A stretch of 64,000 nt of DNA from Hydractinia symbiolongicarpus (taxonomy: Eukaryota > Cnidaria > Hydrozoa > Anthoathecata > Hydractiniidae). The DNA is taken from positions 7,192,001 through 7,256,000 of the forward strand of contig NC_079875.1 of NCBI RefSeq assembly GCF_029227915.1, written 5' to 3'. Below, in pieces: positions 1 to 64,000 of the stretch. A program made the translations under genes and the position numbers. The notes under the pieces are model-generated. The model worked only from the letters and a program-made list of their open reading frames with translations. It ran no database searches and was not told where the DNA came from. How positions within the stretch are numbered: the stretch's first letter is position 1; every line of letters starts with the position of its first letter.

Positions 1-152
1 AGACTTTTACCAACCAAGGGATAAATATCCCCAGACAACAAAAATGCTCGAGAATAAACACTTTCTAAAAGTTCTTTTTGCATTTTACGAACAGATTCAA
101 AATTATCACACTTTAAATCAAGCACCCGCGCCAACATATCTGCTGCAGCCAT
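1..152 (-). CDS. Partial unknown protein, N-terminal exon
   Basis: An open frame on the minus strand starts at an ATG (152-150) and stays open to the window edge, giving about 50 residues beginning MAAADMLARVLDL. The peptide looks like real coding sequence: balanced composition, an amphipathic helical stretch with many Leu, Glu and Lys (KMQKELLESVY) and a final hydrophobic-to-basic turn (DIYPLVGKS). I do not recognise the family. It is head-to-head with the receptor gene on the plus strand, so the spacer that follows may hold promoters for both. The start codon is the first in-frame ATG after a stop-containing leader. The rest of the gene lies to the left of the window. Confidence 0.5.
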   Translation of the reverse strand, partial: MAAADMLARVLDLKCDNFESVRKMQKELLESVYSRAFLLSGDIYPLVGKS

Positions 153-331
153 AATCAATAATAGTACGGAAAGAATCCAAGCCAAAAGGCGTGAGTCTTT
201 GACTAATCCTGACGGATGGGAGTTAAAACTATAGCCTAACAGGTTATCAGTAACCACGCAGTACGGAACCTAAATTTCCTTCGCCGGCTGCGGCCCACAT
301 ATTGTTGGACTACGCATAGAGTGTGAAAATT

Positions 332-508
332 ACGTCACGATTTTGACGTCACAGGCCCCTTAGGTGAGATAAGGTGGGTTGCGGGCCATAGCTATTTGAT
401 TTTTGACTGACTGAGTGACTGATTAGTCAAAATGAATCAGTCAAAATCTGTAAGCTATAATTTGCAACCCTCTCAGTCTATATGGTAGCGACGTCACAAC
501 TTTGACGT
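332..508. promoter_or_regulatory. Paired CRE/ATF-like TGACGT sites
   Basis: Two similar pairs of sites occur about 160 bp apart: ACGTCA at 332 followed by TGACGTCA at 344-351, and ACGTCA at 491 followed by TGACGT at 503-508. The second pair lies inside a short hairpin (GTAGCGA 485-491 against TCGCTAC 514-520). TGACGTCA is the full palindromic CRE bound by CREB/ATF bZIP factors. The position just upstream of the divergent minus-strand ATG makes promoter use plausible; function is inferred. Confidence 0.4.
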
Positions 509-546
509 TAAAATCGCTACAAGCGAATTGGAGAGGGCTGTGAACC

Positions 547-654
547 ATGGCTTTTCGCCGTAAAAAAATTACAATTTTTAACGCCCTCCGTTTGCAACGC
601 CTGGATCGTCGACATCTTCGCTTGGCTAACATTTTTCGTCAAATTTACACTTAG
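547..654 (+). CDS. Possible 35-residue basic micro-ORF
   Basis: An ATG in a good context (gaaccATGG) opens a 35-codon frame beginning MAFRRKKITIFNALRLQRLD and ending in TAG. About a third of the residues are Arg or Lys, and the local base composition is richer in G+C than the surroundings. It matches no family I know and could be chance or part of an old repeat. It is listed because the ATG context and the composition stand out from the flanks. Confidence 0.2.
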   Translation: MAFRRKKITIFNALRLQRLDRRHLRLANIFRQIYT

Positions 655-1235
655 TCACGCGACTTATCTGACTAACCCTGGATCCGCACCTGATGATCAT
701 GTGTTGTGTTATAATATCAACCATATTTGAAAACTTTAGAGGGGAAGGTATGGAGTAACTGCTACGTTCTCACTTTGGAAAAATGCAAAGGAAATGTACA
801 TGTTTCTTTACTGGTTCCACAATTTGTTCTTTATTTGTGCTTCATGGCAGCAGTTTAAATATGGAATAAAAGCTATAAGCCATAGTAAAAAAATATTTGG
901 AACTTACTTTGTCTCAGCAAGTCTTTAAGTCATGATTCACATGAAGTTTTAGAATAGAGTAAACCTTGGTTAAATTTCATTATTCCTCCTTCGGTACCTT
1001 ATCATTTCACGTATAAAATGTTAAGTGGAGACAACCTAATCTTAATGAAAAGATGCAGTTATGTAGCTAAGTACCTAAGACGTTTTTAGTTCTAAAAAGT
1101 GAATTTAATAACTCTTTTTCCATCTGAGCTTATGCAAAGGCCTGAATTTATGTTCTAAACCTTAAAATACAAAACAATAGTGCTGGTTCAAGCGAAAAAA
1201 AATTGCATTACCTATTTAATTCAATTCCATTTTAG

Positions 1236-2212
1236 TTATCAATCAAAGGCTACATCGTTTTTGGAAATGTGAGATACGTTAGTTTCCTTTCACGTCAGTT
1301 TCCAGTAAGGATTCGATCTAACGGTCAGCCGTACCAACCACCAATCATAGCAGCATTGTGGAATGATCTTTCATTTCAATACAATGGTTCAAGATTTAGC
1401 TATCAAATTCATACAGCTGGGAGGGTAATCGAAAAAGCCACTGAAGATTTAAAAAACGGTCTTGATGTAACTTTCGTTCCCAATTTTGTGTTGGTTGTCA
1501 CGTGGTTTAAGGCATCTAAATATAATGAGCCGCAGGTATTTCTAGACTAGTTTCTTTACTTTCTCCTGCATCATTGAGATTTTTTTTTAGGTTCAAACAA
1601 CAAGAGAAAGTCAGGAACGATGAAACTTTGTAATCAGTTCCGAGGTCCTAGTAAATCATTTTTTGCTCACTGAATAAAAGCGTAAAATTAGCAGAAAAAC
1701 TTTTTACTCTAGGATTTAGGATAAAAAGTAACCCATCTAAGCTGCACAAACAAGTTACTTTGTGACGTAATAAGAACTTTTAACAGATATTGTAAAACTA
1801 TAAGATACAACAACTTTTATTCAAATTTAAGTTTCGTTTTGTATATTTAGAAACGATTTACATTTCAAATGGCTCTCGCTTGTGATTATACATCAACGTA
1901 TGTTTTCTTTCATTATAACCAACTCGACAAAATCGATTCAGACGCATCGGTATGAATGATTTATTTGCATGTTTGATATTAATTTCATGTTGTGAAACTT
2001 AGTGTAAAGCATAAGCTGAAATAGTCTGCAATCTATCTGCAATCTATGTTTGTACTATCTGTATTAGATTGGTTGGCAGGAAGGTCCAACAAACAAATTT
2101 AATATATATAATCATAAATTCCGTGGTGGTTATTCCAACTATATTCAAATGTTGACCAACACAAATGCAAGAAAACCAGGGAGATGGATCTATTACGTTG
2201 GAGAAAAAACAG
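1236..2212 (+). other. NIDO-domain exons of the receptor gene
   Basis: Three exons (1236-1535, 1851-1949, 2068-2212) encode the nidogen-like NIDO fold. Hallmarks in order: GYIVFGN at the start, the FPV strand, PIIAALWNDL matching the family's IIAPFWxDV signature, FTFQMALACD matching NxFQVVLATD, YVFFHYNQL, IGWQEG, and a closing RKPGRWIYYVGE. NIDO domains occur in extracellular adhesion proteins such as nidogen, tectorin and mucin-4. The typical downstream AMOP domain is not obvious here; the next exons (2488-3692) code a Cys-bearing, N-glycosylation-rich linker instead. Confidence 0.75.
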
Positions 2213-5200
2213 GTTAAGTTTATATTAGATTTAAATAGAAATTCAAACTTATGCTAAAATCTATACAATACCAGTAAAGACCTTATACCACCATTTACTG
2301 AATGCGGCGTTTCAAAATGGATTCTAGCTGTGGCACCCTGGGAATAGAAACAACCTAATCTGACATAAAAGCAATTTCCATTCACACTCGTGCCCAGAGT
2401 TTTTTCACGTCTCTCTTTTCTAACTATGTCAAATTATTAATTTTTCCTGATCTCCATGAACTAAATGAAATGCTGTTACTATTTTAGGATTATATCCTAC
2501 CGTTACAAAGGCACCTGTTATTTACGCCACTGCTGTGGCTTATAGATTGCGTCTTCAATGTTTAACACACGTTACCCGTGGCAACAATAGCGTTGTGCAC
2601 GTTGTTTGGTATAATTCAACATCACATGTGCTAAAAAATGAAACACTGAAAGATTCTGAAAAGATTTCAAACTTAACAGAAATTTGTTTAGGGAGTCAGG
2701 TAAATGATAAGGATTCTCTTTCTTAAGTAAAACATTTTCTTTTAAGAGAAACGTTTGATTTGTGTAAGTTATAGTCCTTTGAGGTTTGAATTTGATATTT
2801 ATACATTTTATTTATTTATTTTTTTATTTGTTATATATAGCGATTATTCAGGACAGCCTCACTATGTCCCATTGCAAGCACAGAAATCGCTAAACCAGAG
2901 AACCATCTGTGATGTCAACCCTATACCCACGCTAAACGCTATGCAGAAGGATTGATTCCCAATTTTTATAGTCTCTGGCATGACACGGCCGGGGTTTGAC
3001 CCGCAACTGCTGCTTTGCAAACAAAACCTTCACCACAAGGCTAGAGTTTCGATAGGAATAGTCAAATTGTTCGAATTAATGAGATGTACAGAATAAGTAA
3101 AAATTAAAATATGTACAAGAAAAATGTTAACTGTTGGGACAAACAATAATAGTCGCAATTTTGACATTTTGTTTTGTATTTATTTTGGTTATTTTAGATT
3201 AACTGTAAAGTTCAAACATGGTTTAAAAACACTTCATCCATTAGAAGTCGTTTTATCGAAAGTGATGCGTATATAGCTGGTATAAAGGTAAGAAAATCAG
3301 AAAAAAGGTAGGGGACAATGTCTTGCACTTCATATTATCCAAATATACCTTTACTTTCACCATTTCGTTCGTAGATTACCCCCAATAAACTATCAATTAC
3401 GGAAGGTGGCAGACCAGTCAACGTTACAGTTCAAGTCACAGCACCAATCATTTGTGCAGATCGGACTCGTGCTTGTTATGTTGAAATAGGATTTAGTCAA
3501 TCGCACCGTGATATATTTTTAAGCCGATGTGTGTTAAAGTTTAGATCAAATCAGACTAATACGCAATATTTGACACTGAGAACTAAGGATGATTTTGTAA
3601 ACGGTATAAATAAAAGTGTTATAGTTTCGCCAGTATTACAGAAAGTGATGAATACCTATGATTGGAATTGCTATCAAAGTAAACCTATTCAAGTAATTTG
3701 TTTTACTTGCTGTATTTTGCATTTGTTTTAATTTTATTGTGTTAAGATGGCACTTAAAATACGTGGTTACAAATTGCCAAACATTTGAGGGACCTTAAAT
3801 TAATTTTTTGATGTTACAGAGAAAGGTAGTTTAATTAGTCTTTCGGAATCTTTTTTCAATATATTTTTAACTCCTTAAGATACTTAAGATATAAATATTT
3901 GAAGTACGGGAACCTGTGATGTTATGTTATGGTTGTGAAAAAATGGTAACATTACAACTCTACCTGTAAGTGAAGATCAGATCATTATTTACCTTCCAAA
4001 ATTTGCTGGTCTCAAAAAGCTTAAATTTGTGTAAGTTTTCAGGATACCTAAAAAATAACTTTATGCGGACTAACTTTTTACACAATCAATAATAGTGTTA
4101 TTAGGTCAGATGGGAATCTTTAAAACCAAATATCTGAAGAATCAAAAAGGTTTTTAAAAAGTTCCAAAACAACATGATAAGTAAATATTTTTAATTAATA
4201 AATAATAAATACTAAGTACATTATACTAACGAACGAACCCGTGGATTTTACAACTGGCTCTAACTTTCCCTCCATTAGCCAAGGATGGTAGCTGCAAATG
4301 GCAGCGGGTATATTCCAGTGCATATTTTGAAGGAGAACAGCTTTATTTAACTTCTTTTTTGCCATACTTACATTATAATGTGATTTAGAGGGGAAATTGT
4401 TGTGGAATGAAAATGTTTTTATGACAACCACAACAGTTGGGGGTTACTGATTTCAGACAAAAGAAGTCAATCTTACTTTTAATGTTTTAATGATCACACT
4501 CTCAGCATGAAATTTGAAGTAATATTAAAAGAAAATACTTCATTTAGGTTGAAACTAAGAACGTTTCTCCTGGTTACTGCACTGTAACTGGTGATCCTTA
4601 TGTTACAACATTTGATCGTATATGGTATGCCTTCTTCAATGATGGAGACTTTGTTCTTGTCCAAAGTACGAAGAACAACTTTAAGGTAAGTTAGTTTGCT
4701 GTGATATAAGGTAGCTACAGATCCTATCAAAATATGCTTTTGTGGTACAGCAGTTAAGAAGATCAAATTTAGCTTTATCATTTCAATTTTAAGAAGAGAT
4801 GACAATGATATTATAACGTAATTAGATTTCGGAAAAAAAACAGAGGAATTACACTGTCAAGCTTGGAGACACCAAAATGTGTGTTTATTTCAAAAAACTT
4901 AAAGCTGTTATTTCTGATATGAATTTTGCTAAACTTATAATTTATTTGGAGAGCTATTTTATAACTTATAAAAATACCATATGTACGTGCTTTATCGGTA
5001 TACTTCCGTATACAGATAAAACATTCTTTTTATCTTGATTCACGCTTGACGATACATGCCCTCTTTTCGACACGATATGGAGACACATAATCAAAAATCT
5101 GGGTAACGCGATGTCTGAGACTTGCACGAAAATCTAACACTTGGTTTTAGTGTGGATCTCAAATTTGCAAAAAAGTATTAGTGGTATATTTTTTTGAAGT

Positions 5201-8200
5201 AACTTAGCATCACAAAATTATATTTGTTAAATTAATGCTCTGAGTTATTTCACATTTATATAAACTACGACACACAAATTCGCACTATATCATAATGGCT
5301 AACTTTTCTACATTTGGTCAGGTTTTTGTTTGCAGACCCGTTATCAACCATTACTCTGTATCTGTAGTAGATTTATTGGATTTTATTTCTTGCAGGTTCA
5401 AATACGCTTGTTTAAATGTGTCAACGAAGTAACTTGCGCATGCGCTGTAATAGCGCAAGAAAATGATGACATCTTAGGATTCAACATGTGTAATAGAACG
5501 TCACCAAGAACCATCTTTAAAAGTGGACATTTAAGTCCAGGCACGAGACCAAATATAGTGAGAGGAACTAATAGATATTTTGTAAGTTCAGAAATATTAT
5601 TTTCACATTTTTGTTTGCTATGGAATTTTCAAGATTATAGTTCACAATGATATTTTTTAACATATGCAAGTATTTTATTCGACAGAAAAGATCAATCAAA
5701 GTTAAGAATATCAATATTTAAAATAAAATAAATAAATAAAAAAGAAGAAGAAGACTGATACATAAGAAATACAAAATTCAACATATCTGATATTTGGAGC
5801 TTTACGCGTTCTTATTAGCAACTGTCATATTTTTTAAGCCCTGCTAAAGTCAAAGTTTTGATGTTAGCGTCGAACTTGCTAAGAAAGTGCGAAGCCTGAT
5901 ATTCAAACTTAAAAATGTTGCTTTTGCGTCGCAATGTTATTTCATTACAACTTCGTAACTTTTTATAATACAATGTTTTCAGTTTGGTAATAAAACTAGT
6001 CGTCAATAAAAGTTCTATAACTTGGTATCAACAAAAAGGAAAAAGGGGACATCAGTTCTTAACGCGTTTGGAATATGTTATTTTGTAGCTTAAATTTGCA
6101 TCTGGGGTACGGATTAATTTTGACGTTGAAAAAAGACCTGGAAGAAAGTATCCATTTGCTAATATAGCTGTTCATCTTCCACCGCAATATTATCGAACAA
6201 CCGTCGGTTTGTGTGGTACCTACGATGGAGATAGTAACAATGACATGATTTCAAGGGATGGCACCAAAATTTCAAATGAAAAAACTTGGCCTGCTGAATC
6301 TAAGTTTGTGAATAGCTGGAAGTAAGTAACTGAAGAAAGCTTCCTGCTTAGAACTACAAACCCGAATATAAATTAGTGAACCCCAGCGAAAGGGGGGGGG
6401 GGAGTACTAAAAAAGTAATGTTGTTTTGTCATTTCGAAAAAAAATTAAACACAGCCATTTTTACATATATCACGTCCAGAGCTGTAGCTCATAACAGTAG
6501 CCAAAAAATTTCAAAAGGCTATAACATAAGGCATCTAAATTTTCCCGTATGAATAGGGATAGTAAATGCTGAAGATAATATTGTTAAAGATGAATAAAGT
6601 TTTATTTTATTAAATCTATTTCATTTTAGATTACGAAACAAAACAAGTTTATTCTTCTTGAGACCTGCCAACAGAAGATGCCGTAGGGCACCTCCAAGGA
6701 CAAGTGAAGATACATTATGTAATTGTGAAAAAAGAGGAAGCGACATATCCGAAAGTTGCACCTATGAAAATGTCGTAGTTCCGCCATCATTTACACAAGA
6801 CGACTATCAAACGTTTATTTCCGCCGGTAAGAATAATTACCCTGATTTCCTGTCACAACTCTTTATCTTTATGTATGTGTAACTTACATTTACATAAATA
6901 TAAAGAGTTATACAGGTACGAGAACAGGTTGTAGAACGCGTTTGAAAATTACTTGCTTTAACAGGTTATCAGCAATTCCATTTTCTTAGAAAGTAGGCGT
7001 TGGCATGTGTGTATTGAAATGAATGAATTTTTTCACGCATAGTTATATTGGCACACATAAATTAACATCTCACTCAAAAAATGCTTCGCTGATCATTTAT
7101 AAAAAGGTAGCATTTATCGATGTAATGATTTTCGGTTCAAATAAATGCGTGTAGCCATGCGAGTACACTGAATGCTGATTACCGGTAATTTAAATTGGAT
7201 CTAGAAATATATAAATAAATTGGGTTGATTACCGTAGAAAACTGAGTGATAATTAGTATTAATTCTATTTTTCTTTTTACATTTCTAGCTTTTTTAAAAT
7301 GTCAAACAAGAAAGCGTCGAACTACACCAAATAATAACGTAATCATTGTACCTGACGAAGATGATGAATCATTATATGATTACGATCCTCCGGATTCTGT
7401 TTTTATTGCTCCAAAATGGCCTACACCGACTGGAAAAATAGAAAAGGATGTTGAGCAGAAATGTATGAGTGGTATTCTAAATTCAACGACTGGCAGCACG
7501 TGTTCAAAATTATTGAAGAAAGATTTTGATTTAAATGCTTTTAAAAACGAATGTATATCAGACGTGCAGGTTAGAAGACATTTAAACTACTTATTTGTCA
7601 TTTCTATATAGCCTAATATTTGCCATTTGTAAAGCATCACATGGGAAATTATAAAATGCTAAAAAAACAGGCAGGTACAAAAACTTAGCCATTCCATCTA
7701 CGCATAAAAAATGCAGCTCAGAGATACATAATATAGAATTCAAAAGCGCATATAGAGAATTTAAACAAATAAGATTTACTGTTTTTGGCAAACAACGTGT
7801 TTCCCCATGGCTCACTGTAGATGGGTTAAACCCATTGTTTGTTTTCCTCAGAAGCATTAAGGACTATTTGGTCTCGTACAGCAACTGTTGAGAGAAGGCG
7901 GTTCTACTGTAATCACTGATATGGTACAGTGCAGCGTAGTTGTAATTACACGAAAAGCAATGTTATAGTTGACAACGCAATCATTAAACTAAGATTCTGT
8001 ATCATAAGGTCTTCAGTTTACATGAATGATTTATTAAGATAAAACGGAATTAAAATTAATATATATGCAAGAATTATGGTTATTTTCAAATATCTATTTC
8101 CTAGATTTCTGATTCCTACGATTATATTCGTTCAGTTATAAATGTCATGAAAAGCTCTTGTGAAGAGCAAATTTTAAAAGACAGCTCGAAATATTGGAAT

Positions 8201-11200
8201 AAAAATGACAATGGAACACTGGTACCACCAATGGAAATTCGGAATATAATTTGCGTGAACGATTGCAATGATAATGGCGTTTGTAAAAATGGAACTTGCA
8301 TCTGTTTTGATGGTTTTATTTCCACCGATTGTTCCATCAGATCAGGTAGGTCAGATCAGATTAGGTTTTTTTAATATCTTTACTTTCGTTCTTAAGTCTA
8401 ATGGATTTTTTCCTGAACATATTGCCTATGTTTTGCTAATTGCAGGTTAACTGAGTTTACAATTGTTCTCTAAACATTTTCTCAGCAACTAAAAGAATTG
8501 TTATCTTATTTTGAAAGGGCTGCAAAACAGTTATCCCCGGCAACGATACTACTTTTAACCCTCGCGAATTATGAAGGTAATGTGCAATAAACAGGACATC
8601 CAACATATCTAATTCCAAGATAATACATGCGAAAGTGTTCTGTGGCATTTTTTAATCAGGGACAAAATATACATGGAGTCTTCATCTTTCACGCTTTCAT
8701 GGGTACGATTTAATAACGTAAAAATTTTGTAATTTTTGCAGGCTCAATTCCAATACTTTCTTCAAAACAGCAATATTGTGACATTTCACATGGATGCACA
8801 TCCTTGTTAGTTAATGGAGAGGATTTTGTTAATTCAGAAAATTTGACTTGCAAGGTAATTTCAAAAATTATTAACACTTCTATGATCTTTCATAATGAAA
8901 TAGTTTTTTCATTTTTGTATTGGACATAATGATGTTTTCCCAAGTTTTTATCAAAGTTTACAAAAGAGCCTTTAAGGAATCTTTACACCTAATTACGTAG
9001 GTAAAAACCGCCATATGTTATGACTTTGTTTTAAAGGTAATGTTGTTTTACCAACTATTTAAACAAATAGACTAATTGTATTTATGTTTATCGATCCTTG
9101 ATTGTGTGTATGTGTTAAAATTACTTTTCAGATTTGGTCTTTGTAATATATTTAGATTTCAAATTATGCAGAAAATGAAGAATTTTCAATGGTTTCTATT
9201 TTAAAAGCAGTGTTTGTGAGTTACGCTGAGGTCTCGTGTGAACTTCCGTCACCAGTTCCAGCAGTGACATATCACATCAAAGTTTCAAATGATGGAAAGA
9301 AATTTAGTGCAAATGCTAGTCGTATTTTTATTTATCATTCGAAGTGTATGACATGTCGTCAACACACATGTGCAATAAAGGTACGAATTGAACATAAAAT
9401 TTTATGAATGTTTACACTAGAAAAATGTTAAGTCATAATGTAATAGGAGCATATAGATAGATTTTTCCAAACACAACAATAAAATTGGTCCACAAAAATT
9501 CATATTCAGAAAATAATGGATTCGATTATTACTTTAAGAACAAAGCTTGATGGGAAAGGCACTGTACCAAACATAGCAGCAACTAATGTTGTGCAATCTG
9601 CATTTTATTAAAGTTTACTACTTTATTATACTAACCTTACATCCTCGTTTGTCTTGAAGTCTATAATATAATTTGTGATTAATGTACCACTACTCGTTTA
9701 GAACAACACTTGTCTGATAAACACTCGTTGTTACCAAGCTGGTGAAAAAAATCCTTTGAATGAAACAGAATATTGTGACCCTCAAAAAAGCAACTCCACA
9801 TTTACTTCAAAGTTGCAAGGTAGGGTAATTTATATTGGCTTTAATCCTCAAATTCGTGCACTATTATGTAAGCGATGCTGACTTTATCTGAACCAGTGAA
9901 TGCTTATGAACAGGCTTTTGAGATCATGATGGCAAGCTAAAATAATGCCTATCTTATTGCATAGTGGATCCTATATTTGTACACACCAATTCTCCCTATG
10001 CATATCATAGGCAGTATTATTTTTGTTCCTGTAACATCAAATGGATTTCATCCTTTTAGAATTTGAAGAGTCATTGCTACTGCTTAATCAAGTACGTAAT
10101 GCAATACTTTGTTATTTACACATATGAAATAACTAACATGTTAAGGCTTAAGTAAATTGCTACTGTATTAAAATTCCAAGACATTTCTCCCTAGTCGAGG
10201 TGAGACATTTTTTCATTCAGAATGCGACATTCTATTATTTTATTAATCTGTGGCGAGTTTAATCAGAGAAATAGTGTCAATGCGCTATACTCATTTTCAT
10301 TAAAGACAACAATCTTCAAAGTAGAAAACAATATTGACCTGTTAGTAATAAATCTGCGTAATTATGCATAAACTACCTCAACTTGTTGGCAAAGTCTTTT
10401 TGGAGAACCTGAAATTTTTAATTTTGGCCAACAATTTTTCAACCTACCTTAAGGTTTGCGAACCTGTCACTTTCTTTACATTGAAAATTTAATTTTTGTT
10501 TCGTATGCGTTTCCATCCTAATATATCCAGTTAAGTGGTCATCAGTTATGTTTAACAGGCAATATGTGATATATCGACCTTACTATAAAGCCAATTGACG
10601 TACTTCGGAGTCCAAGATTTAAATTGCTGTTAAGACTTTGGTGATCTTATGAAAAATAAAAACCTTCGCAAAATAAAAAAAACCTATCCAATTTTGTAAC
10701 AATTCGTGTTTGACAATATAGTAAAATTTACTCATATTGTATCTTATTTGTTTAGTCACTTCTTTGCACAGACAGTAATGCACATCCAAATTGCATGACA
10801 GCTATCAAGGCCACTAAAAAATTAAACACATTTCTTAACGAGACTCTTGTAACCAGTCATATACAGATCGTTTTGATTGCCGATATTATTTCAAAAATTA
10901 CAAACTATGCTGGTTGGTCCAACCTTAAAGAGGTAACTTATTCTTATTTATCCGTTATCTAAATCAGCCTTTTCACATTGTTAAGCGATCTATGTTTGCC
11001 AAATATATCTTTGGCAGAAATGCTTAGCTTGTCTACTTTTTTAAGTTAGAATTGTGGTGCTTTCTCTAAGCCATGTAGAAGTTTCTCCATCTATGATTAA
11101 AAACATCATTTGATGATAATAGACCTGCGTAGTATTGTAATTCAATAGACCTATTTCCATATCCGCGAAATATGTATGTGAAAATGCAGAATAACATGAA

Positions 11201-14200
11201 GACGAGATTAGTTATGAGCAAATTTCGGGATGCTGGGTGTTTACATGCAAGTTTAAAGAATGTATCAACAAAATGTTGACTTTTATACCTTTTTTCTGGC
11301 AGTTTCAAATAATCGTAGTTAACACAGTTATAAAGAGGGTTTTGGTAGTAGTAGTGTGACAGATAAGTTAAAATATTGCAGATTTTAAGGGCGTATCTTT
11401 CGGTATATGTTAGCTAACTCGCTAAACCTCTAAAACCTAGCCACGTTTCTCGAATTAGATATAAATACATTTTGAATTTACTGTTTCAAAGTGAATTGAA
11501 AACTCAATATACAATTTACTAACGCTCAAAATGTACTTCATATTACTCTGATCATTTTAAAAAATTAAAATTAGCTTGCTTGTAGCTAAAGTAGCCAGCA
11601 GCTAAGCTACAACTCTGGAAAAACATATTGTGAATTTAATTTTGAGCTCTCCATCCCCCAAAATCAATATTGAACATGTTGACTGATGCTAACATAAGTA
11701 CTCCAAAAACTTTAGAGTACTAAAGAAAAGTGACATTGAACTTGGGGGAAAGGGGATGGCGCAGTAAAGAGATTTCAACATCAAGAAAAAGCTAGATTTT
11801 CTTATAGCATTTTCACAAGTATTTTTACAGGATTGCTGCTATAACTTAGTTGCATGAGTAATCAACAAATCATTTTTCAACATTTGTTGTGTAAAATGGC
11901 ATTTAAAATTCTTATTTTGAAACTATTGGCTGTTGTGATTATATATATAACTGTCACACTTCCTCTGTCACTACTCTCTCTCTCTCTCTTATTGACTGTC
12001 AATAATCTCACATTTGTATTAGGCATTGTGATGGTTAACTTTAATACTTACAGTTTGTAAGTAATGCGAATTGATAGAGCTCAGAGCTTACCATAAATGT
12101 TTACATATAGAGAAAGTAAAGTCTTTTTTTAAATGGCACCTAGTTTTTTTTGGTTTTTATCCAAAAAAGAAAGGGAAGTAAAATAAGTTACTTTTTCTTA
12201 TAGGAATGTCTGGATTTCAGCTGCAAACTTGCTTAATTTTTGTCAAAATCTCGGTCTCAATGTTCTTAAAAATCAGGTCCTTATGTATATATTGTTTTTT
12301 CTTGCTACAAGATTAATTTTTAAGATTTCATAAAATCTTAAAAATTAATCTTGTAGAATTGTATAAAGTGTTCATTTACAGGAAATAATCTCAATGAAAT
12401 TTTCCTAAAATGTCGATTTGTGAAAAAATAAAACCAAAAATTTTGTTTTTGACTTCACAAAAAAAGTCGCATTGCTTTCACTTATTAAAGTCATAGTTCA
12501 ACATGACAAATATTTTGTGGAGTAAATTTTACAGAAATTTTACTTTCTAGACAGTACTTTTTAAATTGTTTTGTGAAGTGATCTTCTCAAGGAAAAATTT
12601 CTTTTTACCGAGCAAAATCACTGGACAACTTCATTTGCCTGAACAAAATACCAAGATAGTAACTTTGAATACAAAATTTAAGAATTAGGATCTCATCCTT
12701 TTTGTCAACATTACTTTTGAAATTTTGAATCTTTTTTTTATCAAATATAATTTACAATAGAAGCTTAAAGTGTGACACAAATAAGCAAGAACATTCCAAA
12801 CAAAGTTTAAAGTCTAACTTTTCCCACCAAGTTAAATAAGAATCCTAATTCTGAAATAAAAGTGTGTAAAATGTGAATTATAAAAACATCCAAAATTAAA
12901 ACTTGGAAAAAAATAAACGAGGTAAGGCACCAACAAAGTCAACTCAACTACTATAATAAAACCACAGTCAGAAAGCCTGGCTAATGTTATTTTCACAGAT
13001 GTTGTTTAAAAAATGAGGTACACTCAGTAACCGGGGACACAGGATATATACCAGCAACATCAAAAATTTTGGTGAACAGCTTGAAATTTCACGTTTGTTT
13101 GGAGCAAGTCAGCAGCCAGCAAACTATCTGTACCATATCATATTCAAAGCTAGTTAATACCTAGCTCATATAACACCAAGAATAATAAAGAAGATCATTA
13201 GAACGGCCCATTGATACATGCTATTCTTTCATATAATCACCAAATGTTACTAACAATCTGTATAACAAATTAATTTGGCAAATATTGCAGGTAAACAAAC
13301 CATATCTGCACTAACTTTGCAGCAAACTAAAAATTTGCTCATAACTAATCTTGTTTTTAAGTTAATCAGTATTTTGGTATGTATATTCTGCGGAACGAAA
13401 ATGGATATTGAAATAGGTCTATTAGAGTTTCACTTCCTGTTTAGATATTTCTTGAAATTGTTGACATACTGGAAAAACTATTAAATATAAACAAGTTGTT
13501 ATTTAAAGAAGCAGAGCGGAGTAAAAGATCTGCCACTATTATATGGAAAGGCTTTAATCGCATAGCATTACTCCTTTCTCAAAAAGCAAATAAGACAGAG
13601 TTGTTCGTGAGTAAAAAGCACTTTGCATTCGTTCTATCTAAAGCTACACATGAAAATGTTACAATTACATGTACAGATAATGAGTTGAAACAAATGGAAA
13701 TTATTGTATTAAACTCTCATCAGGAGATCTTGAACAGCTCTCGTGTAGCAGCTGTTGTTTCATTGTCGTCTTTCTCGTCAGAGCAATGGTTTTACGTTAC
13801 TGCTTTCTCAGAACCTTCACTTTTTGTTACACCGTCACTGGAAACTGTGGCTGTTGAAAGCGTGGTCTTATCGGTAAATTTCCCATATGAGAAAAAAGCT
13901 AAGAATCAAGTCATTACGGTACAGTTAAGACCCAAAGGCGGCTTTGGAAGTAATGACGAAGTGAAATGTGCAAACTGGAAACAGGGTTTAATCAGAAAAA
14001 CAGGTAATTTGGTTAATTTTGGTGTTTAATGAGTGTTTTTTTACAGAGTACGTCGCGATATCTAAGTCAACATTTAATGATGTGAATCTCTATTTCAAAG
14101 TGTATAACCCCAGATTATAAATAGCAAAGCCATTAAAAATGAAGTTAAATTCTTGGCCTAACAGGAACAACTACCCACTCCGAATTTTTGTGAAAAAAAA

Positions 14201-16295
14201 TGTAAGTTAAAGTTTAAATGATTTTTATTTCTTTATTAAGCGGCGTGTGCCTGTTCATTGGAATATTTTTGTTGATTTAACTAAATTAATTGTTTAGCAG
14301 ACATAAAAAAAAACACTTTTCTGAATGAAATAAAACACACCTCCCTAATGTTGAAGGAAATAGTTTGGCTTAATAATTTCTTCGATGGTAAGTGATTAAA
14401 TACCCATTGTGGCTCACAGACAGGCAAGTTAGAGATAGAATCAATAGCTACATTATAGATGCATTTTGTGTAACAATTACATAACAAGACACCTTTTAAT
14501 ACTCAGGAAAAGACAGTTCACACGCTAAAAGGAGTAAACAAAACTTCTGGTCATCGGAAGGATGTCAAACAATTTCAGGAAAAACGAGTTCTGATTTTGC
14601 ACATTGCACGTGCAAAGAAAATTCCGCAGTTACATTAATTAGCCAACGCATGGTAAATCCAACGGACAAAAACATTACAAAACTCAGTGCAATAACATGG
14701 TTTGGAACTGGTATACTAATTCTGGCTTTAGTTGTGACAATTGTAGTTTCTTCTATATTTCGGTAAGCTTATTTTGCGTTACAATATATTAAGTAGATGG
14801 TGTTTTTTTTTTCGATTGACGATTTATCTTTTATTTTCTGTTAAACAAATGGGATTAGAAGGCAACTTATATAAAACAATTTCATCTTGTTAAGAAGATA
14901 TGAATCTTTTAGAATTGCTTATCATTTCTGTCGTGAAATTCTTTCAATAATCAAATAATTTGTTTATTGCGTTTCAGAAAATCCACAAAGTTGTTTTTGC
15001 CGTTTCTGTGCGTTTTATCTTCGTGGCTTTGCTTGGTTATAACCTTTGCCTTTGGTGTGGCAAAAACTGATTCAGAAAAGGAGTGTCGAATCGTTGCAGC
15101 AATTCTGCAGTTCTTCTTGATTTCGACATATTGTTGGAATTTGGTGTTTACTTATTTAATGCACAAATCTCCAGAAAATGAAAACGATATAAAAGTATTG
15201 GCAAAGGCAGTCACATTTGCTTTAGGTCAGTTGTGTTACATTTTAAGAAAGTCGAATATTCTTCCCAATGAAGAAACAAAAAGTTTTTTCTGTCAAAGAC
15301 CTTTAAAAGAATGAACACCTCTAATATTCTATTAATTTCACAATTTCTATTTCATAAACAGAATGGAAAGTTTTCTCCAAAAGCTTTATTATTATTTTTT
15401 TGTAACAATCATTCTGCATTTACAAATTTTATATTATTTTTTATAAATAATATGATCTGATTTTTTTCAGGAGTTCCAATCTTTGTAGTTTTGGTTACTG
15501 CAACAACAATCACAAATTCGTACGGAGGGAACCAGTTGTAAGCACATTTGTTTTGTTATTTCATATGTAGAAGTTCCTTCGTTTCAAAATTTAATGCATC
15601 CTGGTTCCTCCTTCAGCTACCTTTGGCCGCGCGAAACTCAATTAAATTAAGATTAGCAAAATATCGGCGTTGTTATTCAGACGCGGCCAGGTTGAACTAA
15701 ATGCTATTCGAAAATGATGCGTCTAATCTAGGCCTTTCTATGCTAAAATATATGCGCAATCAGTTCGCTTTATATAATAAAAAGTGAGATATTTATAATT
15801 AACGTTAAATACATTTATGTTATATTTTTTCACAGTTGCGTACCCTATGAAACGGCATTCTATGTTGGTGTTTTGGTCCCTGTTGTAATTTTATTCATTG
15901 TAAATTTGTACATGTTGATTTTGGATTATTATCACATGCCAAATGGTGTTTCTAACGCAAATCACGAAGACCAACAAGGGCAGCAAAAGAAATTTCAAGG
16001 CAATTCAAGTGATTTAATAAAGGCGTTGCTACTGTTGATGGTTATCAGTGTGGTCTTTGTAACAGCAATATGTTTAATTGAATACGTTTCTACAGTGATG
16101 GAAGTGATTTTTTTGGCAATCTGCATGATTTCGTTTGTTTTCATGGCTGTGTGTTTTATAGCTAACAAGATTTGTGGACGTTACAAGAACAACTTAGAGA
16201 TTAGGAAGACAGTTCGAAACGTGTCAAAAGACGAAAAAGAACAACGTGTAGGCATTCGCTTGTTATCACGGAACGAAAACGTTGATACAAACTAA
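1236..16295 (+). CDS. NIDO-VWD-EGF-GPS seven-transmembrane receptor (adhesion GPCR-like)
   Basis: Twenty-two exons join in one frame: 1236-1535, 1851-1949, 2068-2212, 2488-2699, 3198-3287, 3375-3692, 4548-4685, 5396-5581, 6089-6321, 6630-6826, 7289-7569, 8105-8345, 8742-8854, 9156-9380, 9702-9819, 10060-10091, 10756-10932, 13445-14003, 14507-14762, 14978-15225, 15471-15537, 15836-16295. Every junction is GT-AG with matching phase, giving 1564 residues plus stop. Visible order: NIDO (about 5-181), Cys-rich linker, VWD (389-573), EGF-like CxCxDGF module (785-812), Cys-rich region, GAIN-like segment (1036-1221), GPS (1230-1265), seven hydrophobic helices, short cytoplasmic tail. This suits a surface sensor for matrix or mucin-like partners. 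The signal-peptide exon is missing upstream. NIDO plus VWD is known from mucin-4 and tectorin relatives; joining it to a GPS-7TM module is unusual. The tail is basic and short. Domain calls are from motif reading, not a search. Confidence 0.85.
4548..6321 (+). other. VWD-domain exons of the receptor gene
   Basis: Three exons (4548-4685, 5396-5581, 6089-6321) encode a von Willebrand type D domain. The opening CTVTGDPYVTTFDRIWYAF matches the family start CxxxGDPHxxTFDG, with Tyr replacing the usual His. GLCGTYDGDSNNDM matches the conserved GLCGNYDGxxxxD calcium-binding loop, with Thr in place of Asn. VWD domains mediate polymerisation and surface adhesion in mucins, von Willebrand factor and SUSD2-like proteins. 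The following exons (6630-7569) carry a basic RRCRR stretch, then a KRR stretch and an acidic DEDDE patch, a plausible furin-type processing or flexible region. Confidence 0.75.
8105..10932 (+). other. EGF-like module and Cys-rich exons of the receptor
   Basis: Exon 8105-8345 ends with CVNDCNDNGVCKNGTCICFDG and TDCS, an EGF-like pattern (CxxxCxxxGxCxxxxCxCxxGF). The next exons (8742-8854, 9156-9380, 9702-9819, a 32-base micro-exon 10060-10091, and 10756-10932) keep the frame and code Cys-bearing, Asn-glycosylation-rich sequence. EGF followed by similar Cys-rich segments also occurs in VWDE-type proteins. The 10756-10932 exon begins the helical part that usually precedes a GAIN domain. Confidence 0.6.
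11141..11228 (+). repeat. Left arm of an inverted repeat in intron 17
   Basis: This stretch, with CAATAGACCTATTTCCATAT and TTAGTTATGAGCAAATTT, recurs in inverted orientation at about 13329-13425, close to the acceptor of the next exon. The two arms are diverged but clearly related over roughly 90 bp. They may be the ends of one 2.3 kb foldback-type insertion or two opposite copies of one MITE. Intron 17 (10933-13444) is by far the largest intron of this gene, consistent with transposon invasion. Confidence 0.55.
12305..12356. repeat. Perfect 24-bp-arm hairpin in intron 17
   Basis: Two exact 24-base inverted arms (CTACAAGATTAATTTTTAAG and onward) are separated by only 4 bases. This is near the middle of the intron insertion flanked by the larger inverted repeat. 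A perfect AT-rich snapback of this kind suggests a recent event, for example template-switch repair or a miniature foldback element. Confidence 0.85.
13329..13425 (-). repeat. Right arm of the intron-17 inverted repeat
   Basis: Inverted partner of 11141-11228, sharing the AAATTTGCTCATAACTAATC core and GGAAATAGGTCTATT-like end with substitutions. The interval between the arms has no coding potential that I can support. Confidence 0.55.
13445..16295 (+). other. GAIN/GPS and seven-helix exons of the receptor
   Basis: Exon 13445-14003 codes a GAIN-like region ending in CANW. Exon 14507-14762 carries FWSSEGC and HCTCKENS, the two halves of a GPS motif, then helix 1 (TWFGTGILILALVVTIVVS). Exons 14978-15225, 15471-15537 and 15836-16295 supply helices 2 to 7, for example LFLPFLCVLSSWLCLVITF and VEVIFLAICM-type segments. 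The family consensus at the cleavage site is His-Leu-Ser/Thr; here it reads Glu-Asn-Ser, so the His general base and the Leu are gone. Autoproteolysis is therefore doubtful. The 7TM bundle is compact, with short loops and a basic tail. Confidence 0.75.
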
Positions 16296-16442
16296 ATTTT
16301 ATTTTGGTCTTGAGAAAGCAAACGAATGATAAAAAGTCTGTTGGGCTGTTGTAAAGTGTTTCCTTATGCAGTGTTTAAAAACACGATTTTGTTCCATATA
16401 AACTTTTGTTGTTATAGAAATAATAGATCTTTATATTTGTCC

Positions 16443-16448
16443 AATAAA
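16443..16448 (+). terminator. AATAAA poly(A) signal of the receptor gene
   Basis: Canonical AATAAA about 150 bases after the receptor stop codon at 16295, the first such signal downstream on that strand. Confidence 0.5.
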
Positions 16449-17070
16449 CGTGGAGGATTTGATTAGTATCTGATATATCTTTCATCCAATATTATGCATA
16501 ACGCACACAATGTAGGAGAAATAAGCTTTCAGCAATAACATATACAGGTTACAACATTTTGCTTTATCAGAGAGTATCTTATGAAAAATCTGGACAGTGA
16601 TACCATAAATAATAATCATCATTGACGAATTTACACATTTTTATAGCAACAAAAGTTTATATGCCACAAAGTCGTATTTTAAATGCTAATACATCATTCG
16701 ACGAACATATTCCTTATGATGTCAAAGAAAAGCTACTCGTGAATAATCCTGTTTCGTCAAATATGAACAATTTTAAGTTTTAGACGATTTTGTAAAGAAT
16801 TTATTCCAATATGAAACTGTTCCAGTGAACGCTCCTGTTGCACAGTTTCTGATATAAGTATTTTAGTTTAACTAGTAAAGTTAAAGAATTAACGCCCTAC
16901 GATATTACTTAACACAGTAAGACCGTTATGATGCAGTAAAACATAGTTAAAAAATCCTGAATGCTGTAGTTATGACTTTGTAACTCCGTCGCACTTTGTA
17001 AACCCACCTTCTAAAACTTTTAATTCTCTGAAAAACACAAAAGAAAAAGCTGCTGAATTTGAAACTTTCC

Positions 17071-17885
17071 TCTCTATAATAATACAGAGATTGTGTGTGT
17101 CTGTGTGTCTGTAACAGGCGAAGTAGATGTGTTCATTTTCCTTTGATTAAGCCGAAAAAGTTATGTCTTAAATGTTAAATTTTGTCAATAACAATACTTT
17201 AACGTCAATCTCTTATAATAATGCAGAGACTGTGTCTAATATGTCTAATATGTTAAACTTTTTGACGTTAGGGTGCGACGAAAATAACACTACTTTAACG
17301 TCAATATCCTATATTAAATTAATGCAGCCATTACAGTGCACCTAAAATTTTGAGGCCAAATAACTTGGAAACGAGTTGGTGACGTCAATGTTATTTCACC
17401 GATTGGGTAACTAGGGACCACATGGGACCAATTTGGGTAATTTTTCAAACCTGGTTCCCCAAATCCGTTTCGGAATGAACGGGTTTATGATGTCATCAAA
17501 AAGCCTTTAAACCACAATATTTCCGTATTCGTTGGTCAAAAGTACATGATCCTATACATTTTCTTGATCAGCGTTTCAAGAGCTATAACATGAAGGCAAC
17601 GGGTACACAAATTTCGAAAAAATAATTTTCTGTACTTTTATTAGGGACTTTGCTGATGTCAGCAAAATTTTTAAACCCGTAAATCTCATTAACCATTCAT
17701 CAAAAGCACGTGATTACATACATTTTCTTGATCAGCGTTTTAAGGTCTACACAATAAAGGCAACGTAAAAACAAGGTTCTAATTTTTTTTGCAAATGAGT
17801 TACTGACGTCATCAAAATTCATATGATGCTTATTTTTCAATTTTATCCTGCCTCAGTGGATTTTTCCACGGGCTTTATCGACTAG
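17071..17885 (+). mobile_element. Non-autonomous Helitron-like element
   Basis: It begins TCTCTATAATAATACAGAGA, a typical Helitron 5' start, and ends with a GTGGATTTTTCCAC hairpin followed after 10 bases by CTAG and a T. No ORF is present. The inner part from about 17306 on is repeated in tandem at 17888-18440 and again near 63105-63550. The 5' end is less certain than the 3' end because the base before TC is C, not the expected A. Confidence 0.6.
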
Positions 17886-18440
17886 TATCCTATATTAAAT
17901 TAATGAAGCCATTACCGTGCATCTAAAACTTTGAGGCCAAATAACTTGGAAACGAGGTGGTGACGTCAATGGCTTTTCACCACGTGGATAATTAGGGACC
18001 ACCTAGGACAAATTTGGGTAAGTTTCACAAAGCTGGGTCCCCAAATCCGTTTAGGAATGGACGGGTTGATGACGTCACCAAAAAACCTTTAAATACTAAT
18101 ATTTATTCAACCGTTTGTTAAAAGTACATTACCTATACATTTTCCTGATCACCGTTCCAAGATCTATACGATAAAGGGAACAGGTATACAAATTTCTAAA
18201 AAACAAATTTCTGTTTTGACGGGGCCATTGCTGACTTCAGCAAAAATTTTAAACCCTTATCTCATTAACCGCTTATCAAAAGCACATGATCATATACATT
18301 TTCTTTATAAGCGCTTTAAACTCCACACAATAGAGGCAACGTAAAAACAAGATTCTAAAATTTTTTTAGTGGATGGGTTGCTGACCTTATCAATAATTTT
18401 ATCCTGCCTCAGTGGATTTTTCCACGGGCCTTATTGAATA
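17886..18440 (+). repeat. Tandem second copy of the Helitron-like unit
   Basis: Directly after the CTAG|T end of the preceding element, the sequence starts again at TATCCTATATTAAATTAATG and runs collinear with 17304-17885 with many substitutions and small indels. It ends in the same GTGGATTTTTCCAC hairpin and a decayed TAG terminus. Tandem 3' ends of this kind are known for rolling-circle transposons that insert into or read through their own ends. Confidence 0.65.
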
Positions 18441-20874
18441 GTAATACATATTAGAAAAAAAAAGATTAGTGTAAATCTTTTTTTTAAAACCTGAATTCCG
18501 GAAATATCAATTTTCTCATTTAGTTTCGGAGAAAGCAATTTTTTCTAAATTAAAAGAAAAAAAAGTCAACGAAAATTGATTCTCTTGTGGTATCAAACCT
18601 TTAACTGAAAATAGCAGTCCATTGTGAGTTGTATTGAATATACAATGGTCCAAGCATAACGACAGGACGGTAATACAACCTCCAAGCAATGACCAATCCT
18701 GGGCATAATATTTGGGATTTTTCTGTTTATAGCTTTTTCGCGAAATGGGGAAACAACTTCACTTGGACAGGGCTCTTCCGGTAAAGAGGAGGTAGGCCCA
18801 TTAGCCAACGTCAAAAATAGCTTTCCGCAATTTCCGTACTACGGAAAAGTTCTCTTCACAACCAGAAAAGTTCTGGAATACTATAGAAATGGCAAAAATT
18901 ACCAACCTTTAAGATTTTGGATAAAGCCAAACACCCAAACCATTATAATAATAATAAGTCCTCCGCTGTGAACATTAAGAAGTTCAGAAGTCGTGTAACT
19001 TAAATAGAAAATATTTTTCTTAATTTCTTGTGTTTACGATCCTTAATAATCCGCCCACTATCCCAATTTATTACCTTCAGAGTTAAAGTTTGATCATGAT
19101 GTATCCGCTAGGTTATTTGAAAAAAAGGTTTACAGAGTTATTTTTAATAAATTCATTTAACTTATAAGCCATAAAAGACTAGATATAAAAGAAGAAAACT
19201 TTCGATGAATGTTAGTGTCTTGTAAAGAAATTATGACTCTCTATTCAAATTCCTATTGTTAAGACAAAAAATGCGATAAAGGTGCGCCACTAGGCTCCAG
19301 CTCTTTTTGTGCGTTTCTCGCAAGACGACTAATTACCGATTCTTTCAGTATAGAATCGTAAAAGATTAAGAAAATAATCAGGTTTTCCACTGAATTCCTC
19401 CAATGTTAACTTGTTAAAAAGCTCTCAGGGATTTGCCCTCGCGTTTGTTTTTTCGAGAGAATCAGTTGGAGAAGAAGCTGGAAGGTCAAGCAGCCATATT
19501 TGTTGTTGTCGCATGTATAGTTTTTTTCAAGAAGTACAGAACAGAATATAAATCCGTCATAGATGGACGAAGGTAAGGCTTTATTTTTCACTTTAGTAAT
19601 AATCTTTTAGTTAAGGACGATGGCTAGGCAAAGTTTAAGGCCAAAACTGTGAATTTTCGGTGTTCATATAGTGTCCTTTTAAATATACTCGGAGTATTTT
19701 TCCACGTTTGTAAATAAAAATGGCGGTCTTGGAAAACTCATGACTTTAAAAACTTAAAAGCTTTTGTAAAAAAGCAAGTTGTGACTTGTTATCTTACTTA
19801 AAAATGTAACACAACAGTTTTAGCAATCTACTATGTTATTTCTATTCAGTTTCAGGAGCTGCTCTAAACATGTCATAGAGGGTATAGCTATAGCTCACTA
19901 TAGCTCCACGAGGCTAGGCATATAGAATTTATATCACAATTGCTTGCCAATGAAGGATTTCTTTGGAACTGTCAGTTCTGACTTGCCCGTGTTTAAACCA
20001 CATTCAAGTAATGTAAGCTCGGAACTCAATTGCTTTCATATCAGAAAATGGAAATATGCACTGAGAAATAATGACCAAAATTTTCACACACTTTTCATTT
20101 CAAACACACGTTTTACGAACTCCGTATAGAGGTAGAAATCCTTGATAAGCAATACAGCGTTAGTAAACCAGATCAGCATTACCAGCAACGTTGTATGGAA
20201 ATGTCGAATGACCATGTTTTTAACACAAGCATGTATGTGTATGCAATTCAAGCTACTGATTTTTAAAAAAATCCACAGGTCACAACAGATGAAAATGTTG
20301 ATTAACTGTTAAGTTACTTATCGATATACACTAGGCATGTTGAATTTTCTTTTGTATAACTTTCCGAGCAACTGCATAAGTTGTTTTAACGAGTCAAAAT
20401 TATGCTAACACGTGTAGTTAATTAGTAAGATTTTAACCTTGATTGGGCGAAATAACAATCGAAACAATTTCTTTGACACTATTGGTTCAGAGGAAACAAT
20501 CAAGCTTTCGGAACTTTGAATTTTCATGATTGTACCACCTGTTCTAGAGGTGCGTCTAGCATAAAGAGCCGTTGCGTTTCTTTCTCTTTGATTATATCTC
20601 TATGGTCTATCCACAATTTTATATATGCATAAAATACCCAATGCAATATATTTTTGCCAACTTTGTTCTGCTTGCCCGTGTGTAGCAATCACAACGCCCG
20701 ACAAACAGACAATTCCAGATTTTTGCGGCCATGACATGATGAGGAAAGAACGTGTAAAGTAGAGTCACAAAGGCCATTTTGATGTTGCAAATAGTGGTGT
20801 GTTCAGTGCTAGATTTGTAGGTCGCTGTTTGACTTTTTGTTTTTTAATACTTGTTTTCTGTATATTTTTACATA
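18441..20874. other. Gene-free stretch
   Basis: AT-rich intergenic DNA. Short open frames exist on both strands, but none has splice logic, a recognisable motif or coding-like composition. Confidence 0.5.
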
Positions 20875-21015
20875 TCTATATTATAATCCTCCTGTCCGTC
20901 CGTCCGTCCGTCTGTCACGCAAAATGGTAGCTTAGCTGTGCAGGTAGCGAGACGCACGCAATGCAGTATAAAAAGGGCGGGCGAACCCGTGGTTTTTCCA
21001 CGGGCTAACGACTAG
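20875..21015 (+). mobile_element. 141-bp mini-Helitron with canonical ends
   Basis: The 5' end is TCTATATTATAATCC preceded by A. The 3' end is a perfect 7-bp hairpin (CCCGTGG, TTTTT loop, CCACGGG), then CTAACGA, then CTAG followed by T. Insertion between A and T, a 5' TC and a 3' hairpin plus CTRR are the defining Helitron features. A short GTCC microsatellite (about 20892-20910) lies just inside the 5' end. There is no room for a protein, so it must rely on an autonomous partner. Confidence 0.75.
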
Positions 21016-22330
21016 TACATATATATTATTAAATCGACACTTTTCAGATTTTGGCTACGAACGTAGATTTTGAGGGAGCATCCTAAATCTTATACGAATA
21101 TGCAGTATTGTTTGCCTGCACTAAGGGCTGAGCCTAAATTTTTAAGCTTTAACGGAATCTTATTCCGCAAAATAAATTAAAATTGCCTGAATGTTTTTAT
21201 TATGACGAGGTAACAAGGTTTTGTAAACTTTGCTTTTATTTTCGCTAAAGTTGAAGTAAAGTTATCTTCTAAATAATATACACACCTGAAACACCATAAT
21301 GTTGTGTGCGCTTTACTCGATATACAACATATTTGATACCTGTACTAAAGCACTCACCTAAATGTGTGACACAGTTTGCAGCTCTTATTAGGCGCTCTAC
21401 AGGACGTTTAACGGCAGGTCACACAGTTATTTGTGGCTTCGCACCGCGTTGAGTGTGTTCACACTATTATTAATAAGTGAATACAATACAAAAACAATAC
21501 AAGTCCGATTTAAAATTTTAAAAAGTTTGTTTAGTCTACTTATATAGCATAAAAAAACTTTTACTAATATCACAAATATGTTTGAGAAAAAGGGCTCTGA
21601 CATAAGTAGAAATAAGAAAATTATAATATATTACTAAACATGACCAAAAATGATCACCTTCAATTTATGCACCATTGTACCCGATTACAATAACGTCGTC
21701 TAGTTAATTGTCACCTGTAATGTTTTTGGATTAAGATATTCTATAACTTTAGTAAATCTCAAAGGGTTAAACGTATTTAGTTCCAGGTATATTTAACTTC
21801 GCAATGAAGCTGGTAACAGGTCAAATTCCCTTATTGTATTGACAATTTATGGGACACCGGGATGTTAGAATTCTGTAAAAAAGCGCGATTGAAAGCGAAT
21901 TTATGTTTTTATTCGTCGTGCTGGATTTTCATGTAGCTTTGCCTTCCTTTGCCTACCTCATACAAATAACTTTTTTGCAACAAATTATTTTTTTATCTGT
22001 ATTTTTATAAAACACCTTTTGCTTCTTTATCATTGATACTGCCATAGACTACTTCACTAATGGTAAACGACGTATACGAAACTTTTCATGCCATTTGAAC
22101 TCTGAGTTGGTAATTTTTCAAAAAAAAAAAAAAAAAATCTGAACTAGAAGTAGTAGCAGCGTTCTTTGTATAAGTATAGATTATCACAAAAATTTAAATT
22201 TGAAATTTTAACCAATCCAAATTAAGACCATTATGTTCCTAACGTTTAAGCTTCTTGATTTACTTACGTTAAACAGAAACCAACCATAAAGATTCATTTT
22301 AGGAACTGCTTTTCAGAGAAGGAAAAGTAG
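21016..22330. other. Gene-free stretch
   Basis: AT-rich intergenic DNA with one long A run near 22121. I see no gene or clear element. Confidence 0.5.
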
Positions 22331-23280
22331 TTGCGGTAATTCTTATTAATTGATTTGTGGTGAACCTCTGTGGCAATCATACTAATCATGTCCAATCACA
22401 TCATTATTAGGCAACGTCCAATCACATCGTTCTTAAGCTACGGCCAATAGCAGAATTTAAAATAGTAAAATTTAATTTGTTCATATTATCTATATATAGC
22501 CCTTTTAATTCAAAACGGAACAATTTTTTAAATGAAACAGTTTTTAATTGGATTTATCGTCTTTTCAACAAGCAGCACAGCAACGATTAAATAAAATATA
22601 AAGACCTTGCACTCTTACAGGTTTTTGGAATTTCAGCTATTCGTCATCGTACCATATGGAATAAAATTAAAAGGCAAAATACAAAAAAGAAAAGATTTCA
22701 GCAATCGCGCTCAAAAACAGTTATAATGTGTCCAATTATCGTAATTCTGATTAATTGATTTGTGGTGAGTTGCTGCAGCAATCATTACCATTACATTACC
22801 ATTCGCTACACCCAATAACAGAAACTAACACGATAGAAGTAATTAGTTTGTTCATACTTGTCTGTACATAACATTTTTGTTCAAACGGGAACATTTTTTT
22901 GGATGTCACAATTTCCAATTTTATCTTTTCACTAGCACCAATCGGGTAGGATACGCATGCACCTGATAACACAGAATACCAAGATGACTCCACCCACTAA
23001 ATTTTATTTCTCGAATAGTGTCCTAAGTCTTGAAGAGATTACGCAGACAATAAGGCTCTTATTCTCGTTTGAACAGAGTGAATAAGAAATTGATACATCT
23101 TAACCTAACCACTTCACGATCTAAACAAATTATTGCATCCCTTTTCTTACAGAGATTTATAGGAGAAATTTATAGAGAAATGTTTCTGTGTGACATATTT
23201 TGTAAATACATGTATTACCAAGAGCATCATTGCTACAAAAAATCACCAATTTGTTGCGTTCTTAAGAATTAATTTTCTCC
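22331..23280. repeat. Interspersed repeat family R1, two units
   Basis: Two related units begin at about 22333 and 22737 with GGTAATTCT-ATTAATTGATTTGTGG-like sequence, share CCAATAACAG/CAATAGCAGAA and TTTGTTCATA blocks, and end around CATCTTAACCTAA. The same family, again as two units, occurs at 29690-30230. No ORF is shared, so this looks like a non-coding MITE or SINE-like repeat. Its ends are not resolved. Confidence 0.6.
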
Positions 23281-23896
23281 TAATAAATATGACTATTTCC
23301 AACTTCAATATTTAGGAATTAAACTAACTTTGTAAACCAATTTCATCACATCGTAGCTACGTTCCTAATAACGCTTAAAAAATATTGAAAATTGAAAGAT
23401 GAATATTTCAATTTATTTTAACTTATTTTAATTTAACCAACACGGCCTATATTTCTAAGATAATAAATGACTTGTCCATTATATTTTGCCTTTTATTTAA
23501 CTCTAAAATTCGACGGATTCAATTTTACGTAACCAAGGTTTGCGGGAATTTTAGCATAAGGAGAATAATAGCGGAATCTAAAAATTACATTGAAACCTTT
23601 TCTAAAGAATCCTTTTTCTCAATAAGGTATGTAAATGTTTTTTACTCTTAGCTAAAAAATCAAATAACGGAATTAATCTGAATGCATTTAGAGGGCTACG
23701 TACATATACCCTTTCGCATCCTATACTCACGAACCAATCTTATTTAAATAGCCCTTTAACAAAGGTCAATTCAATGCTTGTTATATTTAAAACCCCTGTG
23801 TACAAAATAACTATCCTAATAATTACCAATCAGTCAATTTGCATAACTTGAGTGAGTTGGGAAAATTGAAACATCATCATCATCATCATTCTCGGC

Positions 23897-24526
23897 TTAA
23901 CGTCCGTTTTCCATGCTAGGATGGGTTGGACGGGGTATATTAATGACCCTCTTCCAATCTGATCTAGACTGTGTTATATCTAAACTCAACTTCCTCTGTA
24001 TCAAGTCTGTCCTTATAACCTCCTGCCAAGTCTTTCTCGGTCTTCCTCCGGGCTTTGCCCTAGGAACTATCAAGTCTCTACACTTTCTTACCCAATTATC
24101 CTCCTCCATTCTTTCTAAGTGCCCCAGCCAGTTCAATCTTCTTATCTGGATAACATCTTTAATTCTACGGAGACTTAGCCTGCTTCTTAGCTCATCTGAA
24201 CTATTTCTGTCTCTCAGACTGGCGTTACACATCCACCTAACCATTCTCATATTATTCCTTTCTAAGCGGTCAAGATCTTCCTGCTTCACTGCCCATGTCT
24301 CACTACCGTACAACATAACACTTCTTACACAGGCCTCATACAACCTACCTTTTACCTCAATTGACAGGACTCTGCTAGTCAACAAAGGAAGTAACTCTCT
24401 GAACTTCTTCCAAGCAGGACCTATCCTGCAAGTAACACTTCTTCCAACACCCCCTTCACTGCCCAACATATCACCTAAGTAACAGAAGTTCTCAACTATC
24501 TCTAACGAGCCACTGTTGTACATCAT
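23897..24526 (-). pseudogene. LINE C-terminal domain fragment
   Basis: A 209-codon frame with FCYLGDMLGSEGG, RLYEACVRSVMLYGSETW, RRIKDVIQIRRLNWLGHLERM and KPGGRPRKTWQEV. These blocks are the conserved region after the RT thumb in RTE-type LINEs of many animals. It ends near the CAT/ATG trinucleotide tail. The upstream frame is disrupted, so it is part of the same dead insertion. Confidence 0.85.
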
Positions 24527-24659
24527 TAAAGCTGGAAATACTTCATTCTCTATAATCTCACCTTTGCAACGCTTGCATACAAACTGTATGCCAGCTCTTA
24601 ACCTTCCACTAATACTACTACACTTCTTATGTACCCAATGCTTGCAAGTCTGACAAAAA

Positions 24660-26037
24660 ATTAAGTTACTACCAACCCCTTTCCTGCAAACTCCACCAGG
24701 CTACTTTCCAACTACAAGGTCACACTTGGCTGCAATGCTACTAATCATGACTTTAGACTTTGATGTGTTCACCCTTAGCCCTTTCTCTTCTAGTCCTTTC
24801 TTCCACTTCTCAAACTTTTCAACTAATTCTTCCATTGACTCTGCTGTGAGAACCAAATCATCTGCACACAAGGACAACCTGTTCTGAACTTCATCGACAG
24901 CGCTTCTAAGACTAGAACAAACAACAAAGGACTAAGTGCAGAACCCTGATGTACACCAACATTTACACTAAATTCATCACTAAGTGGATCGTTAATCGTG
25001 ACACGACTTCTAGCATTGCTGTACATAGACTGTACCATTGTAACTAGCCACTCATCCACACCTAATTTTCTCATAGCCCACCAAATAACTTTACGTGGCA
25101 CTCTATCAAAAGCTTTCTCTAAATCTACAAAGGCAAAATAGAGATTCTTTCTCTTTCCTAAATACTTTTCTTGAAGCTGTTTGAGTAAAAATATTGCATC
25201 TGTAGTGCCACACCCTGGAACAAAATCAAATTGCATCTTACCTATATCAATTCTTTCTCTAAGTAACTTATCAATCACTCTTTCAATATCTTTCATTACT
25301 TGATCAACTTACTTCAAACCTCTATAGTTACCTCTTTTTAATGCATCACCCTTGCCCTTGAAACAATTCACTATTACACTTGACTGCCACTCATTCGGAA
25401 TAGCTCCATCCTTTATAATCTGATTAGCATGACTTGTAATAAGCTCAACTACAATATATCCAGATGCTTTTACCATCTCTGCAACAATACCTGATACTCC
25501 TGCAGCCTTGCCAATCTTCAATTTCCTAATAGCCTCCACTACCCATTCTGTCTTGATCTGCATAGCTGGCCCTTTTACAACATCATCATCAGACAAATTA
25601 TCCTCGTCCCAATCAAACTCAGTGTTAAGCAACCTCTGATAATGATTCTTCCAAGCTACCCTTTTCTCCTCCTCTTTGGTAGCCAAAACACCTTCATCAT
25701 TACGTATACACTTCTCACCTACAATATCTTGATTAGTCTTCTTCATTTGCTTTGCTATCTTGAATACCTCATCGCGCTGGTCTTCCCTTCTTAACACATC
25801 TGCGAATTTGTTTCTCCCTGCTTCTGATTTTGCCTTATATACTGCTGTACGAGCGCGACGCTTAGCTTCTAAGTAAATATTTTTACTACCGCCTGACTTC
25901 CACTCTTTCCAAGGTTTCCTCTTTTCCTTTATACACTGGTCAACCTCATTATTCCACCACCAGGTCTGTCTATGTCTAGCTGGTCCTTTCGTCCACCCAA
26001 AGGTATCATCAGAAGCTTCTAGAAGACAATTCTTCAA
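24660..26037 (-). pseudogene. LINE linker and reverse transcriptase fragment, frameshifted in catalytic motif C
   Basis: The linker (26037-25309) includes WWWNNEVDQCIKEKRKPWKEW and GNYRGLK. A frame change then leads into the RT fingers/palm (25296-24823): FVDLEKAFDRVPR holds the motif A aspartate and HQGSALSPLLFVLVLEAL is motif B. Motif C should follow after TGCP, but the frame is lost there. In the next frame the sequence reads CADDLVLTAES (about 24871-24839), so the YADD box is both frameshifted and changed from Tyr to Cys. Further on, a CxxC...WVHKKC finger-like segment continues toward the C-terminal fragment. This copy cannot make an active polymerase. Confidence 0.8.
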
Positions 26038-26077
26038 AGTAGTCCAAGTACTTTCAACATTGTCACCATCACATTGA

Positions 26078-26896
26078 CTATTGTAGGCTAACTGCTACAA
26101 TCCCTTCCTTCAGCTTCCAGACTTTTCGACGGGGCCTGTACTTTCCCTTGGCTTCTTTAACACTCTTCAAGATAATATCACAAATCAGCAACCTATACTG
26201 GGAAACACATTCTTCCCCCGATATAACTTTCACGTCCTTCACCACTTTCTTGTCTGACTTTCTAACCAGGAAGTAATCTATCTGTGTCTTACAACCACCT
26301 GACTCATATGTTATCAGCCTACTCTTACTGAATGATGTGTTGCAAACCACTATGTCCGTTGCCATTCCAAACTCAAGCAATCTCTCCACTTCCTTATTTC
26401 TGCTCCCAAATCCATAGCCTCCATGCACACCTCTATAACCTTCAGATGACTTCCCAACATGACCATTAAAGTCGCCGCCCACCATGACAAGTTCAGTGTC
26501 TCCAAACTTTGATGTGACTGCTATTAACTCATCATAAAACTTATCTTTTTCTTTCTCACTGAGTCCACACTGTGGAGCATAAACTGACAGAAAAGTGACA
26601 ATCTTATTACCTATCAAAAACTTTATCACTATAATACGACTATTAACACGCATAACATCTATTACTTTTTCTACCCACTTCTCTGCAACGAATATGCCAA
26701 CTCCTCCATATCCATCACTATTACCAATCCAAAAAAGCTTATACCTTGTCCTCCTACCTTCCACAAATCTCACTGAAGCTCCTCTCCACCTGACTTCCTG
26801 AACACAACACATATCAACAGATCTACGTTTTAACATTTCAACTACTTCACCTGCTCTACCTCTCAGAGTACCAACATTTACACTAGCCATCCTCAA
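26078..26896 (-). pseudogene. LINE APE-type endonuclease fragment
   Basis: The 272-codon frame starts MRMASVNVGTLRGRAGEVVE and carries the apurinic-endonuclease signature: CCVQEVRWRG (catalytic Glu), GGVGIFVAEKW, VYAPQCGLSEKEK, GGDFNGHVGK (the Asp/Asn pair) and a closing CDIIL where the last catalytic His region should be. This enzyme nicks target DNA for target-primed reverse transcription in RTE and CR1/L2-type LINEs; the LRGRAGEVVEML start is typical of RTE/BovB relatives. The frame is lost just before the linker. It is likely non-functional because the downstream RT is broken. Confidence 0.85.
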
Positions 26897-27270
26897 CCTA
26901 GTGTTATCTACCTTGTGATGTGATAGCTGGGTAACGTCTGACGATGCTCACACCTGACATCTGTCCTACCGTGCGCGACACCTTCACCCTTAGAGTTCCA
27001 GCTCCGTTTACGCAGTTGGTCTGATCAACTATTCTTACGGCCATTAATAAAAAGTTTTGGCATTGTTTTACAGCTGGATGCCCTTCCTAGCGCCAACCGT
27101 TCACAGACCAGACTGGGTGTTTTTTAAAGTGACACCATCACTATGTGGCATTTCATGGGACTTCCACAATCGCCCCTTTAAACTAAGGTATGGTGGAGGA
27201 CGTTCAACTCCTCTCTTGTGTCTTAAGGAGACTCTTCACACAACATCAAAAACTTTTGTTGGTTTTTTCA

Positions 27271-28109
27271 GTTAGTAAATGTTCCAGTACTGTTTTTTTC
27301 TTTCTTTAAATCGTGCGAAAGAATTGCTCTAGTATAATTTCTAAGTGAATTTAAAATACCTTCTTTGTAGTTCTCTTTATTAATCTGAATCTTTCAAACG
27401 GCAGTACTTTGTCGAGTATTAGAAAAGTTTTTAATCTGTCAGCGGTAAAGTACACAAGCATAGGAGCAACTCTTTTTACTACGCCATGACATTGTTGTTA
27501 TTTTTTTCAGTAAAGGCAATCTACATTCTTTTAATTTGCCGACCAGATTGGTCAGCAAAAATGGCATAGGTTTAGCCCTATTTATATTAAACTATTGAAT
27601 GTGAAAATATGCCTTCCTAAATCTAACAATTAGCATGTAAATAATCCTGATAATTTTTACTAACTCAAAGAATTTATAGTGTGGCTGGTATAAAGGCGGT
27701 GATACACTATCCAATTAATCGAATTCGAGATTCGAGAATTAAAGATTGAAGACAGAGTTAAACTTGCTGCTTTTACAGGTATTATTACAACAACTAAAAA
27801 TTTAAGAAAAGTTAGAAATGGAGTGTGTTATTTGTTACTTTTCTGTTAAAAAGCTTCATTCACTGATAAAAATCTCGTTGATTTCTGTTGTATCCTTTTT
27901 TCACGACATGAGGTTTTAAAAGTTCCTCTCATATTTTTTGAATGCACGTTTGATGTAGAGATTTTAAGCATTTTGATTGGCTAAAAACCTTTCGATTAAT
28001 CGAAAAAGTTAAACCGGTGCGACTTTTTAAAAGTCTAAGCATGCCGAAAGCATACAATTTTTACATGATACACGATGCGATTAATCGAATTTGATCGCCT
28101 CAAGAATAT
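27271..28109. other. Gene-free stretch with short palindromic patches
   Basis: AT-rich spacer. There are palindromic stretches such as ATTAATCGAATTCGAGATTC near 27714 and similar CGATTAATCGAA patches near 27990 and 28078. No gene is recognised. Confidence 0.4.
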
Positions 28110-28620
28110 TTTACTTAAGGTAATGCGCTTTGGATCTCGCAGTTGGATTACGATACCATTTCTATGAAAATATCCGAAATACAAAAAATTGGGTTTTTTG
28201 ACATTCTGTTATAACTAACAAATTTTCACAAAAAATATGAAATATGTCGACATTGATATTTTTAGGTTTTATTTTGTGTTATCCACAAAATCAAATCTTT
28301 TAATACTACATAGACGATGAAATTGACACAATCTAAACAAACTAAAATTCAACTCCCCCCTTCTTCCCTACTCTACTGGATTAAGTTCTGAACACAAGAA
28401 AAATGATGTAAGGATCTGGCATAAGTACGTTGGTGTTCCCAATATTACTATAAAGATGACTGAAGTTGCGCATGAAGATTATATACGTATGACATTACCA
28501 GAACCTGGACATTGTGTTACAAATACCTCTGCATATACTAAAAGATTTTGCATTTCGCCTCTTTATTTTTGGAAATGTTTGAGCGTAAAAACTTTTATTT
28601 AAAAGCACAGTTTATTATTA
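28110..28620 (+). repeat. Repeat family R2, copy 1, with coding relic
   Basis: Related to 31025-31760 over its whole length. Shared landmarks are a CGCAGTTGGAT block, AAATATGTNGACATTG, GATAAGTACGTTGGT and TGGAAATGTTTGANCG. Reading through it gives peptide pieces such as IWHKYVGVP and LYFWKCLSVKT that match the second copy at protein level, which suggests an old coding core. The frame is not intact here. Confidence 0.55.
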
Positions 28621-29238
28621 CTAATATTATTATTGAAAGACTATATTCTGGCATATCCATTTCCCAATGTACATAACTCTTCATATAGAAATTCTTTTTT
28701 TAAACAAATAATGGAGATCATTAAATTTAAAAATATATGTATATATCTACATTATGCTTACACTGAAAGAAATTTCTAATATAAATATTAAAACAAAAAG
28801 AAATCGATTCATATTGTTAAAAGAGTGGGAAAAAAGTGGGAAAAAATCGATTGAAAGCAGTGGGCGAGAAAACAAAAAACAACAAAAAATCAGAGGAGAA
28901 AGTGCGCGATTTTGAGTAAGGAAAAGTCAATTAACGCATAACAGCAGAATGATCCATAAAAATTTACTTAAAATTTTTTTAGTAAAAATAATTTTGTCTC
29001 TCTTTTAAATGTTATCAGATTTTTATTCGAGCGAAATTCTTCTTCTTTCTTGTTCAGCTGAAGGAAAGAATCTCGAAGCCCATACAGTGCTTCTTTTAAT
29101 TCGACAACAACGCAACGCTTCGAATGATCAAATTTTTGAATGCCAAGAATCCTGAAGACGTTGCAGTGTTTTTCACTTGAAAAAATCAAAGCTGAGTCTT
29201 TATCAAGACATTGTTAAAAAGACAACGTGAGCTTCAAC

Positions 29239-29478
29239 ATGGCTACTGCAAAAAAAGACGATTCTGCTATTTCTCACAAAGGAGAAACTCTTATTAGTTA
29301 TACAGCTGAATTCAAAATGAAGGCGATTCCACAAGAACAGCTAGAATTCATGAATGTGACAGAAAAGAATCCGTTTGTTCCTGACGAGAACAACATAATG
29401 CAAGCGGCTTCAGTGGAGTTACTCGTCGATGAGAATGAAAAAGGTGACAAGGATGATTGTGATGTCTATATTTTGTAA
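29239..29478 (+). CDS. Small intact ORF with poly(A) signal, 79 residues
   Basis: ATG in a strong context (cttcaacATGGCT) starts MATAKKDDSAISHKGETLIS and the frame ends CDVYIL. The peptide is acidic at the C-terminus, hydrophilic and without membrane segments or zinc motifs. An AATAAA lies 31 bases after the stop. Composition is unlike its non-coding flanks, so it may be a real single-exon gene, the last exon of a gene, or a retrocopy. I do not recognise the family. The NPF tripeptide at the centre (TEKNPFVPD) is a known EH-domain ligand motif, but nothing else supports that role. Confidence 0.4.
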   Translation: MATAKKDDSAISHKGETLISYTAEFKMKAIPQEQLEFMNVTEKNPFVPDENNIMQAASVELLVDENEKGDKDDCDVYIL

Positions 29479-29508
29479 TTCGTTATTATTCGTTATTATT
29501 GCTTAAAG

Positions 29509-29514
29509 AATAAA
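29509..29514 (+). terminator. AATAAA downstream of the 79-residue ORF
   Basis: Poly(A) signal 31 bases after the stop codon at 29478. Confidence 0.4.
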
Positions 29515-29587
29515 ACCCACGTTCAAATTATTTGTCTTATATTTTTTTTTGGTGATCGAAAAAATATTTACCGCAAGTGAAAATAAT

Positions 29588-29690
29588 TTAATAAGCGCCC
29601 CCTCGAATAAGCGCCGCCCTCGATTAAGCGCCGCCCCCAAGGTCAAAAAATTAAATATTTCCGCCGGGGCGCTTAATCGACTCTTTACAG
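29588..29690. repeat. AAGCGCC short-repeat, foldback-like
   Basis: Three near-direct copies of a TAAGCGCC-containing unit (about 29592, 29608 and 29625) are followed by an inverted GGCGCTTAATCGA near 29668. The block is much richer in G+C than its surroundings. This layout can form a hairpin and resembles a miniature inverted-repeat element; no TSD was defined. Confidence 0.5.
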
Positions 29691-30270
29691 TAAAATCGTT
29701 ATTAAGCAACACCCAATAACAGAATTAAAATGATAGAAATTAACTTGTTCATTCTATCTATATAGCGCCCTTTTTTTAAAGCGGAACACTTTTTGGATAA
29801 AACAGTTTTTATTTAAATTATCTTCTTTTCAACAAGCAGCACAGCGAAAAATAAATGAAAAACACTTGAAGGCTAAAAGGGTACGGAATTTCAGCTTTTT
29901 GGCATCGCTCCACATGGAATAAAATTGAATGTCAAAATACAAACAAGAAAACGTTCAAACGAATTAACTATCGCGCCGGAAGACCGTCCAGTTTTTGTAA
30001 TTCTGATTAATTGATTTGTGGCGAGTTGCTGCAACAATCCTGGTAACATTACCATTAAGCAACGTCTAATAGCAAAATTTAAAGCATCAGAAGTTAGTTT
30101 ATTCCTACTATCTATATATAGCATATTTGTTTTAAAACGGAACATTTTTCAGATGTAAAAGAATTACATCTTAACCTAATCACGGCACAATCTAAAAAAA
30201 TATTTGATCTTTTTTCTTACGGCGAAACTTATCTTCTATTTTTTGTGAATACATGTTTTAGCACATAAAG
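29691..30270. repeat. Interspersed repeat family R1, further copies
   Basis: Collinear with 22331-23280: two units share the CCAATAACAGAA block, GTAATTCTGATTAATTGATT (about 29997), a TCTATATATAGC stretch and CATCTTAACCTAATCAC near 30166. Many substitutions separate the copies. Confidence 0.6.
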
Positions 30271-30309
30271 ATATAATAAATTAACATGATTATGACTTCA
30301 AAACAATTG

Positions 30310-30378
30310 TTGTGTCCTCAAGAGGTAATTTTCTTCACCTTGTTTAGGTGAAGAAAATTACCTCTTGAGGACACAACG
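30310..30378. repeat. Hairpin with ~31-bp near-perfect arms
   Basis: GTTGTGTCCTCAAGAGGTAA and onward is followed after a 7-base loop by its reverse complement through TCTTGAGGACACAAC. Stem identity is almost complete, so the snapback is recent or maintained. It lies directly beside the R1 repeat. Confidence 0.85.
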
Positions 30379-30708
30379 ACTGCTTTAATATATAATGCTT
30401 AGTTAAACTGCCATAGCAGACTAACTTTATCACACTATGCATTCCTTATAACCAGCCTTAAAAAGAGTATTCTGAATTGAAAGATAAAGATTTGAATTTC
30501 ATTTTTTATTTTATAGTATTGTAATTTCACCGTCGCGTGTACGCTTAAAAAGAAGAGAATGTACTTAACAGAATGGAGAGAAGTAAGATTTATAAAGTTT
30601 TATTGAACCTGTATTGTGCTTTTTATATAATAATGGCCACATTTTGTCTGCTTTTCAACAAGGAAAACGTTGTGCAACGGAAACACGAAATGCGATTCAT
30701 TAAAGACA

Positions 30709-30745
30709 GACGACCCCGTGGATTTTCCCAAGAGTAACCGACTAG
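30709..30745 (+). mobile_element. Isolated Helitron-like 3' end
   Basis: CCCCGTGGATTTTCCCAAGAGTAACCGACTAG followed by T. The hairpin is decayed compared with 20984-21015, but spacing and the CTAG|T end are kept. The matching 5' end was not found. Confidence 0.45.
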
Positions 30746-31024
30746 TTTGCTAATACTGTGGTAAAAGAAAGCCTTTACTACTGGGATGGCATTATAACCA
30801 TCAACCCGACAGACTAACGATAGATACTAATGAAGAAAGATAACTCGTGTGAGGCTTTATCAGTTTGAATTAACAAGCCTAAAGACAAAGGTTTTCTTAA
30901 AGATAATGAATGATTTGTACATTTGCGTGTTGTCAGACGTACAAAAAGTGGGCCAAGTTTGATTCAATATGGACAAGCCTGTCAAATGTTACGGAGGAAG
31001 GGGGCAAAATCCGTACATTTTGGT

Positions 31025-31785
31025 TCAGTTAATGCCTTTCGAATCACGCAGTTGGATGAAGATACCATTTTAATGTAAATATCCAAAGTACATAAAATTA
31101 AAAATTTAAAAACTTAACGAAAACATAAAATATGTTGACATTGTTGTATTCGGGTTTGATTTTATGTTAAAACCACAGTTGCTTATTGCTAAACATAAAC
31201 AATATGGAAGCTGAAATTAACACCTAAAACTCCACACCCTCTCCCTTTTCTGAGTTAAGTGCTGAAGACGAGAAAAATGTTGTAGATATCTGGGATAAGT
31301 ACGTTGGTTTTCCCATTATTACTAGAGAGCAATGTTGAATAACATCCAAGTTGTGTTGTGCTGAATGATGTACCACTTTATAAGTACATTATAAGTTAAG
31401 GGATGGCCTGTAAAACCACTGATTTACATTTTAAGCATCTTTTATAATTTTTTTTGGCTAATATAACTAACCTCATTACTGATATTAGCATCTTTCAGAT
31501 ATCTGCCTACTGTGGGAAGTAGTTTTACAACACTTTCACGTGATAACCTTTAACATGAAACTCTCTGAGTTTTTAAAACCTGAGCCCTGTGTTACAGATA
31601 CCTTTCCAGATGCAGAGAGATTCTACACTTGGCCTCCTAATTTGTGGAAATGTTTGAACGCAAAAACTTGTTTTTTAAACACGCAGTTAAAACACTCATT
31701 TTATCAAACAGTCACCCTCTATTATGTAGTGCAAAAAGTACATAAGGAGTTTCAAAATGTCACCGCACGCGAAGTGTTAAGATGA
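31025..31785 (+). repeat. Repeat family R2, copy 2, with 81-codon open frame
   Basis: Second copy of the family at 28110-28620. It retains an open frame at 31540-31785 (MKLSEFLKPEPCVTDTFPDA, then WPPNLWKCLNAKTC) preceded by exon-like pieces KNVVDIWDKYVGFPIIT near 31270-31320. Protein-level similarity between the copies suggests a decayed gene family or transposon-encoded product. I cannot name it. Confidence 0.45.
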
Positions 31786-33780
31786 TTTTATTAAACAAAG
31801 CCATAATATTGCTTTCCGTAAACAAATTGTTAAACAAAATTAAATGCAGCATAGCTACATTGACGTCTCTTATTATCTTAAGCTTTTAATAACTAAATAC
31901 TTTTTAATGGTATGTAACTTTATAAATTAATTTGCGCTTTCTCCTCATGTCACTTATTTCTATTTTTGTCATAAATGCTATGATTTGAAGCATTAATCAA
32001 TAGTTCTTTAGTAAATCGAAACATACTGAATATCAATTTACAATACTTTAGCTGTATCATACCGTTGGTCCTATGATGATAATGTTATGTAAAGTAGTCG
32101 GCGGCCCGTAGATGAATTCATGCGTTCACCCGTCCTTTATTTACCGCATTTACACAGACAGGCATACGCATGAGGTTTTAGCATACTGTATCAACACAAG
32201 AGACTTAACAAAAAAATATGAAGAGACAAAAAAAATCGGAAAAAAGAAACATGTTTGATAAAAACTTACTGTACTTCAGATATTTTGATTCCGCCCTTTT
32301 AGTCCTTGTTTTTGTAACGCGTTTCCTGGAATAATATAACTTTCAATGTCATTTAAGAACATCGACTTTTGGTCTTTAATCTAATTTTTTTATTTTTATA
32401 AATTCTAGTATTCACACTTTTAAGAAATCATAGGATTTCAATGGCTAACAAATAAAATACCTAATAACGTGTACTACAGCAGCTAGCAGTACGACGAAAC
32501 TGCACACCGACAAATTCTGTTCTCGCAACAATTTTTTTTCTATAACAAATTAGCATAAGTGATGTATACTTGATCTTGTGGTTTGATTCTTATTACCACA
32601 TAAGAATTTTATTTACGTCATAGACGTTACTGAATACAAATTACAAAATCATCCCAATACTAATTTGTTTCGATTGGAACGTTTAATGTAGCTTCTACAT
32701 CCGCTCGTAAAAAAACTAATCACTTTTGGATTTCTAAACAATTAAAGTACAATATTCTTCCGCTTGAATTGCATTTGTTGCATCTTCAATTCAGATCTTA
32801 AGACCCTTTTGTAAACCCGTATCTCGTCTTTCGTGTGCGAAATCCAGGGAGTACTTTTAAGCAAAAACCCATTCCCTACTCCAAACCCGTTCAGCAAACA
32901 TAAATTGGCGTTAAAATCAATCAGTCAAGTGCAATATATATTATATTCAGCAAACAGTTATAAACCCCGGGTGTCGTTTATGTTGTCCAGTAAACCATTT
33001 TCAAATTATTTAGACAGCCTCGTCGAAAACGTTCTGTCGAAAGTGTCGTTAAACGCTATATTTCCTTATGGCCATTTCCGTTCTTAAATTTTTAATTCTT
33101 TTATATTGTAAAGGCAATTTTAAAAAATAAAAATGCTGGTTGACTCATTTTGTTACGATGGACGGTTATCATTTCTGCTGAAGTTGTGTAAACACTTCAT
33201 CAAAAGTGTAGATACATTTTCAAATATTAGCTGACTAATTTGAAAAACAGCAGCTGAAATTGTTGATGGCGCATCATGATAATTTGCAATACTATATTTA
33301 ATACTACAAAAATAGTTTTCTTTAAAAAAGATTTGGTTATTCGAACGTTCTGTATGATACACTGCGGAATATTTAAAGCATGGTGACATCAATGATAGAA
33401 ATAATGTAAAGAAAAATTCCCTACTCAATCCTATCTGAAACGGAAAAACAGAACACTAAAAAATACCATTATTAAAAAATCCGAAACCTGTAAAAAAAAT
33501 TTCTCAGGTAGGAGAGATAAGTTTTTCTCCATTGCTGAGTTTAACTAAAATTAAGTCAAAGTTTCTGTCACATGATTTTCTGCAAACTTGCTGAAAGTTT
33601 GTCAGCATGACAATTTTAATTAGGTGGTAAAGAATTTGCAAAAGAGATTTAGATAAGCAAATCTTTGCACATACTTCAACTTTTGGAACACGTCCAAAAT
33701 AATAATAAAAAAACAAACTATAATCAATTAGACTTTTCTTTAACCGAAACCACAAGTAATTAAAAAATGTCAGCCGTTTT
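31786..33780. other. Gene-free stretch upstream of the AbfB gene
   Basis: AT-rich intergenic DNA. Short open frames on both strands show no motif or splice structure that I can support. Confidence 0.5.
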
Positions 33781-33781
33781 G

Positions 33782-33787
33782 TATAAA
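33782..33787 (+). promoter_or_regulatory. TATA box of the AbfB gene
   Basis: TATAAA in the context TTTTGTATAAATACAGG, 208 bases before the start codon. A non-coding leader exon ending AAG|GTATGT at 33862, with an acceptor TTATAG at 33977, would place transcription start about 30 bases after the TATA box. The spacing fits a standard core promoter. Confidence 0.5.
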
Positions 33788-33989
33788 TACAGGTAACGCA
33801 TCCAAGCCAAGTAAGCAGCTCAATTTTTCATTGCTGAGTAAAGGTGAGAAGAATTTACTAAGGTATGTGTTACTTCTGTTATGGCAAATTGATTCAGTAC
33901 TGGTGAAAAATTTTCACCTTGAAATAGTTAGATACCTTTCTTGAATTTAGAGCTTAGCTAAACACTTTTTGTTATAGAAAAGGTGAAAA

Positions 33990-36900
33990 ATGATCCAGTT
34001 TCTTTTATTTACTGTCATGACGGCAGGTGTTTTGTGTAAGTATCATTTCTTTTTTCAATTCCATTTATCTCGGCCTACTTATTAACCTTGTTACAATTTC
34101 TAAACAGTATGCAAAATTACAAACCAAATCCTTAGACTAGTGTTGTGTTAAGAGTTATATTTAAAACACATGTGATAGTATGCCTGCCCATTTGCTCTGT
34201 ATGATTGCTTTGTATTATTCTGTACCCGTAGAAGAAACTGTCTACCAATTATTTTATAATTTATCATCCGTAATGTTGCAATGGAGCCTTTTGGTTTCAC
34301 TTTTATACGTGATCAATTTTATGTTCGTTTTCGCTACTCAAAGAATTACATGATCAAGAATTACTGTTTTCAAAATTAATACTGCAGCTGATTGCTTGAA
34401 TGTATTCTGAAATGATTAAGGCGTAACTTTGTGAATATTTACGAACGTACTCTTTTATTCTTAAAAACACAGTTTAATTGAAAAAGTCAGTGAACAAGGA
34501 CCAGTTGTGTTTTTTGTCACATTATGATTGGCAAATGTACACATAATAATATGCTATGTTATCAATTTCTTAACGTGAAACGAGTGTAATTTTTACTTTT
34601 TTTTCAAAGCGCAGTAGAGTAGAAGCCGGTGTTCTGTACTGTTTAGAATGTTTAGCCTACGTGTGACTTCTGAGAACAGTTTAACACATTTAATTCGATT
34701 TTTGGTAATATATACCATGCAATGTGTCCATTTATTAACTTCAGGTAAAAAAATATTCTGCTCCGCTTCATTGCTTTCGCCCATTAACACGGGTTTAAAA
34801 ATCTTGATATCGAAGGGATGGGAATACAATAAGAACTTGAGATGGAATACTCAGCTACATATCACCTGTTTTGATGTGTTTGCTGAATTTATTCTTTTTT
34901 TGTGTTATACATTTTTTTCCGTTAACTTACATACAAATTTCGTTAGTGGGTATTTGAGAAAATTTTAACCACTTGTATATATCATTAATAGCTATATTTT
35001 GAGCCTGCCCGAATTTATAGCCGTGCTACGGATACACGGAATGCGATATATAAAGAACGGGTGAACTGTTGTATTTTTTACGGGCTACCGAATACATTTA
35101 ATTGATTTACTCAACAAATACTTTTTCTGATTGTTGTTAATAGTACCTTGGAGTATAAGTGTTTCTAAGATCCATAAAAACAAAACTGTTTTAAGACTGT
35201 TTCAATGTAAATTATATCTCTGTGTTGTGAATCATCAAACTTAATGTTCATATTTAGCTGTATCTAATTTTGGTCCACAGGAGCTTATATCAAAGAACTA
35301 TCCGAGTTTTCGAATTGGCGAAAGACATGGAAAGCAAGTTTACATTATTAATTCTGGAAAACCAAGTTATAAAATTGTTTCAGGTAAATGCTATAACAAG
35401 TTTCCTCCATATCGAAAATTAGGATATAGTAAAAGACGTTGCAGATGACTTTAATGAAATGAATCCTCAAACAGGCAAAACTCAAATTAATCAATTAGTG
35501 TATTTTGCGTTATAAGCACTTTTAATTCAATTGATCTACTAAATAGAAAAGTATATTTTCATTTCTTTTAAAAAGGATTGAATGGAAAGCCTGGAACTAT
35601 CAGTTTCCAATCAGTAACTAATCCACATGCTTATTTACGACATCGTGGGTTTCTTGCATTCGTAGACAGGAACGATAACAGTCAACTTTTTAGAGACGAT
35701 GCTTCATTTATAATCATCATGAACAAATTCTTCAATGGTTATGCAGTGTTTAAATCCTCCAACTATCCACACCGCTACTTACGTCATCAAGGATATCGCT
35801 TGAAACTGCATCGATATGACGGGTCACATCTGTTTAAGCTGGATGCTAGTTTTAAAGTACTAGCGGTTGTACAGCCTATTATGCGTAAGTTTTATGTTGC
35901 TGCAACTGGAATGAGATAAAGATATAGAAAATGGCGGAGTAGTTTTAAAAACTTGTCTCCTTACTGATAACCTCATTTGTAGCTACCTTTAAGGCGCAGT
36001 ATTGTTAGTTTTGAAGTTAAGGGATGTTTGAAAAAAACTGGCTACTTTTCTCGAGAGTGCAATGTGTTAAAACTAGTGGCTTTATTGGGGGGGAGGGGAG
36101 GAGATGGAGATTATAGTTTCTTTATTTGTTACAAAATTTTACACTATAAATATTTTTTGGAACATTTGTTGGTAAATGTTTCATGTGATCATTATTTTAA
36201 TATTTGGAATGATATTCTGACTATTACGCCATTAAGCTAACTTGGTGCAAAAAAAAAAAACCAAATTAATTTCAGATAAAAAGGCTTGAAAAATTTTGAA
36301 TGTATTTTTCAAATCCTTCATTGGTTTTCCAGATGTTAAATTTAAAAGGCTCACTTATTATGTATGACATCAGATCTAGCTCTGTGCCTGGTTTTACATT
36401 TAGCAATTTTTAGCTTAGGGTTAAAAACGTGTTTTGGCCATTCACTTTAGCGTTTTAAACATTTTACATAAAATTGAATATTTAATTACTATAATTAGAC
36501 TCAACAACAACAATTACATGATTTAGTGCTATCTGAAGACATAATAGTTTCGCATCAATATCGAAAATTTAAAGACATATACCCCGAGAACATAACCTTG
36601 ATCCCAGGACCTGTTGTCTCTTTTTGCGTATCGCACAAAAAGCCCTGAGAACTAGATTGCCCGAGAACCAATAAAGATCTTTCAAAAAGTAAAATGATTC
36701 CTAGCTAAAAATTGGATTTAAATGCCTTAGATTTAAAAATAATATTTATTAAAATTAGTTAGGTATTTTTTGCAATTATAGCTAAGAAAAGTTTTCAATA
36801 TGATAATGTAAAAAAAAAAAAAAAACACTCATGTTGGAGGGTTCACATCGTAACAAAGAACATTAATTAAAATTAAGATAAAACAACGTTTTTAAGAAAT

Positions 36901-37700
36901 GGTGGAAACGAAATATCTCTTCTGGGTTAAGATAATTTAACAAACAAATTTTTCCTGATACGAAAATCTTGTTGATTTACTTTTAGCTTCCAGTTACTTT
37001 GGACCAAAAACTTTCATATCAAAGAACTTCGCCAGTTACCGAATTGGTGAGAAGCATGGAAACCAAGTTTTCATTGTTAATAGTGGAACTTGTGGTTATA
37101 AAATTGTACCAGGTAAAGAATATTATTGTCATATCTTTACTTACGGTAACCAGTTTTGTAAATGATTAAGGAGTGTCCTACTTGTAAAAATGTCCTTAAA
37201 ACAGTTTTTGTCAATGCAAGAGAATGATAATAATGTAGCATTTTTGCCTTTGAAACGCATATTGCTTAAAAATAGTAATGAATTGAAATTGGAATAAAAT
37301 AAAAATTGACAGAACATTTCATACCACTGTTCAGTAATTGTGATCGAATCTTATTGATTTCTTCTCTAAAGCTAAATTTCCTTTCACATTTAAAGGACTG
37401 AATGGTAAACCAGGAACTGTCAGTCTCCAATCATTGACTAACCCAAGTGCTTATTTACGTCATCGTGGGTTTCTTGCATTCGTCGACAAAAACGACAACA
37501 GACAAATTTTTAAAGATGATGCTTCATTTATAATAATTGTCAACAAATATTTCCATGGTTACGCGGCGTTTCAATCATCTAATTATCCCAATCGCTACTT
37601 ACGTCATCAAGGTTATCGTATCAAGCTTCATCCAGATGACGGGTCACATCTTTTTAGGCTTGATGCTAGTTTTAAAGTGTCAGACCCTTCCCATCATTAA
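33990..37700 (+). CDS. Secreted protein with two AbfB-type beta-trefoil domains
   Basis: Five coding exons join perfectly: 33990-34035, 35258-35383, 35576-35884, 36987-37112, 37396-37700, giving 303 residues. All introns are phase 1. Exon 1 encodes a signal peptide (MIQFLLFTVMTAGVL). Exons 2-3 and 4-5 each encode one AbfB (arabinose-binding) domain, about residues 16-157 and 161-299. Hallmarks in both are ISKN and YRIGE-type strands, the AYLRHRGFLAFVD block, NYPxRYLRHQGYR and DGSHLFxLDASFKV. In fungi this fold binds arabinofuranose side chains next to arabinofuranosidase enzymes; here no catalytic domain is present, so a sugar-binding, lectin-like extracellular role is inferred. The second exon pair arose by tandem duplication of the first. 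If the donor at 35885 is not used, the frame ends at 35919 after one domain, a possible short isoform. Confidence 0.85.
34990..35089 (+). repeat. Decayed mini-Helitron in intron 1 of the AbfB gene
   Basis: GCTATATTTTGAGCCTGCCC at the left and GGGTGAAC...TTTTTACGGGCTACCGAATA at the right resemble the ends and middle of the 141-bp element at 20875-21015, including an AATGCGATATATAAAGAACG block. The terminal CTAG is lost. Confidence 0.45.
36585..36680. repeat. Short dispersed repeat, family R3
   Basis: AACCTTGATCCCAGGACC followed by a TCTCTTTTT stretch and AAAAAGCCCTGAGAAC. A related copy occurs at 63575-63660 (CTCGATCCCAGGAC, TCTCTCTTTT, GAGCCGAGGTTGGG). Both lie in introns or spacers and can fold on themselves. 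Confidence 0.45.
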
Positions 37701-40700
37701 GTGCGTAAGTTTTTTTGGTTACTAGTTGTATGCCATGGGCATAAATACGAATATCTGGCATGCAATTTAATTTTTAAGTGTTAGTGTGAACCAACATTTT
37801 ATTTTTGACTGGACGATTAAACTTATACCTGTGAAATATGATAAAATGATATAGAAGGAGTACTGTAGCACTACTAGATTTTTAAATTGGTATAAGGTAT
37901 AAGACGTTATTGTTAAAGTACACATTTACAGTTTCTGACATTAGAATTTTGCAAGAAGGTCTTGATTTTCTGAAAATTGAACTTTCTTGTACTTAGGAAA
38001 CATGGTCCTACTCATATTTGATAAGGATCAAGCGCAGAATATAAAGCAAGAAGCTTTCAGTGACTTCACCCGATGTATTTAAACACATTGAATAATTTTA
38101 ACAAAACTTAAACATCAAAACTGTTCAATGAAATGGACACGCGAAAGTCGCTATTTTGTTTTTTTTAAAAAAAAATTCACTTTCATGTCCTATACCTGCC
38201 AAAAATTTGTTCAATCACTTTTGAAAAAAATTATTCTGTTCACATTATTGCACTTGTTAAGTAATAAGTTTGCAGCAAAAAATTACATTTAAGGATATTA
38301 ACTGAAAAAAGATATTAGATAATTTTTATATAGTCTTTAATAGAACCTCAGCTGAGTGTTTATCAAATGGTAGCAATGTTTTACCAAATGGAGAATTAAT
38401 GTAGTTGTTGCACGGCGCAGTTTATGCAATTACATGTAATATTTTCTTTTTAGACAACGATGAAGATTATCACTCTTTGGACAGAGATAACGCGATTAAT
38501 CGTATTCTTTTTTATGTAACAGCCTCGTTTGCTGCTTTCTTTTTACAAAGAAAAAAAATTCTTGAAGAATATTTCGTGTTTCTCTTTACAATAGGAACCT
38601 TACGAAATAAGGAGGGGACCATTTACGACAAAGAAAGTGGTATTTTGTGATAATACGTATTTAAAGATCATACTATGCTCCCAAAATATTTTTTTTGCTT
38701 TGACACAAAAAGAACTATTTTGTAGTTGCGGATAAAAGGACAGATATTTTGATAAGGTCTAATAAAGAAGTGTCATATGACTGACAATACTACTGACAAG
38801 GGCACGCTGAGAAAGCGAATTTTTTTTTTAAATTAATATATTCAACGACTTTTTCTCACATTTTTTCTTCAGTTTTTGCTGTTTTAAGCGTAACATAAGT
38901 TATTTTGACTTTTCTGCGCTATTCCTGTTTTGATAATTCTAGGCATCACCGAAACAATTTTTGGTCTAATTTTCATATGGCGGGTTTTCATAAACATTAT
39001 CATTAACGCTGTTGTTGACAGTCCTTGCGCGGATACAATAGTGGTTATGTCAGAAAGAAATGATCAGCCGTTGGGTCATGTAACATTATTTTAGGTTAAG
39101 ATATGTGTTCTAACGTTTTGTACGTAGAGCTTTAATTTTACGGAAAGGTATTATATATTTTTTTCATACCACTGCAATTGGTAAAAGCAATCGTATACCC
39201 GCTGCCAAAGACGCCTATCGAATAATTTCTGATACCAACTCTGTTTTTTAATGGAACAGTACTTTATGCTAATTTAACTTTAACTTGGCTTTTACTTGCG
39301 ATCAATTTGACGTCGATTTCAATCACACAAGTCGTACAAACGTTAATATATTTTGTTTTATCACTATTTACCATTGGATTAAAAATTATTCTGTTACCAA
39401 TTCTCTAGGGAAGTTGGAGGAAAGAATTAGTTAATTGAACCAAATGGTCTAAGTTCTTCTGACCTTACCCAAAATTTAATAAAAAAGCATATTACGAAAA
39501 AATATTTTGAGTAGAAGCATAAATTTGTTTACCAATTCAAATTTATATCAAATACATGCTTTATATATTGCTTTATTAACTGATAGCTATTTTCAGCAGG
39601 GTTATACGGGAAATCCGCTACTCTCATTGTCTAAAAACCCTACACTGCTGGCCTGATACAACACGGTAAAACTTTTAACCTCAAAGTAACCAAATTGGAT
39701 GCTAAAAATGTAAACAAATGACTTCGCTAAAAAATTGGTAACAGAACTAGCTGCATACAGACTCAAAAACCAACCTACAGTAAATACAAAACCTCGCATT
39801 ACTCCGCCAGAAAAACAGCAAAGAATGTTGATAATTTTGAATCCAATGCGTTTTTAATATCATCATTCATAGCAACAATGAGCAATAAGCAAAACAGCGT
39901 CAAATGTGTGTGAGAGACTTTTAAGACGAAGAATAAACTTTCGTTGAGAAAACCTTCTGAAATTCTAAATATGGATATTCAAATGTTTTATTTTCGTTTT
40001 GTGCATGTATTTGAAAAATTGATACAATGATATTCAATTCGAACGTTTCCTATATTTACCAAAACTTGATTTTACAACCTCTTTACAAGTATTTCACAAG
40101 TCATTAGGCCAGTGGAATATATCTAAGAACTCAAAATAGAAAAGAAAAAATGTGACGAAATTTTAAGAGAAGAAATGAGATCCGTAAGATTTTTTGCTAG
40201 CGCCTTAGCACTTGTTTAAATCTCTAATTTTATGTGCATGCCTAAAATTCCGCCACTGAAGTTCCCTCAGCTTTTTACAAATTTAGGTCTTCTTCTGTTG
40301 CTATGATGTGAATACCAAATGGATCCTTGAATAAAATTTGATTCAATAGTGCCTTTTAACAAAAAAACACAAGTTAGGGGCTTTATCCCCCACAATTCTA
40401 TCCTTATGATCGACGCAGCATATATTTGTATCTGAGATTCACCACACAATATAGCTAAGTAATACAACACCGGCAGAACTGATCTTAGACAATTAAAGAC
40501 CTAGTAAAAAATTACAAATAAAATATTTAATCAACCTATCAAAGATGAGCGTATATTGTCTGTAGGAACACCGTTGTATTGTTATAGCAAAGGTGTTACA
40601 GAGAATTGTTTATGTTAGGAATAACTTAACGTAGATTAACAGCAGCAAGTTAAGTGCTGTAGGGTGGTACCATATAAACGGTTTTGGTTGAAATGATAAC

Positions 40701-41306
40701 ATGATGGCTCAATTTATCAGTTCTGTAAAATTTGTAGAAAAACATTTTTTGGCATAATTTTTTTTTAACTTTAAAAAATTTCACAATACTTAAACCAAAA
40801 TTTTGCTATTTGAGCAATATTTTTTAGGAGCAATGCCATGTCGTATGGATACGTTGATGTAATCGATATGTGTTTCAAAAATAAAGCTACGTTTCTAAAT
40901 TTGATCAAGAAGTTTCATACCTCCTTGCTTTAATCATTTTGTTCTTAAGCCACCTACATAAGTTTAAGAACACGAATAAGAGACCGCGTTTCCAAGTGTT
41001 GTAAATCTTCAATATTTCCTTTAAGATTCTCCTTGGATTATTGGTAAAAATGATCTCACCAAATAGGCTTTGGTCTTTGTTTTTGCCAAAAAGCAATCTG
41101 TTTGGGGTGATGACATAAATGCATTCGAAATCAGCTGTGGCAATGGCAATTAGTTGAAAATCATTGAAGACGTGTTTTTTTCATTAAAACAAAGAGATAC
41201 GTTCGCTATAAACGCATTCTTATTGACAGAATAACTTCCTTGATTTCGAGTTTTAGTTTTGACACTCTTTAAATCTTAGCTGGACGTCACGAAGTTACTT
41301 GAATTT
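37701..41306. other. Gene-free stretch
   Basis: AT-rich DNA after the AbfB gene. The open frame at 38405-38650 has an acceptor-like TTTTTAG before DNDEDYHSLD but no partner exon or motif, so it is not called. A possible ATTAAA poly(A) signal for the AbfB gene lies near 37815. Confidence 0.45.
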
Positions 41307-41751
41307 AACATTATGAAATTTTAATCTTATATCTTAACAACCTTTAACTTCATTCTTCGCATAATATTTCTCTAGGTAATACAGTCATTATAGAATCACG
41401 GAAAAGCCCTCATAAAGATGTTGTTGAATACTCATCCCATGACTTTCATACTAACAGTTAATGTAAAAGAGCAGCAAAATACTATGAACTAGATCTTGGT
41501 GGTCGTCCTCCTGTTATTTACCGAGTAAATTCGCATGATCCGACAAATCCATTTGTGTGAAGTAGAATATTTAATGTTAAGATACTTAGAAAGACGTCCC
41601 AATACGATGTCCATGATTAATTTTGTCAGATATCTGCATTGTTCGCGTAACTTTTTAAATACCATGGCTTGAATCCGTAAAATACAATGTATTAATTCCA
41701 AGAACGAGTGCACCTTCTTGAAGAATCGTTCTTTTTATCGTAGATTGTCAA
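41307..41751 (+). repeat. 445-bp flanking direct repeat A, left copy
   Basis: Begins AACATTATGAAATTTTAATC and ends GTAGATTGTCAA. The same 445 bases, without a difference that I can see, recur at 47966-48410. The left copy comes before repeat B and the right copy after repeat B, so A brackets the whole B-body-B element. The simplest reading is a very long target-site duplication. The plus strand holds a coding-like stretch after a CTCTAG acceptor (41376-41560), with DLGGRPPVIYRVNSHDPTNP and one in-frame stop, which suggests that a host exon or gene relic was copied. Confidence 0.85.
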
Positions 41752-42661
41752 CAAATTATGCTATTTTTTAATTTCAACGAAGTCCAAATTTGAACAATCT
41801 CTGTACCCAACCATATACAAAATATTTAAGCAAGCGCGCTCGCAACATGCACTAGTTGCACTATCGCTTGCTATAATTACCAATTTTATCTAAGCTTCTA
41901 GGCAAGAGGCTGCGGAGCGATATGCGTGACAAGATTAAAGCCACCGTCTTGCAGTAGTCACAAATTTCTTACCTCACGTTTCTGGGGCATCGCGGGAATA
42001 AATGGTAAAGGGACGCGCGTTAAATTCTTATAGACTGGCAAAGGTTGTAGCTTTTTCACCACGGACTTCTAGGCTACAACCTGTTGGGGCAAAATGCGGC
42101 TTATGACTTAATATAAGCGTTATTTAATTTTGCCGATTTACCATAACCACAATTGCTCGCGAAGGGCTGCATGGGAGGGTAAGACGCGTATCGGATTGCG
42201 GACGCGTATTGGTGCATTGACGTATAACCGCTGTTCGGCACTGACGCGGTTCATCAGGGTGCGGGGTTAATTGTCCTGTCGTTATCCTTTTTTTTTTGGG
42301 GGGGTGAAGGGGCGCAGGGGGCACGTGTGACTAGACTTATGGGTTAAAGGGGAAAGTTATAGAAATACGGACTAAAGTTTGGAAAAATGGGACACCGCTT
42401 GGCACTGGAGCCGTCTATGCGAATACAGGGGTGTTTGTTCTGTCGTTTTATCTTTTTGTGGGAACGAGGGGGCGCGCGGGGCACGCGTGACTTCTATCAT
42501 AGGTTGGAGGGGCAAGTTAGAGTATCATTTCTTTTTTCGTCACAATTTAGCCTAAATAGAAATTGGGTTGCACTGGGTTGGAATGAGCGTGTTGCTGAAA
42601 GTTAAAAACACATACACTTATTTACCTACAGGCACTATTTCCGCAACTTTTAAACTATAAA
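41748..42661 (+). repeat. Terminal direct repeat B, left copy
   Basis: Starts TCAACAAATTATGC and ends CTTTTAAACTATAAA. It is richer in G+C than its flanks and strongly structured: AGGTTGTAGC/GCTACAACCT and GGCAAAAT/ATTTTGCC inverted pairs near 42025-42140, two GACGCGTAT direct copies near 42190, and a diverged tandem duplication of about 160 bp (a CTGTCGTT...GGGGCAC...TGAC module near 42275 and again near 42440). Such modules may be promoter or RNA-processing signals. A 72-codon frame inside it is probably spurious. Confidence 0.85.
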
Positions 42662-42858
42662 TATGATATTACATGAGCGGAGGCCACCCTCCTTGAATAC
42701 ACACACACTACCTGTACACCACGCTTTTCTTTCAGCGCCACGCTAATTTCAAATCTTCCCCTATAAGGTTAACCGATACATAGTTACTAAAGGTTCTTTT
42801 AAGTTTCTTTTCCCCCCCCCCCTTGTTTTAGAATTACCAGGAAGAAATTTACGCAAGC

Positions 42859-44817
42859 ATGACATCGTTGACGCAAACAACTCCCTCCATTGCAGAACAC
42901 TTGGAAATCTTACCTATAAAACGAAACATAAAACTTCCCTCGATCCGACGTCTGTTCCCACATAGCGTGGAATGGAAGAAACGCAACAAAAGCTTATCCC
43001 GGAAAACGTCGGCAATACTAAAAGAAAACAAAAGAATATTCGAAAACAACCTAATTACCAATCTCTCCGCACACACATTGTCTCCAGAAGAAACGGAAAT
43101 CCTCTCTCGGGGTCTCTCCTTTGTGCCTACACCAACAAAATACTCCTCCCCATCTGAAACGGGATCTTTAATAAATTTTACTACTACTATGAAAAGACAA
43201 ATATTTTTCGCAAGCGAGGGCCCTGAAAATACGAAAGTTGAGCCTCACCCCTTCCACGTCCGAACAAATTGGCAACCACCTACACCTGATAACAAGGACT
43301 TGCTCGAATATTTTGAAAAAATCACAAACGACATAAATTTAATTAATTCTCCAACTCCCGGGAAACATAATATAAATCACCAACACAGAAGAGCTCTTGT
43401 CAATCTTGCAAGAAACCCAAACATCACCATAAAACCAGCAGACAAAGGTGGGGGGATCTGCATTCTTAACACTACCGAATACATAGACAAAGTCCACTTG
43501 CACCTTAATGATAGAAACACGTACATACAAATGCCAAATGACCTAACCAATGACATTAGCAAAGAGGTAAAAGATTATGTCGATTTCCTTTTTGTTAAAC
43601 AATACATTGACAAAACGACTAGACGATTTCTAACTCCCCCTAATCCACCGCGCACATCACTATTTTACGGACTACCTAAAATACATAAACCTGAGATCCC
43701 ACTAAGACCGATTGTTTCGGGTTGCGACAGCGCCACAGACAACCTATCAAAATACGTAACACATTTCATCCAACCTTTGGTCACGAAACTACCGTCCTAC
43801 ATTAAAGACACAAAACACTTTCTCAGAGGATTGCGGGAGCTCCCACCTATGCCCGAAAATGCTTTTCTTGTAACAGCAGACGTTGCGGCTCTATACACAA
43901 ACATCCCCCATGATGAAGGAATTAAAGCAGTACTCGATTTTATAAAACAATTTAGAAATGAAATGCCTAAATATACCCCACCAAATCATGTCTTTCACAC
44001 GCTGCTGCATCTCATTCTTAAAAACAGTTTTTTCAAATTTATGACATCATTTTATCACCAAATTAAAGGAACGTCCATGGGTACAAGAATGGCCCCACCT
44101 TACGCAAATCTATTTATGGCAGTACTTGAAGGCCTAATCATAGCTGATTTTCCCGGTTTTATTGAATTCTGGAAGCGCTTTATAGATGACATTTTTTTCA
44201 TATTTACGGGAACTGAACTACAATTAAAAAAATTATTCACACACATGAACAAAATTCACCCTTCCATAAAATTTACTTTTGAGTATTCAAAATCAGATAT
44301 TCCCTTTCTTGACACACGCATATATATTGACCAGTCTCGCAAATTACAAACAACCCTATTCCGCAAACCTACTGATAGAATGATGCTTTTACACTACTCC
44401 TCTGAACACCCTCATCATGTTAAGGCTAGCATCGTATATACCCAGGCATTGAGATATTGCACAATCATATCCAATGACCAAAATTTAGAAAAGGAATTAT
44501 ATACTCTTGCACGCACATTCCTGGCTAGAGGATACCCCCTAAATCTCTTAATTGATAAATTTTCAAAGGCTCTGAATTTTTTGAGAAATGAACTCCTTGA
44601 ACCCGTCATGCACACACACGTAGAAGAAATCACACCACTCATAACTCCATTTTCCCCTGTTGGTATGGCGCAAAGTAGAATTATTCACAAACATTGGTCA
44701 GTTATCGAAAAAAATGAGACTTTAAAATCGATCTGGCCGTCCCGCCCCTTAACTGCATACACACGGGGCAAAAGCCTAAGAGACACTTTGGTTAAATCGG
44801 CTCAAAAACCTTTGTAA
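42859..44817 (+). CDS. Penelope-like reverse transcriptase, no GIY-YIG domain
   Basis: An intact 652-codon frame. The RT core shows NITIKPADKGGGICI, LPKIHKPEIPLRPIVSGCDS, motif A TADVAALYTNIPHDEGI (catalytic Asp), motif B KGTSMGTRMAPPYANLFM and motif C FIDDIFFIF (the Asp-Asp pair), then FLDTRIYI, a FRKPTDR strand and a thumb with LLHYSSEHPHHVKASIVYTQ and FLARGYP. These blocks are typical of Penelope-like elements, which prime RT at nicked DNA or telomeres. In the usual animal form the protein continues past RPLxAYxRxxxLRDxLV into a Cys-rich linker and a GIY-YIG endonuclease. Here it stops 9 residues after the LRDTLV box, so it is an endonuclease-minus form. The first ATG in the frame is used; a C-rich tract lies just upstream. 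Confidence 0.85.
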   Translation: MTSLTQTTPSIAEHLEILPIKRNIKLPSIRRLFPHSVEWKKRNKSLSRKTSAILKENKRIFENNLITNLSAHTLSPEETEILSRGLSFVPTPTKYSSPSETGSLINFTTTMKRQIFFASEGPENTKVEPHPFHVRTNWQPPTPDNKDLLEYFEKITNDINLINSPTPGKHNINHQHRRALVNLARNPNITIKPADKGGGICILNTTEYIDKVHLHLNDRNTYIQMPNDLTNDISKEVKDYVDFLFVKQYIDKTTRRFLTPPNPPRTSLFYGLPKIHKPEIPLRPIVSGCDSATDNLSKYVTHFIQPLVTKLPSYIKDTKHFLRGLRELPPMPENAFLVTADVAALYTNIPHDEGIKAVLDFIKQFRNEMPKYTPPNHVFHTLLHLILKNSFFKFMTSFYHQIKGTSMGTRMAPPYANLFMAVLEGLIIADFPGFIEFWKRFIDDIFFIFTGTELQLKKLFTHMNKIHPSIKFTFEYSKSDIPFLDTRIYIDQSRKLQTTLFRKPTDRMMLLHYSSEHPHHVKASIVYTQALRYCTIISNDQNLEKELYTLARTFLARGYPLNLLIDKFSKALNFLRNELLEPVMHTHVEEITPLITPFSPVGMAQSRIIHKHWSVIEKNETLKSIWPSRPLTAYTRGKSLRDTLVKSAQKPL

Positions 44818-45008
44818 TTATATAAAAATAATTTTTTTTCTGTCTACATATATATATTTTAGGTAAAACATTATTGTGGTTTTCTTCAACAGCCTTGTCG
44901 TCCCTAAGTCAAAGGTCCTATTAAGCAATTATATTTTAGGGGACAAAACTCCTTCTCAAAAGGGCCAAAAATTCTCGAATTAATCATTTTTTGTCTTTTA
45001 ATAAAACG

Positions 45009-45216
45009 GATCGAAAACTCCCGCCTTTTTGCAATCGGATCGAAAATTCCCGCTTTATGCTTCCTTTTGCGTCCGACAATTATCCAGACAGATCGAAAAA
45101 CCCCGCCTTTTTGCAATCGGATCGAAAATTCCCGCCATTTTCGGATCGAAAATTCCCGCTCTATGCTTCCTTTTGCGTCCGACAATTATCCAGACATAAG
45201 GATCGAAATTTCCCGC
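45009..45216 (+). repeat. Six-copy GATCGAAAATTCCCGC array
   Basis: Copies of the 16-mer start at 45009, 45038, 45091, 45120, 45144 and 45201. They sit within two longer units of about 82 bp that include CTTTTTGCAATCG and GCGTCCGACAATTATCCAGAC. Each copy contains TTCCCGC, which resembles an E2F site, and the minus strand reads REFSIR repeatedly. Between the RT ORF and ORF2, the array could be a protein-binding cluster, a recombination site or a promoter for ORF2/ORF3. Confidence 0.8.
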
Positions 45217-45523
45217 TCCCAGATTCGAACATTCTTGTTTACATCAAAGTCCGCAACCACCGCCGTTTAATCGAATAACGCGTTCGAAAAAATTTTTTTT
45301 GGGGGCCTAGACACAACCAAAATATTATTGACATTATCTTCGAGATTCTCCAACTGTAAACATTGCTACCAACATATTTTATTTATCTTCAGTAAGTATG
45401 TTCAATTTGCATATAGCTAATGCGCACATCGCGACCGTTATTTTTCAATCTGGTCTAAGTACACACTTCTTTCTAAGAAAAACGAACGGGGACTTCTGTA
45501 ATCGCAAGGAGTTTGCTCGGACA

Positions 45524-45603
45524 CTTCCCTGTCGGGCAGGTGAAACATGTTTCACAGAAACAGGGAAGAAGCGGTACCTGCTCCTGATGAAGGCCGTTTT
45601 GGC
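45524..45603 (+). ncRNA. Hammerhead-ribozyme-like parts in scrambled order
   Basis: CTTCCCTGTC (45524-45533) pairs fully with GAAACAGGGAAG (45557-45568), giving stem III with the GUC and GAAA core elements. GGGCAGGT (45534-45541) pairs with ACCTGCTC (45576-45583) as stem I, directly followed by CTGATGA (45584-45590) and a GGCC-GTTTT-GGC stem II. All hammerhead core parts are present, but the GAAA strand sits inside the stem I loop instead of after stem II, so one molecule cannot adopt the standard fold. A 16-base perfect palindrome (45540-45555) lies at the centre. Hammerheads are known in Penelope-like elements. Confidence 0.4.
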
Positions 45604-45717
45604 AAGCTGATCATTCTCGTTGTTTTGACAGTCCGCTCCGTTCGGTTTTCTTCCGTTCTGTTTCATTCCATTATTCGTCTCAGCATTATTATTAAAAAAA
45701 TTTTTTTTGCGCAGATA

Positions 45718-46149
45718 ATGTCGCTGAACGCAACATACGCCGGTGAAGGAGATATAAAAAAGACAGAAATTTTCTTCAGCAATCTTAACAATAGCAATAT
45801 CCAACAAATACGCGGCGAAATTTATAAGTCTATAAATGGTGACAGCTTTTTCCCAATACACACATGGCCTTTAGATATGCAGTTATTGTTCACTAACCTC
45901 CCTCTATCCGATTCAGATACATTTAAATTAATTTTATTTATGTTTGGAAATGGTTGCCCCCCACAAATTTGCATACAACATATTTTATGTAGCCACTTTA
46001 ACAAAAACGCTATGAAAACGATAAAACGCATCCACCAAATTAGATGGATTACAACCAATTTGGAACACAAATTAAACACATGGTATTATTTTGACATATT
46101 TGAAAACAAAATGCTCTCTTTGAGTGGGATACCCAGGGGATCGTTATAA
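45718..46149 (+). CDS. Penelope-like element ORF2, 143 residues, unknown
   Basis: The frame is open from 45547, but the ATG at 45718 (MSLNATYAGEGDIKKTEIFF) begins the part with protein-like composition. It continues with SGDSFF-like and WPLDMQLLFTNLPLSDSDTF segments, FMFGNGCPPQICIQHIL, KRIHQIRWITTNL and NTWYYFDIFENKMLSLSGIP. It looks like a compact globular, mostly helical domain with four Cys. No catalytic motif is recognised. It follows the RT ORF on the same strand between the two B repeats, and 118 bases separate it from ORF3. It is intact, as expected for a young element. Role unknown; a structural or nucleic-acid-binding partner of the RT is a guess. Confidence 0.6.
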   Translation: MSLNATYAGEGDIKKTEIFFSNLNNSNIQQIRGEIYKSINGDSFFPIHTWPLDMQLLFTNLPLSDSDTFKLILFMFGNGCPPQICIQHILCSHFNKNAMKTIKRIHQIRWITTNLEHKLNTWYYFDIFENKMLSLSGIPRGSL

Positions 46150-46267
46150 AACTATTTCACATGCACCTCCCTTTTGGTCTTCCCCCCCCCTCCCCTTTTT
46201 AACCCCGACAAAATTAATGATAAAGTGTTGTTCGCTATTTTTTGCTTTAAAATTTTAGTCTTTAATC

Positions 46268-46972
46268 ATGGACTGCGATCAACTCAGTACTGGCGTTCCA
46301 GAAGACTTTGACATGTTTGCTCCCCCAGAAGACTCCCCTACCTTCGTGCACCAAAGACACCTCGAAAAAGAAAAAAAACAAAGCTTGGACTTGCTCCTAA
46401 AAGAAAAATTAAAAAAAACAGAAATCGAGAACTTTGGGCCATGCATAAATATCATCCCCACCATTTCCCTTACAGAAAACCGAACTACCCACTGGAAGCA
46501 GATATGTCAACATACAGCCACCTCCCTTCACCATATTCTTCTGGAACAAGTCAATGAAAACATCACGCACATACAATCTAAATTAAACCAAATTGAATTA
46601 CAATTACAGTACATACATATACCTACACCCATACCAGACAACGTAACGTGCGGCCAACCCTCTCCAGGTAAGTCAGGTAAGTATCCCTCTACACCTCTGT
46701 CTCCACCTGTGACCACAAACAAGAAAAATCCTAAAACTAAAAGAACTACACTCCTCCCAAAAGAAGAAATTCCAAATCAAACGCAGCGACCAGTACCACT
46801 CATGAATCTCAAAATCCGACCACCTAAATTATACTACAAAAACACCAACTCCAATTCCAATCGAAAAAACACCAAATCCAATGACCACCATAAAAATCAA
46901 AGAAAACCAAAACAAAACAATTCAACAGCATCAGAAAGCACAATAAAATACAGGGATTATCGCTATTTTTAG
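46268..46972 (+). CDS. Penelope-like element ORF3, 234 residues, coiled-coil and basic tail
   Basis: Starts MDCDQLSTGVPEDFDMFAPP (acidic N-terminus), then a long Lys/Glu/Leu helix (KEKKQSLDLLLKEKLKKTEI), a second helix region with NITHIQSKLNQIELQLQYI of heptad type, a Pro-rich stretch and a strongly basic Asn/Lys/Ser-rich tail ending in YRDYRYF. Coiled coil plus basic tail is the general layout of ORF1-type RNA-binding proteins in non-LTR and some Penelope-like elements, so RNP assembly is a reasonable inference. Two consecutive GGTAAGT donor-like sites sit at about 46666-46685, so part of the transcripts may be spliced inside the ORF. Confidence 0.6.
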   Translation: MDCDQLSTGVPEDFDMFAPPEDSPTFVHQRHLEKEKKQSLDLLLKEKLKKTEIENFGPCINIIPTISLTENRTTHWKQICQHTATSLHHILLEQVNENITHIQSKLNQIELQLQYIHIPTPIPDNVTCGQPSPGKSGKYPSTPLSPPVTTNKKNPKTKRTTLLPKEEIPNQTQRPVPLMNLKIRPPKLYYKNTNSNSNRKNTKSNDHHKNQRKPKQNNSTASESTIKYRDYRYF

Positions 46973-47051
46973 TGATATATCTCTCACACACATGCACCTC
47001 CCCACTGCCATGGTAAGCCCGTACAAAATTATTTTTCCAAATAAATTTAAA

Positions 47052-47967
47052 TCAACAAATTATGCTATTTTTTAATTTCAACGAAGTCCAAATTTGAACA
47101 ATCTCTGTACCCAACCATATACAAAATATTTTGAGCACAAGCGCGCTCGCAACATGCACTAGTTGCACTATCGCTTGCTATAATTACCAATTTTATCTAA
47201 GCTTCTAGGCAAGAGGCTGCGGAGCGATATGCGTGACAAGATTAAAGCCACCGTCTTGCAGTAGTCACAAATTTCTTACCTCACGTTTCTGGGGCATCGC
47301 GGGAATAAATGGTAAAGGGACGCGCGTTAAATTCTTATAGACTGGCAAAGGTTGTAGCTTTTTCACCACGGACTTCTAGGCTACAACCTGTTGGGGCAAA
47401 ATGCGGCTTATGACTTAATATAAGCGTTATTTAATTTTGCCGATTTACCATAACCACAATTGCTCGCGAAGGGCTGCATGGGAGGGTAAGACGCGTATCG
47501 GATTGCGGACGCGTATTGGTGCATTGACGTATAACCGCTGTTCGGCACTGACGCGGTTCATCAGGGTGCGGGGTTAATTGTCCTGTCGTTATCCTTTTTT
47601 TTTGGGGGGGTGAAGGGGCGCAGGGGGCACGTGTGACTAGACTTATGGGTTAAAGGGGAAAGTTATAGAAATACGGACTAAAGTTTGGAAAAATGGGACA
47701 CCGCTTGGCACTGGAGCCGTCTATGCGAATACAGGGGTGTTTGTTCTGTCGTTTTATCTTTTTGTGGGAACGAGGGGGCGCGCGGGGCACGCGTGACTTC
47801 TATCATAGGTTGGAGGGGCAAGTTAGAGTATCATTTCTTTTTTCGTCACAATTTAGCCTAAATAGAAATTGGGTTGCACTGGGTTGGAATGAGCGTGTTG
47901 CTGAAAGTTAAAAACACATACACTTATTTACCTACAGGCACTATTTCCGCAACTTTTAAACTATAAA
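47052..47967 (+). repeat. Terminal direct repeat B, right copy
   Basis: Same sequence as 41748-42661 apart from a few bases inserted near 47131 (TTTGAGCAC against TTAAGC) and one T fewer in the T run near 47595. It joins directly to repeat A with a 2-base overlap (AA). Confidence 0.85.
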
Positions 47968-48410
47968 CATTATGAAATTTTAATCTTATATCTTAACAAC
48001 CTTTAACTTCATTCTTCGCATAATATTTCTCTAGGTAATACAGTCATTATAGAATCACGGAAAAGCCCTCATAAAGATGTTGTTGAATACTCATCCCATG
48101 ACTTTCATACTAACAGTTAATGTAAAAGAGCAGCAAAATACTATGAACTAGATCTTGGTGGTCGTCCTCCTGTTATTTACCGAGTAAATTCGCATGATCC
48201 GACAAATCCATTTGTGTGAAGTAGAATATTTAATGTTAAGATACTTAGAAAGACGTCCCAATACGATGTCCATGATTAATTTTGTCAGATATCTGCATTG
48301 TTCGCGTAACTTTTTAAATACCATGGCTTGAATCCGTAAAATACAATGTATTAATTCCAAGAACGAGTGCACCTTCTTGAAGAATCGTTCTTTTTATCGT
48401 AGATTGTCAA
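47966..48410 (+). repeat. 445-bp flanking direct repeat A, right copy
   Basis: Same length and, as far as I can read, the same sequence as 41307-41751. To the right it continues into unrelated DNA (GCTTGATTTC). The left copy's outer flank (GAATTT) also differs, so A ends sharply on both sides. Confidence 0.85.
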
Positions 48411-51400
48411 GCTTGATTTCTATTAACGTCGGAATCCAATCTCTTGTAGGTATAACTGTAACATGAAGAAGTTGCCTGTGAGGAGTCGAAGAGAACTCTT
48501 ATAACGTGCTTAAGAGTTTCCTTTCTAGACCGCTTTTCAAGGGAAAAATATTTTGCACCTAATGATGCGCTAGCTAGTATAAGAGGGTAGTTTTTTTACG
48601 TAGCTGTTATTATGTAGCTGTTATTTTACGTAGTTGTTATTATCTGCTAAATTCTCGCTTTAGACTTAATATATATTTTTTGTTTTATTGTTGGATGAAT
48701 TGTTTAACTTTCTAAGTTGTTCTTGATATACCTCCATTGTTCATTTTTTATTAGGAATTAATATTGTTAGAAAATTTCAAATGAATGGTAGTATTGCTGC
48801 TCTATTCACTGGAGTTGGGTAAACATCACGTCATTGTGATCAAAAATGACATAATATTGACATAATATTTAAACGAGAATTCTTATTTTACCAGGCAAAA
48901 ACATCCGTTTTACCATAAATATAATCGCTTCATTATATTCGGTGCATGTTTAGAACTCAAGTACGTACTTAATTTCTAGGAACCATACATCTCCTAAGTA
49001 ACGCCTTAGTAACCACCTAGTAGTAAACACATATATAATAAAATATTTTTTAAAAAATACTATATTTAAAAATATAGTATACTTTATATAAAAATATATA
49101 ATCAAGCGAAAATATAATTAGCCGTTTTTTTTTTCAATTCCGTTTTAACCACTTGAAAGCATGCGACTTGCAGTTTTCAATAATGGTATCATTTTTGATT
49201 GGACGCTGGATCAAAGTAGTTTAATCGCTGGGAACGGTAAATGCACGGTTTCCTCTAAATCTCGGACCCGTTTGGTATAGTTATACAAAAAAAGTATCCG
49301 GGATTAAACTGACTTTCTGGGAAAGGGGCCGGGAAGAGGGGCCGGGAAGAGGGGCCGGGAAGAGGGGCCGGGAAGAGGGGGCGGCCGACGGGTTTTCCTT
49401 TTAGTAACTTCTTTATGTTATGTTTAATGGTTATAATACTGAGTTTCAATAATTACCTATTATATACCTAAATGTCAATTTTTGTTTGGCCCAATACTTT
49501 TAAGACGCTTTGATGTTGGCTAGCACTCGAAACTACTTGTAAAAGCCTTTATGAAATCGTTATAATCTATAAACTTTTGTTAGAACTATCCTTAGAATCA
49601 GAAATTTGTAACTCAACTTTGTTTTATCAAATAGAATTCTTTTAAAAGTTTTGGACACGTGATTAAATTGATTTCCCGATTTCTCTGTTATTTACCTGAA
49701 AATGGGGGAAAATCAGCAATTTTTTGTATCGTTTTAGGCGAACTGTGCAAAACCGGAAGATATGTTAAATTAGTTTTTTTCAGGTTGTAGAAATCCCCCC
49801 GATCATAGTATGTTGGAAAGAACCCGGACCGAATAGGGTTAAATAGGCTAGTTATGAACTCTTGGTAAAAAAAATAGAAAATTGTATTTAGTTTATACCC
49901 ATTTGGCTTGTTAAAGTTGCTGATTTACTTGGATTTTATATTTTAGGTACACTAGAATTGCTTACTACCCAGCTAGGTAGAGTTTTAACCAATGTTGTTG
50001 ACATATACACCTTATTCTTTGGTTATTGGATATCTTCTATTTTTTTAACATTTGTAGATAACATTATAACTTGGTTCTTCTGAGCATATCGGGCTGATTA
50101 AGTTGAAAAAAAGAGCGATGCAATCATCCAAGGTAAAAGCATGCGTACTAAAAAGTACACTTGTGCTTTGATTGTTTTAAAATTGTGGCCAGAAAGAAAA
50201 TTAGAGTTGCAGTCACAGGTAACTACTGTTGTTATTTAATTTAAAAAATGTAACGTCAATAACTAGCTGAGTGCTACATAATATTTTTTTTAAATATTGC
50301 CAGATTGTTATTACACATGGGGTACATTTAACTTTGGGTATTTTTAATATGGTTGCATCTAGGAGCAAGGCTTAACAACTAATGCAATAACGCGTTCTAC
50401 TGTAATAGGGTGTTAGATCTATTTTAATCCAGTTTGTTTAATTTTTTGCGTACATTGTAGCCAGTCGCTGCATAAAAATAGCACTCTCTCACGTAATCGA
50501 TATAAGAGAAAAAAACGTCATATATAAAGAAAACATTACACTAACACAATAAAACTGATTACTGCAGGCTGTACCGCAAAATGACCCTTCTTCACTCCGA
50601 AACAATCACTCACTACTTTACGGAATTTTCGTCAATTTTATTAAAAACACATACAGCATGCCGTTACAAAATCAAATATATGCATAAGAAAGAAAATTTT
50701 GTTGCAAATTAAAACAAGAAACCGGGGCGGTTTGAACACTCACACGCTTTTGACCCTGACATTCTAGCCTACTCATCGACCCGGACTTAATGCGTTCCTC
50801 TAGGTCTATTGTCAAATTTTCCTTCTATAAGATTCTGAAGATGTTAAGGATCGACGCATGCGCATAGACTATGACATTCTGGCAGTTGAAAGAGGATTTT
50901 TTTTTAGATTTTTCTGAGCTTAGTGAGAGTTTTATCGTAAGGGGGCAGCAACAGTGCTTGCATTTAGAGGGCAATAGACTGAATGGAAATAAAAGACTAT
51001 AAAACAACTTCAACATTTTCTTTTGTCTTTCGACAAACTAAAACCATAAATAACAGAATACCCAAATCGAGTATAATAATACTAATATAAAAACACAGAT
51101 TGAGCGAAAAAATGGAATACTAAAAAAAAAAAAAATTTAATAAAAAAAAAACGATACTAAAGTCCATCATTTGTTCATTGTGCGTGCGAATCGATCAATC
51201 TATTAATCAATGAATACTTTTGCTTCGAGTTAAAATTCACGAAGTAAACATGAATGTACACAAATTTTAATGAAAGAAACAACAACGAAAATATCACTTA
51301 TGAAAGGGAAGGATTTACAAAAAGTAGGAACTCGCCTGTTCGAAATTTCTCGAAATCTTGCAAACGTAACACAACAAAAGTAGTAACAAAAAGAATTGAA

Positions 51401-51888
51401 AACTGGTACTTCAGGTTTGAATCTTCAAAAGTCGCAAGCACTTCTAACACGACAATCAATGTAAAAACTGAAGCGAAAGGGAGCTGACGGTTCAGACTCG
51501 ATACTCACGTTATTATATAAACGATAAATATATACATGAAACTATATACTATGTGAAATATATAAACAACTATGTTGTTTTGTTTTTCTTCCCTATATTA
51601 ATTAGCGTTGCACTTGTAGTTGTTATCAAGCAATGTTTTTTGAAGAAGTGAAAAAACAAACGTACAATAGGAAAGAATTAATCAGGTTGTTTCTATTCGA
51701 TTTGAAATATCTCAATAATGCAAAACCCTGAACTGATTTTCAACAGACAACAAATCGAACCTGGTTCTCGTAAAATCTCAAAAAAATGAACACAATAATG
51801 AATGTAAAAATTTAAAATGTCACTACTAGGGTGAAGGCAGTTGAAAAAACTAACTGTTTGACTCGAGCAACATCAGACAACAATAACT
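48411..51888. other. Gene-free stretch
   Basis: AT-rich intergenic DNA holding a G-rich minisatellite (49315-49385) and an AT palindrome near 49061. The open frame at 51254-51487 has no start context or motif that I can support. Confidence 0.5.
49315..49385 (+). repeat. 13-bp GGGGCCGGGAAGA minisatellite
   Basis: About five tandem units of GGGGCCGGGAAGA in otherwise AT-rich DNA. The repeated G3-G4 tracts could form a G-quadruplex on the plus strand. Confidence 0.8.
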
Positions 51889-52770
51889 TCACTCTTTTTG
51901 CATAAAACTTACAACATTGTCTGACACATTAACTTGCATGAGAACCCGAACATTCAGCATGCTTTTTGCAACCATCTTTGTATCATCCAAGGTTACTTCA
52001 AAGCAAGATGTTATTATCTCGCCAGGTGCACAATATTCCTGCCTTGCTTTTGTATTGCTATTCAGTAACGTAAATTTAACATTAGTTTTCTCTTGGCAGA
52101 GTTCTTTCACTGAGATGTTTTGACATTTTTGGCATTCAACCAAATCTTCTTCATTTACTTCCACAGTGTGCTTGCACATGTTGCAACGCAATTGAGGGAA
52201 AAGGGACTTAGTATTCACTAAAACAATTTTACCCGTGACAGCTGCTGATGTTGAGTCAACAAGGTCTTTTTCGGTGAAACTTTCAGGATCCAACGAGACT
52301 GACGCAGTTATTGTCGAAGAATCCATGGTTTTCAGTAACCGCTGTGATTGATATTTGGAAACCCGAAGATTTCCAAAACAATAGACAGTTTTGTCTTCAA
52401 CCTTGTGAACAAGGTCGCCAAATATTGTAATGGGGATAATATCAGTCTATTCGTTGATGCTGGCTTGTTTCAAACGAATTGTTATACCATTTTTTTCAAC
52501 TAACTTTTCGTTGGATAAATTGTAAAGACATGCCTCAGTGTTCACCAAATCATACAAGGAACATTCATTGTTGATCTGGGCAATGGTAAGATACTTCTTG
52601 GCTATTATCGGTGCAGTGAAAGAAAGTTTAGCCTTCTTTAGTGATGACCAGTCATTTATAATGATGTTGTCAGCATTACCTCTTTTATATTTCTTTATTT
52701 CACATCCTAATCCATCTTCACTGGTACTGATTTCTGAGAATAACTTTCGCTTTTCAGGCGAAAAACACAC
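51889..52770 (-). pseudogene. RPA-like OB-fold protein with one premature stop
   Basis: Two frames (52770-52447 and 52326-51889) lie in the same phase and are joined by an open stretch except for one TAG. Read together: KKAKLSFTAPIIAKKYLTIA, DIIPITIFGDLV, FGNLRVSKYQSQ, LKTMDSST, then a zinc-finger-like CxxC (CNMCKHTV) and CxxC (CQKCQNIS) pair and a final OB-like segment. This resembles single-strand DNA-binding RPA1-type domains, which some Helitrons carry next to the Rep/helicase gene. The intact rest suggests a fairly recent stop mutation. Confidence 0.6.
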
Positions 52771-53140
52771 TACTCTGGTGCTTTTTTCAACTGTATTAAA
52801 TTGAAGTCGAAAAACTTCTTGTTTTTATCTCTGGCATACGACTTCATGGGTGATAAGTTGTCGACATAACCAACAATGTTGTTGTCTACAATGAAGAGAA
52901 GCCTTTTGTTAACAATAACATTTCTTTGGTGTCAACAATGCTGTAAAAAAATCAAAATTTAAAGGAACTCATTTTCACTTTTGGGGACTCATTAACATTC
53001 ACAAAACATACAAAGCCATGTTAATCGCAGTATAGGTCTACAGAATGATTTTCCATAACTCACCTGATTTAGCTAAGTTCCGTAGAACTTAACTTCACAA
53101 AATAAGAGCAGTGTTTTTTTATGTAGTGTCAAAGAATAAA

Positions 53141-54795
53141 TTAAAAAAACTTACCATCTTTTTTAGGAGTGGAAGGACCTGAAAGAAAACATTTAAGTAG
53201 ACGCTTCATATGCACTTGAAAACAATTATCACTCGAAATACGGAGTGCATTATAGTATTCATTTTTATCAATTTCAAGTTCTTTTAAGATGTCAGAAATA
53301 GTTGGAACTTGTTCAAAGTTTTCTTTTGTTGAAAAAAGTATATTGCGTGTTTTCGGGTTAAGGTGATTATCAATAAAGACTTCCACTTTATCTAGAATGT
53401 CCTGCCTCTGTTGTTGAATTTCATTACGCTCTAACTCGTTCAGATCTGTTGAAAGAGGCGTCGCAACAATAGTTTCTCTTGAGAAAAATCGACCAAACTG
53501 ATAACGACAGGATGTATTTTTATACTTTCTACATGACTTAGAGTGAGCATGGATCTGGTAGGTTGTTACTAAATTGAACAAATCTGGATTTGCATCATGG
53601 TCAGGTACATACGCTTTGACAATAACATCAATCTAATATATTCCTCAATATTATTTTTTTAAGAGTTGGAGCATTTAATACCCACAGAAACGAATGTATA
53701 TGTGGACTACCACGAATTTGAAATTTAACTCTTATAGCATGGTAAGAAACTTTGCCTAGTGGGCCATTGACAATGATTTCTTTGAAGAATACTTCTACTC
53801 GATATTGAAAATGTCTGGCCAAAAGTACCGGATTGAAATTCAAATATTGACAGCGTTCAAAATATGACATATTGTCTATATCATCATCAGTCATATTTTC
53901 TCCCTTCAGCTGAGCTATGATAGATATCAATTCATTCCATCTCAAGTCAGCACAACTGAGAGTCATGAAGAAAGTTGGGAGACCTAGCTGCTTGAACATT
54001 GCTAGAACCTCCAAAAGAAACTTTTTCCAATAAGCTGGTGTGCCTTTTATAGGGGCCATAAATTGGAAACCCTTATCTTCAGCTATGAAAGATTTCACTG
54101 CTGCAGAAAAATTTCTTGAGAGCATAACAGCTGTCATATTACCAGAATTAACTTTTTTCAAAGCAACATTTATTTGACTATTTAAGTTCAACTGTTGCAA
54201 TGTAGACAGTGCATAGAAAATATAGTCAGAGTCTGATGCAAACTTTTAGCGGTAGTTTAGAAGACTTTGATAAAAATATTTCACTGGACTTAACTTGATA
54301 TCACGTTCTACTTTGTATCCGAACTTTCCAGCTGGAAATAAACATGGGTGAGCAAGCTCTTCACAAAATTCATCAGTTAATAGTGACATGGGAGTATTTC
54401 CTTCACCTGAGGCAATTGAAATATCTTCCATCATCGGAAGATTAGATATCAACATTGTTTCATTTGCTTTGTGAATCTAAAGGATTTTCATTTTCTTCCA
54501 AAATATTACCAGTATGCAAAGAGAATTGACCATTTTCTTCAATTTCCTCTTCCGGTGGCTCTGATATGTTAGTTAACGCTGCTGGAATACGGTCTACATT
54601 AATTTGAATGTCATGATACAAAAAATTGTTTTTTTTCAAATACAAAAAAAGTGTTTTAACAATTTTCGGAGAGACAGGTTCAAAATACACATGTCCACGA
54701 AAAGAAAGTTTCCTCTTCAATTTAACAACGACAATACCATTAACATTGTTTATCGACTGTCTTTTTAATGTCTGCCGTGGCTTCGTCATCAACAT
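53141..54795 (-). pseudogene. Helitron Rep (HUH endonuclease) region
   Basis: Pieces in order: KRKLSFRGHVYFEPV and NFLYHDIQIN (54795-54460), LAHPCLFPAGKFGY (54455-54246), then after an in-frame TAA the core (54200-53628) with GTPAYWKKFLLEVLAMFKQL, FFMTLSCADLRWNEL, FNPVLLARHFQYRVEVFFKE and GSPHIHSFLWV. HIH is the metal-binding HUH motif of rolling-circle endonucleases. A frame change near 53640 leads to 53581-53141 with CRKYKNTSCRYQFGRFF and NEYYNALRIS, the zone of the catalytic Tyr. The frame ends right after this zone, before the helicase. The enzyme would nick and join the element ends for rolling-circle transposition; this copy is dead. Confidence 0.8.
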
Positions 54796-54850
54796 TTATT
54801 TGAACATGTTGAACTTCAAATGGGCAATTCTCGAAGTCTGCAAGATTTTG

Positions 54851-55509
54851 TCAATAATTTTTTTTAATTTGGCTTTGTGCATCACAAAGCGACTTGAATT
54901 TCAGTAATATGGATGAACCATCGGGGCTGAAACTTCCGTGACTATCTCTACTGTGTGGGTCAAATAGATAAATGGACATTTTTTCCCAAATAATCGAAAC
55001 ACTATATCCACCAGCTATAAAAATTAGACCGTTTCCAACAGAGGCAAAGTTCATGGCATTGTGCTGCGAAAAATATCTAACATCACCTAAAAAACCTGTG
55101 AACTTATCCCCAACACTACAGCTACACACCGTTGTTCAATTTTTACAACAGACGGTAATTCTTCAACACTGAGAGGCCGGTATATTTTAACATTTTTAAA
55201 GTTATCATCTCCACACTCAAAAACACAATCAAGGTCAAATGATTTCCAAGAAGATATTCGCTTAAATGCTGACCAATATATTGACAATAATGAGTTACAC
55301 ATACATTGAACACCTGCAGTGGACCCAAATTTTCGATCACCTTTATAAAATGAACCTGATGTAGATTTTATATGGATAGGAGAAGGGTCAGCAGATAGGG
55401 AAGTTGCCATAATAGAGCATAAAATATTTTGTTTACAAAGTTTATCATAGAAGGCTGAATAAAGCTGAACAGTGCTGAGGGACCAGCTTGAAAAGACAGA
55501 TGATGTCAA
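54851..55509 (-). pseudogene. Cysteine-protease-like N-terminal region of the Helitron
   Basis: Two overlapping frames carry FGSTAGVQCMCNSL (a QC-x-CN motif like the Cys nucleophile region of papain-fold proteases) and, about 100 residues on, IYLFDPHSRDSHG (a DPH motif like the catalytic His/Asp region) with SILLKFKSL. Such a domain precedes the Rep domain in several animal Helitron polyproteins and may act as a processing protease or deubiquitinase. The active-site assignment is by pattern only. The frame changes near 55130. Confidence 0.55.
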
Positions 55510-55619
55510 TTTTCAAACGCTAGCCGAAGTCAAAAATAATGATGAACAGTGCTGAGGGACCAGCTTGAAAAGACAGATGATGTCAATTTTCAAACGCTAG
55601 CCGAAGTCAAAAATAATGA
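55466..55619 (-). repeat. Perfect 77-bp tandem duplication
   Basis: The 77 bases starting TGAACAGTGCTGAGGGACCA occur twice head to tail without visible differences. The unit covers the apparent start of the Helitron ORF (MTSSVFSSWSLSTVQ on the minus strand), so any promoter or start region there is doubled. It ends 55 bases before the Kolobok left end. Confidence 0.85.
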
Positions 55620-55674
55620 TTTTTGTTCGAAAGCTGATAAAATATGATAAAATGATGTAATCAAAATGTTTTAA

Positions 55675-55688
55675 AGGGGAATTAAGCC
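55675..55688 (+). repeat. Kolobok left terminal inverted repeat
   Basis: AGGGGAATTAAGCC immediately after TTAA (55671-55674). Confidence 0.9.
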
Positions 55689-55966
55689 CAAATTTTTTTT
55701 CTTCGGAAATATCTTTTACAAACCCTACTTGTTTTGATGGTATATATAAAAAAAATTGAAATTCTTTGAATTTACATCCCTTTTCTAGCATAAAAGTTGA
55801 CAACAGTAATCGCCATGTTTAAATCATAAAAAATCTGCGATGAAGATCTATGACGTATTTTACGCTCATTTCAATTTTTTGATCTCTTCATCTTTTTTAA
55901 AGTTGTTTACACAATGTGAATAAACGTAACAGCGTATTTGTTGATGTTATCTTTCTTTCAAAAACG

Positions 55967-58617
55967 ATGCCTACTTGTAAAGCTTATGGCTGTAGAAATA
56001 GTACTGGGAAAGGAGAGGTGAAAAAGTCTTTTTGTATGATTCCTCGACCGAACAGTAACGAAGAAAAGTTGCGTTGTTTGAGATGGATAAACAACATGGG
56101 TCGTGCCGATGTGAACATCAATACGTTGAAATTTGGTAAAGACGCTGTGTTATGCGAAGATCATTTTCACCCAGATTGTTTAAAAAAAGAAATAACATTG
56201 CCGGAATATTTTACGAAAAGAAAAAAGAAAGAGTTAGTACCGGGGGCAGTGCCAACAAAATTTTCGCACAAAACATACGATGAAATAAACATGGACGGCA
56301 CAAAACATTTACAGCAACGAAAATTATCTGTTAGACGAAGTGAAGAATTAGCACGTTCTGAAGTTGGTCACTTTCTTCTAACATATAATTACATCAGTTT
56401 TCTTTCTATTTTTTATCTACACTACCTCTGGAGTGTTTTCAAATGATATTGTTTAGGTCCTGTTTACACTGAGTTGTATTTAATTTTGTGTTTTACAGCT
56501 TATCGGCCATCTGCTAACGGAAAACGAAGTTTCTCAAAACGAAATTGTGAATGTTCAAACAAATCCAACTTTGGTTGAAGAAGAAACCATCATGATCATA
56601 AATGTGAAGGATGTAAGTCACGCTGTAACTGATTTTGATTTATTGCAACTTTTTTTTCGGTAAAACTTAGTTATTTTATCTTTCAAGATTATTGAACCAA
56701 CCCACAAGAACGTTGGAGTTCAATGTGAAATATCACTGAGCGACTTAAACAGAAGCTGTCAAACTGATCGGTTAGAATCATGTGACTTTGAAGCGCAAGC
56801 TCCCGAGTATTATTCCATTTCTGCTAATTACGTTGCTGTGGTAAACGATCACGCATATTTCAAAGAAAAAACTGTTTGCTCCACTCCTTCCAAAAGAAAG
56901 CACGTTTGTGAAGACGTCTCACTCTCTCCTATAAACTCGTCATTATAATCCTTACCAACTGACGATGAAAAAGACTCTGATTACATCGCTGAAAGTGCAG
57001 AAGAGTCAATCAATATTAGTGATGCTCATGAAACCGAACGAAGCATTTTAAAAGAAAAGAAATTTGTTGTTTTCGAAAGCATGCTAGATGAAATATTTAA
57101 CTTACTGCCCTGTTGTTCATGTGATGGAACCGCAACCAGTATCGAAAAGCGTGAGCAGGGAACGTGTGTACTATACAAAGGGTATTGCATCAATGAGCAT
57201 GTGGTTTTTGACTGGAAAAGTCAACCCATGCTTGGAAAAATGCCAGCATTTAATTTGTTGCTATCCTCTGCAATATTTTTTTCAGGTAAAAAAAATCTTC
57301 TTTTGCATGCTGCATGATGATATGCAAATTTACAGCAGGCTATGCCATGTTTTCAAACGGGTTGAAAGCAACCTCATCTCTCGGACATGTTGACTTTTTG
57401 TTATTTTCGCTGCTCATTCAGCACGCTGCAGTCTGGATCACCTAAAATCATATATTACCATTTTAGGAAACACATATGAAAGGATGAAGAAAGTTGCGAA
57501 TTTTTCTGGTTTAAATTTTGTCAATCAACGAACATACTATGATGTTCAGCGATCACTGATAATCCCAACTGTAAACGACCATTTCGTGAAAAATATTGCC
57601 AGTGCAAGAGAGGATAGTCGGGGAGAGAATGAAGCATGTCTTGGCGATGGCAGATATGACTCACCTGGTAAATCTGCCAAGTATTGCACATATAGTTTAC
57701 AATCGTCAGCGTCTAACAAAATTGTTGCGACAACCACAATCCAAACAACAACCGGTAAAGGTTCGGCGCCCTTGGAGTTACAGGCTTCAAAAATTGCCTT
57801 GAGCAGTTAAGTTCCGATAACTATCCTGTAGGAAGAGTTGCCACGGACCGAAACAGGCAAATCGCTAAATGGATACGTGAAAACAGGTTAGATATCATGC
57901 ATCGGTATGATCCATGGCATTTTGCTAAGAACATCAAAGCCAAACTTAGACCATTAGTAAAACGAAAAGATAGGCGAATATTACAGGATTGGATCAAACC
58001 AATAGGAAATCATCTTTTCTGGTGTGCCGAAAACTGCCAAGGTGACCCAGAGCTGCTGGTGCAAATGTGGAAGTCGATACTTCAACATGTTACGAATAAA
58101 CATAATTTCGCGACATTGGAAGAAACCGTCTTTGATAAAAAAAACTTGAAGGATATGGAACTTCTTTGCGAACCATACCACACAGGGGGCGTGGAAGTTT
58201 TTCACTCACTGATAACAGCGTACGCACCAAACGGCAACATTTCGAGTTGAATGTGATGAACGCCCGAGTGAAGTTGGCTATCTTGGACCATTACAATAAC
58301 GTTGGTCGAAAGCAGGCTGTTGTAAAATGCGCGCGTAAAGGGAGTCAGAAGGTCGGTGAAAAAAAGTGGAAGTTTGTCTCAAGCAAATTGAATAAAGAGT
58401 GGGTCGCGAAACCTGTGAAAGAACCAAGTCTTTCAGTTTTGTTGATGCGATAATGAATGACATAATTGAAAGAAAGGAGAGTGGGGTAAAGGTAAAGATC
58501 TCTGGTAAAGAAGTTGTAAACAAGCTTAGTCGACCACGTAACATTGCCCACACGGCCAGACCTGACACTTCGAAAATTTTAGAGAAACGGAATTATGCAA
58601 AACGATTCAAAAAATAA
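55967..58617 (+). pseudogene. THAP-domain Kolobok transposase, decayed
   Basis: Likely exons 55967-56362, 56499-56612, 56688-57285 and 57467-58617, phases matching. Exon 1 encodes a THAP zinc finger: MPTCKAYGCRNSTGKG, then the W of the fold, and LCEDHFHPDCL with the C2CH ligands, ending in LVPGAVPTKF. THAP binds the transposon ends. Later exons give CYLLPCC-like and FDWKSQPMLGKMPAFNLLLS, then GDGRYDSPGKSAKYCTYSL (first catalytic Asp region of Kolobok DDE transposases), VATDRNRQIAKWIREN (second Asp region), DPWHFAKNIKAKL and PYHTGGVEVFHSL (third acidic region). Defects: in-frame TAA at 56946-56948 and three frameshifts near 57790, 58230 and 58405, two of them in short A runs. The exon-1 donor is weak. 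The ATG 17 codons upstream of MPTC could also be used. Confidence 0.8.
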
Positions 58618-58686
58618 CTCTGGTCCTTTGTACTTTATTTCGCTTTTTTGTTGTTGTTATTGTTTGTTTAAAAATGTTAAGTCCCG

Positions 58687-59611
58687 TTATATGTCAACAA
58701 ATTCTTTGAATCCAGTATATTTTCCATCTGAATCAGGAAATTCTTCCCTTATTTTCCGCACAACACAAGCTGGAATCACCACGCGACATCCTTTTCCAAG
58801 CCTTTCATAATAATGTACCCAGGCCGTGTACTGTCGGTAACTGGTGTACCTCATTTCCCTACAACGGAATCAAAGTTTATGTTATAGTGTAAACCAGGAT
58901 AAAATATTCGAAAGAAATTATTTATTCATCAAAACTTCTTTGAAACAAATTGTTATTTGAGCACATGGGCTCTCCTCCTTTTTTATTAGATTTTCAAGGA
59001 ATGTCATTATTTTTAATTTAATTAAATAATCTGCGATGGTGTGTATTTTCATAGCGCATGGACCTGTAAGATTATAAAGCGAAAAGTGAGAAGATAAGAA
59101 AAACGTTTTATTTGTGTGTGACAATGAGAAATATGGTCTGTGAAAATATTTGCGAGAAACATATTTTTTGAAGAAAGACTTACTTATTAGTATATGTGGA
59201 GAGTTCGTTATATTTTTTCTGATATCGTCGATGTCGTATGCTGGCTGTCTCTAACACTGTGCGGTTCAAACATAAAATTTCAAAATCCTTGTGCATCGTG
59301 ATGCACTTGTTATCATTCAACTTGTCGTTCAATAAATTGAAAAATTCTTGGCAACACTTGCATTCCACAAGAGTGAAGCAATTATAAATAACGCAACATG
59401 TACAAGTACACCAATGCAAATTTTCAAGTCTGCTTGAATTCAATTCGTCTTCTTCTTCGCTATCACTAGATTTATAAGTCACTTTTTCAAGTTCTGCTTT
59501 GGAGTATTCAGGCTCATTCATGTAACATCCTGTTACTGACGTTTCGCTAGAGTCACTTGAATATTCTACTTCTGAAATAGGAAAGTCAGAGCAGGAGCTT
59601 GAATTTTCCAT
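58687..59611 (-). CDS. P2X7 ballast-domain-like protein carried by the Kolobok element
   Basis: Two exons, 59611-59184 and 58858-58687 (minus strand), joined through a GTAAGT donor and a TTGTAG acceptor with matching phase, encode 199 residues without a stop. The N-terminus (1-70) is acidic and Ser-rich (SDSSETSVTG, SSDSEEEDEL). The core has LENLHWCTCTCC, ECKCCQEF, CITMHKDFEILCLNRTVL and, after the junction, RYTSYRQYTAWVHYY, IPACVVRKIREEFPDSDGKY and TGFKEFV. This order of Cys pairs, CITxxxxF, TxxxxR/RxFPxSxGxYxGFK follows the C-terminal cytoplasmic ballast domain of P2X7 receptors, a zinc- and nucleotide-binding fold. There is no channel domain. It lies wholly inside the TTAA-flanked element, convergent to the transposase, so it is transposon cargo or a standard second gene of this family. 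Confidence 0.75.
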
Positions 59612-59848
59612 ATCTCGCTGCTTTCGCTCAGCGCAAGCTTATGCTTCTTCAGCGTAATATACGTCACGTTATAACAGTCTCCAGAATCAGCCGTGGCCTC
59701 AGAAAATTTAAATCGCGCTTACCGTTCGCTCATAAAAGGGGTAACTTTTATATTAAAATCAATCCAAATAATATTTATTTTTCAAAATTTTGACCAGAAT
59801 TTGGGAAACGAACATAATGTTAACCGAAATAATGCTATTTAAGTTTGA

Positions 59849-59862
59849 GGCTTAATTCCCCT
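59849..59862 (-). repeat. Kolobok right terminal inverted repeat
   Basis: GGCTTAATTCCCCT immediately before TTAA (59863-59866); exact reverse complement of the left end. Confidence 0.9.
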
Positions 59863-59866
59863 TTAA

Positions 59867-62800
59867 GCTTCAAAATGACGTGATAATCAATCTGAAACCA
59901 TAGTTGAAAGACTAATACATACCAAAAATCCACAACAAAGTATATAAAAACCAAACCAACTTCAACAACGTGCAATGAGTTTCAAAATGGCAGAGCCTAC
60001 CAGCCAAACTTTTGGCAGATCCAACATGTGCGGAGGTCTGGACCTGTGGGCGAGATAGAAGCGCGCATTGCGCAAAAATGTAAAAACGGCGCGCCATCTA
60101 AAAGCTTTTCGTTCCCGAAGTTGCCTTTGAAACACTCACCAACCTAAAGGTGTGAGTGAATTACTCACTTTTACTTTATAGCTAGAGGTACCTAACAAGT
60201 AGATAGACGCCGTTGCAACTTAATAAAAGTCAGATTAGTGAGGATGGGAGTTATACCAAACTGAATATTAAGGCTAGATAGGTACTTAGTAACAAAAATC
60301 TTAAAGTTGGTTTGATAAAAGTTTATTTATACACGGCTAAGAAACGTGATAAAGTGTTATTCTTAAACCTGTGAAAATATATTAAAACCACAATGCATGG
60401 TTAAAAACGATCTACAAACTTTTTTAAAATGGCCACCATTTCATTAGATCGTCTACCAAGCACGCCGTCATTGCTAATTGTACTCATAAAATAACTGGTT
60501 ACAGGGCGTACAGGTCGAATTCTACGGTTTTCAGTTTTTGTTTTTTGTTTTTCAAAGCGCATTAATTCTTTCCTAACTCCTAATCAAAATTATTTTAACT
60601 ATTAAGTTTTAAATAAAACACATTAGAATATTTAAATACAAAGAAATGAATTAATTCAAACCCCTGCTTTCTCAATGACTTTGCGGCTCCTCTTTGCACC
60701 ATTTTGCGCAGAGACATCACGGTCATTATTAAAGAGAATATTCTGTAGATCGTGTTTTGTAGCACGGGGCCGTCTGACCTTTATATTACGGTACAGTACC
60801 GGTACCATTTCGCGCACGTTAATGTTATCTAGGGCTGAACCTACGGTGGAGCGATTAATAAAAACCGTGCACTTTGTCCAACATTCAGGTGGAGCGTCTT
60901 AGTACAGGCATGCAGAATGTTCTGAATTACTAGCAACAAAATTTTAAGGGTAGCTGATTGGTTACTTTATTGATAAATTTGCAGCTACCTAAATGACCTG
61001 AAAGCGAAAAGTAAAAAAAAAGAAGAACTCCGTCGTACTGCATAAACATAGTCTGTATTTTAGTGTTTTTCAACAATTTACTGGTTCTTCAGTCCGTTTT
61101 ATACCGCATTATACCAGTGCACGGCTTTAACGCGTGCACTGCAGAAGTGACTATGAACTTTCTAGCGGCACCGATCCGTTTGTGCCTAAGACGTTGCGTC
61201 AAAAAACATTAAATTAAAACATGAATAGCGACAAACCTAAAGTTTTACTCGGTTCCATCGCTTCAATCAGTAACACGATTGAGCGTGGACTCGAGTAAAA
61301 TAGTTTTAAACTTTGGAATAACAATCGCATTAAATGTGTTGTTTCAATTACTGGAAGCAACATTTCTCCAAAATTGGCAAGACTGCTGAAACTTCGCAAT
61401 GAGCGTGTCCGCTGTGCTATTATTTAAGTAGTATTGTCGTTAGCCGGTGAAAAAATTAACGGGAATTTACCAGTCATACAAACTTCCCGTATCAGTGTTT
61501 GGCGAAATTTTACCTGTTGTGAAATTGCTCCATGGTAGCCATGTGGTCCCGAAAAATATCCACTTATAGCTTGCTACTGGAGTATTATTTTACCTAGCTT
61601 ATCAGACAATTTAGGCTGACATTTGGTCAAATTTAAGAACATATTAATGGTAAAACTATACTGAGTCTCCATCGACATTTTGAGTTTAGAAATAACTTCG
61701 GAAAGAAAATAAAGTAGTGTTATGCCGTATCTGGTGAAAAACACATATGTAACAACAATTTTTAAAGCCAGGTCTGGGTTAAGAAGGAGAAGCTGTAAAT
61801 AGTTTTCTAACACCTAAATTTGACATTTTCTTACATTTTTAAAGATTGTATACTAAAAACGATTTCTGCAAAAAATAAGAACATCCAGCTTTAATAGTCT
61901 TATATAAAATTCATGGTAATTAAAATTCACGAAGAATTAAATTTAAATTTATATTGAGCAAACATAAATACAGAAGGTAGGAATAAATTAATCAACAAAC
62001 AAATAATTGACTTACAAAAACTTATTAACATATACTGTTCTTTTCATCATAACTTTGTTTTTGTCAATTTTTTTTAAAAGGCGCGAATAATATAACCTTT
62101 TTTTAATGAAATAGACAAAGCAGTATGTATTGTATGTAACTTCGTCCGTGCACATTCTTCAAACAAAGAAAGAGATAACAAGGGAATAACAAAAGTTAAC
62201 TACCCATAGCATTTGTACAAGAAACCATTTTAAATTAAAGAAAAAACAAATTAAAAATAAATTTTTCAATTAGCGCAGCAAAAAGATCAAAGAGTTCAAA
62301 TTGTGCGTTACCTTTTTCTGTGTGCATGACACAATTTTTTTATTGCGCAGAAACAGACAGACGAAATGGGACAGATGTGAACACGCTGAGTTGATCCACA
62401 AGTAAATGTGTGACTCAGTGCTAAACGCCAGATCGAAGCCCTAAACTGTGCCATACTTCCAGCCGGAGCGCTTAAGTACAGGTATGCGCTTAAGTACAGG
62501 CATTAAGTAAATCGAGTGTAAAGTAGAGAGCATCATTTCGGGTGTAAGCCACAACTTTAGCCGTAATAAAAACACAGGTTACAACCAATAGTTACTCCAT
62601 CGTAGCAAAAAAATCAGCTGTTATTTTGCGGAATAAGTACCCGTGAAAGTCCAAAAGCTAATCGTGACTGACACCGAGATCCTGGTATGTAGGAATACAA
62701 GTAACCCATGTCGTACATCAGTAACTACTTTCTGAGTATATCAACTGTGTAAAACCAGCTGTTTCATCAGGCTGCAAGGTGCTTAATATCCGCAGTAAAT

Positions 62801-63104
62801 TGATCATATAGCAAGTGGCAATTTTGAAGTCCTACATGATTGGTAGGCAAACAAAAAATAAAAGTAATCAATTTTTTATAACCATAATTAATGGAATATG
62901 TCGAATATGCCAATTCTGAAGATCATACACAAATAATAATGACTCCAGCAATAAACTAATTAGATGACAGTTCGAAATGTAAAATATCGATATTCCATAC
63001 TTTCTCTTACAAGAAGTAAGTCTGTTTATTTTATTATGTATTTCAATTCAGCGCAATATATGCATGTCTCAAATGTTATATTGTCTGACGTTACGGCGCA
63101 ACGT
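59867..63104. other. Gene-free stretch
   Basis: Intergenic DNA with no supported gene. Short frames at 60675-60902 and elsewhere lack motifs and splice logic. AATTA-rich sequence dominates from 61.8 to 63.0 kb. Confidence 0.5.
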
Positions 63105-63550
63105 CAATATCACTGCTTTAACGACAATATCTTAGTTTAAATTAATGAAGCCGCAATAGCGCATTTAAAATTTTAAGGTCAAATAGCTTGGAAACGAGGT
63201 GGTTACGTCAATGATTTTTCGTGGGCAACTAGGCACTACCTAGGACGAATTTGGGTAATTTTCCCAAAGTTTAGTCCCCAAATCCGTTTGGGAATGGACG
63301 GGTTGATGACGTCATCAAAAAACCTTGAAACCCTAATATCTCTGCAACCGTTTGTCAAAAGTACATGATCCAATATATTTTCTTGATCAGCATTTCAAGA
63401 TCTATGCGATGACGGCAACAGGTATACAAATTTCTGAAAATAAATTTTAAGCGTTTCAACCTCTACACATTACAGACAAAAAATAAACCAATTTTTTATC
63501 TGCACTGCACTGCTGACATCAGCAATACATCTTTTTTTTTATTGACCTTT
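63105..63550 (+). repeat. Third copy of the Helitron-like unit
   Basis: Collinear with 17260-17880 and 17886-18440: shared blocks include TTAAATTAATGAAGCC, AATAGCTTGGAAACGAGGTG, CCCCAAATCCGTTTGGGAAT and GGGTTGATGACGTCATCAAA. The end is decayed (TTATCGACTAATA instead of CGACTAGT) and the terminal hairpin is missing. Confidence 0.65.
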
Positions 63551-63574
63551 TATCGACTAATATAATGCAGACTG

Positions 63575-63660
63575 TGAGCAACCTCGATCCCAGGACTTTT
63601 TCTCTCTCTTTTCCGTCCCGTTATAAAAGAGACAAAGAGCCGAGGTTGGGTTATAAGTTT
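63575..63660. repeat. Short dispersed repeat, family R3, second copy
   Basis: AACCTCGATCCCAGGAC at the left and GAGCCGAGGTTGGG at the right form inverted ends (AACCTCG/CGAGGTT) around a TCTCTCTTTT and AAAAGAGACAAAGAG core. Related to 36585-36680. Confidence 0.5.
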
Positions 63661-63751
63661 TAAAAATTCAAATTACCATATGCTGTCTGTTTTTGTTTGG
63701 TATCCCTTAAGATAAGTGCATAACTTACTTTAATTTTCATTCACTTCAAAG

Positions 63752-64000
63752 ATGGCAGCACGGGCAGACGTGCGTTCGATAATGCTACTTGCTGTTTTGT
63801 TTATGGTTTCTAATTATGGTATTTCTTGTTATGGTTGTGGTGAAAGTATTAGAAGAAATCAAACATCTGAGAAATGCTGCTCCTGTGGATATATTTTCCA
63901 TCTTAAATGCCTTACAGACAGAATAGATGAAAACATAGAGAAATTTTACTGCAGCGAATATATCCCACCAGATGAACCGAAAATTTCGTATACCTTTTAT
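63752..64000 (+). CDS. Partial protein with PHD-like zinc finger
   Basis: ATG at 63752 (cttcaaagATGGCA) opens 83 codons without a stop to the window edge. After a hydrophobic N-terminal stretch (IMLLAVLFMVSNYGIS) comes CYGCGESIRRNQTSEKCCSC, then GYIFHLKC and FYCSEY: a Cys2...Cys2...His-x2-Cys...Cys pattern like a PHD finger. Such fingers occur at the start of proteins of some animal LINE or other retroelements, and in host chromatin proteins. The usual last CxxC is CxxY here unless the frame is incomplete. A signal-like N-terminus would be odd for a nuclear finger, so the true start may be an internal Met. Family not assigned. Confidence 0.5.
   Translation, partial: MAARADVRSIMLLAVLFMVSNYGISCYGCGESIRRNQTSEKCCSCGYIFHLKCLTDRIDENIEKFYCSEYIPPDEPKISYTFY

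Follow-up and report, generated by a model that had tools for sequence, protein, structure and literature searches.

A KolX-Like Gene with a P2X7 Ballast-Related Product inside a Kolobok-Type Transposon

Introduction

The stretch of DNA analysed here (64 kb in its whole length, hereafter the window) contains a 4.2-kb transposon copy with both of its ends (55671-59866), which carries, besides a decayed transposase, a gene whose product is related to the ballast domain of the P2X7 receptor. This gene is very probably KolX, an accessory gene of a Kolobok DNA transposon, and the element that holds it looks like one more copy of the Kol0 lineage. It displays a TTAA duplication, termini of the RR...YY form, a THAP domain and a DDE core with a C/DxxH motif, which are features of Kolobok elements, as well as the feature of Kol0, i.e., a second gene, KolX, with a ballast-like sequence (PF20478, all seven cysteines).

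A first-pass annotation of the same DNA had proposed that a stand-alone ballast gene carried by a transposon offers a route by which the domain was captured by a P2X gene. The match with the ballast profile and the location of the gene inside a transposon both agree with this proposal, and the route itself has been published (PMC9587614), whereas the hint of different selection that went with it did not hold. In substance the interpretation is correct, but the path from a transposon ballast gene to capture by P2X had already appeared in 2022 (PMC9587614). The derivation of the P2X7 ballast from a relative of the KolX gene is a conclusion of Kojima and Bao (2022) and is cited here as such.

Rump et al. 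(2020, PMC7016195) proposed that the uptake of an ancient ballast domain by a P2X4-like gene gave rise to P2X7; the domain is present in sponges, cnidarians, molluscs and other groups. No word that starts with "transpos" occurs in the main text of that paper. Kojima and Bao (2022, PMC9587614) describe KolX as the second protein of the Kolobok elements of the Kol0 lineage, with a ballast fold. It is similar to residues 476-595 of human P2X7, and the fold includes two zinc ions and seven conserved cysteines. The Kol0 lineage, represented by Kolobok-1_XT, has a host range that includes vertebrates, annelids, cnidarians and sponges (PMC9587614). In the same work, the origin of P2X7 is attributed to the fusion of a P2X4-like gene with KolX, Nanor is considered as likely a domesticated KolX, and Kolobok elements are recognized by the TTAA duplication, the 5'-RR...YY-3' ends and the C/DxxH motif (PMC9587614). 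THAP is a usual but not universal motif of Kolobok (PMC6004289); the word KolX is absent from the main text of this latter paper, which deals with Xenopus Kolobok.

Boundaries and Ends of the Element

As read from the sequence of the ends, the element is bounded by two TTAA target-site duplications (55671-55674 on the left, 59863-59866 on the right). Immediately inside them stand 14-bp terminal inverted repeats, the left arm AGGGGAATTAAGCC at 55675-55688 on the forward strand and the right arm, a perfect match to it, at 59849-59862 on the reverse strand. The sequence TTAA-AGGGGAATTAAGCC (55671-55688) therefore has its exact reverse complement at 59849-59866, and the termini AGGGG...CCCCT are of the 5'-RR...YY-3' form. 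In the 64-kb window, this is the only TTAA-flanked perfect 14-bp inverted pair with arms 0.5 to 8 kb apart. No such TTAA-bounded pair was obtained in 200 simulated sequences of 64 kb each (first-order Markov).

In searches of the window for further pieces of the element, tblastn with KolX and eight transposase pieces led to the element alone. With the element and its ends as blastn queries, the hits were the element itself, the terminal repeats and, at other places in the window, two short matches (24 and 30 nt, E 0.004). Scans for tRNA genes and Rfam families gave no match.

A Decayed THAP-DDE Transposase

The forward strand of the element encodes a decayed THAP-DDE transposase. Its N-terminal part (55967-56366, the 3' end being approximate) begins with MPTC at 55967 and carries a THAP domain (PF05485, E=6.9e-13, profile positions 1-87 of 87, in the ORF 55901-56446). 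The middle part, delimited by eye, is in pieces (56500-57285, with approximate limits and splice sites). The DDE core and the C-terminal part, recognized from motifs and frames, extend over 57468-58617 and change frame along the way. Four motifs follow one another in this region, GDGRYDSPG (57643-57669), TDRNRQ (57843-57860), DPWH (57909-57920) and HTGGVEVFH (58179-58205), and are read as the DDE core, in which the catalytic residues are assigned tentatively, by motif. DPWH is a motif of the C/DxxH type, placed between the second D and the E of the core. Between it and the last E lie CAENC (58023-58037) and HVTNKH (58086), where zinc-finger residues are expected; judged by position, they are candidates for such residues. 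Pfam detects a Mutator-like transposase in the ORF 57759-58250 (PF20700) only below the cut-off (E=1.6e-4, 21.2 bits versus 26.5), and two of the four transposase pieces scanned have no Pfam match.

One in-frame stop (56946-56948) and three frame changes (in the overlaps 57759-57810, 58139-58250 and 58396-58453) interrupt the transposase, in agreement with the stop and three frameshifts reported in the first-pass annotation. These lesions were read by eye from the list of ORFs, without an intact relative as guide, and were judged from the frames and from what we take to be Kolobok motifs. The stop could conceivably fall instead inside an unrecognized intron. Because the transposase is broken, the present copy is probably unable to move by itself.

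Structure of the KolX Gene and Its Place in the Element

KolX is a two-exon gene on the reverse strand, tail to tail with the transposase gene, from which it is separated by 69 bases. Exon 1 (59184-59611, 428 nt) encodes residues 1-142 and provides two bases of codon 143. It includes an acidic, serine-rich N-terminal stretch (17 D+E, 19 S+T and 4 K+R in the first 64 residues) and six of the seven zinc-site cysteines. The putative intron (58859-59183, 325 nt, reverse strand) is of the GT-AG type (GTAAGT...TTGTAG) and has a GC content of 29% versus 37% in the exons; it is presumably spliced out. Exon 2 (58687-58858, reverse strand, 172 nt with the stop) supplies the last of the zinc-site cysteines (C174) and the IRxxFPxSxGxYxGF end. 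Joined in phase, the exons give 199 residues free of stops. The frame, its phase and its position between 14-bp inverted ends and TTAA duplications had all been described correctly beforehand, and so had the motif order WCxC...CxCC...CITxxxxF...RxxFPxSxGxYxGF, which is present in the 199-residue product.

The intron of KolX falls in the codon matching S543 of rat P2X7. In P2X7, the ballast domain is encoded by exon 13 (PMC7016195). Either the donor of the P2X7 domain was devoid of this intron, or it later lost it, or the present KolX family gained it.

In the region surrounding KolX (58600-59870), a search for repeats of at least 12 nt yielded one 12-nt direct repeat and one imperfect 17-nt inverted repeat, neither of which flanks KolX, and nothing of that length marking a nested inner element, although a short target duplication would escape such a search. 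A nested independent insertion of KolX was rejected on this ground. More generally, the ballast gene could be a host gene, similar to nanor, picked up by or inserted into one Kolobok copy. Stand-alone ballast genes are indeed reported across Metazoa with no link to transposons in the account of Rump et al. (PMC7016195), and a single copy of the element was examined here. However, the gene and the transposase are arranged tail to tail, 69 bases apart, no repeats of at least 12 nt flank the gene, and the Kol0 Kolobok elements are reported to have KolX as their second protein (PMC9587614), which makes an origin as a host gene quite improbable. The gene is best regarded as KolX, belonging to the element itself.

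Relationship of the Product to the P2X7 Ballast

Comparison of the 199-residue product with Pfam, a check already proposed in the first-pass annotation, retrieved the ballast family P2RX7_C (PF20478) with E=5.4e-21 and 75.8 bits versus a cut-off of 23.5, over profile positions 34-192 of 192. This is the sole Pfam family above its cut-off, and no P2X channel domain is found in the product. One reversed and one shuffled control sequence matched no Pfam family at E up to 1. In the PDB, five distinct sequences match at an E of 1 or less, namely four P2X7 chains (E 3.9e-8 to 6.6e-7) and TMEM260 (E 0.067).

Cysteine-rich stretches can draw spurious matches; for example, a P2X7 fragment hits Keratin_matx at 2.6e-5, just below the cut-off of that family. 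A chance likeness between a cysteine-rich frame and the ballast motif has nevertheless a negligible probability, considering the 75.8 bits obtained versus a cut-off of 23.5 and the lack of any match with the reversed and shuffled controls. Furthermore, the positions that KolX has in common with P2X7 fragments include residues other than cysteines (W67, R146, Y150, W156, P172, R180, F183, P184, G188, Y190, G192 and F193). The likeness thus points to a true relationship of KolX to the ballast.

KolX and the chain of 6u9v, which we take to be rat P2X7, have 36 identical residues among 114 aligned positions. All seven zinc-site cysteines are present, C68, C70, C73, C86, C87, C103 and C174 corresponding to C477, C479, C482, C498, C499, C506 and C572 of P2X7, where the P2X7 numbers are read from the alignment. 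Seven cysteines (or seven to eight) and the motifs are given for this domain in PMC9587614 and PMC7016195. The residues of P2X7 in contact with GDP are R546, H547, R574, R578 and K583 according to Rump et al. (PMC7016195), and the residues of 6u9v at these five numbers agree with the rat residues that they name. Two of these five contacts are kept in KolX (R546 and R578), while H547, R574 and K583 are replaced by Y147, V176 and D185; the same two are reported to be retained beyond deuterostomes (PMC7016195). Since only two of the five P2X7 contacts are present, a role of KolX as a nucleotide switch is not supported.

A structure model of KolX predicted from the single sequence is too poor for use (pLDDT 33.9, pTM 0.23), so that the assignment of the fold depends on sequence comparison. 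This comparison suggests that the KolX product would consist of a ballast-like dinuclear-zinc fold and an acidic, probably disordered tail.

Relatives were also looked for outside animals. Two scans of viral contigs gave 14 and 43 pattern matches and a scan of prokaryote genome contigs gave 40, none of which was confirmed; records near the genome of the window were possibly left out of these scans. For an animal gene such an outcome is no surprise, and it has no bearing on animals.

Selection on the KolX Frame

The intact state of KolX beside a broken transposase had been taken as a hint that the two genes are under different selection. At the lesion density of the transposase (four in about 2248 nt), 600 nt would carry about 1.07 lesions, hence a chance of about 0.34 for an undamaged KolX, by a rough Poisson estimate that uses approximate transposase exon limits set by us and counts one stop and three frame changes. 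As KolX would escape damage in about 34% of cases at this density, the contrast between the intact and the broken gene carries little weight, and different selection on KolX and the transposase is unsupported.

It could also be imagined that selection for a host function maintains the ballast frame, i.e., that this KolX is domesticated, while the transposase decays. The frame is open over 199 codons, for which the chance is about 5e-7 in a random 199-codon stretch of the base composition of the element. However, an open frame shows only present or past coding, and freedom from lesions over the 600 nt of KolX has the chance of about 0.34 just given. Moreover, the gene is still enclosed by transposon ends that match, as it would be in any ordinary copy. 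Domestication of this copy is therefore very unlikely, and KolX is better seen as an accessory gene of a transposon.

Neighbouring Features in the Window

A decayed Helitron lies beside the Kolobok element, on the reverse strand (51889-55512; Helitron_like_N at 53628-54245, E=2.4e-28). Two ORFs of this region, 55087-55512 and 54851-55135, have weak, below-cut-off matches to Herpes_teg_N (E 0.0042 and 0.0032) and are perhaps a peptidase-like passenger of the Helitron; no Pfam family matches its segment 51889-52446. Immediately to the left of the Kolobok insertion, a direct tandem duplication (period about 77 bp) is visible by eye (55467-55621).

On the forward strand, a 661-residue ORF encodes a reverse transcriptase (42832-44817; RVT_1, E=1.9e-7), which looks Penelope-like, and the ORF 46259-46972 may belong to an element. 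Pieces of a non-LTR retrotransposon are found at 23897-26947 on the reverse strand, with an endonuclease (Exo_endo_phos, E=1.5e-7) and a reverse transcriptase (RVT_1, E=2.7e-17). The region 35572-37700 (forward strand) includes two similar ORFs (35572-35919 and 37344-37700), the second of which has an AbfB domain (E=1.7e-23). Lastly, the region 13445-16295 (forward strand) holds ORFs that, on visual inspection, look like the GAIN and 7TM parts of a gene for an adhesion-type receptor; for the ORF 15747-16295, Pfam yields WTF alone, below the cut-off (E=2.8e-4).

Possible Role of KolX

In other Kolobok lineages, nucleases or a helicase are present as accessory proteins (PMC9587614), so that KolX is most naturally read as a helper in transposition. 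Its product may assist the transposase by acting, within the transposition complex, as an adaptor for protein or nucleic acid; this adaptor role is put forward tentatively, as a possibility that we would not call probable. A more specific idea, which we consider improbable, is that KolX-like proteins could be a factor for the handling of the TTAA target, either in its recognition or in a clean rejoining at TTAA. If this were true, the tail of a vertebrate inflammation receptor would be a recycled factor of TTAA transposition. The nucleotide site would then have been completed after capture, the KolX of the window having seven of seven zinc cysteines and two of five nucleotide contacts. More generally, a role of the ballast in transposition could bear on its role in P2X7.

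The element described here is one more copy whose transposon genes include a relative of the P2X7 ballast. It agrees with the published capture story and adds nothing decisive to it.

Comparison with Known Systems

As in the published Kol0 elements, the KolX of the window is the second gene of a TTAA-duplicating Kolobok element with a DDE transposase, and it encodes a ballast-like sequence with seven conserved cysteines. The two were compared by description, and no difference between them is apparent at that level.

Nanor and the other stand-alone ZCD proteins resemble KolX in being short, with a C-terminal zinc-cysteine domain and a variable N-terminal stretch (PMC7016195). They are described by Rump et al. 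(2020, PMC7016195) with no link to transposons, whereas the gene of the window lies inside one. The same authors mention a tick protein in which a THAP-type domain ("TAHP" in the text) is joined to a ballast domain and, from sponge to sea urchin, a linkage of two markers with ballast genes (PMC7016195). Now that ballast genes are recognized as genes of transposons, the question arises whether these markers might themselves be transposon genes.

The P2X7 ballast shares with KolX the W-C-x-C-x2-C, CC and CIT clusters, R546, Y550, C572, R578 and the FPxxxGxYxGF end. In contrast, the CC and CIT clusters are separated by 15 residues in KolX versus 6 in P2X7, and KolX has a 4-residue insert farther along. 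Unlike P2X7, it is devoid of the P2X channel part, and its sequence is split by an intron at the codon of rat S543, whereas the P2X7 domain lies in exon 13.
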